Shown here: positions 1 to 64,000 of the stretch, one piece after another
How positions within the stretch are numbered: the first letter of the stretch is position 1
How the letters are laid out: every line of letters starts with the position of its first letter
IMG/VR virus record: IMGVR_UViG_3300047547_000041
Location: 1 to 64,000 of that record
Reading direction: 5' to 3' (one strand)
DNA from: a virus
DNA length: 64,000 nucleotides
The notes under the pieces: model-generated
Seen by the model: only the letters and a program-made list of their open reading frames with translations
Told to the model about the DNA's origin: nothing
The model's database searches: none
Position numbers and translations under genes: made by a program

Positions 1-177
1 ACCATGAACACCACGCTTGTTGGAACCAAAAACAAAAAATTGGTCGGGTTCAGGTCCCGAACCATCAACATGGAACTTGCGGCGCTTGTTGCCAAAAATG
101 GCATCGTAGTTTTCGCGATACACTTGGTTACCCCACTTGGTGATGATGTTATCGCCAGTAATGTCATTCTTGCTCAT
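1..177 (-). CDS. Macrodomain-like 'VFGSN' protein, cut by window edge
   Basis: The start codon is at 177 and the gene runs off the left edge, so only the first 59 residues are visible. They end in DQFFVFGSNKRGVHG. This resembles the 'FVFGSNxxGxHGxGAA' entry motif of small proteins of the ADP-ribose-binding (macrodomain-like) type that are common in phages. The catalytic or binding remainder lies outside the window, so function is inferred from this motif only. It is the last visible gene of the leftmost early unit. Confidence 0.55.
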   Translation of the reverse strand, partial: MSKNDITGDNIITKWGNQVYRENYDAIFGNKRRKFHVDGSGPEPDQFFVFGSNKRGVHG

Positions 178-179
178 GA

Positions 180-365
180 TTAACCTTCAGTCAAAATTTG
201 CTTGTGGAAACCGGTAACGCTTTCACCAAGTTGGTTGTAGCGATCACCGTTGTTGTCAACGTATTCTAGCACAGTGTTCCCGGTAATGGGGTCATTGTAC
301 GTCACAACCGAAGTGATTGTGACAAAAGTTTGATCAGATTTTTGATAAGTCTTGCCAAGTTCCAT
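180..365 (-). CDS. Small hypothetical protein, 61 aa
   Basis: Not recognised. This is a compact protein beginning MELGKTYQKSDQTFVTITSV, likely all-beta and without a membrane segment. It stops 2 bp before the VFGSN gene starts and follows the preceding gene by 11 bp, so it belongs to the same co-transcribed early unit. There is no in-frame TAG. Confidence 0.6.
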   Translation of the reverse strand: MELGKTYQKSDQTFVTITSVVTYNDPITGNTVLEYVDNNGDRYNQLGESVTGFHKQILTEG

Positions 366-376
366 GTTATGACTCC

Positions 377-763
377 TTATTCACATTGAATTGCTACACA
401 CGAGAACTTTTTCTCCGCTTGCACGGAGTGTAGCACACGGTCGCTGAATTTGTACCATGATCCCTTAACAAGCTGCACATAAGAGTTTCCAACATGCAGA
501 TAAGCATGATACCCCGGGTCGGAAAGAACACCAAACAGACTGTAGTTCGTGTCAATCTCGCCAACAGGGTCATCAGTATGAGGAACAACGTTTTTCACAT
601 TCAGTGCAACAGCACTCGCATATGAATACACCAAACCTTCAGGAAAAAGATGATGAAGTGTTTCGGGAATGGAAACATTGAATTCGGCGTCTCCATTTTC
701 TTTGACGAACTTCAAAAGTTCTTTGGGAACATAGTCGCAACTGATAAGTTCAATCTTTGGCAT
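377..763 (-). CDS. Small protein with 2-oxoglutarate/Fe(II) oxygenase-like HxD...H pattern, 128 aa
   Basis: The protein contains VVPHTDDPVGE, giving an H-x-D pair, and about 55 residues later DRVLHSVQAE with a second conserved-looking histidine. That spacing fits the iron-binding triad of small double-stranded beta-helix oxygenases, but no arginine for 2-oxoglutarate is obvious, so the family call is tentative. I chose the ATG at 763 (MPKIELIS) because a longer reading needs a TTG deep in the upstream gene. It overlaps the preceding gene by 14 bp, indicating translational coupling. Confidence 0.5.
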   Translation of the reverse strand: MPKIELISCDYVPKELLKFVKENGDAEFNVSIPETLHHLFPEGLVYSYASAVALNVKNVVPHTDDPVGEIDTNYSLFGVLSDPGYHAYLHVGNSYVQLVKGSWYKFSDRVLHSVQAEKKFSCVAIQCE

Positions 764-977
764 TTTCGGTTTCCGTGGTTTGATCGGTGTCCACAATCAC
801 TTTCACACTCTTTGTCTTGGTGTGCAGACAGTTGAGAAACTCCAAAGCATCAGCTTTGTATTCTTCACACACCTTAGGGTCTTCGAGTGCCGCACTGAGC
901 CATGGTGCAATTTTATGGCATGACTCGATGAACATGGCGTCAAAAACCGCAAAGTATGCAATTTTGTGAGAACTCAT
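750..977 (-). CDS. Hypothetical protein, 75 aa
   Basis: Not recognised. The protein is helical and charged, rich in Cys and Lys toward the C terminus (EFLNCLHTKTKSVKVIV). I chose the ATG at 977, 4 bp after the upstream stop, over a TTG that would overlap the upstream gene by about 65 bp. The downstream gene starts inside its last codons. Confidence 0.5.
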   Translation of the reverse strand: MSSHKIAYFAVFDAMFIESCHKIAPWLSAALEDPKVCEEYKADALEFLNCLHTKTKSVKVIVDTDQTTETENAKD

Positions 978-981
978 AACA

Positions 982-1551
982 TCAACCCAAATTGTTGGAT
1001 GTGAGGTAATCTTGCAACAGTTCTTCGGCGGTTCGATGACCCTCAAGGATGCCAGAAATTAGCGCAAATGCATGATCCAGAGACTTGCTCACATCATCAG
1101 GCGAGACACTGTATTCGGTGCCGACACGGTATGACCGCTTCAGTGCTTCGGGCGAAAACAGGAAAGATTGCGTCATGGTAACCCACTTCATGCGGGACCG
1201 GCTGTAAATTTCAAAATTCTTCGAAGAGTCGGAGAACCAAATCTTGAAAATTTCCGCATGAGGTCGGGGAGTGACAGAAACAGGTTCAGCCGTTTCATAC
1301 GGAAGAACAGCCGAACGTGGGAACCAAAATGTTTCATGCAGTGTAGTGTTGTGAACATTGATCATTTTATGACGGATGGAATCACCAAGAGGAGTGTCGA
1401 AAATTACAAGTTCTTGATCAGCTTTTTGCGAATCAATGAAATTCTGAATGTCACTTTCATAATACCCAATACCATCCCAAATCGGACCATCACCCTTTTC
1501 GATGATATCGATATCCAACAGAACACGTTGACCGGGGTAAAAATTAGTCAT
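982..1551 (-). CDS. Hypothetical early protein, 189 aa
   Basis: Not recognised. The N terminus MTNFYPGQRVLLDIDIIEKG is a 'GxRVLxD' beta strand pattern also seen in two other early proteins of this phage (at 14.2 and 14.6 kb), suggesting a small SH3- or Tudor-like barrel. The C terminus is helical. It lies in a run of closely packed minus-strand genes. Confidence 0.55.
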   Translation of the reverse strand: MTNFYPGQRVLLDIDIIEKGDGPIWDGIGYYESDIQNFIDSQKADQELVIFDTPLGDSIRHKMINVHNTTLHETFWFPRSAVLPYETAEPVSVTPRPHAEIFKIWFSDSSKNFEIYSRSRMKWVTMTQSFLFSPEALKRSYRVGTEYSVSPDDVSKSLDHAFALISGILEGHRTAEELLQDYLTSNNLG

Positions 1552-1560
1552 ATAAACCTT

Positions 1561-1935
1561 TCAGGAAATTTTGGGGAGATATTCTTTTTCGATATGATCA
1601 GCGATTTCAGAGAAAGTATACCCTTCATCGTTCATATTTGCAACATCAAGTGCGTCATCATGACTCATACCCACATATGTTGTAATTTCTTCTGGTGGCA
1701 TTTCGGTGTCTCTAATGTTCCCAAATCCAACAAAAGCAAATTGACCATCTTGATTGGGAGCATACCACTTGTTACCACCATCTTTCGATGCTAGGTCACA
1801 AAGAACGCCAAGACAACAGAACCCTTCATCATTTTTCAAACAAGACTTAGTTTGTTTGTACTTTCCAGAACGAAGGGTTTTGATCCACAGTTTCATAAAC
1901 TCTTTCGGTGTGCGATAACGAATCTTCTTAGCCAT
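1561..1935 (-). CDS. Conserved phage protein of the 'LRSGxYxQ / CCLGVLCD' family, 124 aa
   Basis: The protein carries WIKTLRSGKYKQTKSCLK followed by GFCCLGVLCDLA. I know this pair of motifs from many small proteins of tailed phages of unknown function. A C-terminal helical segment (SEIADHIEKEYL) follows. Its start overlaps the end of the upstream gene by 8 bp. The clustered cysteines (FCCLGVLC) may bind a metal, which is inference. Confidence 0.65.
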   Translation of the reverse strand: MAKKIRYRTPKEFMKLWIKTLRSGKYKQTKSCLKNDEGFCCLGVLCDLASKDGGNKWYAPNQDGQFAFVGFGNIRDTEMPPEEITTYVGMSHDDALDVANMNDEGYTFSEIADHIEKEYLPKIS

Positions 1936-2386
1936 TTTTCACCTCTTCGAAATTTTGTTCATCGACGTACTTGTAGCGACTATAGTGTGCAGTGTACATG
2001 TCTGAGCTATGTGGCTGAAAAGAACTTTGTGAACCGAGATGAAGGTTAAGTGACCAACCACCATCTTCACATTCTTCGCGTTCCTTTTCGGTCAAATACT
2101 CACGCGCAGCATCCTTGTCATACACCATCTCTCTAGGGATAAGCATTGATCGATGTTCATGAACAAGTTTCTTACCAACCTTACCAAGACTGCGAACAGT
2201 TGCCTTACCGGTTGCTTCAGAACCGGCCAGCATGTTTGCAATGTCTTCGGGCTTGAGTTGAATCTCGATGAAACCAATTCGTGAGTTGGTGTCAACCACC
2301 GAGATAAAAAATTGACCATCCTTATCAGGATCACTGGAATTTCTGCGAGAGATACGAACTTCAACGTCAAATTTGTCTTGTGCCAT
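1928..2386 (-). CDS. Hypothetical early protein, 152 aa
   Basis: Not recognised. The N-terminal half is predicted beta (FDVEVRISRRNSSD, GQFFISVVDTNSRIGFIEIQL). It ends near KPEDIANMLAGSEATGKA, a pattern I have seen in phage proteins of unknown function. The C terminus is polar. This is the first gene after the inverted-repeat promoter at about 2.4 kb and heads the leftmost unit. Confidence 0.55.
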   Translation of the reverse strand: MAQDKFDVEVRISRRNSSDPDKDGQFFISVVDTNSRIGFIEIQLKPEDIANMLAGSEATGKATVRSLGKVGKKLVHEHRSMLIPREMVYDKDAAREYLTEKEREECEDGGWSLNLHLGSQSSFQPHSSDMYTAHYSRYKYVDEQNFEEVKNG

Positions 2387-2401
2387 GATTGTCTTTCGGT
2401 C

Positions 2402-2436
2402 AGTGGTCTATAACAATGAACTCATTATAGACCACT
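2402..2436 (-). promoter_or_regulatory. Promoter-like TATAAT inside a perfect 12-bp inverted repeat
   Basis: AGTGGTCTATAA (2402-2413) and TTATAGACCACT (2425-2436) form a perfect 12-bp inverted repeat with an 11-base loop. Read on the minus strand the first arm contains TATAAT, with a weak TTGCAT 17 bases upstream. The element lies between a gene end (2445) and a gene start (2386), so it may be a promoter with an operator or an RNA hairpin in the leader. Confidence 0.5.
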
Positions 2437-2444
2437 TTTGAAAC

Positions 2445-3401
2445 TTATGCAAGTGCCAGAAGTTGTTCCAGTGCAGAATTCTTCAGAGAGTTGCCAACAC
2501 CGAACTCGGAATTGTTGAACTGGTGCGAAGCATCACGCTTGCCGGTACCATGGGTTGCCATTTCGGTCACAGCGTTCAGAACACCCCATTGGGTACCATA
2601 CGAAAAATCTGCGCCAGCACCATTCTTGTAAAAGTGCATCAGGGCATCAGTTTGACGCGAAACGGTCAGCTTGGTGGGGTCGATGTTCTTGGGGTTCACC
2701 AGTTTGTTAAAAAATTCAGCAGCGAAGTCATCAGTGACCTTCTTTTCTGCGAAACCCTTCAGATTGGTGATGAACGAATCCCACGACGAATCAATCAGAC
2801 CCAAATCAACCTTGAATTGCTTGGGGTCGAATGCGCTTGCATGGGTCTTGCGAACACTGCTACCTTGACCACGCAGTGCAACTTGCAAAGTGTTGTTGCA
2901 CACAGTGCGAGTCGATGTGAACTTTGCTTGAGTCGAAAGCGAACCATCAGCCGAAGTAACCAGCAGCAGTTGACCCTTGATTTCGTCACCGGGAACAATG
3001 AAAGCATTCTTGCCGATTTCGGCAGTGGCCCAAAAACGCTTACCGCCGAACAGGGTGCCAGCAGCAGACAGCTTCATTTTGTTGGTTTCCGTGAATTCAC
3101 GGAAAAATTCCAGAACTTCCTTGGGTTGCACAACGTGGTATTCTTCACTCACGATACCCAGCACATCGGTCGAGTCCGAACGGTACAGAACCTTGTTTTG
3201 GGTGTCGGTGATCAGACCACCGGCAGTTTGGAAACGAACATTCGATTCCATGATTTCCCAATCCATACCAGCAGCAGTTTGCCACTGTTCGATGGTTTGG
3301 TTTTCGGGCAGGTATTGACCCAAACCGTGCCAAACTTCCTTGCGGTCACCGAGTGCGGCGAATTCGATGAAACCATTCTTGCGTGCGGTCAGTTGGTGCA
3401 T
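2445..3401 (-). CDS. DUF932 / phage-plasmid-like protein, 318 aa
   Basis: The protein has the layout of the DUF932 (LGT_TIGR03299) family: an N-terminal AxxGxRKxxWHGLGQ-like segment, then VLGIVSEEYHVVQPKEVLEF, GGKRFWATAEIG, TSADGSLSTQAKFTSTRTVC with the CxNTL continuation, and a helical C-terminal half. The family is widespread on phages and plasmids and its biochemistry is not settled. The start at 3401 is preceded by GGAG. A strong near-consensus promoter lies 33 bp upstream. There is no in-frame TAG. Confidence 0.85.
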   Translation of the reverse strand: MHQLTARKNGFIEFAALGDRKEVWHGLGQYLPENQTIEQWQTAAGMDWEIMESNVRFQTAGGLITDTQNKVLYRSDSTDVLGIVSEEYHVVQPKEVLEFFREFTETNKMKLSAAGTLFGGKRFWATAEIGKNAFIVPGDEIKGQLLLVTSADGSLSTQAKFTSTRTVCNNTLQVALRGQGSSVRKTHASAFDPKQFKVDLGLIDSSWDSFITNLKGFAEKKVTDDFAAEFFNKLVNPKNIDPTKLTVSRQTDALMHFYKNGAGADFSYGTQWGVLNAVTEMATHGTGKRDASHQFNNSEFGVGNSLKNSALEQLLALA

Positions 3402-3433
3402 TTCAAAACTCCATTCATGTTTAAGGTGAAGAC

Positions 3434-3462
3434 AGTGTAAGAGATTTTTCAAACACTGTCAA
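3434..3462 (-). promoter_or_regulatory. TTGACA-N17-TACACT promoter with symmetric arms
   Basis: On the minus strand TTGACA (3462-3457) is followed after exactly 17 bases by TACACT (3439-3434). The -35 and -10 boxes sit in the two arms of the repeat GACAGTGT...ACACTGTC. The same cassette recurs at 28977-29005 and 30053-30081, with a conserved leader. It drives the DUF932 gene. Confidence 0.8.
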
Positions 3463-3469
3463 GAACTTT

Positions 3470-3652
3470 TTAAGACTTTTCCGAAAGTTGTTCAGCAACA
3501 ACATCCATCGCGTGACTTTCATCAACAACCTTGATGGCCCAAAAATGACCATCGATCAGAACATTGTTTGTTTCGCGATCAAAGAAAGCGACGATCTTGT
3601 TGTTCTCGTCACGAATGATACCGCTGCGAAACATGGTGTGCTTGGCGTTCAT
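3470..3652 (-). CDS. Small hypothetical protein, 60 aa
   Basis: Not recognised. The visible motif is FRSGIIRDENNKIVAFFDRE followed by a short helix. I chose the ATG at 3652 because the leader CTTTCAAGTGAACATC-ATG is repeated exactly before the gene starting at 17067. It is transcribed alone from the spacer-hairpin promoter at 3688-3716. The next promoter lies immediately downstream. Confidence 0.6.
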   Translation of the reverse strand: MNAKHTMFRSGIIRDENNKIVAFFDRETNNVLIDGHFWAIKVVDESHAMDVVAEQLSEKS

Positions 3653-3687
3653 GATGTTCACTTGAAAGTTGTGTTGCGATGGAATGA

Positions 3688-3716
3688 ATTATGGGGCCGA
3701 AGCCCCATCTTGTCAA
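3688..3716 (-). promoter_or_regulatory. Spacer-hairpin promoter TTGACA-N17-CATAAT (variant stem)
   Basis: Minus-strand TTGACA (3716-3711) and CATAAT (3693-3688) are 17 bases apart. The spacer is a perfect hairpin, ATGGGGC-TTCG-GCCCCAT. The stem sequence differs from the ATGGCCC-TTCG-GGGCCAT version at the sister sites but keeps pairing. It is followed by the conserved leader TTCATTCCATCGCAACAC. Confidence 0.8.
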
Positions 3717-3734
3717 CACCTATTTGAAAACTTT

Positions 3735-4883
3735 TTACTTTGTTGCGGAAGTGTCACGGATACCAAGTTCCTTCCACTTGCCCTTGAAAAAGTTCTTGTA
3801 GTCGTTCTCACGTTCAACATACAGGTTCATGACAAGACCGAAGTAAAGAGGTGTCACTTCGGTCTTTGCCTTAGACGCGAAATCTTTACGTTCAAGCGTC
3901 TTATTTTCACGGTAGAAGTTTTCAACTTCCTTGAACATGGCATTGAAAGTTCCCGAAACAAACTTGTCCATCTCTTCAATCAGCTTCAGAGATTCTTCAT
4001 CTTTTGCGAAGTATCCGCGAAGATCATCGGCACCACCATCAACAACAGCCTGAAACAAGCGTCGAGGATTGGTCACAGAATCTTTCACATGATGCAAAGA
4101 CATGTACTTGTCGGTCTTGTGCTTGACACGCTTTCCACCCTCAAACACATAAATGAACCCTTCAATACTGTCTGTCATAGATGCAACAGACTTGACGAAT
4201 TTTTCAATGTTTTCAGGCTTGAATGCAGGTCGAGCAAACTTCTTCAACTCTTCCGGAATGTCAACATACAGTTCATCCATGTACAAAGGCATGGTGTCAA
4301 TAATGTTGAGAACCACCAATTGACTGTTATCGTATGACAGAACCACACGATTATCGGGCGAAATCCACTCAAGGTTGACCGTGTAACCGGACAATGTTGC
4401 AACTTCCAGTTGTTCACGGAACTTGTTGTTTTCGGGTAGGTTGATCCACTTGGTTGCTTCAATGACCTGAACCGAGTCCAGACTTTCCTTAGACTTGAAA
4501 GCCATTTCACCGTAATAGTTGATGTATGTCGAAATCAGAGAACCATCATACTTCGGTTCAACAGCGACAATCTTCGAAAGATCAAGACCGATGGTTTCAG
4601 GGTTTTCATTCAGGTTGAAAAACTTTGGCATCGGCAGGCACACCAAAATGGGAACCAAATTTTCGGAAAATGTTTCAAACATGATGCCCCGGGCAAACTT
4701 TGCATAAGGCTTTTGAAAGTCGCTGTACGATGCAAGGTTGTAGTTGAAAATTCGATACTTCGACGAACCTTCAGTCACATCCTTGTAATAGAACGAATCG
4801 TTCGTTTCACACAGTTGCATCAGAGTTTCGTAGCACTCTTTTTCATCAAACGCTTGGCGAATTTGTTCAGTCTGGTTTGTCAT
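3735..4883 (-). CDS. rnlA: RNA ligase 1 (T4 Rnl1/gp63 family), 382 aa
   Basis: This ATP-dependent RNA ligase seals 5'-phosphate/3'-OH RNA ends. In T4 it repairs tRNA cut by the host anticodon nuclease. The adenylation motif is VEPKYDGSLIS, with the nucleophilic lysine near residue 110 (KxDGS). Downstream are LEWISPDNRVVLSYD (motif III-type) and EGFIYVFEGGKRVKHKT (motifs IV/V, with the EGxV and KxK patterns). Length matches the T4 enzyme. The 17-bp start overlap is with the downstream small membrane gene. No TAG lies inside. Confidence 0.92.
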   Translation of the reverse strand: MTNQTEQIRQAFDEKECYETLMQLCETNDSFYYKDVTEGSSKYRIFNYNLASYSDFQKPYAKFARGIMFETFSENLVPILVCLPMPKFFNLNENPETIGLDLSKIVAVEPKYDGSLISTYINYYGEMAFKSKESLDSVQVIEATKWINLPENNKFREQLEVATLSGYTVNLEWISPDNRVVLSYDNSQLVVLNIIDTMPLYMDELYVDIPEELKKFARPAFKPENIEKFVKSVASMTDSIEGFIYVFEGGKRVKHKTDKYMSLHHVKDSVTNPRRLFQAVVDGGADDLRGYFAKDEESLKLIEEMDKFVSGTFNAMFKEVENFYRENKTLERKDFASKAKTEVTPLYFGLVMNLYVERENDYKNFFKGKWKELGIRDTSATK

Positions 4884-5064
4884 GATTTAGTCGATTCTTA
4901 AAGGTTATGAAAGAGATGAAGAGGAAGATGGGGATTGTCAAAAACCCCACAACCGCACTTGATGCGATGTATTGCAGTGTAGTCCAATACGGGTCTTCTG
5001 TCAATACAGCAATCAGCATTCCGCCAACAATTCCAACCATCGGCCAAAGATAGATGAAACTCAT
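4867..5064 (-). CDS. Small membrane protein, 65 aa
   Basis: Two hydrophobic stretches are visible: SFIYLWPMVGIVGGMLIAVL, and SSAVVGFLTIPIFLFISFI. A charged tail (KNRLNHDKPD) follows. The ATG at 5064 directly follows the TGA of the upstream gene, which favours this start over an earlier CTG/ATG-type extension. Function unknown. It overlaps the RNA ligase start. Confidence 0.6.
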   Translation of the reverse strand: MSFIYLWPMVGIVGGMLIAVLTEDPYWTTLQYIASSAVVGFLTIPIFLFISFITFKNRLNHDKPD

Positions 5065-5065
5065 G

Positions 5066-5482
5066 TCAGTAATCGGGAGTGGCAATCTCATACTCTTTGT
5101 TCTTGATGCAATCCATCAATTCTTTCAAAGAGTAAAACGACGCACTTTTTCCAGTTGGCGTTTTGCCATAGATGTACATGGTGTCACTGCGCCTGATGAA
5201 CCAAAAACCACTTTTGAAACCAATTGGTTCACCGTGGTCAGAATCAAATGAATCAACAACAAAGGTAACACCATCAAGTTTTACCTTATCGCCAGAACGA
5301 AGTTCTTTCAATTCTTCAATTTTTGCGGTCTTCAGGTTGAGAACGCCGGTCGCAATGTATGTTGATGTGTAATCTTCTGGTAAGTCACCAGTAGCGAAAC
5401 AGAGGGCATCAATCAATGGTTCAACACAATCTTTGTTGTTCGTTGTGATTGATGCACTCGGACCAGAGATGAAGTATTGCAT
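5066..5482 (-). CDS. Hypothetical early protein, 138 aa
   Basis: Not recognised. It contains LRSGDKVKLDGVTFVVDSFD and ends in a short helix (SLKELMDCIKNKEYEI). The 'GDKVxxxGxxFxV' strand pattern also occurs in the paralogous pair at 6400-7045, so a small beta barrel is likely. Co-transcribed with the P-loop protein upstream. Confidence 0.55.
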   Translation of the reverse strand: MQYFISGPSASITTNNKDCVEPLIDALCFATGDLPEDYTSTYIATGVLNLKTAKIEELKELRSGDKVKLDGVTFVVDSFDSDHGEPIGFKSGFWFIRRSDTMYIYGKTPTGKSASFYSLKELMDCIKNKEYEIATPDY

Positions 5483-5485
5483 GTG

Positions 5486-5752
5486 TCACTCATTTGTAAG
5501 AGGGTTTTCCAAACCGGCCGCATTTCTCGCTTGTCGCGTTTCAATGATGACCGGAACGCCCGATTGTACATGCTTTTCATGAATCGCGCCAAGAATCTTT
5601 TGGCAGTCTTCATAAGACAGTTGTGAAAGATCGGGTGAACCATCAGGATCATGAATTTCTGTAGCGATACCGATTTGTGCCAGTGTGCTTGCAATCACGT
5701 TTGCAATCGAGGTCTTACCCTCACCGGTACTTCCAACAATGATGATACGCAT
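5486..5752 (-). CDS. Small P-loop NTPase, 88 aa
   Basis: The N terminus MRIIIVGSTGEGKTSIANVI is a clear Walker A (GxxGxGKTS) on a first beta strand. No complete Walker B or base-binding motif follows, and 88 residues is far below a normal kinase. It is therefore a minimal or truncated nucleotide-binding protein. EIHDPDG may be part of the second strand. Its ATG overlaps the stop of the upstream gene by one base. Substrate unknown. Confidence 0.65.
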   Translation of the reverse strand: MRIIIVGSTGEGKTSIANVIASTLAQIGIATEIHDPDGSPDLSQLSYEDCQKILGAIHEKHVQSGVPVIIETRQARNAAGLENPLTNE

Positions 5753-6366
5753 TACACACGCTCCATCTTCTTCAGCTTCGACGAAATCTTGGCGAACTTT
5801 TCCACGATCTTCTTCTGCTTTTCAACAATGTTGCTGATGTACAGATATTCCTTGTACTGTTCAGAAGTTGTCGGATCGTTCTTGTCGCACAGTTCCCACA
5901 GTTCAGCCTTGACCTTCTTGAAAATTTGAATGTCGGCGTAGGTGTAACGCAGAATTTCACGAACTTCCTGCCGCAGAGTTTGGATTTCCGATTGGGTCAG
6001 TTGTTCTTGTTGTGGTTCTGGAACACCACCCGAAAACTTGTCCATGACCATTTGACCGGTTTCCATCATGAACATGATGATTTGCAAAATGCCACCATCA
6101 ACCATTTCAGCAAGAACATCACCAGATGCTTCAACTTCAACACCATCAACAACGTAAACGCTATCGTCCAGTGCGACAAATTGATTATCTTCGGTAACCA
6201 TATCGGCAACGCTTGTCATAATGACAGAACCGGCAAACTTGCCACTGACACCACGGAACACAATGTCAAAATTTTCACCGGGAGTGATGGACGAAAATTG
6301 ATCGCCCTTGATCAGAAGTTCGAAGTTGTTCACGAACGGCAGATGGATTTTGGTCAGATTTTGCAT
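5752..6366 (-). CDS. Hypothetical protein with C-terminal coiled coil, 204 aa
   Basis: Residues 1-85 look beta-rich (NNFELLIKGDQFSSITPGEN). Residues 120-204 are a long charged helix (QSEIQTLRQEVREILRYTYA ... KQKKIVEKFAKISSKLKKME), typical of a coiled coil. There is no recognised family. A TGTGGTAAACT extended -10-like site lies about 30 bp upstream of the start. Confidence 0.55.
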   Translation of the reverse strand: MQNLTKIHLPFVNNFELLIKGDQFSSITPGENFDIVFRGVSGKFAGSVIMTSVADMVTEDNQFVALDDSVYVVDGVEVEASGDVLAEMVDGGILQIIMFMMETGQMVMDKFSGGVPEPQQEQLTQSEIQTLRQEVREILRYTYADIQIFKKVKAELWELCDKNDPTTSEQYKEYLYISNIVEKQKKIVEKFAKISSKLKKMERV

Positions 6367-6396
6367 GATATTTTCCTTCAGTTGTAGAGATGTTTC

Positions 6397-6408
6397 AGTT
6401 TACCACAC
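6397..6408 (-). promoter_or_regulatory. Extended -10-like site GTGTGGTAAACT
   Basis: The minus-strand sequence TGTGGTAAACT resembles the GTGnTATAAT core of T4 early promoters and matches other TGTGGTAYAAT sites in this phage. It overlaps the stop codon of the upstream gene and lies about 30 bp before the gene starting at 6366. No clear -35 box is visible. Confidence 0.35.
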
Positions 6409-6720
6409 CTTGACTTGGTTCAGATTGACCCAGGTGTAAAATTGTTTGCGGGTTCCGGTCGCTGCTCCACCCACATCTACACCATTTTCATTCTTGACGT
6501 AATAGCGAATGTGACGCCATGGGTAAATTTTAGGGTCGCGGAGTTGATCAGGTTTTGCGTGAATTTCAACGTCATTCTTGTCAATTTCATTGAAAAAGAT
6601 TTCGCTGTTGTAGCCACACTCTTCAACCTTGAAACGAACACCTTGAAAGACAACGGTATCACCATCCTTCAAAGTCAGAATCGTTTCAGGGGTTTCTTCA
6701 ATGTTAATGTCTTGAGTCAT
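6400..6720 (-). CDS. Tandem paralogue A, 106 aa
   Basis: Paired with the next gene upstream. Both are 106 residues and share INIEE.P..IL.L..GD.V.FQ.V.F, then YPWRHIRYY and a terminal VKVW. The shared pattern suggests a duplicated small beta domain. Function unknown; I know of no characterised member. The gap between the two copies is 4 bp. Confidence 0.65.
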   Translation of the reverse strand: MTQDINIEETPETILTLKDGDTVVFQGVRFKVEECGYNSEIFFNEIDKNDVEIHAKPDQLRDPKIYPWRHIRYYVKNENGVDVGGAATGTRKQFYTWVNLNQVKVW

Positions 6721-6724
6721 GATT

Positions 6725-7045
6725 TCACCAAACCTTTACTTCGCCGTTAGTGATCCAATTATGAAATTCTTCCAGTGATGTACATGCTGTTCCGCCGATT
6801 TCCTTGTCAACATTCAATTTGTAATATCGAATATGACGCCAAGGGTAATCATTTGTTTGCCAAAGTTTTTCTCCAACCGGTGCCACTACAGGCAGACCCG
6901 CCGAAGATACTTCATCGAAGAAAACTTTTGTTTTATCCATATTATTCCTCAGAACAAACTTCACGTTCTGAAAAATTACGAAATCTCCAACTCTGAGATG
7001 AAGAATCTCACTCGGATTTTCTTCGATGTTGATGAATTCAATCAT
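6725..7045 (-). CDS. Tandem paralogue B, 106 aa
   Basis: The second copy of the duplicated pair. It keeps INIEENPSEILHLRVGDFVI, YPWRHIRYYKL and the terminal EVKVW of its neighbour, while the middle (NMDKTKVFFDEVSSAG) has diverged. Equal length and adjacency indicate a local duplication. It has the Shine-Dalgarno sequence AAGGAACCCC before ATG 7045. Confidence 0.65.
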   Translation of the reverse strand: MIEFINIEENPSEILHLRVGDFVIFQNVKFVLRNNMDKTKVFFDEVSSAGLPVVAPVGEKLWQTNDYPWRHIRYYKLNVDKEIGGTACTSLEEFHNWITNGEVKVW

Positions 7046-7053
7046 GGGGTTCC

Positions 7054-7203
7054 TTACCAGTTGTGAATGATGCCAGCGATGATGAAAAGATTTGTCACCA
7101 CCGAAAGAAAAACTATTGTCAGACGTATCAAAGCAATTATATCAGCTTCCCGGTCTGTACTTCCATCTTTTTGACCTAGTGATTTTGCGATAAGACGCCA
7201 CAT
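7054..7203 (-). CDS. Small single-span membrane protein, 49 aa
   Basis: A short gene read from ATG 7203 to TAA 7054. A charged N-terminal half (KSLGQKDGSTDREAD) precedes one hydrophobic helix, LIRLTIVFLSVVTNLFIIAG, and the protein ends IIHNW. It lies 8 bp before the next start and 3 bp after the previous stop, so spacing supports it as a real gene. Function unknown. Confidence 0.6.
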   Translation of the reverse strand: MWRLIAKSLGQKDGSTDREADIIALIRLTIVFLSVVTNLFIIAGIIHNW

Positions 7204-7206
7204 AGG

Positions 7207-7377
7207 TCAATCAGGGTTTACCCTATAAAAACTTTCTTCGATTTCACGTTCAACCTCACGATTGAAACGCTTGTTCATGGTTCGCGATTCGCGCTTATCG
7301 GAATGCTTTTCCGAACGCTTGGTTCGCAGAACTTCATTGTTCTTCTTCTTTTCGTATTGAGTTTTTGCCCAAGACAT
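7207..7377 (-). CDS. Small basic hypothetical protein, 56 aa
   Basis: Begins MSWAKTQYEKKKNNEVLRTK and is strongly basic with scattered acidic residues, predicted fully helical. It ends RVNPD, with TGA in a small inverted repeat (AGGGTAAACCCT). I chose ATG 7377 over longer upstream-start readings because those would overlap the upstream gene by more than 160 bp. Possibly a nucleic-acid-binding protein, from charge alone. Confidence 0.5.
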   Translation of the reverse strand: MSWAKTQYEKKKNNEVLRTKRSEKHSDKRESRTMNKRFNREVEREIEESFYRVNPD

Positions 7378-7387
7378 GTTTCTTTCC

Positions 7388-7678
7388 TTACTTTTTCGTA
7401 AACAGTTGTTTGACTGAGTGACCGGTAGGAAACATTTCAGCGGTTTCCATATCGACCCGCAATTGAGTCGGGTCACAGTCTTGCAGAACATGAAGAATCC
7501 GTGTACCCGACTTGTTTTCATACAACCAAGCAAACGGTTCAACTTCATCTTCACGACGATCCTTCAATTCTTGGAGAAAAGAAAGAACGTCACGGTAATA
7601 GTTCGCTGAACGAGAGTCTTCAGCATTCACAATTCGTTCTTGTGTGCGGAAGATGAAAATTTCGAGGTCTGTCATCAT
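7388..7678 (-). CDS. Hypothetical early protein, 96 aa
   Basis: Not recognised. It starts MMTDLEIFIFRTQERIVNAE, then a helix and WLYENKSGTRILHVLQDCDP. Its start overlaps the TGA of the 35-aa gene upstream (GAATGATGAC), so translation is probably coupled. Confidence 0.55.
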   Translation of the reverse strand: MMTDLEIFIFRTQERIVNAEDSRSANYYRDVLSFLQELKDRREDEVEPFAWLYENKSGTRILHVLQDCDPTQLRVDMETAEMFPTGHSVKQLFTKK

Positions 7679-7782
7679 TCAAACCATGATTGCAGGTTAT
7701 AACAAAAATGTGCGCGAATGGCCGGGCAGTTCATCAAATGAGCAGTGACGATTTCGTTCACAATTTCAGAAGAATCAACCAT
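7675..7782 (-). CDS. Very small protein, 35 aa
   Basis: ATG 7782 to TGA 7675 gives MVDSSEIVNEIVTAHLMNCP and about 15 further residues. It directly follows a promoter (7816-7844) and overlaps the start of the next gene by 4 bp, which is why I accept so short a frame. Function unknown; it may serve mainly as a leader peptide. Confidence 0.45.
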   Translation of the reverse strand: MVDSSEIVNEIVTAHLMNCPAIRAHFCYNLQSWFE

Positions 7783-7815
7783 TTTAGGCTTTCAATGTGT
7801 GTTGCGATGGAATGA

Positions 7816-7844
7816 ATTCTATACAGACCTCGAACCATTGTCAA
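7816..7844 (-). promoter_or_regulatory. TTGACA-N17-TAGAAT promoter (no spacer hairpin)
   Basis: TTGACA (7844-7839) and TAGAAT (7821-7816) lie 17 bases apart on the minus strand. They are followed by the leader TTCATTCCATCGCAACAC shared with the spacer-hairpin promoters. The spacer here does not form a hairpin. It overlaps the last bases of the upstream gene. Confidence 0.7.
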
Positions 7845-8587
7845 GTGTTTTTGCGTGTCACATTGACAACAACTTCGTAACCCATGGTTTTCAGGAAATT
7901 AACATGTTCACGAATGGTCATCAGGCTTTCGTAAACTTCGGTCTTCTTTTCAGCCTCAGTTTGATGTGCATCACGTTGACTGCGGATCATGTTCACCCAA
8001 GTCTCGAAATCCATGTTTTCCGACTTTGCTTGAACGACTTCTTCAGCAACAGGTTCTTCCACTTTGAAAGGCATCAACATCAGACGATGTGGAAATGCTG
8101 ATTGTTCCTTGTCATCACAAACGGTGTCTTCATAGAACGAAAAAACTTTGATCAAGTCAATGTTTTGAGCAGCCCCGTAGCGTTGATGGTCGGGGTTGAG
8201 TTTGATACAGAATTCGCTACCAATCTGAGGCTCAACCGGGATGATCAGAGTGATATCAACTTCATTGTTTCGACCGTAATTGTGCAAATACTCAAAAAAC
8301 GGCATCAGTTGCACATAACGATCTTCATAGGTTGCTGGCGAAGTCCACGTTGTAGAGACAGTATGAGGTGTGCCACCATAAATGATGACTGAACCCTTAG
8401 GGACAACAAAATCAATACCCATTTTGGAAACGTTGCCGAAATTCACCTTCAGAACAGCGATGGCGTTGTTAATCAATTGATTGCTTCGATTGATGTAACT
8501 TTCGATGTTGGGAACAGCGGTTCGAGGGTCAACCAAGAAAGGTTGAATCGCTTGAGAGTTGCTATTGATCTTCAGATATGCGGTCAT
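7841..8587 (-). CDS. Hypothetical early protein, 248 aa
   Basis: Not recognised. The N-terminal 170 residues are mixed alpha/beta (KMGIDFVVPKGSVIIYGGTP). The C terminus is a helical segment (FETWVNMIRSQRDAHQTEAE ... IREHVNFLKTMGYEVVVNV). The final 'FLKTMGYEVVV' resembles the end of the 110-aa protein at 15124-15456 (FLTKAGYEVTL). I chose ATG 8587 over an in-frame TTG 15 bases earlier. No TAG. Confidence 0.55.
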   Translation of the reverse strand: MTAYLKINSNSQAIQPFLVDPRTAVPNIESYINRSNQLINNAIAVLKVNFGNVSKMGIDFVVPKGSVIIYGGTPHTVSTTWTSPATYEDRYVQLMPFFEYLHNYGRNNEVDITLIIPVEPQIGSEFCIKLNPDHQRYGAAQNIDLIKVFSFYEDTVCDDKEQSAFPHRLMLMPFKVEEPVAEEVVQAKSENMDFETWVNMIRSQRDAHQTEAEKKTEVYESLMTIREHVNFLKTMGYEVVVNVTRKNT

Positions 8588-8608
8588 GATGCACTCTTTC
8601 AAAAATGA

Positions 8609-9019
8609 TTAAACAAGTTCGTTAGGAATTTCGAACAACAGGTCAGACTTCCCCGCAACTTTCGACTTCCAAGAAACGTATGCCTTCATTGCGGCATTCA
8701 GAGGCGTAGGGCCAAACGCTGTGAAGCTACCGTCAGAATTATAAATCCATGCCATGCACTTTTCTGCCGGATTGTTGTATGTCAACTCAGTCTTTTGTGT
8801 AAGACCCTCAATTTCACCGATGAACGGACCACCAACAGCCCAATCACTAGAAGGGCGGAAAGACGACAACCAACGACATTCGCCAGTTTGCGAATTTTCC
8901 AATTCGAACTTGCCGTTGGAGTGAACATCATAACTGTCCCATCCAGAACACACGGCAACAGCGTAGTCCAGTTGTTCACCAAACAGGTCTTCGATTTTGA
9001 CAATGGTTGTTGCGGTCAT
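8609..9019 (-). CDS. DUF2591-type phage protein, 136 aa
   Basis: Starts MTATTIVKIEDLFGEQLDYA, then SSDWAVGGPFIGEIEGL and FGPTPLNAAMKAYVSWK. This order (GEqLDYAVA, 'WspSTDWaqGGPiIe', 'GpTPLiAAMR') is the signature of DUF2591, found in many phages of Gram-negative bacteria and of unknown function. ATG 9019 directly follows the leader of the spacer-hairpin promoter at 9059-9087, so it is a single-gene early unit. Confidence 0.75.
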   Translation of the reverse strand: MTATTIVKIEDLFGEQLDYAVAVCSGWDSYDVHSNGKFELENSQTGECRWLSSFRPSSDWAVGGPFIGEIEGLTQKTELTYNNPAEKCMAWIYNSDGSFTAFGPTPLNAAMKAYVSWKSKVAGKSDLLFEIPNELV

Positions 9020-9058
9020 GATGTTCTTTCTGTTGAAAGTTGTGTTGCGATGGAATGA

Positions 9059-9087
9059 ATTATGGCCCCGAAGGGCCATGTTGTCAA
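9059..9087 (-). promoter_or_regulatory. Spacer-hairpin promoter TTGACA-N17-CATAAT
   Basis: TTGACA (9087-9082) and CATAAT (9064-9059) are 17 bases apart, with the hairpin ATGGCCC-TTCG-GGGCCAT filling the spacer. The leader TTCATTCCATCGCAACAC follows. It drives the DUF2591 gene and lies just past the end of the endolysin gene. Confidence 0.8.
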
Positions 9088-9091
9088 GCGA

Positions 9092-9706
9092 TTATTTGTA
9101 GTTTTTCAGCTACATTTCAAAAAGTTTCTTTCGATGATCAAGACCGTTCAGACCACCATTGATCTTCTTTGTCAACGCTTCAATGTTTGATGCCAGTGGC
9201 GTACAGTTTCGATCTTTCCAGAACCAGATTGCCGAATCGCAAGCACCCTCAATAGTCTTCAAGAATTCAATAGTTTCGTCAACGGTCTTACCGCGATACT
9301 TTGCGTAAGCCTGAACGTTGAACTTCCCGGTCTATTGAATGAAACCTCTACCAAGGTACTTTGAACCGTCACCAGAGGCTTCGTCACCATTACCCATACG
9401 ATTTGCATACACACGGTTTGCAATCTCTCTAGGCTTTCTGGCGTACTGTTTGGCCTAGCTTGGGGTGAAATACTTCCCAAAGGTCTTCAACAGACCTTCT
9501 TCCGAATAGTTAAGATTCTCGCTCATGTACATGAACCCACCGGACTCATGACCGACTTGCGCCTAAAAAGCACACATCACAGTTTTGTCATCAAGACCAT
9601 TCAGAACAAGCAAAGGGTACATCGATGCCGAAACATCAATCAACCTTTGCTTGGGGATATCTGTAAAAACCGTGATCAACAGTTCTTCAAAAAGTTTTTG
9701 GTTCAT
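9092..9706 (-). CDS. GH19-type endolysin with four in-frame TAG codons, 204 aa
   Basis: A glycoside hydrolase family 19 (chitinase/lysozyme-like) endolysin that cleaves peptidoglycan for lysis. Read with TAG as sense it shows AQVGHESGG (catalytic Glu), then NRVYANRMGNGDEASGDG, YLGRGFIQ[TAG]TGKFN and a helical C terminus. TAG codons are at 9563-9565, 9455-9457, 9332-9334 and 9110-9112. The third replaces the Leu of GRGFIQLTGRANY found in this phage's own gp5. TAA at 9092 is the stop; the last TAG is only 5 codons before it, so the exact end is less certain. I chose ATG 9706 because GGA is 6 bases upstream; ATG 9712 has no room for a ribosome site. Confidence 0.85.
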
Positions 9707-9709
9707 ACT

Positions 9710-9751
9710 CATTCCATCGAGTGTTAGATTTCTTACTTACTCGATGGAATG
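9710..9751 (-). repeat. 13-bp inverted repeat covering the endolysin ribosome-binding site
   Basis: CATTCCATCGAGT (9710-9722) and ACTCGATGGAATG (9739-9751) pair perfectly with a 16-base loop. In minus-strand RNA the 3' arm contains GATGGAATG, the only Shine-Dalgarno-like sequence for the endolysin. The hairpin would occlude initiation. T4 gene e is known to be controlled by a comparable hairpin on early transcripts. Confidence 0.7.
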
Positions 9752-9755
9752 TATT

Positions 9756-10178
9756 TCACACTTCGGGGATGATGTAGCTTTCCAGAGGTTGTAGATTACC
9801 CTGAAAATCTTCAACAAAGTATGTTGATGTGCCAATATTCGATTTGGCATCACTTTCAGGACTCAAATCAATCCAACAAGTTGCTGAGGGTGATTCGGTG
9901 GATGTTCGAATGGCGTGCCACCCACATCGGCGCGAATTTGGTGGGCACACAACATAACCGCGAATTACTAGTTCGCATGGTGAGATAAACCAAATAGCCA
10001 TACCGGCTTCCAGAACTTTCGTTGGCTGTAGTTCGTTTTTCAGTCGAGCAAGTTCTTCTTCAGCGATCTTGATGCGTTGGTTAATATCATCCTGCTTTTC
10101 CAAGCAAATTTTTTCGGAGTTCTTGAGTTTTGACAGAAACTCACGACCAGCCTCTGTTTGAGCATTGATGATAGTCAT
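9756..10178 (-). CDS. Paralogue pair member, coiled-coil N terminus, 140 aa
   Basis: The N-terminal helix (REFLSKLKNSEKICLEKQDD ... AEEELARLKNELQ) is a coiled coil. It is followed by a beta domain, GMAIWFISPCELVIRGYVVC. The domain RGYVVxxPN...WHxxRxS...YFxEDFxGxxxP is shared with the next gene. AAGGA precedes ATG 10178. Function unknown. Confidence 0.6.
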   Translation of the reverse strand: MTIINAQTEAGREFLSKLKNSEKICLEKQDDINQRIKIAEEELARLKNELQPTKVLEAGMAIWFISPCELVIRGYVVCPPNSRRCGWHAIRTSTESPSATCWIDLSPESDAKSNIGTSTYFVEDFQGNLQPLESYIIPEV

Positions 10179-10188
10179 ACAAATTCCT

Positions 10189-10620
10189 TCAATATGGGAG
10201 TGAACAAAGTTTGAACGGTGTAATATCACCCGAAAAATCTTCCAAGTAGTAATTTTCGGGGTATGCGTTGATATCTTTCAACAATACTGATGCACCATTA
10301 CCATCGCCAAGCGAAGGACGAACACAATGCCAATCTGGCAAACAATCATTGGGCGCGGAAACGATATAACCACGAACAACATCAATCTGTTTAGATGCGA
10401 ACCAAATCGTGTGCCCACATTGAATTACCGGACCACCGGCAATTTTAGAAGACTTCAGTTCTTCAAGTTGAGTCGTGAGTTGATCGATTTGGGCTTGTAG
10501 ATTTTCAATTTTCGCATCTCTCATAGCTTCATGAGTTTTGATCTTATCCATAGATGCAAAAAGGGATTTTCTGATATCCGACCATTCCCGAGAGTTTGAC
10601 GAAATTTGTGACATATTCAT
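10189..10620 (-). CDS. Paralogue pair member, coiled-coil N terminus, 143 aa
   Basis: Same architecture as its downstream neighbour: a long N-terminal helix (MRDAKIENLQAQIDQLTTQL) and then VIQCGHTIWFASKQIDVVRG, WHCVRPSLGDG, YYLEDFSGDITPF. The two genes are an evident tandem duplication. No in-frame TAG. Confidence 0.6.
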   Translation of the reverse strand: MNMSQISSNSREWSDIRKSLFASMDKIKTHEAMRDAKIENLQAQIDQLTTQLEELKSSKIAGGPVIQCGHTIWFASKQIDVVRGYIVSAPNDCLPDWHCVRPSLGDGNGASVLLKDINAYPENYYLEDFSGDITPFKLCSLPY

Positions 10621-10626
10621 GTTCCT

Positions 10627-10998
10627 TTATGTATTACCGTTAAGGGAAGTCTTGATGTAGTTTCGGGCAATGTTGATTGCCCGATATTGGTCGGGCATAA
10701 GTTCCGCCACACCTTGAATGGTATCCAACTCTTTGACCCACCATTGATCATTCGAGTATTTTTCAGGTTGATCAACTGGTTCCGAAATTTCCGTAACGTT
10801 CCAAATCTTTTTATGAATATACCGATTGGCGTCGGACAAAGTGTAGTTCGTTTCAAACGAACCACCATCATCACACCATTTGACTTTCACAGAACCATCA
10901 ATGACGGATGCGCGATAGTACATGTACTTTTCATCATCGCAATAGAACTTGAACTTTACACCTTCACGCAGTTCAACATTTTGCAAGTTTTCGCTCAT
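10627..10998 (-). CDS. Hypothetical early protein, 123 aa
   Basis: Not recognised. It starts MSENLQNVELREGVKFKFYC. It is predicted beta-rich in the first half (YRASVIDGSVKVKWCDDGG) and helical in the second (DQYRAINIARNYIKTSLNG). Six bases separate it from the next gene, so co-transcription is likely. Confidence 0.55.
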   Translation of the reverse strand: MSENLQNVELREGVKFKFYCDDEKYMYYRASVIDGSVKVKWCDDGGSFETNYTLSDANRYIHKKIWNVTEISEPVDQPEKYSNDQWWVKELDTIQGVAELMPDQYRAINIARNYIKTSLNGNT

Positions 10999-11007
10999 GA
11001 TCTTTCC

Positions 11008-11190
11008 TTAGCCAAGCATCACACAGTTGTCTTCGTCATCATTCCAACATGCTTCGCAGTAGTTGCATGTGCTGCAATAGCGACAACCACAACCATTTTC
11101 ACGATCACCACAGCTACAACAATTGTAGCCTTGATCAGAACAGGTTTCGCGATTTTGTTCGCGCTTCTGAAGTTTAGTGATAAAACCCAT
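11008..11190 (-). CDS. Cysteine-rich putative zinc-binding protein, 60 aa
   Basis: Ten cysteines lie in 60 residues, arranged CSDQGYNCCSCGDRENGCG and then CRYCSTCNYCEACW. The CxxC repeats suggest one or two structural zinc sites. A basic helix precedes them (FITKLQKREQNRE). It is the first gene after the promoter at 11223-11251. Function unknown. Confidence 0.6.
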   Translation of the reverse strand: MGFITKLQKREQNRETCSDQGYNCCSCGDRENGCGCRYCSTCNYCEACWNDDEDNCVMLG

Positions 11191-11222
11191 CTCGTTCTCG
11201 CTTGATGTTTGACAATGGTTTG

Positions 11223-11251
11223 ATTATTTCACCATATTGTCGGCTTGTCAA
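11223..11251 (-). promoter_or_regulatory. TTGACA-N17-AATAAT promoter
   Basis: TTGACA (11251-11246) and AATAAT (11228-11223) lie 17 bases apart on the minus strand, in the gap between two genes. The spacer has no hairpin. It drives the gene block beginning at 11190. Confidence 0.75.
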
Positions 11252-11286
11252 TTGAAATAAACTATCGAAACCAAACTTTCAATAGT

Positions 11287-11763
11287 TCACCAAGGTTTCA
11301 GGCGGAAATTCAACTCTTTTTTGTTGTACCAAGACTTGATCGGAACCGTTGCAACAGCAGTGCTACACATCTTTGAGGCGTTTTCAACAAAGTGATCAAC
11401 GTTCGGGTTCATCACAAAAATGTCGCCACGCTTGAAAGTCATCTTTTGTGTTCCAACGGTCAAATCGAACTTTCCGGCAAGAACAACATGCAGAAACCCG
11501 GGTTTATTGGGTTTACCATTCACATAAACATCAGGCCAGAAATCGTTATGTTTGTCGATGTTGGTGAAACATGCCACACCATCTTCTCGACTACTGTTGT
11601 CAACACCAAAGATATCCATGATCTTCGTTGAAATCTCATGGTCAAAATCTTGACAGATTCCGTTTCGACGCAAATCGCGTCTATTCAATGTTGACAACGC
11701 TTTACCGGCAATTCCGCGCGGAAGCGTCATCTCACCAATTTTTCGAAGGGTGTATTTCATCAC
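11287..11763 (-). CDS. Cupin-like protein, 158 aa
   Basis: The middle contains KPGFLHVVLAGKFDLTVGTQ, then MTFKRGDIFVMNPNVDHFVE. This is the small beta-barrel pattern of cupins (G..L.V.LxG...LTVG, then GDxxxxxPxxxH). The usual HxH metal pair of motif 1 is not evident, so enzymatic activity is doubtful. The start overlaps the upstream TGA (TGATGATG). Confidence 0.6.
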   Translation of the reverse strand: MMKYTLRKIGEMTLPRGIAGKALSTLNRRDLRRNGICQDFDHEISTKIMDIFGVDNSSREDGVACFTNIDKHNDFWPDVYVNGKPNKPGFLHVVLAGKFDLTVGTQKMTFKRGDIFVMNPNVDHFVENASKMCSTAVATVPIKSWYNKKELNFRLKPW

Positions 11764-12080
11764 TCAAGACCCAAAGCAACCCGTTCTTCTGTTGACAGCT
11801 TGTTCAGGGCTTCACGACGAATACGTTCGACCTTGATGGCTTCGGGATCATTCAGCGTCAGACCATAGGGACCGGAAAAATTTGCCAGAGGGAATGCCCG
11901 ACCATCAATCAAGATGGCATCACACTTTTGAACATCACCCTTACCACCATACCAACCCTTACCATTCGCGAAAATGTCGGCATTGTATTGGTCATCAAAG
12001 AGTCCAAGGAATTTTCCGCGACGACCATATCCAACGGTTTCGTAAACAGCGTAAACGGTAATGCGTTGGATATCAGACAT
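11760..12080 (-). CDS. Conserved early protein, 106 aa
   Basis: Begins MSDIQRITVYAVYETVGYGR and continues GLFDDQYNADIFANGKGWYG. This 'YAVYE..GYGRRGK..GLF...Y.AD..A.GKGWYG' layout is familiar from small phage proteins of unknown function. It ends in a helix (EAIKVERIRREALNKLSTEE). It overlaps its downstream neighbour by 4 bp. Confidence 0.6.
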   Translation of the reverse strand: MSDIQRITVYAVYETVGYGRRGKFLGLFDDQYNADIFANGKGWYGGKGDVQKCDAILIDGRAFPLANFSGPYGLTLNDPEAIKVERIRREALNKLSTEERVALGLE

Positions 12081-12357
12081 TTTGTGTTCCTATGATGTAA
12101 AAGTTAAACGTTTCCGACTCGACCGGTTGCGACAAGATCCGCCATGTGCATGTAGCGAACTTGGAAATCCCAAACACCCTTTCCACAATGCTACCATCAG
12201 ATTGACGGTATCGCACACTGTAATTCCACTTGTCGTTGCAAATAGGCCATGGAAACACGCACATGATGTGAACTTTGTTTCCACTTGTGGAAAACCATTC
12301 TTGTCCCTCATGGAATGCGGGGGAATCATGCTTGTGAAACTTGACTTGCTTGGGCAT
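12073..12357 (-). CDS. Hypothetical early protein, 94 aa
   Basis: Not recognised. It starts MPKQVKFHKHDSPAFHEGQE and is predicted beta-rich (WFSTSGNKVHIMCVFPW). I chose ATG 12357 because AAGGAAAATC precedes it and a spacer-hairpin promoter lies 34 bp upstream. It ends inside the next start. Confidence 0.55.
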   Translation of the reverse strand: MPKQVKFHKHDSPAFHEGQEWFSTSGNKVHIMCVFPWPICNDKWNYSVRYRQSDGSIVERVFGISKFATCTWRILSQPVESETFNFYIIGTQNV

Positions 12358-12390
12358 GATTTTCCTTAGTTGATTTGTTGCGATGTATGA

Positions 12391-12419
12391 ATTATGTCCC
12401 TTCGGGACCATCTTGTCAA
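12391..12419 (-). promoter_or_regulatory. Spacer-hairpin promoter TTGACA-N17-CATAAT (GTCCC stem)
   Basis: TTGACA (12419-12414) and CATAAT (12396-12391) with the spacer hairpin GTCCC-GAA-GGGAC. Both arms differ from the sister sites yet still pair, a covariation. It is followed by a shortened form of the common leader (TTCATACATCGCAACA). Confidence 0.75.
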
Positions 12420-12436
12420 TCACAAAGTTGTAACAG

Positions 12437-12829
12437 TTATTCGTATCGATAGACAAGTGACTGAGAGCAACACAAGTTCTGACCGGGATTGAATGATGAA
12501 AATCCATCAACATCAACATATTCACTGTCAGACACCCAAACACCGTCATTAAAAGTTGGCTTTTCCCTGTACAGGTAAGAACGACCAGAATCATCATTTG
12601 CCAACCAATTGAAACGTCCGGCAACATGTTCCCAATTGATAGAAGGTTTCTGTGGCAGCTTCGGCTTCACACGGTAAACATTGTTCTTAAAGTCCCAAGT
12701 TGGGTTACTGTCAGGCATCCAGTCTACCGAACTATAAGAGGCATGAAGATGTGAATACTCGATTTCTTCACCACGCAAATGAGCGTTGATGACTTCAATC
12801 ATTTCATCGGCAGTGTTTCGTTCTTTCAT
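12437..12829 (-). CDS. Conserved phage protein with 'W...YRVKPK' domain, 130 aa
   Basis: The N-terminal DEMIEVINAHLRGEEIEYSH is followed by NPTWDFKNNVYRVKPKLPQK. The arrangement 'EMIxVxxAxxxGxxIE... PxWDFxxxxYRxKP' is common in phage proteins of unknown function. The C-terminal half is more variable (GRFNWLANDDSGRSYLYREK). It is the only gene between two promoter regions. Confidence 0.6.
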   Translation of the reverse strand: MKERNTADEMIEVINAHLRGEEIEYSHLHASYSSVDWMPDSNPTWDFKNNVYRVKPKLPQKPSINWEHVAGRFNWLANDDSGRSYLYREKPTFNDGVWVSDSEYVDVDGFSSFNPGQNLCCSQSLVYRYE

Positions 12830-12843
12830 TTGATTTTCTCCAA

Positions 12844-13239
12844 TCAGAAGGTCTTTTGAATGCTGGCATGAAAAACTGCACCACGGACAGAACCCTCAGA
12901 AGTGACCTGAGGAATCACCGAAGTGCGCAGAACAAAAGTGTCTGCAATGTTGAACTTTACCGAAGGCACGATGAACGGAATCGCCGAAGAACCGCCGACA
13001 TTGTAGCCGGTTGCGGCACCAAGCATCACATCATACCGACAGTTCTCGGTAATGTCGAAAACCTTACCAGCATAGACAGTTTGCTTGTCCAGACTGTTCT
13101 TGTAAGTGCCAACAACGTAACTGTTGTAAGCGACATACACGCCCGGGTTGACGTTGTTGAATTCAGAATTCTTGAAAGTGTGGTACGAACCGATATGCAT
13201 ACCAACAGTGATAGCAGCGGCAGAGCAGAGAGACAACAT
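12844..13239 (-). CDS. PagP-like outer-membrane beta-barrel protein, 131 aa
   Basis: The N terminus MLSLCSAAAITVGMHIGSYH reads as a short signal peptide. Then come NNVNPGVYVAYNSYVVGTYK, SLDKQTVYAGKVFDI, GAATGYNVGG and alternating hydrophobic strands to the end. This layout (HxGSxH, NNxNPGxY, GxYxNS, VYAG, GxxTGY) matches the small PagP-like/acyloxyacyl-barrel proteins encoded by phages and proteobacteria. It would act in the host outer membrane, possibly altering the receptor surface (inference). AAGGA lies 9 bases before ATG. Confidence 0.65.
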   Translation of the reverse strand: MLSLCSAAAITVGMHIGSYHTFKNSEFNNVNPGVYVAYNSYVVGTYKNSLDKQTVYAGKVFDITENCRYDVMLGAATGYNVGGSSAIPFIVPSVKFNIADTFVLRTSVIPQVTSEGSVRGAVFHASIQKTF

Positions 13240-13277
13240 GATGTAGATTCCTTGGAAAGTTGTGTTTCAGTGCTTGC

Positions 13278-13306
13278 AGTTTATGATAGTTCTGAGAACC
13301 TGTCAA
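13278..13306 (-). promoter_or_regulatory. TTGACA-N17-TAAACT promoter
   Basis: TTGACA (13306-13301) and TAAACT (13283-13278) lie 17 bases apart on the minus strand. They sit in the gap before the PagP-like gene. No hairpin in the spacer. Confidence 0.7.
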
Positions 13307-13322
13307 GCACTTTCTCAAACAT

Positions 13323-13634
13323 TTACGAAAAATGTCGCAGCAAAGTTTCCATCTTTGCCGTGATGTTCACAACACCAACCGGATTTTGCGAGTGAACATA
13401 GTAGTCAAACGCTTCAGGAAATGTGATTTCCCGGTCAATCAGTTGTTCTTCCATCCAACGCAAAACCTTCATGGAAGTGTCATCACCACCAAGGTCATGG
13501 TCAAAAGAAATGTACTTCGGCATACCGAAGCCTTTGATGATGTTGATGGCGTCATAACTTGTTCGGGCAATTACCCACAGCTTTCCGTCACTTGGAGGGA
13601 AGCGTTCATCGTCAATGAAAAGATTGATTGGCAT
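13323..13634 (-). CDS. Cyclic-phosphate-processing receiver-domain protein, 103 aa
   Basis: The protein shows NLFIDDERFPPSDGKLWVIA, then the helix YDAINIIKGFGMPKYISFDH and DLGGDDTSMKVLRWMEEQ. This is the receiver-like fold with IDDER, SFDHDLG and DT that defines the cPPRD family, predicted to process cyclic phosphate ends of RNA or nucleotides. The link to RNA repair fits the presence of RNA ligase 1 in this phage (inference). Confidence 0.75.
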   Translation of the reverse strand: MPINLFIDDERFPPSDGKLWVIARTSYDAINIIKGFGMPKYISFDHDLGGDDTSMKVLRWMEEQLIDREITFPEAFDYYVHSQNPVGVVNITAKMETLLRHFS

Positions 13635-13637
13635 GAT

Positions 13638-13829
13638 TTACTCAATAAAGGTTTTTGTGCATGATGGACATGCATAAAGGGTTCTGGTTTGTTTGGAGTA
13701 ATTGTACAGGCTCGTTCTAGAAACTTCAAGTGGAAGTTCATAGAAATCGCCACATTCACCTTTAACATCTACAGGGTCATCATCGACCCATTCAGAACCA
13801 TGTGCGTAACCGCAATGTGGGCATTTCAT
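13638..13829 (-). CDS. Zinc-ribbon protein, 63 aa
   Basis: CPHCGYAHGSEW at the N terminus and YACPSCTKTF at the C terminus supply two CxxC knuckles of a zinc ribbon, with an insert of about 45 residues. This looks like a small nucleic-acid or protein-binding module. It lies 3 bp before the receiver-domain gene and is probably translated together with it. Confidence 0.65.
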   Translation of the reverse strand: MKCPHCGYAHGSEWVDDDPVDVKGECGDFYELPLEVSRTSLYNYSKQTRTLYACPSCTKTFIE

Positions 13830-13843
13830 AGTTTCACCTATTG

Positions 13844-14149
13844 TTAATTCGGAACATCAATGTTGGTTTTGACTTTGTACATGCGAAAAGTCAGACCATG
13901 CTTGGCGTAGTTTTCGAGGAAGTATTCACCAGCGTAATATGCTTCATAGCTATCAAACTGGTGATAAATTCCGTCCAAACCCGTTGCACCGATGCAAATC
14001 TTGTCGCTCGATTCGTTACAAACAATCCGAGACAGAACTTCGGGTTTAGTTTTTTCCTTACCGGGTTCTTCGGCATCATTCCAGTCTTCGTAAACCGATT
14101 CACCGAAAAGTTCACAGACCCAAAATTCGATTTCTGCCTTGTTTTGCAT
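13844..14149 (-). CDS. Hypothetical early protein, 101 aa
   Basis: Not recognised. It begins MQNKAEIEFWVCELFGESVY and contains HQFDSYEAYYAGEYFLENYA. I chose ATG 14149 because the longer reading would overlap the upstream gene by 40 bp. No TAG. Confidence 0.5.
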   Translation of the reverse strand: MQNKAEIEFWVCELFGESVYEDWNDAEEPGKEKTKPEVLSRIVCNESSDKICIGATGLDGIYHQFDSYEAYYAGEYFLENYAKHGLTFRMYKVKTNIDVPN

Positions 14150-14160
14150 GATGCGCCCGT

Positions 14161-14562
14161 TCAAGTTTGCTTCGACAGATTGTAGCCGACTTCTTCGCAA
14201 CGTGTTGCACGCTCGTAAGCATCTTCGGCTTCAAACAGTTGTTGTTGTGCAACAGCGAAGTTCTTTTGTGCGGTCTTCAGGGTCTGAAAAATTTCTTCAA
14301 ACGATTGTTCGACTTTGGTGGCAGGTTCTTCAACCTGTTGCTCCCGCATCATCGAGTAGATTCCGAGAATAGATTCGGTTTTCGCGGAAATGTGAGATAG
14401 GTCATCACCATCCGACCAGTTGCCACGAAAAACAACTTCACTACCTTCAGATACGATGGATGTTACATCCAAAGTAATCGGACCAGTACCAAAATCGTAC
14501 AACACACGGTCACCGACACAGACCGTTCCAATTGGGGTTTGATATTCAGAGAATTTTTCCAT
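14161..14562 (-). CDS. Paralogue pair member with 'GNWSDGDD' motif, 133 aa
   Basis: The N-terminal domain TPIGTVCVGDRVLYDFGTGP ... FRGNWSDGDDLSHI is shared with the next gene upstream. The C-terminal part is a long helix (FEEIFQTLKTAQKNFAVAQQ). This indicates a duplicated small beta domain fused to different tails. The start lies 17 bp inside the upstream gene. Function unknown. Confidence 0.6.
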   Translation of the reverse strand: MEKFSEYQTPIGTVCVGDRVLYDFGTGPITLDVTSIVSEGSEVVFRGNWSDGDDLSHISAKTESILGIYSMMREQQVEEPATKVEQSFEEIFQTLKTAQKNFAVAQQQLFEAEDAYERATRCEEVGYNLSKQT

Positions 14563-14905
14563 GATTGACCTTCAGTTCCCGACAGAGTTTCAGGAAAGTT
14601 GTTGAATTGATGCCAACATTGTCGCACGCATTTGCCAGTTCGTCAACAGTGAAAGAAACATTTTCTTGAACCTGTTGTGTACACCCGGGTCGAATAGCGA
14701 CAATTTTTTCATTATCCGAACGAATGTGGGAAGTATCATCACCATCCGACCAGTTGCCCCACATACGGAAAAAATCTGGATTGATATCAGAAACTTCAAT
14801 CCGTTTCACAACTAGGGTAATGTCATCAATACCAAAATTGTAAACCACACTGTCACCAACATGCACGGTACCAAGTGGGGTTTCACAGCTAGTAACTTCA
14901 CTCAT
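14546..14905 (-). CDS. Paralogue pair member with 'GNWSDGDD' motif, 119 aa
   Basis: The same N-terminal domain as the previous entry: TPLGTVHVGDSVVYNFGIDD ... WGNWSDGDDTSHI. The C-terminal tail is unrelated (VDELANACDNVGINSTTFLK). Together they form the third tandem duplication in this early region. Confidence 0.6.
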   Translation of the reverse strand: MSEVTSCETPLGTVHVGDSVVYNFGIDDITLVVKRIEVSDINPDFFRMWGNWSDGDDTSHIRSDNEKIVAIRPGCTQQVQENVSFTVDELANACDNVGINSTTFLKLCRELKVNHGKIL

Positions 14906-14908
14906 TTT

Positions 14909-15127
14909 TCATTCTCCAGTCAAAATTTTCTTCTTCAACTCAACAACATAGTCGGCAGTCAAGTTGTAATACTTCGCCATGTAGGCGTTGCCATTGGAAA
15001 GTTCTTCCATTGCCTTGAATCTACAGTTGCCAATGTCATTTTGAATAATCGTCATGAGAAGCATAGCATCATCATTCGAAATTGTGAAAGTGAAAGTTAC
15101 GGTACCGTCACCATTGTTCTTGTTCAT
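14909..15127 (-). CDS. Hypothetical early protein, 72 aa
   Basis: Not recognised. It has an N-terminal strand pair (GDGTVTFTFTISNDD) and then a helical region (MLLMTIIQNDIGNCRFKAME). I chose ATG 15127, which overlaps the upstream stop by 4 bp. Confidence 0.5.
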   Translation of the reverse strand: MNKNNGDGTVTFTFTISNDDAMLLMTIIQNDIGNCRFKAMEELSNGNAYMAKYYNLTADYVVELKKKILTGE

Positions 15128-15456
15128 TTTGCTGACTTTCGCAGAGTGACTTCGTAACCAGCTTTGGTCAAGAATTCCACACAAGATTCAACCGACATTT
15201 TGAGCGAAGACTTTGCTGAAGGTTCAGTATCTTCAATACACAGTTCTTCCGGAAGAAACCAACAATGTTCTTCAACACCATTGAAAATCAGTTTCACATA
15301 AACGCTAGGATGTTCATAGTCCAACGCAACAACATCACAACGCGAACCATCATATTCTTCGCCGCCCCATTTTGACACACCATTGACAGGAAGATTGATA
15401 CGAACTGTCATACCAATGGCAAAGTCGGAAACGGTATTTTGAGATTGGTGCTTCAT
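15124..15456 (-). CDS. Hypothetical early protein, 110 aa
   Basis: Starts MKHQSQNTVSDFAIGMTVRI and shows SRCDVVALDYEHPSVYVKLI, a likely small beta barrel. The C terminus is the helix VESCVEFLTKAGYEVTLRKS. A GTG 12 bases earlier overlaps the upstream TGA and is the alternative start. Function unknown. Confidence 0.5.
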   Translation of the reverse strand: MKHQSQNTVSDFAIGMTVRINLPVNGVSKWGGEEYDGSRCDVVALDYEHPSVYVKLIFNGVEEHCWFLPEELCIEDTEPSAKSSLKMSVESCVEFLTKAGYEVTLRKSAK

Positions 15457-15464
15457 GGTTAAAC

Positions 15465-15875
15465 TCACTTGTTTGTTGCAATGACGCTAGTGTACACCAA
15501 GTCGTATTCCTCAGCAAGCGATTCCATCAAATTTTCGAAAGTTCCTGCAACATCATTGTGTACAGATTCAAAATCGCGATTAAACAACACATCATCATGA
15601 ATTTTTTGCAGACTCCGAAGTAAACCAAGTTGGGTAGAGTCGAAAAACTTCTCGAACGATTCTCTTCGAATCAGCCGAACATATGTGATTTCGCCATTGT
15701 CAAGCGCATCCCAACTTGCAGCAGTTACATCATCGATGCAATGTCCAACAGCACACTTGGTACCGTTTTCACCACGGTATTGGCAACTTTCATTTGTTCC
15801 CGAAGGTGCATAGTTCTGTGCACGGATTCCGAACAGTGCCTTATCAAAGATTTCTTGATTGGACAGTTGAGTCAT
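15465..15875 (-). CDS. Conserved phage protein with CxYR...KCAVGH motif, 136 aa
   Basis: Contains QEIFDKALFGIRAQN, then CQYRGENGTKCAVGHCIDD. This 'CxYRGxxGxKCAVGHLIxD' motif is familiar from many phage and bacterial small proteins of unknown function. The rest is helical (SLQKIHDDVLFNRDFESVHN). The cysteines may hold a metal or be structural. Confidence 0.65.
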   Translation of the reverse strand: MTQLSNQEIFDKALFGIRAQNYAPSGTNESCQYRGENGTKCAVGHCIDDVTAASWDALDNGEITYVRLIRRESFEKFFDSTQLGLLRSLQKIHDDVLFNRDFESVHNDVAGTFENLMESLAEEYDLVYTSVIATNK

Positions 15876-15884
15876 GTAGGTCTT

Positions 15885-16112
15885 TCAATCTTGAGGGAAA
15901 GAGACATTCTTGCGAATGCGACGGTTCAGAGTGATGATCTTGCCAGCAATTTCCATTTCGGCGGCAATGTCGCCCTTGGCCTTTACTTCCAGTGCCTTAC
16001 GAACCAGTTCCATCTTCTTTTCATGCAGCTTGACTTGATCGGAATCAACTTCGAATGCGAACTTCAGCGAAGCGTTGTACATGCGAATGCGGGTGATAGT
16101 TGCGGTAGTCAT
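15885..16112 (-). CDS. Hypothetical early protein, 75 aa
   Basis: Not recognised. It is almost entirely helical and charged (QVKLHEKKMELVRKALEVKA), with a short strand at the start. It follows the promoter at 16150-16178 with the standard leader and heads the unit running to about 13.8 kb. Confidence 0.55.
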   Translation of the reverse strand: MTTATITRIRMYNASLKFAFEVDSDQVKLHEKKMELVRKALEVKAKGDIAAEMEIAGKIITLNRRIRKNVSFPQD

Positions 16113-16149
16113 GATGAACTCGTTTGAAAACTGTGTTGCGATGGAATGA

Positions 16150-16178
16150 ATTATGGGGTATCAACATCATCATGTCAA
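16150..16178 (-). promoter_or_regulatory. TTGACA-N17-CATAAT promoter without spacer hairpin
   Basis: TTGACA (16178-16173) and CATAAT (16155-16150) on the minus strand, with the same leader as the hairpin promoters (TTCATTCCATCGCAACAC). The 17-base spacer is unstructured, so it serves as a natural contrast to the hairpin sites. Confidence 0.75.
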
Positions 16179-16211
16179 CACAGTTTTGAAAAATTTTTGA
16201 ACTGTTACATT

Positions 16212-16631
16212 TCACCAACGCTTCACAACTCGCATTGATGTGATGCATTCTTTGCCACGTTCTTGCGCTTCAGGGTCATAGTTGAAAACGATCTTGAACT
16301 TTCCGCTATGCTCAGACTTTTTAACAATCTGATAAGAGTCATCTCGCTTGATGATCCTGATAAGGTTCACATCAACTTCACCGTCAAGACGCTCAATTGT
16401 GCTTTCAGTTTCATCATCGGCACGCGAATTTCTCGCGGCTTCATATCCACCCAATGCATAAGCATCAGAATACGCCTTGCGACTCTTTTCAAGTAGATCG
16501 GACATGAACAGACCTTCACCACATGAAAACTCGAAACCACAAGCGTATTCAACATCTTCTGGCGAACCGAAGAATTCGCAAGCCTCTTCAAAATCATCGG
16601 GGAAGCGAAAAGTGATTTGTCGTTTTGTCAT
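16212..16631 (-). CDS. Hypothetical early protein, 139 aa
   Basis: Not recognised. It starts MTKRQITFRFPDDFEEACEF and contains YACGFEFSCGEGLFMSDLLE. Its C-terminal segment is predicted beta (VNLIRIIKRDDSYQIVKK). I chose ATG 16631 because a longer start would overlap the upstream membrane gene. Confidence 0.5.
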   Translation of the reverse strand: MTKRQITFRFPDDFEEACEFFGSPEDVEYACGFEFSCGEGLFMSDLLEKSRKAYSDAYALGGYEAARNSRADDETESTIERLDGEVDVNLIRIIKRDDSYQIVKKSEHSGKFKIVFNYDPEAQERGKECITSMRVVKRW

Positions 16632-16638
16632 GATGTTC

Positions 16639-16830
16639 TCAAGCAATTCCAATACCAAACAACCACATGCAAAATTTCACAATCAAGATGAAAACGATCA
16701 AAATGATGTGAGCGATGCAGATAGCGGGAATCTTGTGTTCTTCCTTACGTTCGGAAATAACCATTCCAAGTAGGATGAACCAAATGAGGAACAAACAAGT
16801 AACGGCGGCAGTAAAACCCATTATTGACAT
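16639..16830 (-). CDS. Two-span membrane protein, 63 aa
   Basis: Hydrophobic helix 1 is AAVTCLFLIWFILLGMVI, followed by a charged turn SERKEEHKIP. Helix 2 is AHIILIVFILIVKFCMWLFG. TAAGGATTCATC precedes ATG 16830, a good ribosome-binding site. The hairpin topology would suit a holin or a membrane regulator, but nothing here proves it. Confidence 0.6.
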   Translation of the reverse strand: MSIMGFTAAVTCLFLIWFILLGMVISERKEEHKIPAICIAHIILIVFILIVKFCMWLFGIGIA

Positions 16831-16851
16831 GATGAATCCTTAAAGTAGTGT

Positions 16852-17067
16852 TCAAGACCATTCAAGTTTGAAAAGGTAGCTGGCTCGCAGTGGAACCCAA
16901 AATTCTTGATCGATACGACTACAAACACTACCATTAGTAATTTCTTCTTCTCGAATGAATTCGACGCACTTCAGAACAGCGTAGGTGTCGTCACGATGGA
17001 TAACTTCATAGACATTCCAGTTACCACAGTATTCAACTCGGTTGCCATACTTCAGTACGTCTTGCAT
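16852..17067 (-). CDS. Small hypothetical protein, 71 aa
   Basis: Starts MQDVLKYGNRVEYCGNWNVY and is predicted to be mostly beta (DDTYAVLKCVEFIREEEITN). The ATG at 17067 follows the same leader, CTTTCAAGTGAACATC, as the gene at 3652. It is the first gene of the unit headed by the spacer-hairpin promoter at 17103-17131. Confidence 0.55.
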   Translation of the reverse strand: MQDVLKYGNRVEYCGNWNVYEVIHRDDTYAVLKCVEFIREEEITNGSVCSRIDQEFWVPLRASYLFKLEWS

Positions 17068-17102
17068 GATGTTCACTTGAAAGTTGTGTTGCGATGGAAT
17101 GA

Positions 17103-17131
17103 ATTATGGCCCCGAAGGGCCATATTGTCAA
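17103..17131 (-). promoter_or_regulatory. Spacer-hairpin promoter TTGACA-N17-CATAAT
   Basis: TTGACA (17131-17126), CATAAT (17108-17103), spacer hairpin ATGGCCC-TTCG-GGGCCAT. The leader is identical to that at 3652-3687 all the way to the ATG. This copy and the 3688 copy differ in stem sequence only. Confidence 0.8.
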
Positions 17132-17146
17132 GCGATTTTTGAACTG

Positions 17147-17941
17147 TTACACATTAAAGTGTTTGGCACCGAAGAAGTTAAACACTTGATCAGATGTTTC
17201 ACCCTTGTAGCCACGGGGGTTGCACCAAAACCATGTGTCATAAATCTTTTTGCTGATGGTATCATGCGTATGACCAAAAATCCAATGGTCAGGTGCTTGG
17301 CATGACATAAGACTGTCAAAAATGTCACAAGCGAAACCACCATTGATGCCGTAATCTGTATTGAACCTTTCTGAGATAAGTTGCCTTGTTGGTAGATGAT
17401 GTGTGACAACAACAGTTTTCCCGGTATGGTGTGGCGTCGAAAGAAATGTCGAAATCCTAGATGCGAAGAATAAGTTAAGGTCTTTCATGTCCCAAACCGA
17501 ATAGTTCCGTCCATTGACGCGAATGTAACGGAAGTCAGACAAAGATTTTTGAACTCTGAACTGTTCCTCAAGCGTCTTACCACCATCAGCCCACAGAGTT
17601 GAGGTGATGAACCGAACACCATCATACACAAAGCATTCAACACTGGTAGAAACGTGAATGTTTTTGTTCAACGTTGCATTCTTCATGAACTGTTGCCATT
17701 CGCCCATATCTGTGTGATAGAACTCATGGTTTCCCGGAACATACACAACAAATTTGAACTGACTGCAACACACGTTCAAAAATTCTTCAAGTTGGTCAAC
17801 CCGACTTGAAATGTCACCAGCAAGAACCAAAACAGAATCGTGATCAACACTTTCAAAACCAATCATCAGGTCAAAAAGCCTTTCGGCTTTCGACCCATAA
17901 AAGGCTTCCAAGTGAAGATCACTGGCGTATCGAATTTTCAT
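17147..17941 (-). CDS. Metallophosphoesterase, 264 aa
   Basis: A calcineurin-like phosphoesterase that hydrolyses phosphomono- or diesters at a two-metal centre. All motifs are visible: SDLHLE (residues 7-12), VLAGDIS, VYVPGNHEFYH, VVVTHHLPT and IFGHTHD. Length fits the stand-alone bacterial/phage enzymes. I chose ATG 17941 (MKIRYASDLH), next to the stop of the DNA ligase gene. The substrate cannot be told; nucleic acid repair is suggested only by the neighbouring ligase. Confidence 0.88.
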   Translation of the reverse strand: MKIRYASDLHLEAFYGSKAERLFDLMIGFESVDHDSVLVLAGDISSRVDQLEEFLNVCCSQFKFVVYVPGNHEFYHTDMGEWQQFMKNATLNKNIHVSTSVECFVYDGVRFITSTLWADGGKTLEEQFRVQKSLSDFRYIRVNGRNYSVWDMKDLNLFFASRISTFLSTPHHTGKTVVVTHHLPTRQLISERFNTDYGINGGFACDIFDSLMSCQAPDHWIFGHTHDTISKKIYDTWFWCNPRGYKGETSDQVFNFFGAKHFNV

Positions 17942-17942
17942 T

Positions 17943-19316
17943 TCAGATGTTCTCGATTGCGTTGTTCTTGTGTTGCATGATTTCTTCAAAGGTGTTTGCA
18001 GTGTTCTTATCGGTGCGCAGTTCCTTGAAACGTGGCAGGAACAATGCCCACTGATCAGAGTCTTCCTGAGTCACCACATCGTTACATTCAACTTCGATGA
18101 TTTTACCGATCATGCTATCACGTTCATCCGAAAACTTCTTGCGGTCAGCATCCTTGAATGCGGAAATACCGCACACAACCTTGCCGTCAGCAGATTCACC
18201 CAACACAGAACCGAACGTTGATGCGTTTTTACCGTAACCCTTGTTGAAACCAGTGATAACCATTTCAACACGGAAAGCCAGCTTGAACTTTACCTGAGAC
18301 TTGTTGTTACCGTCAAACCAGATTGCATCAGCAGACTTCACAACAGTGCCTTCAAAACCGGCTTTCGCGACTTCCTTGTAATGTTCAATTGCTTCAGCCA
18401 GAGAATACACAATTCGATTGTCAATCACGCTGATACGACTGACCAAAGCATTCTTAACAATTTCGGTCAGTTGATCAAAACGTTCACGATACGGAACTTC
18501 GTAACGACCCTTGGTAACCGCCTTTTCCAGAGGGATGCAATCCCACAGTTGAATGCGAACGTCATAACCTTCTTCGATATCACCACCCTTAGCCAGAGAA
18601 TTCAGGATGCCGTTACCTTCCGAACGAGACAGCAACTCATTGTTCTTATAGACCAGCATTTCACCATGGTACTGAAAACCCTTCTTCAGATTGGCAACAC
18701 TGTCAACCAAATTTTGAATCGAGGTGTTCGGGTAGCGGGTGCCATTACGGGTTACCAGCATGATTTTACCGTCAACGTAATGACTCACATTGACAAACGA
18801 ACCATCGGCCTTGAATTGGCTGTAAACACCCTTCGACCAATCGAAATTCTTGATATCCGAATCCTTTGGTAAGGTGCAACGCATGTATGGGAAATCAGGA
18901 ATCAGATTGGGGCTTGCCTTCAAGATGGTGGACGACGCGAAACCCGCACGCAAATCCTTCAAAATGATCCGCGCCGCAACCGATGCAGACTTTTCATCAA
19001 GCATCGCCATCAGCTTGGCAACACGTTCCTTGGCTTCGTTGCCACTGATAGAACGGTCGGAAAGACGGTCAAGGAACGTCCACACGCGCGAGTCTTCGCT
19101 GAAGGTTGTCACATTTTCGCCACGAACAGTTTCTTCCAAAATGGGTTCAACAGTGTCTTCCGACATGTAGAAAGAAACGGTCGGGTCATATGCATATTGC
19201 AGAACCTTTGCAAACATCGGGTCATTGATGTGTTGCTTGACGATTGCTTCCTTTTCCTTGCGTGCGGAAGTTGCGGTAATCGTTTCCAGAATGTCAAAAA
19301 CTTGGGTGGCGTTCAT
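17943..19316 (-). CDS. 30: ATP-dependent DNA ligase (T4 gp30 type), 457 aa
   Basis: Seals nicks during DNA replication and recombination. The adenylation motif is QFKADGSFVNV (KADG, lysine near residue 167, as in T4 ligase). Further motifs are YHGEMLVYKN (motif III area), GFEGTVVKSADAIW (motif IV, EGxVVK) and KSQVKFKL (motif V). The N-terminal helical region and the OB domain are both present, and the length is close to T4 gp30. GAGGA precedes ATG 19316. No in-frame TAG. Confidence 0.9.
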   Translation of the reverse strand: MNATQVFDILETITATSARKEKEAIVKQHINDPMFAKVLQYAYDPTVSFYMSEDTVEPILEETVRGENVTTFSEDSRVWTFLDRLSDRSISGNEAKERVAKLMAMLDEKSASVAARIILKDLRAGFASSTILKASPNLIPDFPYMRCTLPKDSDIKNFDWSKGVYSQFKADGSFVNVSHYVDGKIMLVTRNGTRYPNTSIQNLVDSVANLKKGFQYHGEMLVYKNNELLSRSEGNGILNSLAKGGDIEEGYDVRIQLWDCIPLEKAVTKGRYEVPYRERFDQLTEIVKNALVSRISVIDNRIVYSLAEAIEHYKEVAKAGFEGTVVKSADAIWFDGNNKSQVKFKLAFRVEMVITGFNKGYGKNASTFGSVLGESADGKVVCGISAFKDADRKKFSDERDSMIGKIIEVECNDVVTQEDSDQWALFLPRFKELRTDKNTANTFEEIMQHKNNAIENI

Positions 19317-19380
19317 GAGTGTCCTCAAAGTTGTAGATGCATCACTGTACCACAACCACCACCCAAGTTTTTGTTAGGGT

Positions 19381-21852
19381 TTACCCTAGATCGGTCAAGT
19401 TGTCAGAATACTTCTTGTGGTTGTAGAAAGTCTTGACTTGTCTTCTGTTCGTACCACGGGTAAAGCTAATGTGAATCCATGGATTGTTTGCTGCAACCGA
19501 ATACTCAAGCAAAAGTTGATCATAGACCGGCAATTGTTCAGACAAAGCCTTAGCAATCTCGAAATAGTCTTTCTTCGACACACCACGGAACTGAATGTCA
19601 AACGCTTGACCGTTGATGTGCTGGCTTGTCTTTGATGATGCCGCAACCGTTCTGAAACCAGATGTTACAAACATCGATGGATATGAACGTTTAACATTCT
19701 CAAGAACATTGATGCAACCGGCCTGCAAGTTACAAATGATTTCTTCTTTGGTCAAACCATTTTGATCAACGACTTGATACTTCGACACAGCAGCCTTGGA
19801 TGAAACATCAGCCAAAGTAAAGTTTGGCGACAGTCTCAAATCATCAGGGTAAGATGTAAGACCCGCGATAGCAGCACAGTCAGCCTTAATCGGTGCTTGG
19901 TTAGACGTTTGAACTTCGGCTGTGTCACCGGCTTCCGGCATCTTGGCGGCTTCGTCAGGGTCGATATAACCTTTCTTGATTCCATCAGAAATCATACCCG
20001 AACTGTCACCATCTTCAGGAAGTTCAAACGTCACAACCGATGCGTCAAATCTTCTATTTGGTGTCGGGTCTGATGGGTTGTTTCCACCGTTACCGGGCGA
20101 AGGTTTGGGTTGACCTGAAGATTCTGCAACACCAGAATTCATATGAACTTGGGAACCATCAAGTGCAATGTTTCCGCCAGCCTTGATCGAAACACTATCA
20201 ACAGCTTCAAGTTTGATTTCTTGGGCGACAACGTTCAAGTCTTGCGCAATTCTCAAATTTGCATCACCGGCAATCTCACCGGTCAGGTTTCCGCCAACTG
20301 TAAGGTTGCAATCACCACCAATCGTTACATTGCATTGACCCTTGATGTAGATGTAACCATTTTTGTCAATGATTTCATAATCTGAGCCAACAATGCGAGT
20401 GGTTCGTGAACCAGTGTTGTCAATCTCAAAATATGAACCAGACCTATGGTAAACGTGAATACGTTCACCACCACTGGTATCATCAACTTCAATCACATGA
20501 CCAGACTCTGACTCGAAAACTTTATTGAATGGATACTGCGCTGAATATGGACTAGGTTGTTCAGACCAAGTTTTACCAACAGTGTTGATACCAACAGTTC
20601 GGTTAGAGTCTTTTCTGGCAACAACAGTTTTAGAGATGTTTTCGCCACGGGCAAGACGGTTAGTGTCCTGTTCCTTGACATATCTCGGAAACTTAGAATT
20701 GGGGTCTTTGAAACCAATCTTGCCAGAATTGATGATTTCCTTGTTTGCCTTGATGACACTGAAAGTCTTGGGGTCTTCCATGTTCACAGGTTCGGCAACA
20801 CTTGTTTGTGCGCCACCCATGAAGTATTCATAAAATGTTCTCTTTCGCTGTGCAATATCGGGAGTATTGAACCCCACAGCAGATTTAGCAACATCAAAAT
20901 ATGTCGTAGAAGACTGCGAAATCTTACAACGATCAAAGAAATATGCACACGCAACCTTTGCCGATGCAACAGGATCAGTGTTCAAGATTTCAGGATTTGA
21001 AACAATGTCAATACCGGAAAGTTTCGCATAACGTTCATAGTTTGCCCGACCGGTCAACTGAATGAAACCTCGACCGATGAATTTTGCTCCATCCCCGGGC
21101 ATGGTGTTGCCCAAATTCTTCCCCTTTTTGGTTGTATGACCATAGAGAAATTCTGGCAAGTCTCGTTCATTGTTGGCATACTGGTTAGCCAATTGGTCAT
21201 TATCACCGAAGACAGATGGGAAAACTTCTTTAAGCCTCTTTGCGGAGTATCGGAATGATTCTCTCTTCGGAATCCATGCACATTCACCACCAATGATACC
21301 AAGCAATGAAGAAATTGAGCGTCTTGTGTTAAACCCTTGACTTTTAGCAACATCGATAATCAGTTTGATATTCTGACTTGCGATTGCCGAATTCTGTGTG
21401 CCAGCCGGTGCAACAGTGGGAATCTTCGAAATGTCGTCAAGGTCATCAATCGGGCGAACCGGTTCAGTGGTTTGAGATTGAACCGGCGCGGGGTTCGCAG
21501 AATTTGGAAACTCCTGTTCAACCGGTGCAACACTGATTGATTCGTCACCACCAGATGCTAGAAATGCATCCATTTGTTGAGGAATGCCAACAAACGTGCC
21601 CACAACAAATGGCTTTTGCTGTGCTTCATCTGCAAACCAGATGAAAACCATCGAACCTTCAACAATACCTGTAGGTGAAATGCCAACACCAGAAACCGAA
21701 GCGTTGTTGACCCCTGAGATGATTGTTGCCCAAGGCAATGCATCCGTAGGAACTTCCTCAATTTTTTCGCTGTGCACGCCGAAAACACGCACGCGAACAC
21801 GACCCTACTTCAGAGGATCGTTTCTATCTTCAACAACGCCAACATTGAACAT
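19381..21852 (-). CDS. 5: Baseplate hub/tail lysozyme (gp5-like) with GH19 and peptidase M15 domains, 823 aa
   Basis: The central spike of the contractile tail, used to penetrate the cell envelope. Domains in order: an N-terminal OB fold (MFNVGVVEDRNDPLK[TAG]GRVRVRVFG, TAG at 21805-21807), a GH19 lytic domain (IIGGECAW, FIGRGFIQLTGRANY, about residues 150-300), a repetitive beta-prism (CNVTIGGDCNLTVGG, about 480-570), and a C-terminal peptidase M15-type domain (FTSGFRTVAASSKTSQHING, AFDIQF). T4 gp5 has a different lysozyme and no M15 part. ATG 21852 gives the full OB domain; starting after the TAG would delete its first strand. Confidence 0.88.
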
Positions 21853-21862
21853 CAAAACCCCT

Positions 21863-23095
21863 TTACTTGCCAAGTGACTCTTTAGAACACTCGACAATCA
21901 TATCATGTTGATTACCGATGATCTTGTGACGAATAGCGGTCACAAGATACTTGCCGGAATACTTATCGTCAATGATGCGAGACTTGTTACCATCATCAAT
22001 TGATGCATTTTTAGGCATCGTAACATTTATAACGTTACCGACTTTCAAATCTGTTCGACCGAATACTTCAATCACAATTCGGTGTGCCATGATCGATTGC
22101 AACAGTGTATCGCGTTTCTGAATAGCACTCTTCGCATCAACAAAGAATTCGCCCAAGTATTTGCTTGACTTGGTTACAAACGAAATCTTGGCGTTGGAAC
22201 CAGCAACAACATTCTTGTCAAAAAGTGGCGAACTTTCCAGATGTGGATAAGTGTTGAACTCTTTGAAATAGTCATGAGTATTGGTTGTGATTCTCTTTGT
22301 GGTTGTGTCAAACTCATGCAACTTTGTTGAAAACATACCATTTGACAAACGCTTGAGAAAATCAAAGTCTTCAATGAACTGAATGTTTTTGATCACCGAC
22401 AAACGTTCAGTAGTGTTCAGCGAAGTTCCCGAAGAGTAATTTTCCGCAGACACATCCGAGTCGATATAACTGTGCTTTGCGGGTTGCTTCAAAAGAGTTT
22501 CGACGCTAGAAAATTCATAAGACTTGTTCGACTCAAAAAACAAGTATGATGGTCTGCCAACAGAATTCTTAGAAAGTGATGCGATGTGGTTGATCAGCTT
22601 GAACGGTTCCCAATATGGTGAAATGAATGTCACTGAGTTGTCTGACGGTTCAATGTAAATTTGCCTTTTCGATGCAAGACCGTATGACGCTGTGAAAATG
22701 TCCTTGATCACATCAGAAGTTTTACCCTTGAATGAGCGACTGATTTTTCTGTTCGCATCATTGATCATTTCGGGAGAACAAAAGTGCAAAACATAGTTCT
22801 GCTTTCTTGGCTTTGGCTTTGTTCGGTTAGAGATTCTGTAAACGAAAAAATCCCTTGAGATTGTTTCCCCGTTGATACCACGAATCGAAAAACTCAAAGT
22901 CTCGTTACCCATGATGGGCAGAACGGAAATGAGGTTTTTGGTGTCTTCAATCAAAATGGAACCCGTCATACAGTTTGCAAACATGTCTTCATAGACATTG
23001 ATTTCAACAAAAGAATCAGTCAGGTCAAACCTACCACCGTTGACAGTGATAAGGTCAAGTTTCTCAATATCAACTTTTCCGGGAAAATTGTTCAT
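21863..23095 (-). CDS. 27: Baseplate hub protein gp27-like, 410 aa
   Basis: Forms the trimeric ring between tail tube and gp5 spike. The start LDLITVNGGRFDLTDSFVEI and NVYEDMFANCMTGSILIEDT is the gp27/tail-hub N-terminal domain. Later FTASYGLASKRQIYIEPSDN and the C-terminal barrel region IVIEVFGRTDLKVGNVINVT fit the same fold. It lies 10 bp upstream of gp5, as expected for partners. No TAG in 410 codons. Confidence 0.8.
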   Translation of the reverse strand: MNNFPGKVDIEKLDLITVNGGRFDLTDSFVEINVYEDMFANCMTGSILIEDTKNLISVLPIMGNETLSFSIRGINGETISRDFFVYRISNRTKPKPRKQNYVLHFCSPEMINDANRKISRSFKGKTSDVIKDIFTASYGLASKRQIYIEPSDNSVTFISPYWEPFKLINHIASLSKNSVGRPSYLFFESNKSYEFSSVETLLKQPAKHSYIDSDVSAENYSSGTSLNTTERLSVIKNIQFIEDFDFLKRLSNGMFSTKLHEFDTTTKRITTNTHDYFKEFNTYPHLESSPLFDKNVVAGSNAKISFVTKSSKYLGEFFVDAKSAIQKRDTLLQSIMAHRIVIEVFGRTDLKVGNVINVTMPKNASIDDGNKSRIIDDKYSGKYLVTAIRHKIIGNQHDMIVECSKESLGK

Positions 23096-23574
23096 ACTGC
23101 GCTCAAGGCTTTCTCAACTTCAGCAATAAACGATGGAAGAACCGTTTCCGCCAAGATTCGGATTCTTTTCTTTTCGTCATTGACCTTCGTTTCATATTCA
23201 ATGTTTGTGATAGGTACAACAAACTCTGAAGTATTGTCCTGAACTTCGCGTCCATCAAGTTCGTAATGATGAACACCGTTAATGTCATCATACTTTGATG
23301 CGACATATTCAAGCAAAACATCTGAACTCATGGGCCAATCAAAGTATGGATCACGAATGTCATTCACAACCAAAATAACCCAATTCAGGTTCGGGTCTTT
23401 ATAAAACTTGAATGCAACATCATGAGGGGTTTCACCGTCAGCGATTTCATAAATCTGATACAGAGACTTCTTCGCCTTGATTTGCTTTGACAGTTCTACT
23501 TGGGCAATAACATCACGGATGACGATTGCCTTACCATCAAACTCATATTGAATGAATGGAAGATACTCAAGCAT
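23092..23574 (-). CDS. 53: Baseplate wedge protein gp53-like, 160 aa
   Basis: gp53 carries a LysM-like segment and helps assemble the baseplate wedge. Here YQIYEIADGETPHDVAFKFY, then KDPNLNWVILVVNDIRDPYF, is the characteristic piece. I chose ATG 23574 (MLEYLPFIQYEFDG), one base past the upstream stop. The order tube cap-gp53-gp27-gp5 is a compact baseplate cluster. Confidence 0.8.
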   Translation of the reverse strand: MLEYLPFIQYEFDGKAIVIRDVIAQVELSKQIKAKKSLYQIYEIADGETPHDVAFKFYKDPNLNWVILVVNDIRDPYFDWPMSSDVLLEYVASKYDDINGVHHYELDGREVQDNTSEFVVPITNIEYETKVNDEKKRIRILAETVLPSFIAEVEKALSAV

Positions 23575-23575
23575 T

Positions 23576-24436
23576 TTAATACCCCGATCCTGTTGTGCTA
23601 CCATCAATCATTGAACGGTCAATAGTTTCAACTTCAGTGAAAGTAAGGTTCATGGTGCAATCATTGAAATTTCCGTCACTGTGCATGTACATTGCATTGT
23701 TTGGTGAATAGTCAACCGAAACTTCAGTCAGTGCGCAAGGCAAAATCTTTGGAATCGATGTGATTTCATTTTTGCCCGTGAAGAACTGAATCTGAAAGAA
23801 TGCAGGGAACAACCAAAATGCGTTACCGGGCGAAATGGAAGGCGCGGCATAGAAACGGAACGTCTTGATGATTTCTTGAACGTCACGATGTTCCTTGGCA
23901 TTCTTGGGGTTGAACGTCCAGTTGAACGTGAATGTTCTGAAGTTGATACCACGGAAGAACTGTTCTTTGAAATCTCGTTCAGTCTGACGAATCGCACCCT
24001 TGATAAAGCCACTAGCCTTTGCGCTGTTGATCGCTTTGCGCTTGATGTAGTCTTGGGTCACACCTTCAACGCCACCTTCTCTAAAGGCTTCCAAAGCCTT
24101 TGCAATGCCGGTCTGTGATTCCTGAGTCCATTCCATGTTCTGATTGAACTGAATGTTAGGCGGAATGGGCAAAAAGATGGAACGGTCAATCTGTTCAACC
24201 CCTTGACGGGTTTTGAAACTGAATTCGAATTTTGACTTCGCATCAGGCGCGGTAACATCGGGATCAATAGATTTGTCCTTGACCTATGAACCATCGCTTG
24301 CAACAGTGGTCAATCGCTTGGATTCTCCCAAGAAAGAATTTGACTTTGTATCGAGAATCAAAATTCTCGTGTATGGAACACCTTCAGTATTTGACAGGCT
24401 GTTCTATTCATTTGGGTAAGCTAGGATTTTGCTCAT
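23576..24436 (-). CDS. Baseplate tail-tube cap protein (gp48/gp54-like) with two TAG codons, 286 aa
   Basis: Joins the tail tube to the baseplate. The conserved C-terminal half shows FTFNWTFNPKNAKE, FYAAPSISPGNAFWLFPAFF and MYMHSDGNFNDCTMNLTFTE, typical of the T4 tube-initiator family. The N-terminal part (MSKILAYPNE...) is only recovered by reading TAG at 24404-24406 and 24284-24286 as sense. I cannot decide between gp48 and gp54. A CTAAATA-type late promoter and AGGA lie just upstream of ATG 24436. Confidence 0.72.
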
Positions 24437-24444
24437 TCTTGGTT

Positions 24445-24476
24445 GTTCCTAAATAGGTATCACGTTATTTAGGAAC
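24445..24476. promoter_or_regulatory. Divergent CTAAATA late-promoter pair in a 10-bp inverted repeat
   Basis: GTTCCTAAAT (24445-24454) and ATTTAGGAAC (24467-24476) form a perfect inverted repeat. It places CTAAATA on the plus strand at 24449-24455 and on the minus strand at 24472-24466. Each is 25-30 bases before the start of the gene it faces, and each arm also supplies the AGGA Shine-Dalgarno of the opposite unit. CTAAATA resembles the T4 late -10 box TATAAATA. Confidence 0.5.
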
Positions 24477-24481
24477 ATGAT

Positions 24482-24925
24482 ATGACATGGATTTTCAACG
24501 ATAAAGAAATGGCATCACTCGAAGATTTCGAGGAAGGTACCATCGGTTTCATCTACATGATCACAAACATTGAAACCGGTAGGAAATATATCGGTAAGAA
24601 GATTCTGACAGGTGTTCGGAAGGTTCAGAGAGTTGTGAAACTCAAAACAACCGGCGAAAAGAAAAAGAAAAGTGTTCGCAAGACTGTTGAAAGTGATTGG
24701 TTGACCTATTACGGTTCATCACCAGAACTTGCAGCCGATGTTGAAAAGTTTGGCCGCGAAATCTTCAAAAGAGAAATCATTCACCTTTGCCGTAGCAAGG
24801 CCGAAATGAGCTATCTCGAAACCAGAGAAATCTTTACCCATGATTGTCTTTTGAAACCGGAAGAATACTACAACGGATGGGTAACTTGTCGCGTCACGCG
24901 CGCACACCTTAAGAATCTTCAATGA
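24482..24925 (+). CDS. GIY-YIG-type endonuclease-like protein, 147 aa
   Basis: A lone plus-strand gene inside the minus-strand block. The motif pair GFIYMITNIETGRKYIGKKI is a GIY-YIG core (GFIY...KYIG). It is followed by a basic stretch (GEKKKKSVRK), DWLTYYGSSPEL, then FKREIIHLCRSKAEMSYLET with a possible catalytic Glu. Related proteins are common in T4-like phages next to virion genes. Whether it is a mobile or a housekeeping nuclease cannot be told. Confidence 0.7.
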   Translation: MTWIFNDKEMASLEDFEEGTIGFIYMITNIETGRKYIGKKILTGVRKVQRVVKLKTTGEKKKKSVRKTVESDWLTYYGSSPELAADVEKFGREIFKREIIHLCRSKAEMSYLETREIFTHDCLLKPEEYYNGWVTCRVTRAHLKNLQ

Positions 24926-24947
24926 GAAAGGGGCCAAACGGCCCCTT
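24926..24947. terminator. Bidirectional intrinsic terminator
   Basis: AAAGGGGCC (24926-24934) and GGCCCCTTT (24939-24947) with loop AAAC. CTTTT follows on the plus side and the AAAG side gives CTTTCTCA on the minus side. It sits between the converging ends of the GIY-YIG gene and the 99-aa membrane gene. Confidence 0.8.
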
Positions 24948-24951
24948 TCTT

Positions 24952-25251
24952 TTACTTGAGCAAAACGTAAAGTGTTGCAGACATTGCACTTGCAGAATGC
25001 CACCAATAAGCGGTATGGTCTTGCCATCCCTTAGTTTTAATCTCTCGGTAGCCTTGATAGTGCAGGATGTAATACACGATACACGAAAACATCAAACCGA
25101 TTGGATCATAGTTTGCCAGAAGAATCAACATCGTGGCGAAAAACATCACGGGCCATGGATTCTTGAACTGTTGAAAGTATGTGAGAACCGCCGCGCCAAG
25201 AAATACCAACCATGAGGTGACAAGGGGGAAATAGTAAAGAATTTCAATCAT
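24952..25251 (-). CDS. Membrane protein, 99 aa
   Basis: Three hydrophobic segments: EILYYFPLVTSWLVFLGAAV, VMFFATMLILLANYDPIGLM and a last one near SASAMSATLYVLL. I chose ATG 25251 (MIEILYYF), preceded by AAAGG. It is transcribed from the spacer-hairpin promoter at 25292-25320 and ends at the bidirectional terminator. Function unknown. Confidence 0.6.
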   Translation of the reverse strand: MIEILYYFPLVTSWLVFLGAAVLTYFQQFKNPWPVMFFATMLILLANYDPIGLMFSCIVYYILHYQGYREIKTKGWQDHTAYWWHSASAMSATLYVLLK

Positions 25252-25291
25252 TGGATACCTTTCATTGTATCGGTAATTTATCGGTGAATGA

Positions 25292-25320
25292 ATTATGGCC
25301 CCGAAGGGCCATCTTGTCAA
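25292..25320 (-). promoter_or_regulatory. Spacer-hairpin promoter TTGACA-N17-CATAAT
   Basis: TTGACA (25320-25315), CATAAT (25297-25292), hairpin ATGGCCC-TTCG-GGGCCAT in the spacer. The downstream leader is only partly like the others (TTCATTCACCG). It separates thyX from the membrane gene. Confidence 0.75.
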
Positions 25321-25332
25321 GCGACTTCGAAA

Positions 25333-26271
25333 TTATTCTTCGGGGTAGTCGTGATTACGCAACAGTTGGCGAAGTTGAACCCAACGCCGGAAGTTACCGC
25401 TACACGGAATCGAGAACAGACCCTTAGAATCTCGCTTGATGTGGGTCACACCAGCATCAGTGAAATCCTGAATCGGGGTGCCCTGGTGTTCAGCGGGTGA
25501 GCTATGCGAACGTTCTTCAGTGCGCACCGGTTGATCAAGGTGCAGCTTCTGAGCAATGTCATCAGCCTTTTCAACAGAAGTGTCGTGCTTTCGATAAGAA
25601 GTCTGTGCGCAACATGACATGGAAATCTTCTTCGCGGTTTCCAAATCGATAACGTCACCACGTTCATCAAAGAAAACTTGCTTACCTGCAACGAATTGTT
25701 GATTCACATATGGAAGGTGCCATTGACCGGGCTCAAGCAGAACCGGTTCAGAATTGTTCAAAGCGGTTTCCATGAGGTGCGCCAGATAGTTAAATTCCGG
25801 TTGCGCGGCATCATGATTGCGAAGCCAGAAAAAGTTCTTCCAATCGGTTGCGGTCAGAACCATCTTTTGCATCATGATGGGTTCCAAGAATCGCCCGGCA
25901 AGTTGCTTGTGGAACTTCTTCTGATCAAGAATGGTGGCAGCGTCGATACAGTTGCCAACAAGCACACGCCAAATAGCTTTCACTTCTTCAAGTTCTTCAC
26001 CTTCAAACTGATCATCGGCACTCATGCCGGGCTTGTTGATACCCCAAAAGTTAGGTTCAAAGTAATTGCCATTTCGAATGTTTTCAATTTGCTTGGCAAG
26101 CGGAATTGCGCGAGAACTCGAACCATTCTTAGAAACCATCTTGTGCGTGTTCTATTCGGCCAAAATCGGGCGAGGGAACTCGACTTCGTATGTAACCAGC
26201 GGAACGCCAATACGCGAAATCGAATGAGCAATGATGTTTACAGAAGTCTTGTTAGGATGAAAGTTACGCAA
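25333..26271 (-). CDS. thyX: Flavin-dependent thymidylate synthase ThyX-like, 312 aa, one TAG
   Basis: Makes dTMP from dUMP with FAD and folate. The N-terminal part is PLVTYEVEFPRPILAE[TAG]NTHKM, TAG at 26152-26154, then SKNGSSSRAIPLAKQ (the SSRAIP pattern of phage ThyX), WKNFFWLRNHDAAQPEF and LGEPGQWHLPYV-like LLEPGQWHLPYV. At the TAG position family members have a hydrophobic residue, so Leu fits. No ATG is available in frame; TTG 26271 follows GGAG at 7 bases. The start is the least certain point. Confidence 0.82.
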
Positions 26272-26302
26272 TGTAATACTCCATAAATGTTGATGACGAA
26301 CT

Positions 26303-26353
26303 ATTGTACCACAGAAATGCAATGGGGCAACTAGTCCCTTAACCAGTTGCCCC
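26303..26353 (-). promoter_or_regulatory. Hairpin at the tRNA-array end plus TGTGGTACAAT promoter for thyX
   Basis: GGGGCAACT (26324-26332) and AGTTGCCCC (26345-26353) form a 9-bp hairpin downstream of the tRNA array, a likely 3' boundary although no T-tract follows. The minus-strand extended -10 TGTGGTACAAT (26313-26303) comes next, with TTGCCC 16 bases upstream inside the hairpin arm. The 160 bp from 26354 to 26513 hold no gene I can support. Confidence 0.5.
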
Positions 26354-26513
26354 AAGGGTCTTACCAATACTTCCTGCGAAGAAAAGCCTATGACGACGAT
26401 CACGGGGTTAAAATGGCCTTGTGTGTATCAACCCATCCTACACACAATTTTTTAGCGATGTTGCGCGTTACAACAAGGGAAAACGTTGCACTAAGCGTTG
26501 CTGGCCTTTCTTG

Positions 26514-26590
26514 TGGTCTTCCCGGTAGGATTCGAACCTACGACCCTCTGCTCCCAAAGCAGATGCGCTACCAGACTGCGCTACGGAAAG
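26514..26590 (-). tRNA. tRNA-Pro(TGG)
   Basis: Complete cloverleaf on the minus strand. The acceptor stem is CTTTCCG/CGGGAAG and CCA is encoded. The anticodon stem-loop is TCTGC-TTTGGGA-GCAGA, so the anticodon is TGG. The T-arm contains GGTTCGAATCC. It is the last tRNA of the array. Confidence 0.92.
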
Positions 26591-26608
26591 ACAAAACTTA
26601 AAACTTGT

Positions 26609-26693
26609 TGGTACCCCCGGTCGGAATCGAACCGACACGCCTTTCGGCGGCGCTTTTAGAGAACGCTGTGTCTACCAATTTCACCACAGGGGC
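26609..26693 (-). tRNA. tRNA-Leu(CTA): amber-decoding tRNA
   Basis: An 85-nt class II tRNA on the minus strand. The acceptor is GCCCCTG/CGGGGGT with A73 and encoded CCA. The D-arm includes GGTAGACAC, typical of tRNA-Leu. The anticodon stem is GCGTT/AGCGC around the 7-base loop CTCTAAA, so positions 34-36 are CTA, reading UAG. The variable arm is CGCC-GAAA-GGCG. Body and length match the tRNA-Leu(CAA) at 27805-27889. A73 plus the long arm argue for leucylation, which needs experimental proof. Confidence 0.92.
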
Positions 26694-26704
26694 ACACGAA
26701 CTCT

Positions 26705-26713
26705 ATTGTACCA
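26705..26713 (-). promoter_or_regulatory. Extended -10 TGGTACAAT directly before the amber tRNA
   Basis: Minus-strand TGG-TACAAT ends 12 bases before the 5' end of tRNA-Leu(CTA). It matches the TGnTAYAAT pattern of other promoters in this array. No good -35 is visible. It would allow separate transcription of the suppressor tRNA and tRNA-Pro. Confidence 0.5.
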
Positions 26714-26720
26714 GAAATTT

Positions 26721-26794
26721 TGGTGCCCATGCACGGTATCGAACCGCATTCTATGGCTTACAAAACCATTGCATCACCTTAATGCTTCACGGGC
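26721..26794 (-). tRNA. tRNA-Thr(TGT)
   Basis: The acceptor is GCCCGTG/CATGGGC with A73 and encoded CCA. The anticodon stem-loop is ATGGT-TTTGTAA-GCCAT, giving anticodon TGT. The T-arm is GCGGTTCGATACCGT. Length is 74 nt. Confidence 0.9.
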
Positions 26795-26810
26795 GTCCTA
26801 AACTTTTCAC

Positions 26811-26819
26811 ATTATACCA
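26811..26819 (-). promoter_or_regulatory. Extended -10 TGGTATAAT before tRNA-Thr
   Basis: Minus-strand TGTGGTATAAT ends 16 bases before the tRNA-Thr 5' end, in the gap after tRNA-Ser. It matches the T4 early-type core GTGnTATAAT. Confidence 0.5.
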
Positions 26820-26826
26820 CATAACT

Positions 26827-26917
26827 TGGCGGGGTGTGTGAGATTCGAACTCACGGAACGCTATTAACGTTCGCCGGTTTTCAAGACCGGTGCATTAAAC
26901 CACTCTGCCAACACCCC
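26827..26917 (-). tRNA. tRNA-Ser(TGA)
   Basis: A 91-nt class II tRNA. The acceptor is GGGGTGT/ACACCCC with G73 and encoded CCA. The anticodon stem-loop is CCGGT-CTTGAAA-ACCGG, giving TGA. A long variable arm (GAACG...CGTTC) and a T-arm GAGTTCGAATCTC are present. G73 with the long arm is the serine signature. Confidence 0.92.
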
Positions 26918-27096
26918 ATCAAATTGAATTTGCGGAACTTCCCAAAAACTTCGACGCCTTTCGGCTCCATCTAAGGGAACGTTTTAACTCGTGTTCCATC
27001 GAGATTAGCTACATTTTTGTTACCGGAGTCTAACCCGATTTCTTCGTACAGACTGCAACCATGTCTGTACTATCTAGGGACCACCTAGAACGTCAC
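26918..27096 (-). other. Structured non-coding spacer between tRNA-Asn and tRNA-Ser
   Basis: 179 bases with no gene. The minus strand has several stems: TCTAGG/CCTAGA, GTACAGAC/GTCTGTAC with a 9-base loop, GGAAC/GTTCC and GCC-GAAA-GGC. It might be a small structured RNA or a decayed tRNA or intron. I see no intact cloverleaf and no convincing group I core. Confidence 0.4.
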
Positions 27097-27171
27097 TGGC
27101 TCCGAAGGTAGGGATCGAACCTACGACCAATTGATTAACAGTCAACTGCACTACCGCTGTGCTACTTCGGA
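27097..27171 (-). tRNA. tRNA-Asn(GTT)
   Basis: The acceptor is TCCGAAG/CTTCGGA with G73 and encoded CCA. The anticodon stem-loop is GTTGA-CTGTTAA-TCAAT, anticodon GTT. The T-arm is GTAGGTTCGATCCCTAC. Length is 75 nt. It lies immediately downstream of the HNH gene. Confidence 0.9.
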
Positions 27172-27179
27172 ATTGTTTT

Positions 27180-27692
27180 TCACTTTTTTAAGAAGTAACC
27201 TCTTTTCGGAACCTCAATATCAAAATGTTGACACCACTTTTTCACGGTTACGTCTGACACGTTGTAAATGCTTGCTATTTTTGTCATTGGCATTTTCCAA
27301 ACTATATCAGAAAGTTCTTCTTTTGTTATTTGAAACTTTACTCTATCATCACTCGCACATTTTGGTGAACAATACTTTTGTTCACTTTTGTTAGTTACCT
27401 CGAAAGAAACTTTGCACTTTGTACATGCACGATATTCTTTGATTACGTTCTTATCTTCTCTATGGTGTAACGCTGCATGTTCCGAGTTTGTCATTAACAT
27501 CAAATTGCTAATATGATTGTTTTTCCTATTTCTATCAATATGATGTACACACTCGTCTGGTAGCAACAGTCTACCAATATGCTAACACATTACATAAACA
27601 TGTTCCATGACTTTACCTGCACCGTTAGCATAAATGCTTTCCGGATTATAGCAATACATGTAACCTGTTCCAACATCTTCTCTAAAAATCAT
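27180..27692 (-). CDS. HNH homing endonuclease in the tRNA array, 170 aa, one TAG
   Basis: A mobile free-standing nuclease. The HNH core is DECVHHIDRNRKNNHISNLM, then TNSEHAALHH. It is followed by a zinc knuckle (ACTKCKVSFEV ... KYCSPKCAS) and a C-terminal helix-turn-helix (MTKIASIYNVSDVTVKKWCQ). TAG at 27582-27584 lies in HVYVMC[TAG]HIGRLLLPDE, the conserved lead-in to HNH, so reading through restores a normal N terminus. It is inserted between tRNA-Asn and the Arg-like tRNA. AT-rich codon use suggests separate origin. Confidence 0.8.
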
Positions 27693-27695
27693 TTT

Positions 27696-27783
27696 TGGAC
27701 TCCCGTGGAGGTATCGAACCTCTCGACTTCCATCCTGCGGTTTAATGTCGTCGGCTTAGAAGACCGATGCGGGGACACGGGAG
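27696..27783 (-). tRNA. tRNA-Arg(TCT)-like gene without a normal D-arm, possibly degenerate
   Basis: The acceptor is CTCCCGT/ACGGGAG. The anticodon stem-loop is TCGGT-CTTCTAA-GCCGA (anticodon TCT). The T-arm is GAGGTTCGATACCTC. Only 9 bases separate acceptor and anticodon stem, leaving no room for a D-arm. An unusually large region, CGAC...GTCG with a 19-base loop, replaces the variable arm. It abuts the HNH gene, so damage by insertion or deletion is possible. Confidence 0.5.
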
Positions 27784-27804
27784 GTCTAAAAACTTAAAAC
27801 TTGT

Positions 27805-27889
27805 TGGTGCCCCGGGTCGGACTCGAACCGACACTCCTTTCGGAACCGGATTTTGAATCCGGTGCGTCTACCAATTTCACCACCGGGGC
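27805..27889 (-). tRNA. tRNA-Leu(CAA)
   Basis: An 85-nt class II tRNA. The acceptor is GCCCCGG/CCGGGGC with A73 and encoded CCA. The anticodon stem-loop is CCGGA-TTCAAAA-TCCGG, anticodon CAA. D-arm and T-arm (TGTCGGTTCGAGTCCGAC) are nearly identical to the amber tRNA at 26609, so the two are recent paralogues. Confidence 0.93.
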
Positions 27890-27934
27890 AACGTTTACAT
27901 GATACATCTGTTTGTTGGCGTCCAACACACTCAG

Positions 27935-27943
27935 ATTATACCA
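27935..27943 (-). promoter_or_regulatory. Extended -10 TGGTATAAT heading the tRNA array
   Basis: Minus-strand ATGGTATAAT lies 46 bases before the first tRNA, with a GCCGG/CCGGC hairpin just upstream. The -35 is weak. It probably drives tRNA-Leu(CAA) and onward. Confidence 0.5.
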
Positions 27944-27978
27944 TGTTTCGCCGGAATTTCACCGGCTCGTCAGAACGT

Positions 27979-28227
27979 TTATTCCTTAGACTCCTTAACG
28001 ACCAGAATCATGTTTTGCAGAACCTTTGCGCCAACTAGAACACCACTACCAAAGTCGAAAACTTCGCCAGAACCCGAAGTTGCAACTTCGTATGCCTTGA
28101 TGATCCTGCCGGTAACTTCAGCAGTTGCTGAATCCCAGGTCAAGATACTTTGACCATTGTACGAACTCACCAAGGTGATGTTGAACAGCTTTTCTTGTGC
28201 ACTGGTTTCTTGAACTTGTTCGGTCAT
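27979..28227 (-). CDS. Small hypothetical protein, 82 aa
   Basis: Not recognised. An acidic polar N terminus (MTEQVQETSAQEK) leads into a beta-rich domain (LFNITLVSSYNGQSILTWDS, GSGVLVGAKVLQNMILVVK). AAGGA precedes ATG 28227, and an extended -10 promoter lies about 40 bp upstream. Confidence 0.55.
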   Translation of the reverse strand: MTEQVQETSAQEKLFNITLVSSYNGQSILTWDSATAEVTGRIIKAYEVATSGSGEVFDFGSGVLVGAKVLQNMILVVKESKE

Positions 28228-28263
28228 TTTTTTGTCCTTATCTAAAAATGTTGTCAGAATGTA

Positions 28264-28272
28264 ATTATACCA
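28264..28272 (-). promoter_or_regulatory. Extended -10 TGTGGTATAAT
   Basis: Minus-strand TGTGGTATAAT between the 56-aa gene and the 82-aa gene. It has the TGn extension and no recognisable -35, matching the T4 early-type core. Confidence 0.5.
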
Positions 28273-28275
28273 CAG

Positions 28276-28446
28276 TTATTCACTATCCCATGCCGAAAGC
28301 ATGTCAAAATCTTCATCATCAAGCGATTCATCAAGAATTTGATCGGGGCGCTTCTTGTGCTTGGTTGCTTCCTTTTCGTCTTGTTGACGAATGATGAACG
28401 AGGGCTTGGGCGACTTGTCGGCCTTGGTATCGAACTTGTTTTGCAT
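28276..28446 (-). CDS. Small acidic/basic hypothetical protein, 56 aa
   Basis: ATG 28446 to TAA 28276. A basic, Pro/Lys-rich N-terminal half (MQNKFDTKADKSPKPSFIIR) is followed by a strongly acidic tail (DESLDDEDFDMLSAWDSE). It is probably unstructured and protein- or polymerase-interacting, from composition alone. It has its own promoter-like site upstream (28492-28503). Confidence 0.55.
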   Translation of the reverse strand: MQNKFDTKADKSPKPSFIIRQQDEKEATKHKKRPDQILDESLDDEDFDMLSAWDSE

Positions 28447-28491
28447 TTCTTTCTCGGTTGATAGTTACTGGTTACGAAATTCAATGTTTGT

Positions 28492-28503
28492 AGTGTATCA
28501 CAC
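28492..28503 (-). promoter_or_regulatory. Extended -10 GTGTGATACACT
   Basis: Minus-strand GTGTGATACACT overlaps the stop of the upstream gene and precedes the 56-aa gene by about 45 bases. It fits GTGnTAnAnT. No clear -35. Confidence 0.4.
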
Positions 28504-28941
28504 TTTTTCGAGTGCTGTATGAAGATTTGCACACAGTGATTCGACATAGTAAGTAGCATGTCCAATCTTCACACCAAAGGCCCAAACAGTGCACGGTGAG
28601 TCAAGTTCGGGGCAACCGTATGCCTTAGGGTCTTTCTTGATGATAGATGCCGGAATCTTGACAGTATTCCATTGTCCTTCACCCTGAGAATTTGCGGCAT
28701 CAACCGCTTCCTTCAGGCTTGCGCCGGTCAATGCACGGTATGTCTTCACCCATTCAACCTTGGATTGTACCACAGTTTCAACAAAAACGTTGTCCTTGGG
28801 TGAAGGGGTTTCTTCACCAACCAAAGTAACCAGTTCTCGATAGAAATCCAAAGTTTCGATGTTCAGTTCTGAAACCTTACGGTTGCTATAAATTGCCAAG
28901 ATTTCTTTGGCGACCGAATCGGGGATGTTGATGTTAGGCAT
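28498..28941 (-). CDS. Protein with ribosomal L7/L12 C-terminal-like motif, 147 aa
   Basis: The middle carries VKTYRALTGASLKEAVDAAN, the helix-turn-helix pattern 'VKxYRxxTGxxLKEAxDxV' of the ribosomal protein L7/L12 C-terminal domain. Small phage proteins with this motif are known, but their role is not. The flanking regions are unrecognised. ATG 28941 is preceded by the leader of the symmetric promoter at 28977-29005. Confidence 0.6.
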   Translation of the reverse strand: MPNINIPDSVAKEILAIYSNRKVSELNIETLDFYRELVTLVGEETPSPKDNVFVETVVQSKVEWVKTYRALTGASLKEAVDAANSQGEGQWNTVKIPASIIKKDPKAYGCPELDSPCTVWAFGVKIGHATYYVESLCANLHTALEKV

Positions 28942-28976
28942 GTTAAAACTCTTTGAAAACTTGTTAAGGTGAAGAC

Positions 28977-29005
28977 AGTGTATCAACATCTTTGAACACT
29001 GTCAA
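28977..29005 (-). promoter_or_regulatory. TTGACA-N17-TACACT promoter with symmetric arms
   Basis: TTGACA (29005-29000) and TACACT (28982-28977) lie inside the inverted repeat GACAGTGT...ACACTGTC. The leader through to the ATG (CTTCACCTTAACAAGTTTTC) is shared with the copy at 30053-30081. Confidence 0.8.
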
Positions 29006-29012
29006 GAACTTT

Positions 29013-29387
29013 TTAGCAATCCTTCATGGAATTGATGCGGTACTTGTTGATCCACTTTGTGACAACCTTATCACAACGCTTCAGCACAGCGTCAAGTTCG
29101 GTGTAGTTTTCGGCGCGAACCTTGAAATAGACTTCGCCATAAACATTGTAATCATGAACACGCGAAAACTTGTCATTAAGGAATTCGACATCAAGCATAT
29201 CCTTGAGAATTTCCGAATAAGTGACCGGATACTTCCCACTACTGTACATCTTGAACCGTGGATTGTTTTCTTCGGCTTGCAGCAAAACAAATTCCAGCCG
29301 TTGATCCCACTTGGTGCAAACGTAGAATTCGGCATAAACCGCATCACGCTTGATAGAGTTGAATTCGGTTGTTTGGGCGGAAGTCAT
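29013..29387 (-). CDS. Hypothetical early protein, 124 aa
   Basis: Not recognised. It shows FNSIKRDAVYAEFYVCTKWD, then YNVYGEVYFKVRAENYTELD, suggesting alternating strands and helices. It follows the promoter at 29419-29447 and has no TAG. Confidence 0.55.
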   Translation of the reverse strand: MTSAQTTEFNSIKRDAVYAEFYVCTKWDQRLEFVLLQAEENNPRFKMYSSGKYPVTYSEILKDMLDVEFLNDKFSRVHDYNVYGEVYFKVRAENYTELDAVLKRCDKVVTKWINKYRINSMKDC

Positions 29388-29418
29388 TTTTCAGTCCAGT
29401 GCTTGTTTCAATGACTGT

Positions 29419-29447
29419 ATTGTGAGCGAAGTCAAAAACTTTGTCAA
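29419..29447 (-). promoter_or_regulatory. TTGACA-N17-CACAAT promoter
   Basis: TTGACA (29447-29442) and CACAAT (29424-29419) lie 17 bases apart on the minus strand in the gap before the 124-aa gene. No spacer hairpin. Confidence 0.7.
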
Positions 29448-29464
29448 CAATACCCTCAAAAAAT

Positions 29465-29713
29465 TTATGGCTTTTGTTTCAGTTCTTTGAGTTGATCGCG
29501 AAGAGTTTCCACGAACTTTGTCCGCGATTCCTCGGTCATTCCTTCAGAACCGAAAATGGATTCATAGTCATCCATCATTTCCTGAATTTTACCGGTTCCG
29601 CCAGTGTACTTGACACACATCATGGTGTATCCAGCCATAGAGAAAAGCGCCATTGCTTGAAACTGATCCATCGACACGGTAACAGTCTTTTGGTCGGTAT
29701 CGAAATTTTTCAT
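29465..29713 (-). CDS. Hypothetical early protein, 82 aa
   Basis: Not recognised. It starts MKNFDTDQKTVTVSMDQFQA and is predicted helical (EESRTKFVETLRDQLKELKQ). Its ATG overlaps the upstream stop region. It is co-transcribed with the coiled-coil gene upstream. Confidence 0.5.
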   Translation of the reverse strand: MKNFDTDQKTVTVSMDQFQAMALFSMAGYTMMCVKYTGGTGKIQEMMDDYESIFGSEGMTEESRTKFVETLRDQLKELKQKP

Positions 29714-29714
29714 A

Positions 29715-30017
29715 TCATGCCTTTGGTTTGAACATGGTTGCGAGGTCATAACTGCGAATCATATCGTCAGTCATTGCGGAAATGGTTTCATGAGACAGTC
29801 CATCGCGAATCATGAACGGTTCGCAAATCTTTTCACCACCGATTTTTGTGATAGTGATGATCACTCCCGACGCCATCATGTGATCAACACTCGCTTTCTT
29901 CAAATCCCTAGCGGCAGTGTGGTAAACACTGGCCTGTTGAGACTTGGCTTCAAGCAACTTTTGTTCCAACTGCTTGACTTGTTGTTCAAGTTGCTTGGTC
30001 TTGGAAATCTTGGTCAT
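29715..30017 (-). CDS. Coiled-coil hypothetical protein, 100 aa
   Basis: The N terminus KTKQLEQQVKQLEQKLLEAK is a clear leucine-heptad coiled coil. A compact beta/alpha part follows (SGVIITITKIGGEKICEPFM). ATG 30017 follows the leader of the symmetric promoter at 30053-30081. Confidence 0.55.
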   Translation of the reverse strand: MTKISKTKQLEQQVKQLEQKLLEAKSQQASVYHTAARDLKKASVDHMMASGVIITITKIGGEKICEPFMIRDGLSHETISAMTDDMIRSYDLATMFKPKA

Positions 30018-30052
30018 GATGAAACTCTTTGAAAACTTGTTAAGGTGAAGAC

Positions 30053-30081
30053 AGTGTAGCAACATCTTTGAACACTGTCAA
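30053..30081 (-). promoter_or_regulatory. TTGACA-N17-TACACT promoter with symmetric arms
   Basis: The third copy of the cassette. TTGACA is at 30081-30076, TACACT at 30058-30053, and the inverted repeat GACAGTGT...ACACTGTC spans both boxes. Spacer and leader are almost identical to the copy at 28977. Confidence 0.8.
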
Positions 30082-30090
30082 CACATTTCT

Positions 30091-30549
30091 TCAAAATTTG
30101 AAAATTGCGGTAACCCGCTGATTCTTACTCATGTAGCCAGTGTCAATGATGTTTCCATCAATCACAGCGAAGATGTGAACACGAATGTGAACAGCGTAAC
30201 GTCCATTCTTCAACATCGGCAAAACATTTTCAATCGTTCGCCCGGCGATGTACTCGATTTCGTCACGCTTGTACATTGTCAGATGCTTGAAACTGTTTGC
30301 GGCATTGGTTGTACCAACAATGTGTGTCAGTTTCATACCACACCATTCGGAAATTCTCACGATGCCGGGCAAATGCATACCGGTACCGTTTCTTTTGTAA
30401 TCACATTTTTCAATCGCAAAACGTTCGATTGCCATATAGTCAATACCCGTGGCGTTTGCCATGGCACGGATGACACAATCGTTACGAATCGTTTCGAAAC
30501 GAACACCACCACGGGTGGGTTGAATGTACTTTTTGGCGATGTAGTTCAT
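30091..30549 (-). CDS. Cys/His protease-like conserved phage protein, 152 aa
   Basis: Contains ETIRNDCVIRAMANATGIDY near the N terminus and AVHIRVHIFAVIDGNIIDTG near the C terminus. An early Cys in 'NDCVxRAxA' and a late His before 'AVxDGxIxDT' suggest a papain-like C39-type fold, as in other small phage proteins of this pattern. Activity is unproven. ATG 30549 is chosen over an ATG 6 bases earlier (MIMNY). Confidence 0.5.
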   Translation of the reverse strand: MNYIAKKYIQPTRGGVRFETIRNDCVIRAMANATGIDYMAIERFAIEKCDYKRNGTGMHLPGIVRISEWCGMKLTHIVGTTNAANSFKHLTMYKRDEIEYIAGRTIENVLPMLKNGRYAVHIRVHIFAVIDGNIIDTGYMSKNQRVTAIFKF

Positions 30550-30551
30550 GA

Positions 30552-30776
30552 TCACAGACCCTTACTTGCTGCACGAACACATTGTTCATGGTAAGCAGAA
30601 AACGACCAATCAAACATTTCCTTGGTCTTGGAGTCAAACACAATGGCCCAAACATCACAGAGTGCCGTGTAACAGGTGTTGCGAATGATTTGAGAACGGT
30701 AGTCTGGTGAACCCATGGTTCGAACCGAAGCATTCATGATAGTTGCGCCAAGTTTGATGGCGTTGTTCTTTGTCAT
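30552..30776 (-). CDS. Small hypothetical protein, 74 aa
   Basis: Not recognised. It starts MTKNNAIKLGATIMNASVRT and contains TALCDVWAIVFDSKTKEMFD. It follows the spacer-hairpin promoter at 30812-30840 and is co-transcribed with the protease-like gene. Confidence 0.5.
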   Translation of the reverse strand: MTKNNAIKLGATIMNASVRTMGSPDYRSQIIRNTCYTALCDVWAIVFDSKTKEMFDWSFSAYHEQCVRAASKGL

Positions 30777-30811
30777 GATTTGTCTCGATGTGAAGTGTTG
30801 CGATGGAATGA

Positions 30812-30840
30812 ATTATGGCCCCGAAGGGCCATCTTGTCAA
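30812..30840 (-). promoter_or_regulatory. Spacer-hairpin promoter TTGACA-N17-CATAAT
   Basis: TTGACA (30840-30835), CATAAT (30817-30812) and the spacer hairpin ATGGCCC-TTCG-GGGCCAT. The leader begins TTCATTCCATCGCAACAC as at the sister sites. Confidence 0.8.
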
Positions 30841-30881
30841 CACCATTTTAGTGGTGTGGTCATTGTTGTCTTTTTACAACA

Positions 30882-33800
30882 TCAATTGTTTTTCTTGTAC
30901 TGCCTACCGAAGACGTAGTTCGCGTATTCCTTGTAGCCTTGACCCTTCTTGATCATCAAATCTTCGCCATGAGTCATGATGTTGAACGATGTTGAGTCAT
31001 TCTCAATTCTGACAACAGGGCCGCGACTCGTTCTATACACTTCAACATCAGGGTTCTTAAACATGCCGTCTTCATATTCACGATAGTCAATAACACCATC
31101 ATTTGTTGGAATCATACCATCAGTGAAAATGAATTCGATCACATGTTTAGGAGTTTGATACTTCATGGTGGACTCGTCAATTTGAACCGATTCGGTAAGC
31201 GAGTCGATGCTTGTTTGCAACCATTCACGCAGTTTCTTAGTTGACGTTGTACGAACCTTGAAAACCTTCACAATCCGAATCATCATCTGTGGCGCGTTCA
31301 CCGCGTATTCGGGCGAAACCAAACGACTCGGATAACCATTTGGCAAACCAGTGTTACCACCATACCACCAAGTCTTACCAATTTCACTATTGGAAGTTGG
31401 CTCATAAACTTCAAGTTGGAACAAATAACCAATTTCGTCATATGTTCGCGCGTAACCATGATCCGAAATGTACTGTTGTGACTTGTCGGCAGTTTGGGTG
31501 TAGTAAATGCCGTTGACTTTCGCTGTACCTTCCTGTGCCTTAACTTTTACATCATTGACCTTATAGTTAGCAAGATAATAACCCTTTTTGTAGGCGTCAT
31601 CAAGGCTTGGGAAAGGATCATTTATAGCACTGATTTCAACCGCTGGCTTAGTGTCATCAAATCGTCCGAATCTGAGATTCTTACATTCCAACATTTTACC
31701 AGCAACCTTAATCGGCCCGCCACTCTTCAAAAGTTTGAAACCGTATCGAGTGATGAAAGTTGCAGCGCGAGAACCGCAACCATGGAAAACATCAGTTCGC
31801 AATTTGTACTGAACATTGTTGTCGGCCCAAATTTTCAACATTGCGGCAATCATCTTTTCATCACTGATTTTCGATTCAAAAATGTCTTCAACAATCATCG
31901 CAAAGTCACCATGCTTACCATTTGAACGATCAGCAAGATATTTTGTGGCTTCGATCCTATCCTTCAGCGATGGGTTTGCTGGAGTAATCATCTGAGGTTT
32001 AACGTAAGGCGTGAAATTATCAAAATCGATGGTATCGGGATCAACACCTTCCATGATCGAATCTGTGTCAACTTCATTAACCCACATCAACTTATGAATA
32101 AGACCGGCTTCCAGTGGTTCATTAGGAACAATCGGGCTACCTTCATTGTAAGACTTTGCAACACGTTCACCAGCGGCAAAGTAAATGACCTTCTTCTTAG
32201 CTTCTGGTGGAAGCGACTTCATCGCTTCAGTAAACCCAGGTTCATCATTTCGCGCAGCAAAGAATCTGTAAGCACTTTCGATAACTTTCTCTTTCTTCAG
32301 GTTTCGAGACTTGTCATATTGACGGAACGCCAATTCGATAGTTTTTTGATCACTGATAAGACTTGCAAATTCCGTGATATCAACAGCTTGTGAACCAGTC
32401 GGGGAGAAAATCTTTTGACCGACCGACAATGAGTTCATCGCGATATTGTAGAGTTCGGGGAAAAGTTGAGCCAACTTTGTCGCAACATCAGAGTCCATGA
32501 TAGACAGTGATGGAACGTTTTTGATGTTTGGTTCGGTACCGTAATTCAATTGGGCATCTTTCCAAAGATTCACAATTCGTTCGGCATCGGCCATACTACC
32601 GGCACTATTGAGCAAAATACCTGAGAATGACTGATTGATTTGATCAGCGTAGTTTTCAAGAATGAATTCTCTAAACTTCTTTGAAATTTTGCTGGCGACA
32701 CGGAACAAAGAACCGATGAAAATTTCATGAACGTTCGTTCTATAACCATCGAGAAGTTTGTCAAACAGTGCAGGATGAACATCAACGTAATGATCCAATG
32801 AGGCGTTCAACAAATCGAACGAATCGTGCACTTCGGCATGGCGAATCATGGAAGTACAGGTTTCAGTTTCCAAGATTTTATGCGCAACGTTTGTGTGAAT
32901 GTTGACAACCGAATCATGGAAGTACAGCGCGAAGTTGCCATAGTTTTTGTTGTAGAACGCCGAAATACACCAGTCAACGAATTTTTCGTTAGTTTTACGG
33001 TATTCAATGATTTGAGCGATTGCTTGGAAATGAGTATCAGAAAATTTGTCGGCAGGGTGAATATCAGCAATCAGTCTAACAAGATTGGCAAGGTTTGGCG
33101 GAATGCATGAGGTGTCATAGTACCTCGAATAACTATCAAACTGTTGCAAAAATGTTTTATACTTTGATGCGTCATCAAGATTGAACGAATTTGCATCCTT
33201 TTCATATTTTGCAAAAATCTCGTTCAGTGAACCACTTTTGTATTTTTCCAGTTTGAAAGAAATTGGAACAAGTTTGTAGTGACCCAAGTATTCCGTGCTA
33301 TCAAAATTCTTCAGTGCTTCCATGAGTGCATCATATTCAGCATCATCAGAAACCACATACTGATCATATGTGTCCATGGCAAGTGCCAAAATAACATCGG
33401 GGGTTTTCTCGAATGTAAATTTGTCATCGCCTATCACACCAACGGGGAAGAACTGCTTACAAGCTCTGAACGCGCACACGCTACCACCACTAAGATGGGG
33501 TTTGAATTCCAACTCGCCGCTGCGCATAGAATAGTAGCTGTAATTCGAAAAATCGTCCTTACCCGTGTTCGTCAGCGTAGAACCCGGGAAAATCTCAGAG
33601 AAGTTGACCAACATCCAACGTTGGGCGGAATTGATTGTACCAAAGTCAACACTTGATGGAGCGTTGAAAATATACTGAGCCAGCATCAACCAAAAGAATT
33701 CATTACCGGTTGCCTTTTTGTAGAAACCAGAATTCACCAAACCCTTCATGAAAGAATCAAACCGTGCGCCGGAATCGGATTCATCCACAACAAATCTGAC

Positions 33801-35219
33801 GGTGTTTTTCGGATATTGTTCAAAAGCATGGAATGCATAATCATATGCACTCTTCGAACTGTAATAGTATGACGAACGATAGAAATACTTGTTGACCCCC
33901 TTTGAGTTTCGTTCTGTTGAAATGTTGTACTCATATTTTGTTGCCTTGAAATATGCATCAAAAAACTTCTTGGCATTATCCTTATCGGCGTTTGCGATGG
34001 CATCATTGATTTTGTAAGAGTATTTGTACATGTCATCATTAGCGTTGATGTATTCCAAAAACTCTGTAACATCAACACGCTTGGCAACCTTATCAAATTC
34101 ACCATTGATCAAGTTGACAAACATGTTCTTCATTTGCAATGGCGTAAACGATGATGGCGCGGCCAAAGTCTTACTACCCTTTGGTGCACGACCGCGTTTT
34201 GCCGGTGCTGTAGCAACCGGTGCCGGTGAGGGAGTTGCAACCGGTGCCACAACCGGTGCCACAACAGGTGCAACAGGTGCCACAACCGGTGCAGCAACAG
34301 GCGCGGGAGTAGGTGCAGGCGTTGCAACGCGAGACACAAACGGTTGCGAGAATTGCGAAACGGGCGTAACCAATGGTTGAACAATTGGACGAACCACGGG
34401 CTGAACAACGGGTGCTGTAGGCACAACAGTGGCAACAGGTTGAACAATTGGACGGGGCGGGGTCACAACCGGTGCTGGAACTGGTGTGGGTGCCACAACA
34501 GGTGCCGGTGCTGGAACTGGTGTGGGTGCCACAACAGGTGCCGGTGCTGGCGTGGGCGCAGGGGTTGCAACCGGCGCAGGCGCGGGCGGAGTCACACCAG
34601 CTTTAGGTGTACCCTTGGGACCAAGTTCACCAACAATCTTAGGGTCATACGAATCGAAACCGTTTGAGCCAACATAGTGAGTTGCAAGCCGCTTAAATTC
34701 AGCAGCAACCTTTTGACGAGCCTTAGAGTAGCCTTGAATGTCTTGCCAAACAAGAACACCAACTTGTTGAATGCTGTATGTGCCGGTGCGCCACTTGGTG
34801 AACTGATTCTTCAGAATCGTCGATGGTTTGAAATCCGGATCACGCAACATTTCCTTTGCAAGACCGCGCAAAATAGTTTCATCAATTTGACTTGACGACA
34901 AGTTGCCTTGCTTGATCTTGGCGAACAGAAGCGTGAACTTGTCGGCCAGAACCCGACTCATAACACCACCTTCAACAGCCAGCTTCACCGACAGTGAAAT
35001 GTCATTGTTTGCGTCACCAATGTTGTCAAACCGAATCGACTTGTCATTGATGAAATAGTTCTTAACAGCGTGACCACCTTGAGTATCACCAATGGCATAC
35101 AGACCAAGAATGCCAAAAATGTTGATAATCAGTGCATCAGACTATTGTTGCTTGTCGGCAACCAATGCATCCTTTTCTTGGGCATTGGTGTAAAAGGTGT
35201 TTTCATACAAACGTTTCAT
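30882..35219 (-). CDS. Giant protein with Pro/Ala linker and ADP-ribosyltransferase-like domain, 1445 aa, one TAG
   Basis: The largest gene of the window. TAG at 35142-35144 (ADKQQ[TAG]SDALIINIF) joins the first 25 residues. Residues about 205-345 are a Pro/Ala/Val/Thr-rich linker with APAPV/TPAPTPAP repeats, ending in basic PAKRGRAPKGSK. A long alpha-helical region follows. Near residue 1145 is VFHGCGSRAATFITRYGF and near 1238 GIYYTQTADKSQQYISDHGY, the H...Y pattern of PARP-type ADP-ribosyltransferases. A virion-internal, injected host-modifying enzyme (as T4 Alt is) is an inference from size and domain. It follows an early-type region. Confidence 0.7.
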
Positions 35220-35273
35220 TATTTCTGAACCTCAATTTGTGGGTGATAAAGTATGGGTTACTTACCCAAATTA

Positions 35274-35702
35274 TTAAAAAAGCACAACGGTCAGAACACC
35301 CGAATAGTATCGCCAAAAGTTCAACCGATTGTGGTTGCCGAAAATTGGGATGCGGATAGTTTCATCAATCATTTCCCACTGACGTTGAACAGTCTTGTAA
35401 TACGACACTTCATCTTTGTCGAAGTCTGTTGACCCGGAAACCTTCACGATAATCTCAGAATCGGTCACTGTCACCGAAATATCATTGGTTTCATTATCTC
35501 GTTCATACTGATATCCGGGAATGACGATATCGTAATAAGTTTCGAGTGCAACTTCCTTACCAGCAACTTCAACACACTTTTGTGAAATGTTGATAGGTCT
35601 TGCAACCTTGTTTTGTTGAACTTCTTGTGGAATCGGGTAAGGAACCATTTCAGCACGGTCATTTAACTTGTGGGTGTAGATCGGTTGAATCGCATTAAGC
35701 AT
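35274..35702 (-). CDS. Hypothetical protein, 142 aa
   Basis: Not recognised. It starts MLNAIQPIYTHKLNDRAEMV and has a beta-rich middle (NETNDISVTVTDSEIIVKVS). A hydrophobic C-terminal end (YYSGVLTVVLF) is its only notable feature. It stands between the nrdA terminator and the giant gene, with a 54-bp gap downstream. Confidence 0.55.
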   Translation of the reverse strand: MLNAIQPIYTHKLNDRAEMVPYPIPQEVQQNKVARPINISQKCVEVAGKEVALETYYDIVIPGYQYERDNETNDISVTVTDSEIIVKVSGSTDFDKDEVSYYKTVQRQWEMIDETIRIPIFGNHNRLNFWRYYSGVLTVVLF

Positions 35703-35714
35703 GGTGTCTCCTAG

Positions 35715-35748
35715 AAAGAAAAATGGGTGCCCATTTTAGCACCCATTT
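35715..35748 (-). terminator. Intrinsic terminator after nrdA
   Basis: On the minus strand AAATGGGTGC (35748-35739) pairs perfectly with GCACCCATTT (35730-35721), loop of 8, and is followed by TTTCTTTC. It lies just past the nrdA stop at 35756. Confidence 0.8.
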
Positions 35749-35755
35749 GAACTTG

Positions 35756-37474
35756 TTACTGACAAGCCTCACAAATTTTTGGTTCGCTTGATTCTTGTGC
35801 AGCGTCACCATCTCGTGTTGAGTAGATGTAGTACAAACCCTTACAGTATGGATCGTTAATCGCTTGGCGGTGCAGCTTAACAATATCCCGTGGATTTGCA
35901 TTACTAGGGATGTACAGGTTCAAACTCTGACCCTGATCTTCATAGCGTTGACGCGCCGATGCCAACCGAAGATGTGCGCCCATATCCATCTCAAACGCAG
36001 TCTTGAAAACCTTCTTTTCATGGTCAGACAGCCAATCAACATCTTGAACCGAACCACGGTTTGCACCAATCTTCTTAAGAATCTCTGGTTTGTGCTTACC
36101 ACGTTCTTTCATGATCGCCAACAGATATGGATTAACGCGATGAACCAATCCAGCGGGAGTAGTCTTGGTGAAAACCATAGCGGTATCGGGGTTGATACCT
36201 TCAGACACACCACCCATGATTTCGGCGGTTGACTTTGTTGGCGGATTCATCAAACGTGTCGCGTTACGAATACCAAGACCCTTACAGTGCTTAGGTTCAC
36301 CCAAAATGCTTGCCAGCCACTTCGTTGCTTGCATAGATTCTTCATCAAAATGCTTTGCAATCTCAAGGTTCAGAATGTGGGCTTCAAGCGATTCAAACGG
36401 AATCATCTTACTCATGAACAGCGAATGAAGACCCATCTTGCCAAGACCCAATGCACGGAAATCTTCGGCAAACTTGACAGACTTTTCAAAACCGGGCACG
36501 CCACGGGCAAGTTCAATGAATTCTTGGTTAATGCAATCCAAGAAAACGGTCATCCAGAAAACAGCCTTGTTCGTCTTGATCTTGTCCCAATGGATCAGAT
36601 TGATAGACGACAGAACGCAAACAAAGTTGTATTCTTCGGGGTCCGATGGCAGACACACTTCGATACAGAGGTTACTTGCGCGGATTGGATAACCCGAACG
36701 CTTAATAGCTTCTGGTGCAAGTGCATTAGCCTTGTCAATAAAGAAAATGTAACCCTTACCGTAGGTCATGCGCAGTTTCATGATTTTCTTGAAACGACGA
36801 TTCGCTTCCTTGTCACGGGAATTCAGCTTGTCGATGAACGTTTGTTTGAAAATCCAGCCCATGTTGAAATCATCGGGGGTTTCGTTCAGGAATGTCCAAA
36901 CTTCATCAAAGTCGCCATGTTCAACATCAAGATAAAACGCGCATGAACCTCGACGGGCGTTACCTTGCGAAACATATGTCATGTCATGAATAATGCCAGC
37001 AATGATTGGCATCACACCTTCCGCCTTACCACCAATTGAAATGGGGGTGCCACGACAACGGATTCCACTCAGGTCAACGGAAGTGCCGAAACCCTTCTTC
37101 GTGTGCATTGCCAAAAGATGCTTGGTACTGTAGATGCCATCAATGCTATCGGGTGGCACAGCACCCATACAAGAAATCGGATACCCATTTGTTGTACCGG
37201 TATTACTCAGAACAGGGGTGGAACCACTGAAGATGCCTTCCCAAAAGAAATTGAAAAAGTTTTCGTATGCCTCTTCGCGATATTGTTCGGGGAGATGCCT
37301 TGCAGCAGTCTTTGAAATTCGCTTGTACTGATCCTTAACGTTTGTAACGCCATTCAGATACTTCTTTTTGAACTATTGCCAACCGGCAGTGTTCCACCAT
37401 TCTGGCATTGTTGCATCAGCTTGCATCTGCTTTCGTTCTTCTGAAAGCAGTTCATATTCAGTTTTGTCACTCAT
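35756..37474 (-). CDS. nrdA: Ribonucleotide reductase large subunit NrdA-like, 572 aa, one TAG
   Basis: Reduces ribonucleotides to deoxyribonucleotides with NrdB. Visible are TPVLSNTGTTNGYPISCMGA (first active-site Cys), NLCIEVCLPSDPEEYNFVCV (NLC with Glu, second Cys), and the C-terminal redox pair EPKICEACQ. TAG at 37373-37375 is in AGWQ[TAG]FKKKYL, where homologues read '(Y/W)QLFKxKY'. The protein is shorter than E. coli NrdA (about 760) and lacks an N-terminal ATP cone. It lies 6 bp after nrdB. Confidence 0.88.
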
Positions 37475-37480
37475 TATTCA

Positions 37481-38497
37481 TTACTCCAATTCTTCATCGG
37501 CTTCAAGATAATCAAAATCGTCTTCAATCCACTTACGGGTATATTGCGAACCGGTAGCGTTGAAAAAGTCAATCACGTTGTAAGAGTTAATGTCATCATA
37601 GAACCATTCCCGGATAGGGTTGTAGGTAACGACAAACAAACTCTTCAGACCCAAATTGTGCAGACACTCATTCAAGCGAGACTTAACAAAGTTCTTCAGT
37701 TGAGTTGCGGTGATGCCCTTGATCGGACCCTTATCGAAGATTCTATCAGCAATGTAGGCTTCGTGTTCATAGATCGTTTCGGCAACAGCGTACAACGCCC
37801 GTTCGATATCTTCGCGCTTACCGTAACGTTGCTCAAGAATGCCATCTTCGATACAATCATTCATCAAATGACGGTAGCCGGTTGCACCAGCCAAACTATG
37901 AATGTTTTCGTCAACCAAACTGAAGTTCACGCCCGCAACAACGTTCTTCGCATCCGACTTACCGTTAGCTTGAAAGTGCTTGAGATAAGCAAAACTCGAA
38001 TAGAGAATGGCACCCTCAACCATCGAGAACGCGCCAAGCGAAACCTAATCATTTTCGTGGTTGACAATCGAATCAATGAAATCCATTCTGGCCTTGAGAA
38101 CAGGATCATTTGCATATTCCTCATAAAATTCATCAGTATCAAGACCGAAAATCTCATTGATCTTCTGATAGAAAGGCTTATGAATCGCCAACTCGAACGC
38201 TGCAAAGGTTGTACCCATGCGGGTAAACTCTGGACCCTTCATGATCTTGATGAAACGATTTGACCAATACTCTTCACCGGCAAACATTTCGTACTTGGTG
38301 AACAGCTTCAGGGTGTACAAAATGCCATGACGGGAAGATTCCGGCATTTCCACCATGATGTTTTGCTTATCCTTGTGCAACTTCACTTCTTCGGGCTACC
38401 AAGTGCCCGCAAGTTGCTTGTTTGTAAAATGTTGACTGTACTGAGGAAACGCCTCAACAATTTTACCTCTTCGATCTTCGTATGCCCGTACTTTCAT
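37481..38497 (-). CDS. nrdB: Ribonucleotide reductase small subunit NrdB-like, 338 aa, two TAG
   Basis: The radical-generating subunit. Metal ligands are seen in FAAFELAIHKPF (ExxH), FSMVEGAILYSSFA (Glu) and DENIHSLAG (ExxH). TAGs at 38396-38398 (GTW[TAG]PEEVKL) and 38045-38047 (HEND[TAG]VSLGAFSMVEG) occupy hydrophobic positions in the family. ATG 38497 overlaps the stop of the primase gene by 4 bp. Read as stops, they would leave three useless fragments. Confidence 0.88.
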
Positions 38498-39519
38498 TTC
38501 AATCCTTTACGCCATTTTCCATATTGAACCATAGCCTCCAAACCACTCACTTTATTTTCAAGAATATACTTTCTGAGGCGGGTTTTACTTACTCCCAACT
38601 CAACCATTTTAGCAATATCTTTCGACACTTTGCTTGGAAATAAACAGATACTCCAACCTTGTCTAATACCTGTCTCGATATTCTTACAAACCTCATGATT
38701 GTATGGTTCGTTATCGTAAACCAAAATGGTTTTCGACTTGTCCAAATTCATCTGAGTTGCGATTGAGTGCAGTGCAGCATTCCCAGCGGCAAACGTGTTG
38801 TCAAGGCACAACGCATCCAACTGACCCTCAACCACAATTGTAACATCCGAGGTGTCAACCGTGTTGAACTTGAACGGAAAGTTTTTGACTCTATCAGCAT
38901 CCAAAATCTTGATGTACTTTGGATCAACACCAGTCAGTGTTCGAGCGATGATGCCAATAGGGGTATTCTTGTCATCAAAGTATGGAATGACAAGTCTCGG
39001 ATGGTCAGGAAGATCACTATCAAGATTCCACTTAACAGGGTCAACCTTAGAAGCATACTCAACAAAATTTTCCGCATAGTAGAACGGCCAGCCAGTCAAC
39101 TTTCTCTCTTTGATGTACTGGTTTACCATGTGGTCTTTGGGAAGTGTTTCAACTTTGACCAATCCAACAAGGTAGTCAACCTCTTTGGGTTTAGGTGCGG
39201 CAAAGTCCGTAACAATGGTAGTCTTCTTTTTGAACGCGCCATTGTTTTGGGCAAAATTGTCCATGTTGTATTCACGGAACATGGTTTGATCATATTCGCG
39301 CAAAAACATCTTGAACGGTTGACAATAATTGCAGTTGAAGCAACCCGCAAAAACAGTATCCCCGCGCTCGAAGAACCCAAAACGTTTCTTGTACTTGTTC
39401 TTCTTCGAGTCGCCGCAAAAGGGGCATCTAGCAACAGCCTTTATCGGCTTCCTGCTTAGATATTTGAACTGCTCAAGGGTCTGACCAACCCTTTCAACAT
39501 ATTCGTGTTCACGGGCCAT
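38494..39519 (-). CDS. 61: DNA primase gp61-like, 341 aa
   Basis: Synthesises RNA primers for lagging-strand replication, with the gp41 helicase. The N-terminal zinc finger is RCPFCGDSKKNKYKKRFGFF ... CFNCNYC. The central LVIPYFDDKNTPIGIIARTL is followed by the TOPRIM signature TIVVEGQLDALCLDN and ILVYDNEPYN. Length matches T4 gp61. No TAG. It is overlapped at both ends by nrdB and the LSm-like gene, indicating one operon. Confidence 0.88.
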   Translation of the reverse strand: MAREHEYVERVGQTLEQFKYLSRKPIKAVARCPFCGDSKKNKYKKRFGFFERGDTVFAGCFNCNYCQPFKMFLREYDQTMFREYNMDNFAQNNGAFKKKTTIVTDFAAPKPKEVDYLVGLVKVETLPKDHMVNQYIKERKLTGWPFYYAENFVEYASKVDPVKWNLDSDLPDHPRLVIPYFDDKNTPIGIIARTLTGVDPKYIKILDADRVKNFPFKFNTVDTSDVTIVVEGQLDALCLDNTFAAGNAALHSIATQMNLDKSKTILVYDNEPYNHEVCKNIETGIRQGWSICLFPSKVSKDIAKMVELGVSKTRLRKYILENKVSGLEAMVQYGKWRKGLK

Positions 39520-39914
39520 TATTGAAGACCCGAAATGTCAACCTTTGGTGGCGTTGGTTCATCATCGTCTTCGGTAATCATCATTTCTTGAAGACTATCC
39601 TCGACGGAGGAATCATGAATTTTCTTGAGTCCACTGTAAATGTTTTTGTAGAACTGTGTGTAATACAAACTCGCAACTTCCTGCATCGTCACATCAAACA
39701 GTGGAATTCGAAGGGTAGGGGTTTCGCTTGCGGCGGCAAACCCAAACGGAACAGGCGTAATCGTCACCATAGGCACACCATTTTCACCAACAACAATCTT
39801 TTGATTGAGAACGCAAGGTTTCAAAAGAGTTACAACACTGTCATCAGTTTCATCAAACTCACCGATGTAAGTTTGACCTTGTGTTGTGTGAACGATCATG
39901 ATAACATTTTCCAT
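39519..39914 (-). CDS. LSm/Hfq-like phage protein, 131 aa
   Basis: The N-terminal 60 residues show TTQGQTYIGEFDETDDSVVT and LLKPCVLNQKIVV, the strand-turn pattern of LSm-type barrels in T4-like phages. The C-terminal tail is acidic (VEDSLQEMMITEDDDEPTPP). RNA binding is plausible by fold only. Its stop overlaps the primase start. Confidence 0.6.
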   Translation of the reverse strand: MENVIMIVHTTQGQTYIGEFDETDDSVVTLLKPCVLNQKIVVGENGVPMVTITPVPFGFAAASETPTLRIPLFDVTMQEVASLYYTQFYKNIYSGLKKIHDSSVEDSLQEMMITEDDDEPTPPKVDISGLQ

Positions 39915-39939
39915 ATTGGCCTTTACAAGTTGTTTGAAC

Positions 39940-41457
39940 TCATTGTAGCACAGGAAGGTTGATCAGTTTCGTGGTGAAATCATGTTGTTCTTCGGCGTAT
40001 AACGTGACACGTTTACCAAAGTGATCCATACCAAAATTGACGACAACGGATTTCCCAATTTTCACTGACATATCATCAGCAATGTCATACAGGTTTGTCA
40101 TGTTCTTACCGACCTTGAGTCTCAAAAGACGACCAATCGATTGAATGATGGTGTTACCAGACTTCATCGGATGGGCAAAGATCAAATTCTGCAAATTGGG
40201 GATGGACAAACCGGTTGAAAGGGTTTGGTAGTTGCTCACAATGATGCAGTCTTCGTTGTTGGCAATCTTGCGAATACTTTCCTTTTCTTCACTTGTGTTA
40301 TCGCCAGTGACAAGGTAAACAGGCTTCTTAGAAATTTTACACAGTCGCTCATAAATGTAATCAGACTGCTTTTCTTTGAATCGAGTTAAAATCAAAGTGC
40401 AACCACTCAGCGCATTTGCCATACCACAAATCATGTTATTGCGGTTTCGGTTTGTAACAATGTAGTCAATCTCGGTTTCGTACTCGAACTTTTTCTTCTT
40501 ACCACTGACATTGACCAAACCCTTAACAATTTCAGGGTCATGCTTGACAACAATGCATTTGATAGTGATGGCGGTTGCCTTACCACTGTCAATCAGTTCT
40601 CGCGTTGTGGTTGTCTTGTGGATGTAACCTGTGATTGCCCGAATCACCATTTCGTTACACTTGGTTTCCTTGAGTGAACCGGTGAAACCAAGACGCCATG
40701 CAGCATTGTGACAATTGTTAGCGATTGATTGAATAGACTTGCTGGACGCTTTGTGTGCTTCATCCAACATCTATGCACCATATTGCGAAAAATAGTCACT
40801 GTCTTCTTTACTGATCGATTGATAGGTAGAAACAATGATTCGCTTGGTGGTGTTCTTGTCTTGACCGGCAGTAATCTTGTGAAGGTTTGCAGAAACATCA
40901 AACCCATTGTTTCGGCTGTATTCAATGAAGTCAGTTTCCATCTGTGTCACAAGCGCAACAGTTGGCACGACCAAAAGAATTTTTGCATCAGTGACATTAA
41001 GTAGATGCCGAATGATGGTATAGATGATCAGTGACTTGCCCGATGATGTTGGAGAATGGAACAAGACTTTCTGACTGTTGATACCGTCAACAATCGCGTC
41101 AATCTGGTAGTCATAAACCTCGATGGGAACACCCTCACGCATGATTTTGAAGTCTTTACACAACTGCACAACTTCTTTTCGTGTGGTGACTGCAAGGTTT
41201 TCACCAAAACCATCGAATGTGTATTGAACACCAAGTTGTTGCAAGGCTTCTTCGATGTTGGTCAACAGACCAGAACCAAAGTTTCCGTATGCATCAACAC
41301 ATGAGATGGTACCATCCCAAACCTTAGCCTTGAATCGTGGATGATATTTGTAACCATCAGCGAAGAAACAAAACTTTTCCTTCAACTTTGAAATGACCAA
41401 AGAATCTGCGCCCTTGACTCGGTAAACAGCCTCTGAGCGTTTTTGAATAACTGCCAT
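39940..41457 (-). CDS. uvsW: UvsW-type DNA/RNA helicase, 505 aa, one TAG
   Basis: A superfamily 2 helicase that remodels replication forks and R-loops in T4. Walker A is HSPTSSGKSLII (near residue 139). Motif II is YGA[TAG]MLDEAHKAS, TAG at 40771-40773. Motif III is RLGFTGS and motif VI QSIGRLLRLK. The residue before the Walker B aspartate run is always hydrophobic, so Leu fits and Gln would be unusual. Total length equals T4 UvsW. The gene overlaps uvsY. Confidence 0.9.
39942..39952 (-). promoter_or_regulatory. Extended -10 TGTGCTACAAT
   Basis: Minus-strand TGTGCTACAAT lies 28 bases before the LSm-like gene and overlaps the end of uvsW. It fits GTGnTAnAAT of T4 early promoters. The -35 falls in coding sequence and is weak. 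Confidence 0.45.
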
Positions 41458-41906
41458 CAGTTCACACCTTGTTGGAACTTTTGCCAGTCAATCACAGACC
41501 GCAAAAGATATGTTCGATTGTTGATTTCCTTGATGATGGATTCGCAACTTTTGATAAGCGTTTCCAAGTATTGCACCCGATTCTCGATCTTCACGACTTC
41601 TGGATGGGCAGAAATCTTTTCTTCCATCTGAGTCTTCAGAGGTTTGTTGAATCTGTACTGATCCCACCCGCGCAAGCGCAGTTCATCGGTGTTCATCTCA
41701 CCACTGTAATACTTGGTCAGTGCAACCTTCAGTTCAGAGTATTTCACAACATACTCACGTTGCTTGAGCCTGTAGTTTTGAAGGATTTTGATGTACTTGG
41801 AGTGAAGAATTGGGCAACGGTAAAGTTCACCCAAAACGTCAGTCTGATCCATTGCGCAATCAGTCTCCCATTCTGCCATCAATTCGTCATGTTTAACAAG
41901 TTCCAT
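41457..41906 (-). CDS. uvsY: Recombination mediator UvsY-like, 149 aa
   Basis: Loads UvsX recombinase on single-stranded DNA. The pattern EWETDCAMDQTDVLGELYRC followed by PILHSKYIKILQNYRLKQRE and KVALTKYYSGEMN matches the UvsY family, including its all-helical nature and length. It starts where the next gene ends and stops in the uvsW start (TGATG), as in T4-like phages where uvsW and uvsY are neighbours. Confidence 0.78.
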   Translation of the reverse strand: MELVKHDELMAEWETDCAMDQTDVLGELYRCPILHSKYIKILQNYRLKQREYVVKYSELKVALTKYYSGEMNTDELRLRGWDQYRFNKPLKTQMEEKISAHPEVVKIENRVQYLETLIKSCESIIKEINNRTYLLRSVIDWQKFQQGVN

Positions 41907-42340
41907 TATGCAATCACTACGTTGTTACTCCGAACAGTGATTGTAGCAGTGATTGGGTCACTTTGACTTTGGGTGTTGAAATTTATTCCGGACAACGCTT
42001 GAGGGATGCAGTCTTGAGCATTCAGTACAAAAGCAATTTTCTTGCCACTTGAGTCGATACCAAAAATTCTAACATCACTGTAACGATCATTCCCACTCTG
42101 GAAGTCTTTAATCCACCGATACACAGCTTTGTAATTCTCATACGATTCATCAACCATGAAAGTCATGGAGAAACCATCGGGATCAACGACTTCACCCGGA
42201 AGCGAAACATTGAAATTTGGAATCTGCACTTCGGCACTGTTGAGGTTCAGACCCGGAGTTGTGAACTCGGTCAGAGTGAACGCAACTTCAGGCTATGCCG
42301 AAAATTGAACTTGGAACCTGTTGTTGAAAGCGTAATTCAT
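41906..42340 (-). CDS. Tail-tube-like structural protein, 144 aa, one TAG
   Basis: Starts MNYAFNNRFQVQFSA[TAG]PEVAF (TAG at 42293-42295), then TTPGLNLNSAEVQIPNFNVS and MTFMVDESYENYKAVYRWIK. This 'F.V.FS...PGL.L...P.....PG....F...T..FMVDE...NY...Y.WI' layout is that of tube/baseplate proteins of contractile phages. It is one of three tube-fold proteins here. The position next to PAAR and gp55 is unusual for a tube gene. Confidence 0.65.
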
Positions 42341-42348
42341 GACTTGCC

Positions 42349-42612
42349 TCAGTTAGCGAAAACGTTGTTAGAACCTGTTGAAACTGTGTGACCGCAATTG
42401 ACCGCATCACCTTGACGAACGACCCGAATGCCTTCAGCAAACACGTTTGGAGATGCTTCTACAATATTCAGTGGTTGCTCATGATTTGGGTGGTCATCAA
42501 CCTTGTCACCAAGTGTGGAAACTTTGGAACCGTTGACAAACACAGTGCTTGCCCCGGGTCCGATGATGACGCCACCATTCACATTGTCAACATTAACTCT
42601 GGCTACTTTCAT
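42349..42612 (-). CDS. PAAR-repeat spike-tip protein (gp5.4-like), 87 aa
   Basis: Sharpens the end of the gp5 needle. It has MKVARVNVDNVNGGVIIGPG, STVFVNGSKVSTLGDKVDDH and GIRVVRQGDAVNCGHTVSTG, the glycine-rich PAAR repeats with His and Cys for a bound metal. Two upstream ATGs (42624, 42615) are also possible. The start lies inside the gp55 gene end. Confidence 0.8.
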   Translation of the reverse strand: MKVARVNVDNVNGGVIIGPGASTVFVNGSKVSTLGDKVDDHPNHEQPLNIVEASPNVFAEGIRVVRQGDAVNCGHTVSTGSNNVFAN

Positions 42613-43144
42613 CATCACTTTCATAGAAGTCTTCGAGACTGCTATTTACTTTCGACTTGTTTTTCTTCTTACTGTCGCGCTTATTCTTGAGTCTGGTGTA
42701 TTTGTCCGAAAGCACTTCATTGATTTTGATGGCTTCGTTAATTTCGTCAACAACATCTGTATCACCTTCGATATTCAACGAATTGCCACTTGCATAAATC
42801 AGTTCCATCTTACCGAACTCTTCATTTTCTTCCTTTTTGATGAAGTCAACATATTCGCGCCATGCGGTTGTTGTGAAGTAGCCAAATGGATTAGGAGACT
42901 TTTCGGGATCGAACTTGTGGGCGACACTGAAACACTTCTAAATCGCTTCCCCCACCATGTCATCACGGAATGAATAACCGTTGAAGTTGTGACGGGAAGC
43001 TAGGTTCTCGCAAATGTCAATGATGGCCTTGCCAATGTCATTGGGCATCGTAGGGAAATCCGCAAAACTTTCCTTGGTCAGACACTCCGCACGGTAAGCC
43101 CTCAGACTTTCAACCAACTTTTGCTTATCAACATACATGCCCAT
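42593..43144 (-). CDS. 55: Late-transcription sigma factor gp55-like, 183 aa, one TAG
   Basis: Directs host RNA polymerase to late promoters together with the sliding clamp. Conserved parts: IGKAIIDICENLASRHNFNG, then DDMVGEAI[TAG]KCFSVAHKF, DPEKSPNPFGYFTTTAWREY and the C-terminal clamp-binding-type SSLEDFYESDDE. TAG at 42938-42940 sits in the polymerase-binding region at codon 69, so full-length sigma requires amber decoding. GGAG lies 8 bases before ATG 43144. Confidence 0.85.
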
Positions 43145-43175
43145 ATTACAACTCCAAAATCGTTTACATGACTCT

Positions 43176-43187
43176 AGTGTAACACAA
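43176..43187 (-). promoter_or_regulatory. Extended -10 GTGTTACACT before gp55
   Basis: Minus-strand TTGTGTTACACT ends about 30 bases before the gp55 ATG. It fits GTGnTAnAnT. The -35 region is T-rich without a clear box. Confidence 0.45.
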
Positions 43188-43345
43188 AAACAACAAATCT
43201 ATCAGTCTAACATCAAAAATTGTTGGTTTTAGTCAACACCCCATCAAACTGTATGATTTGCGACAATCTAGTGTTGTTTTTATGCAACTATGTTAGGGAA
43301 AACCCTTAGAACTTAGGGTAAATCAGTAGTGAGAAGTGTCAAAAA

Positions 43346-43357
43346 GTGTGGTACAAT
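43346..43357 (+). promoter_or_regulatory. Plus-strand extended -10 GTGTGGTACAAT
   Basis: GTGTGG-TACAAT on the plus strand is the same core as the tRNA and early promoters. The hairpin-rich RNA region starts about 45 bases downstream. GTGAGA 17 bases upstream is a poor -35. Confidence 0.5.
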
Positions 43358-43401
43358 AAAAGTGATTGTTTACCAGCACTAAACAATAGTACCATATAAC
43401 A

Positions 43402-43683
43402 AGCGATGCCTTGCATCGCTGTCTTGCCAGAAAGTACAACGTACTTTCGCAAGACCAAACGTTCTATAGAACGTTGTTAAGAAAATTGTTATAACATAGT
43501 TTTGAACGAATTTCCAAACGGTTCAAAACTATGTAAAGGTTGAGAACGTTACAGATGTGGTTATCGACCGAAAGTGTGTCTTGTGAAAGACCATGTTTGA
43601 TGGCGATACTGTAAAGGTTTCAAACCTACTTCTGCTCATTCAGTCGCATACTGCGTATGCTTTGTGAATGAGAGGCTTCGCCT
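43402..43683 (+). ncRNA. Hairpin-rich non-coding region in the divergent intergenic space
   Basis: No gene fits the 587 bases from 43145 to 43731. Consecutive perfect stems occur: AGCGATGC/GCATCGCT (43402-43420); GTCTTGC...GCAAGAC enclosing GAAAGTAC/GTACTTTC (43421-43455); palindrome AACGTTCTATAGAACGTT (43458-43475); 14-bp ACATAGTTTTGAAC/GTTCAAAACTATGT (43494-43534); AGGTTT/AAACCT; CTCATTCA/TGAATGAG enclosing GCATAC/GTATGC (43635-43672); AGGC-TTC-GCCT (43673-43683). It could be a structured RNA or leader, or a replication origin. Confidence 0.55.
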
Positions 43684-43700
43684 GTATATCTTGAGTGATA

Positions 43701-43707
43701 CTAAATA
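43701..43707 (+). promoter_or_regulatory. CTAAATA late-type promoter for the fibre operon
   Basis: CTAAATA lies 25 bases before the first fibre gene start (43732). It repeats the box seen at 24449, 24466 and 52986, and resembles T4 TATAAATA. It directly follows the last hairpin. Confidence 0.5.
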
Positions 43708-43731
43708 GAAGTCATCTAATGATCTATTGCT

Positions 43732-44463
43732 ATGGAAAACAAACTCTCAGAACTTTCAAAACTGCTTGAAAAAGGTGTTCAAGCAAAAAAGCAACGTTTG
43801 CAAAACAGTGAGGACGCACTTACTGAAATGTTTCGCATTGTTGCTGAAGGAAAGAAAGAGAAGACTCCAAAAGAAAAACTCAAAGAGGTTTCGACCCAAC
43901 TTGACGACATTGTTGAACGTGCCGTAGAACTTGAAGAGAAGTATTCCAGAATCGAACAGTTTGAGAAGAAAACCAATAGTGATCTTTCAAACATCAAAGA
44001 CCAACAAGAAAAGAAGTTTCTCAATCTTTACAACGGTCTAAAACAAGAAATTGAAGGACTGCGAAAGGCAGTTCAGGAAACCACAAATCAAATCTCATTT
44101 GGAGGTGGTGGCGGCGGTGCCGCAACCCTTAGAGATTTGTACGATATTGACTTTTCGACACTTTCACCGGATTACGTTCTAAGCTATGATGGAATGTCGG
44201 GTGCATTTGTTTTCAGAGAAGTTACTGCAACTGGTGGAACATCGGGAAATCAGATTCGTAAATATGAGACTGATTTGAGTGGAACCAATGTAACTATTCC
44301 TGTCGAATCTCATAGTTTTCAAACTTCTGTTGTCGAAGCAACTTTTGTTCGATCCAATAGAAAGGTTGATGTGTACTGGTTTTATGACCCGGTAACCAAA
44401 AACTTCATCATAGAATCTAACGTTGACCTCACAGGGGTCAAACTCACAATCAACGGATATTGA
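43732..44463 (+). CDS. Coiled-coil structural/fibre protein, 243 aa
   Basis: Residues 1-125 are a long coiled coil (KEKLKEVSTQLDDIVERAVE ... KKFLNLYNGLKQEIEGLRKA). Then comes a glycine run (GGGGGGAA), a spacer and a C-terminal beta domain ending NVDLTGVKLTINGY. That end resembles the end of the next protein (VALTGVKIFATGF), so a shared fibre-tip or trimerisation domain is likely. First gene of the late plus-strand operon. No TAG. Confidence 0.65.
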   Translation: MENKLSELSKLLEKGVQAKKQRLQNSEDALTEMFRIVAEGKKEKTPKEKLKEVSTQLDDIVERAVELEEKYSRIEQFEKKTNSDLSNIKDQQEKKFLNLYNGLKQEIEGLRKAVQETTNQISFGGGGGGAATLRDLYDIDFSTLSPDYVLSYDGMSGAFVFREVTATGGTSGNQIRKYETDLSGTNVTIPVESHSFQTSVVEATFVRSNRKVDVYWFYDPVTKNFIIESNVDLTGVKLTINGY

Positions 44464-44474
44464 GGTAATTCAAA

Positions 44475-45230
44475 ATGGCAGAACGTTCAACTTATGTAGA
44501 CTTGAACTTCGAGAAAGTTAGTCAAATCGTTAATGCGAGACTGCATAACGTAACAACAACTCAGAGAAATTCTTAGGCTGCAACGCTTGGTGCAACCAAT
44601 GAAGGTTTGATTGTTTACGATACCGATGAAGACCAAATTTACGTTTGGAACGGTACCACATTCATTCCGACTAAGGTACAAGGTGCCATGACCTATAAGG
44701 GTACCGTCACAAGCCTTACAACCGCGCCAGCGGGCTTTGATGTTGGTAGCACATACGTCTTCACCGGTACACCCGGCACTTTGACTTGGGCGGGTCAATC
44801 GTTCTCACCATCGGCCAACATTGAAGTTGGTGACATTCTGATTTATCGTGGCTCAAACACATGGGACATTGTTGAGGGTAACGACATTGCCGCAACCGAA
44901 ACCGTTGCCGGTAACGTTACGCTTGCTACCCAAGGTGATGTGAACAATGGTACCGGTAACGGTGTTGTGACCGCTACAACCCTATCAGCATTTGTCAATG
45001 CCCGCAAGCTGGCTAAGACATATTTCGCAACGGTTGATCTTGCTGCACTGACGCCATTCACGGTTTCTCATAATATGGGATTGTCAAATCGTGATGCATT
45101 TGTCGTTAGAACCGCAACGTCAAACGGCTCAGAAGTTTCTTTTGATATTGACTCTGTTGACACAAACAGTTTTACGGTAACTTCTGCGGTCGCGTTGACC
45201 GGTGTGAAAATCTTCGCAACCGGGTTCTAA
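44475..45230 (+). CDS. Fibre/virion surface protein, 251 aa, one TAG
   Basis: Starts MAERSTYVDLNFEKVSQIVN. TAG at 44574-44576 lies before AATLGATNEGLIVYDTDEDQ. DQIYVWNGTTF is a typical phage-fibre head element. The C terminus (NMGLSNRDAFVVRTATSNGS ... LTGVKIFATGF) matches the preceding protein's terminal domain. The upstream stop lies 11 bp before. Confidence 0.68.
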
Positions 45231-45233
45231 TCC

Positions 45234-45881
45234 ATGGCGGATACCTTTTTCAGTCCTCCGCTATTTGCGGAAACTACTGATACATCTAGCCCACCATCAG
45301 GGTTTCAAAAGATTCAGGCAAAGCCTGATGGTCGGCTGTACGGTAAGAATTCTACTGAAGAATATGAGATTGGTAAAGCAATTTCTGTTTTTGATGAATC
45401 AACACTGATCACATCACGGCTTGGAACAATTAAATTTGCAGGCGCGTAGGTAACCGCGAATGATCCGGTTGAAGGTGACGTTGTTGTTACCTCGATTGGT
45501 TTGCAATCTATCAGTACCAGATATTTCAACCCCGGTGACAACACAACACCAATTTTACCGGGAACTGTTGATTTTCTTGCCGGGCAAAACAATTTGATGA
45601 TTGAAGGTGGTAGTGGTGTAGCGATTAGATCGTTCCCCGGAACTTCGCCAAGAATTGTTTTGAGTATTTCGCCACATACAAACGAAACTCTATCGCCCGA
45701 TCCACATCCACAATATCTTTTGAGAACTGATTACACTGGTGGGCAATCTTCTGGTGGTGTTCCAACTTTTATGACAAGCGATTTTGTGGTTGCTGCTGGT
45801 ACGCAAGTTCTATTTTCCGAAGAAATTGATGGTGACAATTTCGAGATTCAAATTGATGGTATTTTGACTGAGGTACAATAA
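45234..45881 (+). CDS. Fibre protein, 215 aa, one TAG
   Basis: Contains KIQAKPDGRLYGKNSTEEYE near the start. TAG at 45447-45449 (IKFAGA[TAG]VTANDPVEGD) joins the two halves. The C terminus has PHTNETLSPDPHPQYLLRTD, a segment found in tail-fibre shafts ('HPQYLLR'), and a final beta part. It overlaps the tailspike start by one base. Confidence 0.65.
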
Positions 45882-47791
45882 TGTTCCAACTTCTGAAACG
45901 TTCTGCCGCTGGTGTTTCTAACGCTGCTGCTGGTAAGGTTAAGCTCTTTTTCGACACTGATGGTTTAGCCAAAACCAAAGATGAAAACGGTGTTCTTAGC
46001 ACACTTGGTGGTGTTTTCTCTTTTAACGGTCGCGTCGGCAACATTACGCCACAACAGGCAGACTATTCTAGCTTTTTCCAAAAACTGCATTGGATTGATG
46101 TTACCACTGTTGGTATTTCACCGGCAAATACAGCCGCGCAAAATACAACTGCATGGAACACATTTTATAGCACGGTTCCCGTCAATTCAACTGTTTACTT
46201 TCCTGCCGGAACATACGATTTCAGCGGTGAATTGACTCTTAACCGAAATGTTCAGATTCGTATTGTTGGTGATGGTAAATCTCGCACAATTTTGCGAACC
46301 ACATCTGCAACTGCAAACCTTTTCTATATTTCGATCAGTGCATATTATTACAGTTTTGAAGAATTGGGGTTCAATTCAACGGTGACAAAAACCGCTGGTG
46401 CTTTTATTGGTACTAACCCCGCTGCTGGTGATAATGCGTATCTTGATATTCGTCGCTGCGAGTTCAAGGGTTATTTCATTGGTGTTGCATTGGATGGCGT
46501 CGGTTCTGCCAACGTTGGCACGATTTCCGAATGTATTTGGAATTCGCCTTCTGCTGGTGGCACTGGTTTGCGAATCAACGGTGCAAACATCAACAACATG
46601 ATAACAAACTGTACGATTAACCAGAATCCGGGTTCTACTGGTACTGGTGTTTGTGTTGAAATTAACCAATCTGGTGCGGTGCAATTTGTCGGTTGCGATT
46701 TCATTGGTGGCGCTAATACTCTGCGAGTCAACCCTGGTGCTGGTCAAGTTGTTTCCGCGCTGTATTTTACAAACTGTTTCTTTGACCAAGCTGGTTCAAA
46801 ATGTGTTCAGTTTACGGGTGCTGGTGCTGTCAGTCGCGTTAAATTTGTTTCTTGTGGTATTACCAATGGTAACGTCACAAACTCGTTTGCTCTGGCTGTT
46901 GAAGGTACCGGCACAGGTACAAACATTCCGGAAGCCTTGGATTTTCTTGAATGTGACTTCTACAACGCTTTCGGTACGGGTATTACCACTACAGGTATTT
47001 CTATTACTGGTGCCCGTGGCGTTAGTTTTGTCGGTTGTAGAATTTCAGGTTTCACTGTTGGTATTGACCTCACTCCATACAACTCAAACGGTGTCACATC
47101 ATTTAACATTGTTAGATGTACCGTTGGTCCGACCGAAAACTTCCCCGGTAACGTTACTGGTATCAGAATTAACGCTGGCGCATTTCAATATGGTTCATCG
47201 AGTATCACAGATTGTGACTTGCAAGGTAACACCACGCCTCTTATCAACAATGCAACTTTTGGTGCAAACGATAGTTTGTATCTGAACGGTAACAACGGTA
47301 TTTTGCAACGTCCAATCGGCCAAGCTCCAAACTTGTTGCTTGCCACCGCTGCAACCGCTGTTCGTGCCGGTGTTGCTGTTCCTGTTCGTACTAACTCGAT
47401 TCGACCCGGTTCCGCCATTCGTATTCGCGCAATGTGCACAAACGCGGCAACTGCAAGCACGAACACAATCACTCTACGTTTAGGCACAGCAAACACAAAC
47501 GCTGACACAGCGATTGTGACACTTGCATTGGGTGCCGGTACAGCCGCTGTTGGTGGTGCTGTTATTGAAGCAACAATTTACTTCCAATCTACAACTTCTG
47601 CAACAGCCAGCGTGATTGTTTACAACAACGGTGCCGCAGGGTTTACTAACGCTGCTGTCACGGTTTCAAACTCAACTGCTAACGTTGCAATTACAAACAC
47701 TGCTGACCAATACCTTGGTCTTTATGTCAGTCCATCGGCGGCAAACGTTGTGACAATTCGTAACGTTGTTTATGAAGAACTTTCTCAATAA
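45881..47791 (+). CDS. Tailspike with pectate-lyase-type beta-helix, 636 aa
   Basis: Residues about 40-55 are FSFNGRVGNITPQQADYSSF, a fibre connector. From VYFPAGTYDFSGELTLNRNV onward the repeats are those of a right-handed parallel beta-helix, with IVGDGKSRTILR and many 'FxxCxFxG' turns. It likely binds or cleaves surface polysaccharide. The C-terminal part is Ala/Thr/Asn-rich (ATAATAVRAGVAVPVRTNSI). No TAG in 636 codons. Confidence 0.78.
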   Translation: MFQLLKRSAAGVSNAAAGKVKLFFDTDGLAKTKDENGVLSTLGGVFSFNGRVGNITPQQADYSSFFQKLHWIDVTTVGISPANTAAQNTTAWNTFYSTVPVNSTVYFPAGTYDFSGELTLNRNVQIRIVGDGKSRTILRTTSATANLFYISISAYYYSFEELGFNSTVTKTAGAFIGTNPAAGDNAYLDIRRCEFKGYFIGVALDGVGSANVGTISECIWNSPSAGGTGLRINGANINNMITNCTINQNPGSTGTGVCVEINQSGAVQFVGCDFIGGANTLRVNPGAGQVVSALYFTNCFFDQAGSKCVQFTGAGAVSRVKFVSCGITNGNVTNSFALAVEGTGTGTNIPEALDFLECDFYNAFGTGITTTGISITGARGVSFVGCRISGFTVGIDLTPYNSNGVTSFNIVRCTVGPTENFPGNVTGIRINAGAFQYGSSSITDCDLQGNTTPLINNATFGANDSLYLNGNNGILQRPIGQAPNLLLATAATAVRAGVAVPVRTNSIRPGSAIRIRAMCTNAATASTNTITLRLGTANTNADTAIVTLALGAGTAAVGGAVIEATIYFQSTTSATASVIVYNNGAAGFTNAAVTVSNSTANVAITNTADQYLGLYVSPSAANVVTIRNVVYEELSQ

Positions 47792-47846
47792 CATAGTAAG
47801 TAAACAAATCACGGTCTGATATTGAACAGGATTAAGGGTAATAGAT

Positions 47847-49694
47847 ATGTTGCAAATTAAGAATGCGCAAGGTCAACTTTCAAATTTCACGGAAGAAGAA
47901 AAACGACAGTTTACCTTTGACCTTGGCGCAATGCGTTCTGCCAATGGTAGGGTACCTGATGACAACGGTGATGTTGTTGTTGTTTGTGGAACTTTGATTT
48001 TTGTTCCGCCATCGGGTGATACATCAGGTGATACCGATACTGCCGCAATCAAGGCCGCAATTGCACAAGCCGCAAATACCTCTAAGGGTATCGGTTTCAT
48101 CGAAGGTGATTACTACTGGAATGACACGGTTGATATCACTGATGGTTACCGCACACAATTTGAATCGGTTAGAACCGGTTTGAACCCTCTTCCTGCATCG
48201 GTTATCATTCCTCCGAAACTTGTTGGTGCTGGCCTGTATAGAACTCGTCACCGAATGGTTGTGAGTGGCAAGCCCATGTTGCGGTACTACGGTACCGCAA
48301 ACGGTGTTCAAATGCAGTCGCCATTCATTTTCGGTATGAACTTCCATGGTCCCGGGTTCAATACCGGCAACTTCATGACTTCGGCAATTCAGTTTGGTGG
48401 TGTTTCGACAACCTACAAAAACATCACTGCTGACCCGCAATTGACCCAAGTTGGTTTCTTTGATTTCAACACTTGTGTTCGTCATGATGACACAACCGGT
48501 GCCACATACGACAAATGTTTCTTCCAACGATTCCTGTTTGGTGTTGACCGTGGATACAATTGTGACATTTTCAAATTTCACTCATGTGATTTTGGTGATC
48601 AATCGCTGAACAGTAATTTCACATGCACGATCACAAACAATTCAACAACAATCACCACAACAGGTAATCAATTCAATGATGTTCCAAGTGGTGCATATGT
48701 TGCTGGTAATGGTATTCCGAACGGAACAACGATCACGGTCAATTCTGGAAACTCTGCAACGCTTAGTAACCCAGCAACATTGACTGGCACAACCAAACTT
48801 TATGCATTTTTGGGTGTTGCTGTTGTTGATAGTGGTACTGGTTATGGTACAGGTTGGGTTCCACCTTTCGGTGAAAATGGTAGTGGCAACATTTTGGTGT
48901 TTGATAGCTGCTGGTTCTTGCGTATCAAGATGGTTCTTGGCGCTTACGCCCCATCATCTTCTGCAATTCGTTTTACAAACAGTTACACAGAATTGTTGTG
49001 GAAAATGGCAGAACTCGGTTTGCCGGGCGATGCTACTTGCCCTTCGATGTTCACTGTTGAGAATCATCATTTCTCGCAAACCGAATCTTTCATGGTCAAC
49101 GGTGTTGTTGACGTTCGTTCATCGGGTTCAACAAATGGCGTTGTCATGAAATGGACGGATAACCGTTCAGATAGTTTGTCTCCGAATGCTTCGCAAGTTC
49201 CGTGGGTGTTTGCGCCAAATGCATACAACAGTACCGCAGCATTCTTGTGGGATCGTAACATTCTGGCTACAAATGATGGTATTCCAACTGTTAACGTTGC
49301 AGGTTCTTCAGCAACTATTCCCGACAAGACCCGATATGTTGTTGGTACCAATAAGGGTGTTCAATCTGGTGGTTTTGTTAGAAATTACAACGCAAGTGCT
49401 GGCACATTGATTTGGGACTATGGTGGTGAAGACCAAGTTCATGTCGATCTTAACGCAAACGTCACAATTAACGATCATGGTAGCCAAAACCCACCAAAGG
49501 GTAGAGAATTGACTTTCTTGGTCACTGACAGTGGTGCTGGTGGTAAGGTTATTACCTTCGGTAGCAAATACTTGAATAGTTCTGGCGCTGCTATTGGAGC
49601 GTTTACCACATCGGTTGCTGGCAAAACCGCAGTCTTCAAGTTCATTTGGGATGGCAACAACTATCGCCAACTCAACACAACTCAGTGGGCTTAA
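47847..49694 (+). CDS. Second beta-helix tailspike, 615 aa
   Basis: Begins MLQIKNAQGQLSNFTEEEKR, closely similar to the N terminus of the 191-aa protein at 50176 (MLKIKNSSGQWVDFTPAQKT). That points to a shared attachment module. A beta-helix follows (IGFIEGDYYWNDTVDITDGY, FDSCWFLRIKMVLGAYAPSS). The C-terminal end has a trimeric-fibre motif region (ANVTINDHGSQNPPKGRELT). No TAG. Confidence 0.72.
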   Translation: MLQIKNAQGQLSNFTEEEKRQFTFDLGAMRSANGRVPDDNGDVVVVCGTLIFVPPSGDTSGDTDTAAIKAAIAQAANTSKGIGFIEGDYYWNDTVDITDGYRTQFESVRTGLNPLPASVIIPPKLVGAGLYRTRHRMVVSGKPMLRYYGTANGVQMQSPFIFGMNFHGPGFNTGNFMTSAIQFGGVSTTYKNITADPQLTQVGFFDFNTCVRHDDTTGATYDKCFFQRFLFGVDRGYNCDIFKFHSCDFGDQSLNSNFTCTITNNSTTITTTGNQFNDVPSGAYVAGNGIPNGTTITVNSGNSATLSNPATLTGTTKLYAFLGVAVVDSGTGYGTGWVPPFGENGSGNILVFDSCWFLRIKMVLGAYAPSSSAIRFTNSYTELLWKMAELGLPGDATCPSMFTVENHHFSQTESFMVNGVVDVRSSGSTNGVVMKWTDNRSDSLSPNASQVPWVFAPNAYNSTAAFLWDRNILATNDGIPTVNVAGSSATIPDKTRYVVGTNKGVQSGGFVRNYNASAGTLIWDYGGEDQVHVDLNANVTINDHGSQNPPKGRELTFLVTDSGAGGKVITFGSKYLNSSGAAIGAFTTSVAGKTAVFKFIWDGNNYRQLNTTQWA

Positions 49695-49791
49695 TTCACT
49701 TCAAGAAGGTGGGTTTGTGCGGTAAGTATCAAAAACCATCAATTTGGAACACTTATGACACATCTGACACATAACAGGGAGAACAGAATTT

Positions 49792-50157
49792 ATGGCTAAA
49801 CCAGAATTCCGGGTTCTCAAACCTTCCGGTACGTTGTCTCGATACTCTGGTGAAGATATCAGAGTTTTGATCACAGCAAGTACATCATCCTTTGTTTTGC
49901 CAAAAGGTGCACAACTTGGTGCACAAATCACAATCATCGCAATTGAGAATGTCGCGTTCACAGTATATGGCGACAACTATAGCGGAGAACGTTCAATTAG
50001 TCTGAGTCGCGGGCAAACCGCACAGTTTGTTTTTCTTGGCTTTGAGTGGTTGTAGGTTCAGGTCAATACAAGCGTTGAACTGATTGATAATGGTAATCTA
50101 ATGTTCGATCTTAGTCAAATTAGCTTTGACGGTGATCTAATCTCTTTCAGCGAATAA
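49792..50157 (+). CDS. Small fibre-like protein, 121 aa, one TAG
   Basis: A beta-rich domain (FVLPKGAQLGAQITIIAIEN, FTVYGDNYSGERSISLSRGQ) of the type at the ends of phage fibres. TAG at 50053-50055 (GFEWL[TAG]VQVNTS) is followed by 33 more codons to TAA. The 97 bases upstream contain no gene. Confidence 0.6.
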
Positions 50158-50175
50158 TTCTCAGAGGAATATAAA

Positions 50176-50751
50176 ATGCTCAAAATCAAAAATTCAAGCG
50201 GTCAATGGGTAGATTTTACGCCAGCACAGAAAACCCAATTTATTAACGATATCGGTGCTGTTCAGACTGTTAATAATCAGGCTTCCGATGCTTCCGGTAA
50301 TGTCACAATCACATTTCCTATTCTTGATAATTTGACTGCTGGTGGTACCGGTAGTGCACTGTCTGCCGAACAAGGTAAGGTGCTGAAGGGTCTTATTGAT
50401 GCTAATACCAACAACATCACAGACAATACAAATGCTATTTCCGGTAAGGCAGACACGGTTAAAGTTGTTGTGATCAACGCAAACGTTACGATTACGCCTG
50501 CTAACCAGTCAACATATAACGGAAATTTGTTGGAGTTTTCTGGTGCCTTTACGGTCACTATCAGCGGTGGTTTGGCAAACGATTTCGGTTTTGCTGCTAT
50601 TCCTCCTGCAACTGGTAACGCGACTATCGCTAGCGATGGTACAGCAAGTTTGAATGGTGCGACAACTTCTATTACTCGCGCGGCAAGTACAACTCCGATG
50701 TTTGGTGTTCAACAACGCGCATCAAATCGTAACTCTTACGTTGTTTCGTGA
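50176..50751 (+). CDS. Fibre protein sharing the ML(K/Q)IKN module, 191 aa
   Basis: The N-terminal MLKIKNSSGQWVDFTPAQKT matches the tailspike at 47847. Then come a trimerising helix (LSAEQGKVLKGLIDANTNNI) and a beta tip (FSGAFTVTISGGLANDFGFA). GGAATATAAA precedes the ATG. No TAG. Confidence 0.65.
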   Translation: MLKIKNSSGQWVDFTPAQKTQFINDIGAVQTVNNQASDASGNVTITFPILDNLTAGGTGSALSAEQGKVLKGLIDANTNNITDNTNAISGKADTVKVVVINANVTITPANQSTYNGNLLEFSGAFTVTISGGLANDFGFAAIPPATGNATIASDGTASLNGATTSITRAASTTPMFGVQQRASNRNSYVVS

Positions 50752-50766
50752 TTTAGGATTTTTAAT

Positions 50767-52971
50767 ATGCCAATTCCATCATTTACTTTGCGGCACATTG
50801 CCGCCGCTGCCCGTAAACTCATTCAAACAACAATTGCACATGGTATTAACGTTGCCCGTCCGGACTACTTTTCATCATTTGGTATGGAGGCTCAACCAGT
50901 TATCACAGCATTGAACAATACGCCAAACTTGAATGCTCAAGGGTGGCAGATTATTCCTGCTGGTGGTGGATCAGCATAGCTTCCTGTTGTTAATGAGACT
51001 GACTGGATGAAACCCCGTCCCGGTCGGTACGTTATTACTGTTCCGCCAGGACTTGCGTGTAGACTTGAAGTAAACGGTTCCGTTGTTGCCCCGCAGGGTT
51101 CGGCAGTAACGAGTGTTCAATCTACTGTAACCCCGGCTGGTCAATTTACTTGGTCCGGTGCCAATAGTGATACAAGACCAAGTGGAACCACACCAATTAG
51201 AATTGAATTTGACTACTCAGGTCGCCCGGGTGATACAACAGTTGGTCAGGAAGGAATTTTCTGGCAAAATGGTACCGGACTACTTCTTTCGGTTCGTAGC
51301 ACTGATGGTGTTGCACATTCTTTTAGCGAAATCAAGTTTTACCATATTGACGATGAAGCTGATGTTTTGGCTGGTAATAGATGGTCGCAGTGGGCTATTA
51401 ACTACTATACACCATCAAATCCTAAAGCCCCGCTACGCTTGCTTGAATTGACGTATCCTATGCAACGATGGGTTTCAGAACCATCTCATATTCCTGCTGC
51501 TGATTATGTTGGACCAACGAGCCCAAATTTTCAAACATCTGGTACAACAATTTCTGCTCATGCTACACAAAAAAGCCGACTATATTCGCCAGAATCTTAG
51601 GCAGAGTTTGGTAATAGGGCAAACAGAGATATTTGGGTTTGTTTGTGGCCTATGGCAACGGATGAAACATTGACACACTTTTTTAATCGTCTTTTTGCTG
51701 CGTTGAATCCAAATCTAAAAGTTTATGTCGAGTTTTCAAACGAGTGGTGGAACGGAGCTTTCCTGCAAAATAGCTATTACCTTGAGAACCAATACACAAC
51801 AGCATTCAACAGCGGAAACGCAAATTCCAACAAGTCTCGCGAACGTGGATTGAACACTGCTCATGGAAGTCTTCGTTCATGGGCCATTGCAGAATCAATT
51901 TTTGGTCGTAGTCGTGTTGTTCGAGTGTGCAACGCGCAGGGCGGTTATTACGATATGAGTCGTCATTTCTACGAGTTTGTCGATCCCGGGTTTATCCAAT
52001 CTGGTGCGCGTGCCGGTGATCTGTGCGACTATATCACGATGGCTGGTTATTTTTATCGTACCACTGATGAACAACTTTCTTCTACATGGTCAAGTCTTTC
52101 ACTTCCCGGGGTCGCACCACAAAGAAATACTGACACACTCGGACCAAATTTTACCAAGAAATTTTCTCTTCGTTCAATGTTTATCAACAAGCATTGGATA
52201 AATGGACCGACAAATGGAAATGACGCAAAAGACTGGTTGCGCAGAGCGTTTCTTAATGGTGTTGACTATTCAATCGCATTGATTCAATATCACATGCGAT
52301 TGATTCGACAAAATGGATATACAAACCCCAAATTTGGTATCTATGAATGGCACAGTCATGATGATGAATGGGTTAGTCATATTGCTAGAGATGTTGCATG
52401 GCCCGGCGCTGCTGGTGATCCCGCGTGGCACGCTTGCACTTACAACAGTACAACGGGTGAAGCAACACCTGCAAATTTGACGCCGGTTCCCGGGTATCCA
52501 AGTAATCATGCTGGTATTCCATTGACACAAATGTTTGATACTGGCGACATTGTAAGATGTTTGGGTGCCGGACAATCTGGTAATGCACTTAGAGAAGACC
52601 GCACATTCAAAGTTCGCATCACTGGTGACAATAAACTGAGGTTTTACTCAACTCAGGCAGCATTTGATAGCGACACTCCAATTACGGGAGCCAGCGGAAC
52701 AAACATTTATGTCGTGAACGTGTCTCGGCATCAAGCATTGTTCAATCAGAGAATGGATTATCTGTTAGGCACCGATGGTCAAGAAGTTTTTGATTATTGG
52801 TGTCAACAATGGGAACAATCTGAGCATAAAATTGATTTTGCTTGCTAGTTTGTATCCGGTATTGCTGATCCATTGACTAGCGCCGGACCTCCCGTTAAAC
52901 CGTGGACAATGAGTCGGAAGGGTTTGCATCCTGAGAGTCATCTGAGTAATTGGTGGAGAACACGACAATAA
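50767..52971 (+). CDS. Glycoside-hydrolase-like tail protein, 734 aa, three TAG
   Basis: TAGs at 50977-50979, 51598-51600 and 52846-52848 join four open pieces. The N-terminal 80 residues are an attachment region. The middle is a jelly-roll (FDYSGRPGDTTVGQEGIFWQ). The core has KVYVEFSNEWWNGAFLQNSY, the SNExWN pattern of clan-A glycosidases with a catalytic acid/base Glu. The C-terminal part (PPVKPWTMSRKGLHPESHLS) follows the last TAG. It probably degrades a cell-surface polysaccharide (inference). Confidence 0.72.
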
Positions 52972-52985
52972 CATTTGTCGCAACA

Positions 52986-53014
52986 CTAAATATGGGGCAT
53001 CATTGCCCCATATT
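52986..53014 (+). promoter_or_regulatory. CTAAATA late-type promoter overlapping an 11-bp hairpin
   Basis: CTAAATA (52986-52992) overlaps the first arm of AATATGGGGCA/TGCCCCATATT (52989-52999 and 53004-53014), loop TCAT. It could end the fibre operon and start the gp4 operon. The T-tract after the hairpin is weak. Confidence 0.5.
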
Positions 53015-53031
53015 CATTTAAGGATTGCACT

Positions 53032-53526
53032 TTGGCTACAACGAACAAAAACTTTGGTGGTTCAAGTCGATATAATCAGGGTGAGTTTCGTCCAAAGAAC
53101 CCTCTGAAGTATCGCGGAACATACCCAATCATCTATCGATCAAGCTGGGAACTTCTGTTGATGAAGTTCCTTGATGAAAACCCATCAATCATCGAATGGG
53201 GGTCTGAAAGTATTGTGGTTCCCTACATTTCGCCTATCGATGGTAGAGAACACCGGTATTTCTTGGACTTTGTTGCCAAGATCATCACCAAGTCATCCAA
53301 CGTCAAAATCATTGCGATTGAGGTGAAACCATTTGCGCAAACCAATCCACCAGTGCAACCAAAACGTCCAACAAAGAGTTATGCGGAGGCTGTCAAGACG
53401 TATCAGGTCAATAAGGCAAAATGGGCGTTCGCAACGGAATACTGTAAGCGCAGAAAAGTTGATTTTGTGATTTTCACTGAGTACGATCTTGGTTTGAAGA
53501 AGAGAAAGGAACCGGCTGGTGGCTGA
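53032..53526 (+). CDS. 4: Head-completion endonuclease-like protein gp4, 164 aa
   Basis: In T4, gp4 finishes the packaged head; the family is TnsA-like in fold. Conserved parts: NPLKYRGTYPIIYRSSWELL, FLDENPSIIEWGSESIVVPY, REHRYFLDFVAKI and IEVKPFAQT (the D...ExK active-site arrangement). It starts with TTG 53032 after AAGGATTGCAC. No TAG. Confidence 0.85.
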   Translation: MATTNKNFGGSSRYNQGEFRPKNPLKYRGTYPIIYRSSWELLLMKFLDENPSIIEWGSESIVVPYISPIDGREHRYFLDFVAKIITKSSNVKIIAIEVKPFAQTNPPVQPKRPTKSYAEAVKTYQVNKAKWAFATEYCKRRKVDFVIFTEYDLGLKKRKEPAGG

Positions 53527-54181
53527 TAAAATTCTGACCGAACCGGGTGGTCCCGCAGCAATCATTCCACCAAACATCTACGGTAAAAAGTTTGACGTTT
53601 TCTAGTGGGTCAAGACGCAAAAGAACTATTCGACCGAACGTTCTATGCGATGGTTCAAGCAAAAGATCGGAATGCTTTCGCTCAAGCCCAATGATCCTAG
53701 ATTGCGTTCAACTCGCCAGTACGCCAAGTTGTCTATGTCTAGGCCACATTTCTTCGTCTATGAGGCGGAAACGTCCTCTGTGAAGGGTATGGAAGTCTAT
53801 GACCGGTTTCCGCTTGTTCTGCCGTTTGCCGTGAACCTTGAGAACGGTACCTTCCATGGCATCAACTTCCACCACATTCCACCAGACCTTAGACTTGTTG
53901 TGTTTGATCGTCTGATGGCAGCAAGTTCACGCGGGTTCAGTGAAGAATCAAGAATTCGTGCTGAATGGCAAACTCTGAAAGCGTTGGCAAACCATCCGGT
54001 CATTTCTCAAGCTGTGAAATGTTATCGTTTTGATAGAGTGAAATCCCTCTACATTCGTCTGAGTTTGGAAGAATTGCTCATGAGTATCTTCATGCCAGTT
54101 GAATGGTTTGTTGACCTGAAATCCGGCAGAACCGTAAATAAATCTAGGGTTTTTGCACAGATTAACAGGAACATGCGCTAA
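53519..54181 (+). CDS. Conserved virion-associated protein, 220 aa, one TAG
   Basis: Starts GTG 53519, 8 bp inside gp4. TAG at 53603-53605 (KKFDVF[TAG]WVKTQK) is read as sense. The core YDRFPLVLPFAVNLENGTFH plus GINFHHIPPDLRLVVFDRLM is a pattern of T4-like virion proteins ('LPLVLPF..GF.G.NLHYLPP..R'). Its exact role is unknown to me. It sits between gp4 and the tail tube protein. Confidence 0.65.
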
Positions 54182-54927
54182 TGTCATTCGAGAATTTCAG
54201 AACAATGGTTAGAACGGTCGGTTAGGCAAGAACTAACCGATTCAAGTTCCTGTTGACCGTTCCAGCAAAAGTTTCGGCAAAACTTGCATCATCTGATGCA
54301 CAGATGCCAATTCAACAAATTGAGTTGTTGTGTAAGTCGATTAATGTGCCGGGCGTGACATTCACAACGAATGACTCAAACAAGGATGTGATCAATCATC
54401 GTCCTTACATCACTGATTACAACGAATCTGAAATCAGTGCAACATTTTACGTTGATGCGAAGTATAACCTTCGAACACTGTTTGATGCGTGGAAAAAGGT
54501 GATCGTCAACGAAAACATGAACATCGGATATTGGGATGACATGGTTTCAAATGGCAGCACGATCAAAGTTTATCGTGATACACCCCAAGGCGAAATTGTT
54601 GAAGCATCTTACAAATTCCAAGGTCTGTTGCTCAAATCTTACACCGACTCGTCTTACAACTGGTCAAACACATCAGCACCCCTTGAAATTACTGCAAATT
54701 TCACGTTTGCCAAAATGACTCCCCTCAACTTGTATTCTGATGCAAGAAGTGTTCCAGAAACTGATGGCAACGTTGAATTGAGGGGTATCGAAGTTCTGAA
54801 CACCATTCCTTATGGTGAGATTTTGCCAGATATCCCATTCGGATCACTTGATATCAACGATGCAACGATTCCCGTTAAAATCGGTGATGATTTCAAGTAT
54901 GACAATGACCTGAATCCCTTCAAATGA
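54181..54927 (+). CDS. Tail-tube (gp19-like) protein, 248 aa, one TAG
   Basis: Starts MSFENFRTMVRTVG[TAG]ARTNRF, TAG at 54223-54225. Homologous tube proteins have G-L-A-R-x-N-R-F here, so Leu is favoured. Next are ELLCKSINVPGVTFTTNDSN and ITDYNESEISATFYVDAKYN, the tube-fold strands. It is longer than T4 gp19 (163), so it may be a baseplate tube relative rather than the main tube. Confidence 0.72.
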
Positions 54928-54935
54928 GGTTTGCC

Positions 54936-55613
54936 ATGAAATTTGAATACCCGACTTACACCGATATTCTTCCATCTACAGGAAAATCAATTGAGTATCG
55001 GCCATTTACAAGCAAAGAAGAAAAGAACTTTTTGCTGAGTACCCAAACCAAGAAATCGCAAGATATTGTCAACGCGGTTTACAAATTGGTTGACAGTTGC
55101 ACAAGTGGGCGTGCAAGTGAGATGACATACTATGATGTTGAATACATGTATCTTAAAGCCCGTGGAAAGTCTTTAGGCGAAGAAGTTGAGCTAATTGGTA
55201 CATGTGACGCTTGTTCAACTCAAACACCGTTTGCAGTGCACATTGATGATGTTCAGGTTACAGGTAAAGTTGGTACAAGCAAAATCAAAATTGATGAAAT
55301 TGGTGTTGGCATCGAATTGTCGCACCCCGGCATTAAAGCTGTAACAGTTCTGGAAAATACTGAAGAAGACGATGAAGATCGATTTCTTGCGGAAAGTATC
55401 AAGAAAATTTGGACCGATGATGAAGTTTTTGATGATTTGTCATTTGATGACAAGTTGCAATTCATCGAAGGTCTGACGCCAAAAAATAGAAAACTGCTTT
55501 CTCAATACATGGCTGATATGCCGTTGGTGAATTTGAAGGGTGGGTTTACTTGTTCGGGGTGTGGCAAAAACCATACCGTTGTTTTGGTAGGACTTGATAA
55601 TTTTTTCGTGTAA
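54936..55613 (+). CDS. 26: Baseplate hub assembly protein gp26-like, 225 aa
   Basis: The layout KFEYPTYTDILPSTGKSIEY, RPFTSKEEKNFLLS, GTCDACSTQTPF and GFTCSGCGKNHTVVLVGLDN, with two CxxC pairs and the acidic middle, matches the gp26 family of T4-like phages. An ATG 12 bases earlier overlaps the upstream stop; I prefer ATG 54936 because GAGG lies before it. No TAG. Confidence 0.75.
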   Translation: MKFEYPTYTDILPSTGKSIEYRPFTSKEEKNFLLSTQTKKSQDIVNAVYKLVDSCTSGRASEMTYYDVEYMYLKARGKSLGEEVELIGTCDACSTQTPFAVHIDDVQVTGKVGTSKIKIDEIGVGIELSHPGIKAVTVLENTEEDDEDRFLAESIKKIWTDDEVFDDLSFDDKLQFIEGLTPKNRKLLSQYMADMPLVNLKGGFTCSGCGKNHTVVLVGLDNFFV

Positions 55614-55771
55614 TGTCCTCCGAGACAAGACTCGAAAATTACTATAAGACTGCACACATTCTTATGAGTAAATTCGGGAAGTCTTTGGGGGACATTGAAA
55701 ATACGATTCCATTTGAAAACGATATTTTTGTGGCTATGATCATTTCTGACGCCGCAAAGAAAAATCAGTAA
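55613..55771 (+). CDS. Small hypothetical late protein, 52 aa
   Basis: Not recognised. It begins MSSETRLENYYKTAHILMSK and is helical. Its ATG overlaps the gp26 stop (TAATG). This position, after gp26, suggests a partner in baseplate-hub assembly, which is inference from the neighbourhood. Confidence 0.55.
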   Translation: MSSETRLENYYKTAHILMSKFGKSLGDIENTIPFENDIFVAMIISDAAKKNQ

Positions 55772-55782
55772 GGATTTCTCAG

Positions 55783-56046
55783 ATGCTGGCCTTTCACATT
55801 TATGTCGCGTTTATGTCACTTGTGACTCTTTACGTCATTTACACGATGTTCAGAGATAATTTCAAAGATCGAAAGTGGTATGAACGTTAGGTGATTGCTT
55901 CCATCGGGGCACTATTTCTATATCAGATTGGGTTCATTATTACATCGGTAGATAGTTAGAGTATTCGTGTAATTGCGGTAAATGTTGCCGCCATGCTACT
56001 CTTTGTAAAGGCGTTTTTCATCAGAAAGAAGTATAACAGTGTCTGA
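55783..56046 (+). CDS. Three-span membrane protein, 87 aa, two TAG
   Basis: Three hydrophobic segments: MLAFHIYVAFMSLVTLYVIY, VIASIGALFLYQIGFIITSV and IRVIAVNVAAMLLFVKAFFI. TAGs at 55888-55890 (YER[TAG]VIASIG) and 55957-55959 (VDS[TAG]SIRVIA) lie at helix borders and are suitable for Leu. It ends in TGA. It might be a holin; topology and position are only suggestive. Confidence 0.6.
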
Positions 56047-56338
56047 TTTCGCGGATTATCTTGCTAGGTTCAGTGGTTCTTTGGCTGGCTTGTTGCTAAG
56101 TTGGGCCATTGCGCCATTGCCGTTCAATTTTAGACTGGTGCTGTTTATCTGCATCAGCGTTGGCATTTGTTTTGCCGGTGCGCCAATCACATTTGAACTT
56201 TTGCAAGGTATCGTGTCAACAATTCATGCAAACTTTTCCGGCTATTTCATCGCCGCTTGTTTGAACGGTATCTTCTAGGTTCCGCTGGTGATGATGATCA
56301 ACAAGTTCTTGAACGATAGGTTCAAACCTAAAGAATGA
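56039..56338 (+). CDS. Membrane protein, 99 aa, one TAG
   Basis: Starts GTG 56039 and overlaps the previous gene by 8 bp. It has LAGLLLSWAIAPLPFNFRLV, then LVLFICISVGICFAGAPITF, and a third span FSGYFIAACLNGIF[TAG]VPLVM, with TAG (56276-56278) inside the hydrophobic run. The tail is basic (KFLNDRFKPKE). A second holin or membrane-regulator candidate. Its stop overlaps the terL ATG. Confidence 0.6.
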
Positions 56339-56715
56339 ACAAAGTCGAAAAGCCCCGTCACTATAAGGGCAACACAAAACTCAAGGGGGTGAACGTCAAA
56401 AGCGTTTTCACCCCCGAACAAATTGATACGGTTGCCAAGTGTATTGCCGACCCTGTTTATTTCATCGAGAACTTTGTCAAGATTGTTCACGTTGACCAAG
56501 GCATTATCCCATTCAAGATGTGGGATTTCCAGAAAAACATTGTTGAGTTGTACAACAACAACCGTCACGTTATTCTGAAGTAGCCTCGTCAATGTGGTAA
56601 GTGCGTTTCTGGTGATACTACAGTAAAGATTAGAAACAAGAAAACTGGCGAAATCTTGGAAATTACAGTTGAAGAATACTACAAGATGTTAAAGGCGAAA
56701 AATGACGCCAAATAA
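56335..56715 (+). CDS. 17: TerL N-extein fused to a 37-residue split-intein N-fragment, one TAG
   Basis: The first 89 residues are the start of the packaging ATPase, ending HVILK[TAG]PRQCGK (TAG 56581-56583), the first half of Walker A. Cys1 is at 56602 and begins the intein fragment CVSGDTTVKIRNKKTG..., which ends at TAA 56713-56715. Cys1 with GDT matches intein block A and looks like the AceL-TerL atypically split intein, also in a TerL and also with a very short N-part. The partner is the gene at 57734. Confidence 0.9.
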
Positions 56716-57703
56716 ACCATTGTCAGTTAAAACTTGCAGAGGGTGCGATATATCTTTTAATGGATATCGTACAACATCTTACTGTTCTGCCGAATGTTCA
56801 AAGTCTGTAAAGAATAAGAAAAAGGTTCAACAGTCTCATATTAAATTTCATTCGGAGAATTCTTCAGAATGGGTTGAATGTAAATTGTGTGACTTTAGGT
56901 CGGCTGATTTGGGCACACATTACAAAATTCTTCATAAACTAGAAAGCAATCACGGGTATGAAACAAAATCTCATAACATCCGAGAATCATTGACAGGAAA
57001 TAAGAATCCTGCCTTTAATCATGGCGGAAAATTTTCTCCGTGGTCGAAGAAATTTGTTAAATACTCTGATGATCGAGTTTGTTCAGAATCAATTAGTAAT
57101 ATGATTCTAAAAAGAAATAAAACATGGGAAGAAAACAAATCGCTACCATAGAGAGTTGATTACTATACCTCTAGGGGTATTTCCGAAGATGATGCAGTAA
57201 AGTTTATATCAGAAAGACAGAAAACTTTCAGTTTAGATATCTGTGTTGATAAATATGGTGTTATTGAAGGCACAAAACGTTTCTATGAGAGACAAGAAAA
57301 GTGGCAACAAACACTAATGTCAAAACCTGATGAAGAGTATCGTAGAATTTGCGAGTTGAGAGCGACAGCAAATAACCAATCTGTATCACTACAAGAAAAG
57401 GAATTGGTGATCGAACTACAAAAACTGTTCCCATCTTTGGAATCTCAGTTCATAATTCGTAAAGAACGTGGGTGGTACAATTTTGATATCAAAGTTGGTG
57501 ATAGGCTGATCGAATACAACGGTGATTATTGGCACGCAAATCCTTAGATTTATGACGGTTCCTGGGTTCATCCTAAAAGTGGTTTGACCGCAAAAGAATA
57601 GTGGAAGAGAGAGATTCTACAAAATATGAATTTGCAAAGAATCAAGGGTTTACGGTTTTAGTTGTGTGGGAATCAGATTTCAAGCAAAATAAAGAACTGC
57701 TAA
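56702..57703 (+). CDS. Free-standing Vsr-like homing endonuclease between intein halves, frameshifted
   Basis: ATG 56702 lies inside the TerL-N end, after AAAGGCGAAAA. An N-terminal zinc finger (CRGCDISF ... YCSAECSKS) is followed by repeats like GISEDDAVKFISERQ. A Vsr-type nuclease domain follows: RKERGWYNFDIKVGDRLIEY, NGDYWHANP. TAGs at 57149, 57545 and 57599 are in frame. After AKE[TAG]WKR a GA-repeat (57605-57614) shifts the frame: the conserved end DSTKYEFAKNQGFTVLVVWE lies in the -1 frame, ending at TGA 57747. Unshifted it ends at TAA 57703. Either a decayed gene or a frameshift signal. Confidence 0.78.
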
Positions 57704-57733
57704 TCTCAAAATGTGTTAAATTTTAGGAACAAG

Positions 57734-59485
57734 ATGAATCTGTCTGATACCGTTTCCAGAAAATTCGTAGATTCTATTGATATCGATGAATGGGAAATCC
57801 TAACTGATACTGGTTGGGAAGATATCACACATATTCACAAAACTGTTGAATATGAAGTTTATTCTTTGGTACTCGATACCGGCGAGACTTTAAAGTGTGC
57901 CGATGATCATATCGTTTTTGATGATGGTCTAAATGAAGTTTTTGTCAAAAACTAGAACCCCGGTGATAAAGTTGTGACAGAAAATAGTGTTTCTCTGGTC
58001 AAGACTGTGTGCAATCTTGGCTACACCGAAAATATGTTTGACGTGACGGTTGGGTCTAAAAATCATCGGTATTACACCAACGGAATTCTGAGTCACAACA
58101 CCCAAACAACAGCAGCATTCATTTTGCACTATGTGTTGTTCAACAAGAACAAAACTGTTGCCATTTTGGCTAACAAGGGTGCAACCGCTAGAGAAATCAT
58201 CTCTCGTATCAAACAATCGTTTGAAGAATTGCCGACATGGATGCAAATCGGGGTGAAAGAGTGGAACAAGGGTTCCATCGAATTTGAAAACGGTTCGTCA
58301 GTTATCGCCGCCGCAACATCAGGTTCCGCAATTCGTGGTAAGTCAATTTCTCTGTTGTACCTTGACGAATTCGCGTTCTTGCACCCCAATATGGCAATGG
58401 AATTCTTCGAGTCGGTTTATCCTACCATTTCTTCTGGTAAGGAAACCAAGATTCTGATCAGTTCTACGCCCAAGGGGTTCAACCATTTCTACAAAATGTA
58501 TAACGATGCAATTCAGGGCAAATCTGAATTCACCGGTTACGAAATCAAGTGGAATGACATTCCCGGTCGTGATGACGCTTGGAAAGAAAAGACCATTTCA
58601 ACGGTGGGTATGCAGTCTTGGTTGCAAGAATACTGTGGTGAGTTCCAAGGTAGTTCTTACACACTGGTTTCTGGTACGAAAATTGGGTCACTTGCATCGA
58701 AAGACCCAATTTTCAAAGACGGTAACTTCCGGGTTTACGAAAAGCCAATCGAAAAGAGAAACTATGTTATCACGATTGATACCAGTCGTGGTCAACATCA
58801 TGACTTCCATGCGTTTTCTGTCATTGACATTACTGCACTTCCGTACAAACAAGTTGCAACATTCAAGGACAATGCACTGTCACCCCTTGAGTATCCAACG
58901 CTGATTTATAACGTTGCGAAAATGTACAACAGTGCATATTGTCTGATCGAAATCAACGATAACGGGCAACAAGTTGCTGACGCATTGTTCTACGATTTTG
59001 AATATGAGAACATCTACTTCACGAAAAATGAAAAGGTCACTGAGGGACTTGGGTATCCGGGTGTTCGCACAACAAAGAAGGTGAAATCGATTGGTTGTTC
59101 GGTCATGAAAGACTTGATCGAAAAGGATATGTTGGAAATCAACGATCTTTCAACCATCAATGAACTTGCTGGGTTCTCTAAGAAGGGCGCAAGCTACGCC
59201 GCTGAAGATACATCGGTCAATGATGACCTGTGCACCACATTGTTCCTGTTTGGCTGGCTTACAAAGGAACCAATTTTCTCAGAACTAAATAACGTCAACA
59301 TCAGAAAGAAAATTTCTGAACAGTATGAGGAATATGTTACCGAGAATATGACGCCATTTGGTATCATCGATAACGGTATTGACGCATACTCTTTGAGTTC
59401 TGATACACCTGTGCCTAAATACGGGTCTGAGGAAATGGAATTCCTTCATTCTCTTTTGGGTATACAACCTACTTCTATGGACTAA
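57734..59485 (+). CDS. 17: Split-intein C-fragment fused to TerL C-extein, one TAG
   Basis: ATG 57734 follows TTTTAGGAACAAG (AGGA). The first 122 residues are the intein C-part, TAG at 57953-57955, ending YYTNGILSHN with block F/G His-Asn. The splice site is before Thr (codon 58100): TQTTAAFILHYVLF completes Walker A. The C-extein (461 aa) has LLYLDEFAFLHPN (Walker B) and the RNase-H-like nuclease with VITIDTSRGQHHDFHAFSV, LIEIN and a late Asp pair. Joined TerL is 550 aa, close to T4 gp17. Confidence 0.9.
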
Positions 59486-59489
59486 ACGA

Positions 59490-60605
59490 ATGACGGTTAA
59501 AGTTGAAAACATTGATGTTCGCAATGCATATATTCTTGGGCAAATTTTCCCAATTGGGGCAGTTGTCGAAGAAAGTGCAACCGGTCAATAGTATGAAATC
59601 ATCGGTCGTGGACCGAACTATTTGACTGTTGTGAATGAAAGTGGCGAACAATCAAAAAAGTGGTTGGGACAAGTTACCGATACCGGTCACACTGCCACAC
59701 CAGAAATCATTGACGGTCAATTGTTCGCCTTTGGTCGCTCAACAGAAAACTTCACCGAGGAACTATCACAAGAATTCTTGGAAGTTTATGAAGAGTTTGA
59801 AGACAAGTTCGCATGGCGAAGAGTTGTGATTGCACTCGATAAAGCACTTGGTATGCCCACACTGGATCAGGTGTATGAAGGTATCGAGATTGCCGAAGAG
59901 TATTTCAACAAGTGTTCGGTCTACTTTCCTTTCATTTTGCAGGAAGCAAAGTCAGATATCGAAATTACCAAAATGGTTAAGTTGTTGGCTGATGTTGCTG
60001 GTGTCACATACAAAAAGGATAACCAGACAACCATGACAGAAGTTATGAAGACTCTGAAAAAGAATAATCTGACTCCTGAACAAATGAAGCCATTGCATCC
60101 AATTTTTAAGCTGCTCAAGGACACATCGAGTCTGAAGTTTGACTTTGTTATTGAGTCGGTTGAGTCGGAAATCATCACATTGGTTGAAGAAAACCTTGAT
60201 GATGTTATGGACATTGTTGAATGGGAAGAGTTTGAGGAAGTCTTCGCTGACGTTCTGGATGAAAACGAAACCGAAATCAAGCAACTTGAAGAGGGCTAGA
60301 CGGTCCAAGGACGCTTGCATTTGGCTAACGTGATGCGTAGGCACGCCGACCAACTACAACTCGCTAGAACTCGCGCTATCGGTCGCGGCGCCTCGCGTTC
60401 GGTACTCATGCAACGCGCAAGACGCCTTGCCGTTACATCACTGAAGAATCGACTCACTCACGGTCAAGAAAACATCTCGCTGGGTGAGAAGAATCGCATC
60501 GAGAAAATCATTAAGTCTCGCAAGTCTGCTTTGGCAAAGATTGCTAACAGAATGTTCCAACACGTTAAAACTCTACAAAGCGCAAGACTTGCGCATCACG
60601 CATAA
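59490..60605 (+). CDS. Conserved late protein with basic C-terminal domain, 371 aa, two TAG
   Basis: Follows terL by 4 bp. TAG at 59589-59591 (ATGQ[TAG]YEIIGRG) and 60297-60299 (QLEEG[TAG]TVQGRLHL). The second joins an acidic alpha-helical body to a strongly basic tail (RTRAIGRGASRSVLMQRARR, AVTSLKNRLTHGQENISLGE). That tail type is found at the end of several phage virion proteins. A scaffold or head-associated role is inference from position. Confidence 0.65.
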
Positions 60606-60615
60606 GGTGCAGAAA

Positions 60616-61521
60616 ATGAACTACGAAACCGTTTCAAAGCATGTCTCGATTGAAGTCTATGACCACAACACTATCATTGTTCGATTTGCCGGTCAACGCT
60701 GTTTGATTCTGGACAAGTCAAACTGGTCCGGTAATTGGTGGGTTCGCGTTGATGACGAATTCCGTCAACTGATGCTTGGTCCGAACTTCATTACGAATAG
60801 TTCAGAATTTGCTGAACTTGATGATGCCATCGCTCATGGTCTGAGTGGACTTATTGACGTTGGCGCTTTTGATAAGTTGGTCGATCTTGAACTTGATTCC
60901 GGTATTGAAGGTTATACCCATAACACCGGCTACGTCGCTGCAAGCCAATTCGGCAATACCGATATTGAAGAAGCCGAAGATATGCTCGAATCAAATGACG
61001 ATCCGTTGGACGATAAGAAGCAAATTCTCGAATCGTTTTTCAAGAATTCTGTTGAACGTTCAGACCGATTTGAAAATCTGCGCGAAGCATTTGAAGAAAT
61101 TCAGATGGAAGAAAGGGTTGAAAAGACTGGTGATATTTTGGCACTGGCTTTGGAAAATGTGAAAATTGATGAAGCCAAGGTTGCAAAGCCAATTCCCGAC
61201 CATGACTATCATAAGAAGACTGACGCGCAACTTCGTTACATCATGAAGGATGCTAAGGAAGCTGCTGATGCGATGAAGGGTCATTCACCAAGTTCAGAAT
61301 CCAAGTATCTGGATCAAGTCAACGATGCCGCAACTGTTTTGCACTACCGCAAAAAGGCTCGCGCTGCTGGTATGAACGAATCTCAAACTCGTTACTACCA
61401 CAAAGTTGAAGCCGGTAAGGAAGCTGATGCATTGTCTGAAGGTATGCGCTGTGTTGATGGTCAGTATTTCCATATCAACAAGTTCATGAGTGAAATTTCG
61501 CAATTTCCCCACATCGATTAA
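60616..61521 (+). CDS. Conserved late protein, 301 aa
   Basis: Starts MNYETVSKHVSIEVYDHNTI. The C-terminal part DAQLRYIMKDAKEAADAMKG, then KYLDQVNDAATVLHYRKKAR is a module I know from many phage virion proteins of unknown function. The middle is acidic and helical. I chose ATG 60616 over an earlier start overlapping the upstream gene. No TAG. Confidence 0.62.
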   Translation: MNYETVSKHVSIEVYDHNTIIVRFAGQRCLILDKSNWSGNWWVRVDDEFRQLMLGPNFITNSSEFAELDDAIAHGLSGLIDVGAFDKLVDLELDSGIEGYTHNTGYVAASQFGNTDIEEAEDMLESNDDPLDDKKQILESFFKNSVERSDRFENLREAFEEIQMEERVEKTGDILALALENVKIDEAKVAKPIPDHDYHKKTDAQLRYIMKDAKEAADAMKGHSPSSESKYLDQVNDAATVLHYRKKARAAGMNESQTRYYHKVEAGKEADALSEGMRCVDGQYFHINKFMSEISQFPHID

Positions 61522-61562
61522 ACTGAGGTAGATAACTCTACCATTTGAGAAAGGTCTAAAAC

Positions 61563-61943
61563 ATGAGTTACGAACGAAATAAGCCATACCCCGAAGCTGT
61601 TGCCACTGAACGTGGCTGGGTTGATCACATTACCGGTGAACTGCTGGTGTCGATTCGCGGTTTGGCTACCAAGATGGCACAGTTTCAAAATTCGTCTGCT
61701 GAACCTGTTACTGTCGAAGTTGAAGTTCAAGTTCCCGCGCCCGTCGCAAAAATTGAAATCCCTGTGGAAGTTGTGGCTGATGTTGTGGAACCCGTGATTG
61801 AAACACAAGGTGAAATCACAGAAGAAGCGATTGAGAAGGCTCAGGAAGAAATTGAACAAGCTGTCGAACAAGCTGATGAAGCTGTTCAAGCTGCTGTCGC
61901 TCCCGAACCTAAGAAGCGTGGACGCAAGCCTAAGGCTCAATAA
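61563..61943 (+). CDS. Conserved late protein with acidic Ala/Val/Glu-rich tail, 126 aa
   Basis: The N-terminal 40 residues PEAVATERGWVDHITGELLV and SIRGLATKMAQF follow a pattern seen in phage proteins ('AVxTxRGWVxxxTGELLVxIRGLxTK'). The rest is a low-complexity acidic stretch (ITEEAIEKAQEEIEQAVEQA) ending in basic KKRGRKPKAQ. AAAGGTCTAAAAC precedes the ATG. Confidence 0.6.
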   Translation: MSYERNKPYPEAVATERGWVDHITGELLVSIRGLATKMAQFQNSSAEPVTVEVEVQVPAPVAKIEIPVEVVADVVEPVIETQGEITEEAIEKAQEEIEQAVEQADEAVQAAVAPEPKKRGRKPKAQ

Positions 61944-62359
61944 TGCCAATCAACACAAGTATCAAAGTTTCTCAATAGGATGCGCTTTCGGTTGTTCCGC
62001 CAAGCGCATTTCATCACATTGTTTCGGGTGGTCAAGACTACCGGGTTACTGTGATGGCGTTGTTTTCAAACGCCCCTATTTTGATCAACGCTGGTCCGGA
62101 AATTGTATCAACTGAGAAAATCTCTAGTGGTACAACTATCGGTGTCAACAAAAAGGTTTCCGTGCTGACAACTGCCGGTAACTATGCACTCGATAACGGC
62201 TCACGCGATGGACATGTGAAAACCATTTACAACTTTTCACCTAGCGTGTCAACTGTGACAGGTTCATTCGCTAAACCCGGTTCAGAATCTCTACAGGAAG
62301 ACGAATCAATTACTATGGTTTGGCAAGATGGTGTATGGTTGGTGATTCAAAGGACGTAA
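61943..62359 (+). CDS. Late structural protein, 138 aa, one TAG
   Basis: Begins MPINTSIKVSQ[TAG]DALSVVPPSA, TAG at 61976-61978. The remainder is beta-rich (YRVTVMALFSNAPILINAGP, ESLQEDESITMVWQDGVWLV), as in capsid decoration or fibre-tip domains. It overlaps the upstream stop by one base. Function unknown. Confidence 0.58.
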
Positions 62360-62360
62360 T

Positions 62361-62699
62361 TTGAAAAATCAAGACTGGTATGAGGTTGCAGCAAATTCGT
62401 ACAACCCCGGAACCATCGTCACAAAGAAAGAGTTTAACGCCGATCTGAGAAGATTTGGCGTTTTTCTTTCCAACATCCAAAAAGAAGAATTGACCGATAG
62501 TGATATTCGCAGTCTTATCAATTCTTTGATCATTCTCACAAACACCTTTGGTGTTGATGGGACATATAAGGTGTAGAAGATTAGATCATGCAAGCAAACC
62601 ATCAACCGGGTCAATTGCATTTTCTCAAGACTCAATTTGATCGAACCGGTTAAATATACCGAAGACGCCTTTACCAAAATTTTTGAAAGCATTCTATGA
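62361..62699 (+). CDS. Late hypothetical protein, 112 aa, one TAG
   Basis: TTG start at 62361 directly after the upstream stop. The N-terminal MKNQDWYEVAANSYNPGTIV and the helix SDIRSLINSLIILTNTFGVD are visible. TAG at 62574-62576 (YKV[TAG]KIRSC) continues to TGA 62697-62699. The last codons overlap the next start, which supports the long reading. Confidence 0.55.
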
Positions 62700-63334
62700 A
62701 GATTGTTGACAACCTTATTGCGATGCGAATCGTGTATTTGTTGGTCTAGCCTTTTGACAAGTGGCAAGCATACAAACTTGACGCGATTGATGAAAACGGT
62801 CAACCGTTGCTGAAAATCAAGGACATGACTGATGACCAAAAATCAAATTGGACAATGCTTCACCGGCTGGTGGCAAGAATTAAGAGACTATTGGGTACCG
62901 TTCCTATGGGTAAGACTCTTATTGCTAGTTCACTTGCTGCATACGCTTTGGTGAGAGAAAGTGAAGAGTATGGCGCAGAGTCTGTTGACTTTGACAAGCG
63001 TTTCAAAACTCTGGTCGAGTCGTATCAAGGAACTCTGAATGAATCGTCTGAAGATTTCTTGAAAATTGATGAAGCTGTTAAGACCATGTTCACGCTTTAC
63101 GCGATGATGGAAGACGGTGAATCGGCACCATCATCTTCGGCAAATATCACATCAAACGTTGCCACATATGACGCTCCGATTGGTTCACAAGTCATTCGCC
63201 GCAACAAAAAGCTGTTCAAGCTGAAGAAGTCTGACATTCTCGATTCAACCAAGATGAAACAGATGGTTGAAGAACATGGTGATTTTCTTGCCGAAGAAGA
63301 AGAAACCGGCAATCTCTATCAGGTGTCAAAATGA
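62696..63334 (+). CDS. Conserved late protein, 212 aa, one TAG
   Basis: Starts MKIVDNLIAMRIVYLLV[TAG]PFD (TAG 62747-62749), then KWQAYKLDAIDENGQPLLKI and WTMLHRLVARIKRLLGTVP. This layout is shared by proteins next to structural genes of T4-like phages, whose function I do not know. TAG follows three hydrophobic residues; Leu suits. The C terminus is charged (DFLAEEEETGNLYQVSK). It overlaps the Rz gene by 4 bp. Confidence 0.65.
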
Positions 63335-63675
63335 ACATTACCACAATGAAATACATCGGTGCGTTTTTGGTGATTTGTGGAATCATCTATATGTCACTGT
63401 CATGGTTTAACGGTGTCAAAGAAGCCAGCTACAACGCCGGGTTTCAGAAAGCCGAAGAAGCACACCAAATTCAGGCAGAAGAAAACCGCAAAAAGACCGA
63501 TGAACTTTTGAAAGAGATTGAAGAACTTCGTAAAACAACTCGAACGGTAACTGAGACAAAAATCAAAACTGTCACTGAAGTTATCGAGCGCGAGAAATTT
63601 GTTGTTCCTCAATTGAAAACCGATCAAGAACTGACTGACGCTGTTAAGAAACAATTTGAGGACATTGCAAAATGA
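63331..63675 (+). CDS. Rz: i-spanin (Rz-like), 114 aa
   Basis: An inner-membrane spanin subunit that links to Rz1 to disrupt the outer membrane at lysis. An N-terminal signal-anchor (YIGAFLVICGIIYMSLSWFN) is followed by a long periplasmic coiled coil (HQIQAEENRKKTDELLKEIE). The stop overlaps the Rz1 start (AAATGAAATC), the standard layout. Confidence 0.85.
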   Translation: MNITTMKYIGAFLVICGIIYMSLSWFNGVKEASYNAGFQKAEEAHQIQAEENRKKTDELLKEIEELRKTTRTVTETKIKTVTEVIEREKFVVPQLKTDQELTDAVKKQFEDIAK

Positions 63676-63986
63676 AATCTCTAATCTCACTCATTTTTGT
63701 TGTCATGCTGGCTGGCTGTCAAACTCAACAAATTACGCGAGAAGTTCCGGTTTACATCGAAAAGCCCGCACTGGAAGTTACAACTCCTGCAAAGCCAGTT
63801 TTCAAAAATACAACCACATGGAAAATCGATAAAGATGGAAACGTGGTTTCTACAACTCGTCAAGAATTTGACGATTTTGTGGTTGACTTGATCGAAATCA
63901 AAAAGTATGTGAAGTCTCTGGAAATTACCTTGAAGTCTTACAAAGACTATTACGAATCCGGGTTGCCCAAGGATTCTGGTAAGTAA
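63672..63986 (+). CDS. Rz1: o-spanin (Rz1-like) lipoprotein, 104 aa
   Basis: The signal peptide MKSLISLIFVVMLAGCQTQQ has a lipobox LAGC, so the mature protein is an outer-membrane lipoprotein. A Pro/Val-rich stretch (VPVYIEKPALEVTTPAKPVF) and a C-terminal helix follow. Start 4 bp before the end of Rz, as in typical adjacent spanin pairs. Confidence 0.85.
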   Translation: MKSLISLIFVVMLAGCQTQQITREVPVYIEKPALEVTTPAKPVFKNTTTWKIDKDGNVVSTTRQEFDDFVVDLIEIKKYVKSLEITLKSYKDYYESGLPKDSGK

Positions 63987-63990
63987 CAAC

Positions 63991-64000
63991 ATGGATTTTG
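63991..64000 (+). CDS. Possible start of a further gene, cut by window edge
   Basis: ATG at 63991, 4 bp after the Rz1 stop. Only three codons are visible, so this is only an indication from spacing. Confidence 0.25.

What the first reader, a model, noticed from the sequence alone, without database searches (positions are those of the whole stretch)
26609..26693. Amber codon reassigned to leucine by a phage tRNA-Leu(CUA)
Seen: about 37 in-frame TAG codons interrupt otherwise intact, recognisable genes, while the genes end in TAA or TGA. A class II tRNA with A73, a leucine-type D-arm and the loop CTCTAAA (anticodon CTA) is encoded, nearly identical to the tRNA-Leu(CAA) at 27805. At conserved sites TAG replaces Leu or a hydrophobic residue: GRGFIQ[TAG]TG vs this phage's GRGFIQLTG; NDPLK[TAG]GRVRVR; UvsW YGA[TAG]MLDEAH; tube G[TAG]ARTNRF; NrdA WQ[TAG]FKKKY. 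Known: most described amber-recoded phages use TAG=Gln (table 15); TAG=Leu (table 16) is known from some algal mitochondria. TAG=Leu in a T4-like phage would be a rare or new variant.
Basis: partly seen in the sequence, partly recalled or inferred. Interest (0 to 1): 0.96.

Follow-up and report, generated by a model that had tools for sequence, protein, structure and literature searches.

The report
Phage reads stop codon as leucine
A T4-like virus of bacteria reads the normal stop signal UAG as the amino acid leucine, using its own altered leucine tRNA, whereas stop-reading phages described so far were taken to read UAG as glutamine; at least one unrelated phage lineage has done the same independently.

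Summary
The finding holds up. The window is the first 64 kb of a 144,840-bp T4-like phage record. The tRNA at 26609-26693(-) is real and class II. It has a leucine-type D-arm, A73 and anticodon CUA. It is a paralogue of the phage's own tRNA-Leu(CAA): 81% identical, with 16 shared bases of 3' flank. Across the record, TAG interrupts conserved genes (28 homology-verified sites, no reliable in-gene TAA or TGA), and genes end only in TAA or TGA. Standard-code relatives use TAG for 12% of stops.

Scoring homologous columns assigns TAG to Leu (+9.2 nats; next Ile +1.4; Gln -23.3). The same method recovers 59 of 61 sense codons. An unrelated rumen phage lineage with a leucine-type tRNA(CUA) gives Leu even more clearly (+15.2 versus Gln -10.5), so TAG=Leu arose more than once in phages.

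TAG stays rare (1.5 per 1000 codons), concentrates in the first 100 codons, is denser in homing-endonuclease ORFs and sits at some Glu or Tyr sites. That suggests a recent, imperfectly efficient reassignment that competes with host release factor 1. I found no published TAG=Leu phage, but two key papers were not in the library. Charging and peptides are untested.

The parts
26609..26693 (-). tRNA-Leu(CUA): class II, A73, G1-U72, anticodon loop CUCUAAA; the proposed UAG-reading tRNA
27805..27889 (-). tRNA-Leu(CAA), the probable parent paralogue; reads UUG
   Evidence: 81% identity plus 16 identical bases of 3' flank
26514..26590 (-). tRNA-Pro(UGG), same tRNA cluster
26721..26917 (-). tRNA-Thr(UGU) 26721-26794 and tRNA-Ser(UGA) 26827-26917, same cluster
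27097..27171 (-). tRNA-Asn(GUU), same cluster
9092..9712 (-). GH19-type endolysin with TAG at codons 50, 86, 127, 201; 50 and 127 align with Leu/Ile in most solved homologues
19381..21897 (-). gp5-like baseplate hub/tail lysozyme, TAG at codon 31 (Leu in T4 gp5, Gln in 9f4a)
23576..24478 (-). baseplate tail tube cap, TAG at codons 10, 25, 65
25333..26403 (-). thymidylate synthase, TAG at codon 84 (column F/V/L)
35756..37474 (-). NrdA, TAG at codon 34 (column Met 38, Leu 15)
37481..38497 (-). NrdB, TAG at codons 34 (Leu 29/50) and 151 (Leu 46/50)
39940..41457 (-). UvsW-like helicase, TAG at codon 229 (Val/Met/Ile/Leu)
42593..43144 (-). gp55-like late sigma factor, TAG at codon 69 (column Glu 15/16: a misfit for Leu)
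54181..54927 (+). tail-tube-like protein, TAG at codon 15 (column not scored)
56335..56715 (+). terminase large subunit N part plus intein N half, TAG at codon 83 just before Walker A
56702..57703 (+). homing-endonuclease-like ORF with 4 TAG
57713..59485 (+). intein C half plus terminase large subunit C part, TAG at codon 81 (column V/I/L)
62696..63334 (+). phage protein of unknown function, TAG at codon 18

Best explanation
The phage has reassigned UAG from stop to leucine. A copy of its own tRNA-Leu(CAA) gained one anticodon change (CAA to CUA) and a reshaped anticodon stem. Bacterial leucyl-tRNA synthetase does not read the anticodon, so the host enzyme should still charge it with Leu. During infection this tRNA inserts leucine at UAG in genes for replication, nucleotide metabolism, virion assembly and lysis. 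Phage genes terminate only at UAA and UGA, which host release factor 2 reads. No phage release factor or leucyl-type synthetase was found, so decoding probably competes with host release factor 1 and is less than fully efficient. Shown here: the sequence facts, UAG as sense, Leu as best-fitting residue, the leucine-type tRNA. Inferred: charging, decoding, competition with RF1, and that the host uses the standard code.
For: Leu best in 31 TAG columns (+9.2; Ile +1.4, Val -1.0, Tyr -9.3, Gln -23.3), bootstrap winner 83%, control 59/61 sense codons. 24 of 31 columns have a hydrophobic majority, including Ile, Val, Met and Phe consensus that no single mutation to TAG explains. tRNA nearest neighbour is Leu (0.81), against Gln 0.62, Tyr 0.59, Ser 0.53; its D-arm motif occurs in 8/18 Leu tRNAs and in no Ser (0/5) or Tyr (0/4). 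TAG not used as stop. Relatives lack internal TAG. No RF-1/RF-2 or class I Leu/Ile/Val synthetase domain, controls ringing. UAG followed by U is depleted (4/55 against 19%, p=0.014). An independent lineage with a Leu-type tRNA(CUA) gives TAG=Leu.
Against: Leu fits TAG columns less well than genuine Leu codons fit theirs (9.2 against a 2.5% quantile of 12.9 for TTG). Five columns prefer other residues: DnaB 337 Glu 44/46, gp55 69 Glu 15/16, portal 163 Tyr 57/76, and two neck/tail columns Tyr/Phe/Trp. In 17% of bootstraps another residue wins. No experiment shows charging or peptides. The host and its code are unknown.
Confidence: 0.9

Rival explanations
1. UAG is read as glutamine, as in the described recoded phages (table 15).
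For: Reported assignment for Lak, crAss-like and phAss phages, with peptide evidence in two crAss-like phages.
Against: Gln scores -23.3 against +9.2 for Leu; no well-covered TAG column has a Gln majority. The tRNA is class II and 0.62 identical to the nearest Gln tRNA against 0.81 to Leu.
Confidence: 0.02
2. UAG is read as tyrosine: a bacterial tRNA-Tyr is also class II and GUA to CUA is one change.
For: Three columns are Tyr/Phe/Trp (portal 163; 97058-98023 codon 235; 98817-99638 codon 139).
Against: Tyr totals -9.3 against Leu +9.2; Tyr wins 3.6% of bootstraps. The tRNA is 0.59 identical to the nearest Tyr tRNA, and the D-arm motif is absent from all 4 Tyr tRNAs.
Confidence: 0.03
3. Ambiguous decoding: the tRNA inserts Leu, but release factor 1 or near-cognate host tRNAs also act at UAG, so products are mixed and UAG is tolerated mainly where this does little harm.
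For: Low TAG density; enrichment in the first 100 codons even in homology-covered genes (18 of 27, permutation mean 11.0 +/- 2.2, p=0.002) shared with other rare codons AGG, ATA, CTA; high density in homing-endonuclease ORFs (about 10 against 1.5 per 1000); UAGU depletion; misfit Glu and Tyr columns. Near-cognate Gln, Tyr, Asp and Val insertion at UAG was observed in an RF1-less E. coli (PMC6207430).
Against: Essential genes such as DnaB, NrdB and the terminase carry mid-gene UAGs, so decoding must be efficient enough. This refines the main explanation rather than excluding it.
Confidence: 0.35
4. The TAGs are nonsense mutations, assembly errors or population variants in a decaying phage, or early TAGs are bypassed by re-initiation.
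For: TAGs cluster near gene starts.
Against: No reliable TAA or TGA inside the same conserved genes; many TAGs lie mid-gene (DnaB 299 and 337, NrdB 151, UvsW 229, portal 163); a matching tRNA is encoded; TAG is absent as a stop.
Confidence: 0.03
5. UAG encodes pyrrolysine, as ARAGORN's label suggests.
For: ARAGORN prints tRNA-Pyl for any CTA anticodon.
Against: The tRNA has a long variable arm and is 81% identical to tRNA-Leu; pyrrolysine tRNAs have a very short variable loop (own knowledge). Columns are hydrophobic, not Lys-like.
Confidence: 0.005

Closest known systems
Amber-recoded phages, genetic code 15 (Lak megaphages, beta/zeta crAss-like phages, phAss-1)
   Same: Phage tRNA with CUA anticodon, in-frame TAG in core genes, genes ending in TAA/TGA, relatives on the standard code.
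   Different: There TAG=Gln; the synonymous route is CAG to TAG, a transition. Here TAG=Leu, the route is TTG to TAG, a transversion, TAG is rare, and TAG genes include replication as well as late genes. Lak phages encode RF2; none was found here.
NCBI genetic code 16 (UAG=Leu): chlorophycean mitochondria and an uncultured lineage of phyllopharyngean ciliates (PMC11687900)
   Same: Same codon, same amino acid; in the ciliates the CUA tRNA also derives from a tRNA-Leu close to CAA/UAA isoacceptors.
   Different: Eukaryotic nuclear or organelle codes; here a phage genome.
E. coli Leu-inserting amber suppressor supP (leuX, CAA to CUA) (own knowledge)
   Same: Same anticodon change in the same isoacceptor; leucyl-tRNA synthetase does not need the anticodon.
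   Different: A laboratory suppressor mutation; here fixed, alongside the unmutated paralogue, with TAGs accumulated in many genes.
Phage suppressor tRNAs with theta ribozymes (PMC10879173)
   Same: Phage-encoded suppressor tRNAs; predicted isotypes other than Gln exist.
   Different: Their 180 suppressor tRNAs were Gln 69.4%, Trp 19.4%, Ile 10.0%, Tyr 1.1%, with no Leu listed.
Rumen phage lineage L031/L304 (IMGVR_UViG_3300028833_005988) and L300 (contig binned as Clostridia, goat reticulum)
   Same: Leu-type tRNA(CUA) plus TAG scored as Leu (+15.2 and +14.1).
   Different: Unrelated phage type (different DNA polymerase and primase-helicase families), higher TAG density, no closely related tRNA.

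Membership tests
Stop-codon-recoded phage (amber) | In-frame TAG inside conserved phage genes that are otherwise intact | tested here: met
   28 TAG sites inside alignments with at least 2 relatives; no reliable internal TAA/TGA
Stop-codon-recoded phage (amber) | TAG not used for termination | tested here: met
   2 of 61 homology-covered genes have a TAG beyond the last aligned codon, against 11.6% TAG stops in relatives
Stop-codon-recoded phage (amber) | Phage-encoded tRNA with CUA anticodon | tested here: met
   26609-26693(-)
Genetic code 15 (TAG=Gln) | TAG columns match Gln | tested here: not met
   Gln -23.3 against Leu +9.2
Genetic code 15 (TAG=Gln) | Suppressor tRNA of Gln type | tested here: not met
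   Class II tRNA, nearest Leu 0.81, nearest Gln 0.62
Genetic code 16 (TAG=Leu) | TAG columns match Leu better than any other residue | tested here: met
   Leu best; bootstrap 83%; control 59/61
Genetic code 16 (TAG=Leu) | tRNA(CUA) charged with leucine | not testable with these tools
   Only identity features tested: Leu-type D-arm, A73, long variable arm
Genetic code 16 (TAG=Leu) | Leucine found at UAG in peptides | not testable with these tools
   Needs mass spectrometry
Lak-like recoding with phage release factor | Phage-encoded release factor 2 | tested here: not met
   No PF00472 match in the record; control genomes ring

The most novel reading that the evidence does not exclude
UAG works as a translational gate in this phage: one early in-frame UAG in many core genes (including terminase, NrdA, NrdB, UvsX, protease) makes their translation conditional on the phage's own tRNA-Leu(CUA), so that phage proteins are made only after the tRNA accumulates, or only in cells carrying it.
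Probability: 0.12. Interest if true: 0.85.

Novelty: new variant of a known kind. Interest (0 to 1): 0.73.

Why it matters
Gene callers and surveys treat TAG-recoded phages as TAG=Gln (code 15), so proteins of such phages would be mistranslated and TAG=Leu phages would go unseen. Two unrelated phage lineages reading UAG as Leu suggest that phage codes evolve by whichever tRNA can change its anticodon without losing its synthetase, here leucine. The window phage appears caught early in the process, with few TAGs, placed where they do little harm, and its parent tRNA still next door. That makes the question of how a codon is captured directly testable.

Tried and rejected
Nucleotide search of GenBank phages gave nothing. 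Rfam found no intron in the window, so the split terminase is not an intron case by that test. Solved-structure searches for the tube cap and the tube gave no match. The early-TAG bias was first suspected to be wrong start calls; it persists in homology-covered genes but is shared by other rare codons, so a special gate is not needed. The rumen lineage L031 shows only a weak early bias (counted by eye). L045, also with a Leu-like tRNA(CUA), gave no clear residue (Tyr 2.5, 6 columns), and L034/L035/L046 had 0-1 scorable columns. The theta-ribozyme and crAss literature searched contains no Leu case; Borges 2022 and Ivanova 2014 were not held, so an earlier mention there cannot be excluded.

Full report
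WHAT WAS CHECKED. The window is bases 1-64000 of a single virus record of 144,840 bp; the rest was fetched as L003-L007. It is a T4-like myovirus: portal, terminase, sheath, major head protein, scaffold, protease, baseplate gp5/gp6, NrdA/NrdB, UvsW, UvsX, DnaB-like helicase, family B DNA polymerase, gp55-like sigma. Its portal is closest to a freshwater Synechococcus phage (45%) and its UvsX is 55% identical to that of T4-like coliphages. A 24-kb stretch of it has no nucleotide-level relative in GenBank phages.

THE tRNA. ARAGORN places a tRNA with anticodon CTA at 26609-26693(-) in a cluster with Pro, Thr, Ser, Asn and Leu(CAA); its 'Pyl' label follows from the anticodon only. The anticodon arm reads GCGUU-CUCUAAA-AGCGC. 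It is 81% identical to tRNA-Leu(CAA) at 27805-27889(-), the differences lying mainly in paired stems and the anticodon, and the two share 16 identical bases of 3' flank beyond CCA. A duplication followed by CAA to CUA is the simplest history. Among 169 tRNAs in the loci held, the nearest relatives are this Leu(CAA) and other CUA tRNAs of Leu type; Gln, Tyr and Ser are at 0.62, 0.59 and 0.53. The D-arm motif G.NAGACNC is present in 8 of 18 Leu tRNAs and in no tRNA of any other standard isotype. A73 fits Leu; Ser tRNAs here carry G73. That LeuRS ignores the anticodon, and that E. coli supP is the same change, are own knowledge.

TAG IS A SENSE CODON. With TAG open, 135 ORFs are called, ending in TAA (71) or TGA (64), with 55 internal TAGs in 38 of them. 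Because that caller only allows TAA/TGA ends, two independent checks were run. First, 3,673 ORFs of standard-code relatives were searched against the record: 28 TAGs lie inside alignments supported by at least two relatives, while the TGA hits are antisense or terminal. Second, beyond the last aligned codon of 61 genes the next stop-type codon is TAA 32, TGA 27, TAG 2; homologous genes in relatives end in TAG 120 times in 1036. The relatives themselves have almost no internal TAG.

WHICH RESIDUE. For each codon of the record, homologous columns were collected from standard-code relatives, weighted, and scored for all 20 residues (Codetta-like). The method recovers 59 of 61 sense codons, failing on AGG (Lys for Arg) and GTA (Ile for Val). 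For 31 TAG columns the totals are Leu +9.2, Ile +1.4, Val -1.0, Met -6.2, Tyr -9.3, Gln -23.3. Strong Leu columns: NrdB 151 (46/50), UvsX 56 (37/43), 110487-110900 codon 32 (11/11), NrdB 34 (29/50). Ile, Val, Met or Phe dominate further columns, which a single mutation to TAG would not produce from those residues. Misfits are DnaB 337 and gp55 69 (Glu) and three Tyr/aromatic columns; GAG, TAT and TAC are one step from TAG. Solved homologues give Leu or Ile at endolysin 50 and mostly Leu/Ile at 127, and Leu in T4 gp5 at codon 31, with Gln in another phage.

IT IS NOT ALONE. A pattern for Leu-type tRNAs with a CUA anticodon, run over 2.9 million IMG/VR contigs, gave 18 hits, of which several are real class II CUA tRNAs on contigs with internal TAGs. 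In one unrelated rumen lineage (L031/L304) TAG scores Leu +15.2, Ile +5.7, Gln -10.5 with 59/59 control codons, and its relative L300, binned as Clostridia from a goat, gives Leu +14.1. A close standard-code relative, L305, has no internal TAG in 5,018 codons. So UAG=Leu evolved at least twice in phages. L045, L034/L037/L042, L035/L038 and L046 are candidates without enough columns to decide. That the L031 lineage is from the rumen is inferred from L300 (goat reticulum) carrying a nearly identical tRNA and the same genes; the IMG/VR sample itself was not looked up.

HOW WELL IT WORKS. TAG is rare (1.5 per 1000 codons; TTG is 22 per 1000). Of 27 TAGs in homology-covered parts of genes, 18 fall in the first 100 codons (permutation mean 11.0, sd 2.2, p=0.002); AGG, ATA and CTA, also rare, show the same tendency. 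The four homing-endonuclease-like ORFs carry about 10 TAG per 1000 codons. The sheath, major head protein and scaffold have none, but only about 3 were expected there, tube protein included. UAG followed by U is depleted, p=0.014. Together these suggest a codon that works but costs something, as expected if release factor 1 of the host still competes. The phage encodes no release factor of the RF-1/RF-2 family and no class I Leu/Ile/Val-type synthetase. Because TTG to TAG is a transversion and the only synonymous one-step route (own reasoning), a slow rise of TAG is also expected. A deliberate gate with early UAGs is possible but not needed.

LITERATURE. In the library searched, phage amber recoding is reported or assumed as Gln (PMC11210395, PMC13037316, PMC10607447, PMC7886860, PMC8346664). 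One study predicts suppressor isotypes Gln, Trp, Ile and Tyr and lists no Leu (PMC10879173). UAG=Leu is known in chlorophycean mitochondria and in uncultured ciliates, where the tRNA also came from a Leu tRNA (PMC11687900). Ivanova 2014 and Borges 2022 were not held, so priority is not proven.

VERDICT. Observation confirmed, interpretation supported. A new variant of a known kind: phage amber recoding with a different amino acid, arrived at more than once.

Noticed in passing
window 56335-59485 (+): The large terminase gene is fractured at Walker A: TerL N part plus intein N half (PRQCGK|CVSGDT...), a homing-endonuclease-like ORF, then intein C half (...YYTNGILSHN|) plus TerL C part (TQTTAAF...). 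It resembles the atypical split inteins AceL-TerL and GOS-TerL (PMC11766414). A functional terminase here would need UAG readthrough and trans-splicing.
   Followed up: partly
L005:13992-18014 (-), record 115992-120014: DNA polymerase is split into a 540-aa and a 324-aa ORF, with a 357-aa HNH-like ORF carrying 4 TAG between them.
   Followed up: partly
window 27180-27692 (-): HNH endonuclease ORF (PF13392) with one TAG inside the tRNA cluster.
   Followed up: partly
window 27694-27785 (-): tRNA-like element with a long variable region and a possible UCU anticodon, not called by ARAGORN; weak tRNA-Sec model match, 23 bits.
   Followed up: partly
window 24443-24925 (+): SegE-like GIY-YIG homing endonuclease ORF with one TAG, partly overlapping the tail tube cap gene on the other strand.
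   Followed up: partly
whole record: TAG, AGG, ATA and CTA, all rare codons, are enriched in the first 100 codons of homology-covered genes.
   Followed up: yes
L288, L292, L296, L298, L301: Contigs binned as Hyphomicrobiales, Planctomycetota, Bryobacterales, Polyangiaceae and Microbacteriaceae carry Leu-like class II tRNAs with a CUA anticodon; whether they are phage contigs was not checked.
   Followed up: partly
window 30882-35219 (-): A 1445-aa ORF with TAG at codon 26 and only one PHROG match, of unknown function.
   Followed up: no

Follow-up and report, generated by a model that had tools for sequence, protein, structure and literature searches.

Which kind of ADP-ribosyltransferase is encoded by a giant gene of a T4-like phage, and how would such an enzyme reach its targets? 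The gene lies in a stretch of 64,000 nucleotides, here called the window, which belongs to a virus record of 144,840 bases with T4-type head genes, including those for the gp21 protease and the gp23 major capsid protein. The nearest relatives of this gp23 are found in Synechococcus phage BUCT-ZZ01 (56%) and Methylophilales phage Melnitz (49%). An earlier sequence-only reading described the gene product as a 1445-residue protein with a PARP-like ADP-ribosyltransferase (ART) domain and compared it to Alt of T4. What this analysis established by computation is the domain family with its catalytic residues, the conservation of L/I-X-E at the termini, the signals for late promoters and the presence of a gp21 gene; a route of delivery is proposed by analogy with T4.

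Reading frame and probable recoding of TAG

The giant gene occupies positions 35219 to 30882 of the minus strand and ends with the stop codon TGA at 30882-30884. The elements that define its reading frame are the following:

30882..35219, minus strand: whole gene, 1445 codons plus TGA, predicted head-packaged PARP-type ADP-ribosyltransferase of the PHROG 18612 family
35230..35233, minus strand: GAGG, likely ribosome-binding site, read from the sequence
35142..35144, minus strand: in-frame TAG at codon 26, probably leucine according to homologue alignment and the suppressor tRNA
26609..26693, minus strand: suppressor tRNA with anticodon CUA, tRNA-Leu type, needed for codon 26, 81% identical to the phage's tRNA-Leu(CAA)

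The gene of 1445 codons is real, but the sequence-only reading passed over the TAG at codon 26. With translation table 11, the open reading frame (ORF) covers only 30882-34988 (1368 aa, GTG start), and continuity over 1445 residues requires this TAG to be a sense codon. A standard-code reading of the ORF was rejected in view of the TAG at codon 26 and the recoding of TAG by this phage. The corresponding column contains V, I or L in 45 of 45 aligned relatives. In the 144.8-kb record, in-frame TAG codons are present in 42 of the 99 ORFs of at least 150 codons, some of which are possibly spurious, and uvsW, nrdA and gp21 are among the interrupted genes.

TAG recoding in phages is usually described as a change to glutamine. 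This assignment was rejected here, since 20 TAG columns with homologues are best fitted by Leu, Met, Ile or Val, with Gln about 12-14 log units worse, and the suppressor tRNA is of the leucine type (56-65% identity to the other tRNAs of the phage, compared to the 81% given above). TAG therefore appears, from tRNA and alignment, to be reassigned to leucine in this phage; no case of leucine TAG recoding in phages was found in the literature searched. Because of the suppressor tRNA and the alignments of codon 26 and the other TAG columns, the 1445-residue chain is most likely real, with leucine as the most likely meaning of TAG.

A PARP-type domain in a known phage family

The predicted protein can be divided into the following parts, given by residue and by position in the window:

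35202..35219, minus strand: residues 1-6, MKRLYE, short capsid-targeting-like peptide ending in L-Y-E, with a predicted gp21 cut before N7
34614..35201, minus strand: residues 7-202, conserved N-terminal domain, from family comparison
34155..34613, minus strand: residues 203-355, Pro/Ala/Val linker, from composition
31980..34154, minus strand: residues 356-1080, divergent middle region, from Pfam search and family divergence
31245..31979, minus strand: residues 1081-1325 (approximate), PARP-type catalytic domain with H1146, Y1239 and E1304, from profile matches
31515..31688, minus strand: residues 1178-1235, insertion of 58 residues that separates GKML from NGIY at the edge of the PARP donor loop, from alignment with relatives
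31173..31199, minus strand: residues 1341-1349, LTE|SVQIDE|S, predicted C-terminal gp21 sites, from the motif; the C-terminal end of T4 Alt is ELTE|SV
30885..31190, minus strand: residues 1344-1445, C-terminal tail, predicted to be removed by gp21, from motif position

The linker, which had been put at 140 residues of Pro/Ala, is present and measures 153 residues (45 P, 33 V, 31 A and 15 T), and is thus also rich in valine. For the N-terminal domain, no relative among solved structures was found. The description of the sequence as mostly novel holds for the middle region, in which no domain is recognised by Pfam, but was too strong for the protein as a whole. The window protein matches the profile of PHROG 18612, a family listed as "unknown function" (E = 6.3e-44), and full-length relatives are encoded by cultured Aeromonas, Stenotrophomonas, Pseudomonas and Ochrobactrum phages. 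Relatives were found by tblastn in 33 records of phages of these same four genera, and an alignment search identified 48 loci in viral contigs and, in a collection of bacterial genomes, one locus that lies on a contig of 128 kb from an Anaerolineae assembly; a single-protein search of the viral contigs with the C-terminal 346 residues returned nothing.

Some of the family genes in Stenotrophomonas phages have already been annotated as ART. A study of 2005 identified the Aeh1 member as a homologue of PARP (PMC1266365), phage PARPs were mentioned in a jumbo-phage survey in 2021 (PMC7824862), and a paper of 2022 describes the Ps15 member as a protein with a PARP domain (PMC9025141). No proposal of an internal-head-protein role was found in the available portions of the literature on the family. 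Virion proteomics of a family member was not found in the literature searched, nor of the giant protein in the available portions of the pf16 and vB_OspM_OC papers. The PARP-type family is thus already known, and the new result would be its delivery by head packaging.

Family members such as Aeh1 ORF131c, Moby gp67, Ps15 ORF165, pf16 gp92, PX29 p130 and vB_OspM_OC p405 are of the same length class as the window protein. They share with it the N-terminal domain (except pf16 and the contig L048), the linker, the divergent middle, the PARP-type domain and the L/I-X-E termini, and usually also a C-terminal tail. The window member differs from these relatives in its longer Pro/Ala/Val linker, in the 58-residue insertion and in the need for TAG read-through. 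The N-terminal domain and the PARP domain occur together in all contigs long enough to show both, and use of the N-terminal domain as a general carrier for other enzymes was not seen. In pf16 (L003) and L048, a different N-terminal domain is present, yet L/I-X-E is found near the start, which indicates that this domain is exchangeable while the processing site is kept.

The assignment of the catalytic domain is based on a profile of 38 family C-termini, which matched the solved structures of PARP1 (E = 1.3e-7), PARP2 (2.7e-7) and PARP3 (8.9e-5). Pfam PF00644 was matched by 7 of the 8 family members tested; the window protein, a member with an insertion inside the PARP domain, gave no match to Pfam when searched on its own. 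The catalytic H, Y and E are conserved columns in the family. VFHGCGS and GIYYTQTADKSQQY, which the sequence-only reading had pointed out near the C terminus, are both present, and a later SPEY motif completes the H-Y-E triad, so that its proposal of a PARP-like domain is confirmed at the level of profiles and of all three catalytic residues. Since H, Y and E, together with a flanking K and Y, are kept across very divergent relatives while the remaining protein diverges, selection for catalysis is indicated. Judged by these profiles, the catalytic domain is PARP-type, nearest to PARP1 and PARP2 and not Alt-type, and the match is not due to chance.

The resemblance to PARP1/PARP2 (ARTD1/2), the best match among solved structures, includes the H-Y-E triad and its surrounding motifs. 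The phage domain differs in being fused to predicted head-targeting regions, with no other PARP-associated domain detected by Pfam. Membership of the Alt family was rejected (hhalign probability 0.03%, no match by tblastn). The comparison with T4 Alt made from the sequence alone stands for delivery, in view of the terminal gp21-type sites and the late promoter, and falls for the catalytic domain, which has no detectable relation to that of Alt. Both proteins are ARTs that carry gp21-type sites at each terminus (in Alt, LITE at the beginning and LTE and LME towards the end), an arrangement that suits an ART which is packaged and injected, but Alt has 682 residues compared to 1445 here.

At the position of the insertion, nearly all other members have an unbroken G-[RK]-M-L-G-[DN]-G-[ILV]-Y. 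The insertion in the donor loop could alter or abolish activity in the window member. A group I or II intron was rejected as its nature, as no RNA-family match was obtained. Two further loci show changes at the same loop. In L015 (1695-5897), an insertion of 61 residues is present; this gene also contains seven in-frame TGA codons, one of which is at a position where nearly all others have Trp, and the virus or its host therefore probably reads TGA as Trp. In L053 (5080-5640), two ORFs each encode part of the PARP domain, and the break falls exactly between GKML and GGVY: the upstream ORF ends with TGA and is followed by a hairpin and a new ATG ORF running into GGVYISD, so the active site would be formed from two polypeptides. 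The inserts of the window, L015 and L053 have no clear similarity to each other.

Predicted terminal sites and candidate late promoters

In T4, the protease gp21 cuts after L/I-X-E, and internal proteins carry N-terminal capsid-targeting sequences; Alt, of which 40 copies are packaged, is reported to be cut by gp21 at each end and is ejected (PMC9026906). The gp21 gene of the record matches PF03420 (E = 7.9e-43). In the family, L/I-X-E is present just before the conserved N-terminal domain in 35 of 35 aligned relatives. Many of their N-terminal peptides are close to the capsid-targeting form of T4, for example MKFKEFLELQE|NSLY, MTKNFKSFLGE|NSLY and MRNKTYKELHE|NLLY. The targeting peptide of the window protein is very short, and a few relatives have only four residues (MLKE, MIKE, MLLE). 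The internal proteins IPI-IPIII of T4 likewise have a short N-terminal capsid-targeting peptide that ends in I/L-X-E and is removed by gp21 (PMC9026906), but they are small proteins without an ART domain.

In 23 sequences of less than 60% identity, the position two before E at the N-terminal site is L (19) or I (4) and the residue in between varies (10 kinds), whereas elsewhere in the family proteins only 21% of the E residues have L or I two positions before. At the other end, at least one L/I-X-E is present within 45 residues after the PARP domain in 24 of 25 non-redundant tails, with 1.68 sites observed per tail compared to 0.49 expected; L/I-X-E is a short motif, these counts are not corrected for relatedness, and the alignment may be biased towards matching glutamates. 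Among the C-terminal sites of relatives is FLTE|A, which also occurs in T4 gp23, and SLTE|SV of the window protein resembles ELTE|SV of T4 Alt.

Upstream of the gene, a candidate promoter has been identified:

35259..35264, minus strand: TAAGTA, candidate core of a T4-type late promoter, at -45 relative to the start codon, from core enrichment upstream of the phage's genes

The T4 consensus TATAAATA is absent from the window. This absence was dropped as an argument against a late promoter once shorter cores proved to be enriched: upstream of genes of the window phage, TAAATA occurs 9 times (0.6 expected) and TAAGTA 9 times (0.8 expected), an enrichment of about 12-15 fold, and many of the genes concerned are structural. 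TAAGTA is found at -42 of the major capsid gene gp23, close to its position at the PARP gene. The window phage seems to have two late-promoter cores, TAAATA and TAAGTA. Among relatives, TAAATA is present between -70 and -20 in 22 of 31, compared to 0.64 expected, relatedness not being corrected for. The published late consensus of Aeh1 is CTAAATA (PMC1524935), and this sequence is found upstream of the family gene in Aeromonas phages, at -39 in Aeh1 itself. The N-terminal sites, the C-terminal sites and the late promoters thus form three partly independent lines that point to head packaging, none of them a direct proof.

Proposed role and its alternatives

The reading that is considered probable is that of a head-packaged, gp21-trimmed and co-injected PARP-type ADP-ribosyltransferase, which resembles Alt in its action and has a separate origin. 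The T4 system serves as the model for all proposed steps from targeting and cutting to packaging and injection, as well as for the presumed enzymatic activity and the kind of targets. The giant protein would be made late in infection as an internal head protein, and its first residues would serve as a capsid-targeting peptide, by which it is recruited to the prohead core. Cutting by gp21 would take place after L-Y-E (residue 6) and after L-T-E or I-D-E (residues 1343/1349), which would free a core of about 1340 residues with the N-terminal domain, linker, middle and PARP-type domain. This core would be packaged alongside the DNA and enter the host with it. In the host, the PARP-type domain would attach ADP-ribose from NAD+ to host proteins, and this marking would bias the cell towards phage growth from the onset of infection, as with T4 Alt. 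The broader claim, that a wide range of T4-like phages carry in their heads an active PARP1-type (H-Y-E) enzyme of separate origin from Alt, which is injected with the DNA and may build poly(ADP-ribose) on host proteins, is given an even chance.

Other points stand against packaging. The predicted mature core is far larger than Alt and would have to pass the tail tube, and the giant gene sits among early/middle-type genes (nrdA, a primase-like gene and uvsW). This neighbourhood, together with the same domain evidence (PF00644 and the PARP1 profile), would also suit an ART that is made inside the infected cell and never packaged, like ModA and ModB of T4, with the terminal L/I-X-E kept for folding or by chance. 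For such enzymes, however, one would expect neither L/I-X-E with a variable middle residue at each terminus, nor late promoters in the majority of relatives, nor the parallel with T4 Alt, and this explanation is regarded as unlikely. The strong head-protein signals, the large share of the length that is non-catalytic and the insertion adjoining the catalytic tyrosine could also belong to a protein that functions mainly in the head core or scaffold, with a degenerate PARP-like fold and no catalysis; the 2005 study reports that the N-region of the Aeh1 member is distantly similar to viral coat proteins (PMC1266365). The conservation of H, Y, E and the flanking K and Y argues against a loss of catalysis, as does the gene annotated as ADP-ribosylglycohydrolase-like directly upstream of the family gene in Aeh1 and PX29. 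A purely structural role is held to be quite improbable.

The same upstream gene, together with the genes for NAD+ biosynthesis (NMN adenylyltransferase/Nudix and NAMPT-like) a few genes downstream in Moby, would fit a counter-defence or NAD+-consuming effector, delivered or not, with the host immune system or the NAD+ pool as its main target instead of transcription or translation. No match to a macrodomain or ADP-ribosylglycohydrolase, however, was found in the record of the window; such a role is held to be very improbable. Returning to the head-packaged enzyme, no relatives of Alt, ModA or ModB were found by tblastn in the 144 kb of the record, in a class of enzymes that diverges fast, and the PARP-type enzyme may therefore fill their place.

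A family filed under "unknown function" or as a stray PARP would in this way become a testable idea. If it is correct, no fewer than two kinds of ADP-ribosyltransferase are injected by T4-like phages, Alt and the PARP type. Should the domain produce poly(ADP-ribose), this would be an uncommon example of such chemistry being delivered into bacteria by a virion. In L048, a region upstream of the PARP gene (694-1272) has weak similarity to T4 Alt (E = 3e-4), which suggests that both kinds of ART can be adjacent. Elsewhere in the window, at 56702-59485, the large terminase gene is apparently interrupted by an intein-like stretch that ends in HN before TQTTAAF and contains in-frame TAG codons.

Follow-up and report, generated by a model that had tools for sequence, protein, structure and literature searches.

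Two copies of a conserved hairpin chain in a T4-like phage genome point to a putative new structured RNA

The stretch of DNA analyzed here (the window, 64,000 bases) comprises bases 1–64000 of the 144,840-bp record of an uncultured virus, IMGVR_UViG_3300047547_000041. Judged from its genes for gp55, UvsY, the helicase, gp23, gp25, and gp6, the virus is a T4-like phage, and the closest relatives of its capsid protein are 52–56% identical. The locus of interest is a gap of 587 bases (43145–43731) that is free of genes, as a preliminary description of the DNA had proposed. On one side, the gap is flanked by the divergently oriented gene of the late sigma factor gp55 (42593–43144, minus strand; phrog_234, E 3.7e-39), and on the other side by a late operon on the plus strand. 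The first gene of this presumed fibre operon (43732–44463, plus strand) encodes a 243-aa protein with a weak PHROG match and unknown function, while a pectate-lyase-like domain was found in the fourth gene.

The gp55 gene contains one in-frame TAG codon, and such codons occur in 68 of the 200 called genes (100 codons). TAG is probably read as leucine and not as glutamine, as suggested by two observations. The residues that relatives carry opposite TAG (L 17, F 6, E 5, Y 5, M 4, T 4, V 4, Q 3, I 2, and others) are best fitted by leucine under BLOSUM62, and the CUA tRNA (window 26609–26693, minus strand) has a long variable arm and closely resembles the phage tRNA-Leu(CAA) at 27805–27889.

Inside the gap, an element that we term copy A extends from 43341 to 43690 on the plus strand. 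It opens with the promoter block AAAAAGTGTGGTACAATAAAAGTGAT (43341–43366), which includes the extended −10 sequence TGTGGTACAAT at 43347–43357 and a predicted start near 43364, and continues with eight hairpins on the same strand. The 5′-terminal hairpin H1 (43365–43387) has 8 bp and the loop CCAGCAC, H2 (43402–43420) is a perfect 8-bp hairpin with the loop CTT, and H3 (43421–43455) is a nested 7+8-bp hairpin. These are followed by the perfect 18-base palindrome AACGTTCTATAGAACGTT (H4, 43458–43475), a perfect 14-bp hairpin with a loop of 13 bases (H5, 43494–43534; arms at 43494–43507 and 43521–43534), and the 5-bp hairpin GTCTT-GTGA-AAGAC, which precedes a conserved CATG (H6, 43578–43591). In copy A only, a longer stem at 43537–43627 may enclose H6. 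The chain closes with the 8+6-bp hairpin H7 (43635–43672) and the 4-bp hairpin H8, AGGC-TTC-GCCT (43673–43683), and a late-type promoter box, CTAAATA, stands at 43701–43707. The preliminary description had placed seven stem-loops at 43402–43683, including the 14-bp stem, the nested 7+8-bp stem, and the palindrome, with an extended −10 promoter before them and a CTAAATA box after. All of these were recovered in place, but the extent had been drawn too narrowly, since H1 lies just to the left and a second copy is found elsewhere in the genome.

The stem-loops are far beyond chance and form part of a larger unit. The RNA fold of copy A (43364–43690) reached a z-score of −9.8 and that of the second copy (copy B) −6.0, while the remainder of the gap (43150–43363) scored +0.23. 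Perfect hairpins in copy A total 51 bp in six hairpins, compared with a maximum of 33 bp in 1000 dinucleotide shuffles, and only copy B comes close elsewhere in the genome, with 48 bp. When the energy excess was ranked in 120-base windows, copy A ranked first and copy B fifth within the initial 83 kb; equally high or stronger windows elsewhere in the genome are mostly located within genes or consist of single stems. Three perfect 18-base palindromes occur in 144 kb, two of which are H4 of copy A and 74387–74404 in copy B, and a single palindrome, of 20 bases, is longer. The remaining palindromes of at least 18 bases are TTTCCGTGAATTCACGGAAA at window 3086–3105 and CATCTTCCATGGAAGATG at genome 117045–117062.

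Copy B is located at 74294–74622 of the same 144.8-kb record, outside the window, after the terminator of the gp23 capsid gene and before gp25. A search of the whole record returned two stretches of 92–94% identity (74294–74340 and 74570–74621), which are the two ends of copy B and keep the order and spacing of copy A; no third copy was found in the genome. Both copies share the same order, namely, an extended −10 promoter, H1 at the predicted start, a row of perfect hairpins, a 52-base 3′ module, an NTAAATA box (GTAAATA in copy B, at the same place), and a late operon. The near-invariant parts are the promoter block AAAAAGTGTGRTACAATAAAAGTGAT (relative to AAAAAGTGTGGTACAATAAAAGTGAT, one base differs in the block at 74294 in copy B), the H1 loop CCWGCAC, and the 52-base H7/H8 module. 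Sequence conservation is poor in the middle, where copy B nonetheless carries hairpins at the positions of H2, H3, H5, and H6; in all, it has seven hairpins compared with the eight of copy A.

Pair-by-pair comparison of the copies revealed that the stems are maintained through matched base changes. Copy B keeps the stem of H1 with one pair changed on both sides, whereas changes on both sides affect five of the six compared pairs in H2, seven of 11 in H3, and nine of 14 in H5, which in copy B has 15 bp and a loop of 14 bases. The 36 core bases of H7 (43636–43671) are identical, while its outermost pair is C-G in copy A and A-T in copy B, and the outer pair of H8 is A-T in copy A and C-G in copy B. 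The 62 base pairs compared comprise 32 unchanged pairs, 29 with changes on both sides, and one with a change on one side, and none is broken; this covariation is that of two sequences only, copies A and B of one genome, because a homologue outside the genome was not found. The matched changes point to a new structured RNA, with a putative function, rather than to chance palindromes. The open reading frames of the two copies do not correspond and no reading frame is shared, and a coding interpretation was consequently dropped.

In both copies, the −10 sequence with its TG extension places the predicted start (approximately +1) at the first base of H1. Of the ten TGGTAYAAT sites in the genome, six lie in the tRNA region (26.3–28.8 kb), where the motif directly precedes the CUA tRNA and the Thr tRNA and also stands before tRNA-Leu. 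In intergenic DNA of the plus strand, TGNTAYAAT is found only in copies A and B, both of which directly precede late operons, away from the early and tRNA genes. The early protein genes carry a different, PeSL-like promoter of the form TTGACA-spacer-CATAAT with a hairpin in the spacer. Members of this intergenic early promoter family, most of them with the terminator-like spacer hairpin GGCCCTTCGGGGCC, were located in the window at 12330–12436, 16113–16211, 17068–17146, 25252–25332, and 30777–30881, and in the genome at 100.8, 101.3, 105.8, 110.4, 122.0, and 123.8 kb; the family fits the PeSL cassette idea.

The genome thus holds PeSL-like cassettes, and copies A and B are themselves promoter-plus-stem-loop copies in intergenic DNA, so that the element might be a mobile cassette like the PeSLs of T4-type phages, disseminated by recombination and devoid of an RNA function of its own. 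We consider this very improbable. PeSL cassettes of T4-type phages (Arbiol 2010, Comeau 2014; cited in PMC4503421) likewise consist of repeated intergenic DNA that joins an early promoter to a stem-loop. However, the PeSL-like copies here, about ten in number, carry their hairpin inside the −35/−10 spacer of TTGACA promoters, whereas copies A and B have another promoter, with no hairpin in its spacer, and eight or seven hairpins located downstream, in the predicted transcript. Within the element, no sequence common to the PeSL-like copies was found, and only a 14-base terminator stem outside it is shared with them. Furthermore, the paired changes imply selection on structure, which argues against a function-free cassette.

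In our best reading, copies A and B constitute a paralogous gene pair that encodes a structured non-coding RNA, expressed early by the host polymerase, a proposal to which we assign an even chance. The duplication, the conserved promoter, the conserved order of hairpins, the paired base changes, and the lack of a shared open reading frame can be read directly from the DNA; we infer from them the transcription, its timing, the 3′ end, the stability of the RNA, and its partner. The unit would span about 310–330 bases, with predicted RNAs of about 327 nt for copy A, at 43364–43690, and 308 nt for copy B, at 74315–74622. Early in infection, the host sigma70 RNA polymerase would start at the tRNA-type extended −10 promoter, and the transcript would open with H1, fold as a hairpin chain, and end after H7/H8, probably by processing given the lack of a U-tract terminator. 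The near-invariant ends (the H1 loop, the H7/H8 module, and the single-strand motifs GAACGTTAC and AGACCATG) might bind a partner, while the middle hairpins would act through their shape alone. At a later stage, the late operon would be transcribed in a gp55-dependent manner from the NTAAATA box just past the RNA, such that the early and late programmes would share one site.

In support of such RNA genes, the element combines its own promoter and the absence of a coding frame with a conserved structure bearing compensatory changes, the latter seen in two copies only. The placement of the promoter, its tRNA type, and the stronger folding of the plus strand compared with the minus strand (z-scores of −9.05 and −7.8 for copy A, the former over 43380–43740, and −5.3 and −4.5 for copy B) were also counted in favor. 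Of the preliminary suggestion of an abundant structured RNA, the structured transcript accordingly gained ground, through the paralogue with its paired changes, the start at H1, and the promoter type of the tRNA cluster. Counted against it were the absence of a terminator, the scarcity of G-U pairs, the strong fold of the minus strand, and the location of both copies before late operons. A defined 3′ end is lacking in that no intrinsic terminator was found after H8, and an independent RNA would therefore need processing.

The same lack of a terminator between the element and the operon is what would be expected of a cis-acting leader, in which the hairpin chain governs read-through of the early transcript into the late operon. 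Several modes can be envisaged, for example, antitermination like that of the HK022 put RNA, an early translation block as in T4 genes e and soc, or insulation until late transcription starts inside. Each copy directly precedes a late operon, in the same orientation, and has a late promoter at its 3′ edge, and in a longer copy A transcript CAATAG (43384–43389) would pair with CTATTG just before the start codon. This pairing is matched in copy B by a weak 4 bp only, the element is far longer than put sites, and a late mRNA begun at NTAAATA would be without the element. NTAAATA itself occurs 17 times on the late (plus) strand and three times on the other strand, and eight of the 17 late-strand sites precede the start of a late-region gene by at most 60 bases. 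The long regulatory leader of the preliminary description, which the downstream late operon and the missing terminator favor, is somewhat unlikely in our estimation.

The stems are nearly all Watson–Crick, with one G-U pair in about 134 stem pairs, a share that is unusually low for an RNA and compatible with a strand-symmetric constraint on DNA, which keeps a DNA-level reading alive. The element could thus be a transcript-primed origin of the T4 oriF/oriG or ColE1 kind, or its palindromes could provide replication or recombination proteins with single-stranded or cruciform DNA; we judge this to be unlikely. Both strands fold strongly, also when folded as DNA, and H7/H8 form C-GNA-G triloops on the minus strand. 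Moreover, active T4 origins tend toward transcription divergences and late regions (PMC3016281), and copy A likewise presents an early-type, host-type −10 promoter isolated in the late region at a divergence. T4 R-loop origins, however, require no specific sequence (PMC3016281), whereas copies A and B are sequence-specific.

Further comparison with T4 gave little support to the replication origin suggested earlier. T4 oriF and oriG resemble the element in being two per genome and in having an early or middle promoter that stands alone within late DNA. Nevertheless, oriF is found at uvsY, and oriG, which has an antisense primer RNA, within gene 34, so that neither position matches and synteny was rejected on the T4 record. 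Their transcripts have little mutual sequence likeness and fold far more weakly (z-scores of −0.6 and −3.2), without forming hairpin chains. Copies A and B are therefore neither positional nor structural equivalents of these origins. The GC-skew change near 43 kb that had been proposed as a check is real, but it follows from the switch of coding strand, with the sense-oriented third-position skew similar on both sides, and an origin signal was rejected on this basis. A retron or DGR was also rejected, as no reverse transcriptase was found.

Searches for homologues of the two copies returned none by blastn in phages, none by pattern in bacterial genomes, and none beside the protein neighbours gp55, the first fibre gene, and gp6. 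Pattern searches in IMG/VR likewise gave none, the few matches being read as chance (L090 and L103–L106 apparently within genes, L089 without the element). The covariance search in related phages that had been called for found none in 41 related records, a weak negative since the model was derived from two sequences and covered the 3′ module only. The strong structures that relatives show behind their capsid gene were rejected as counterparts, being a known glutamine riboswitch region and small ORFs: in seven marine T4-like relatives (L015, L018, L020, L046, L047, L053, and L054), the riboswitch (RF01739) and then a 50–60-aa ORF lie downstream of gp23.

Hairpin clusters elsewhere mostly overlap ORFs, with the exception of two tandem structured units in the related phage G021 (z-scores of −5.6 and −7.8; IMGVR_UViG_3300035661_000043, 48550–48946, or L129:8550–8946), located upstream of a tRNA array. 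Each unit has its own TGTGTTATAATA promoter, which in this phage also stands before small ORFs, a 5′ hairpin in which the loop GATMGG is conserved, and a long stem that carries paired changes. As judged from the absence of sequence kinship, the G021 units are analogous and non-homologous to copies A and B, and this parallel strengthens our belief in the latter as RNA genes. A bolder and rather unlikely extension would be a new multi-copy class of phage RNA, defined by a promoter, a fixed-loop 5′ hairpin, and a shape-conserved chain, whose members would mark late operons or prime replication in T4-like phages, with lineages such as that of G021 carrying their own versions. Structured phage RNAs have mostly been found only with many homologues, whereas here two copies in one genome supply paired-change evidence beyond the reach of searches for relatives. 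If transcribed, the element would yield a large phage RNA linked to the early as well as the late transcription programme of a T4-like phage and independently paralleled in a relative. It also offers a concrete test of whether such phages control late operons or start replication by RNA elements.

Among known RNAs, Rfam covariance models scored both copies below the gathering threshold, and no family was assigned. The glutamine riboswitch of the marine relatives is likewise structured and fills the corresponding position behind the capsid gene, but it is absent here and has no similarity to copies A and B. GOLLD and ROOL are also large structured RNAs carried by phages; in comparison, copies A and B have no Rfam match, are shorter, and form a plain row of perfect hairpins. 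The put antiterminator RNAs of HK022 are two paralogous hairpin RNAs at the extreme 5′ end of transcripts from host-type promoters, each of about 65–70 nt with two hairpins. Copies A and B would resemble them as paralogous 5′ hairpin RNAs, but would be about 310–330 nt long with at least seven hairpins.
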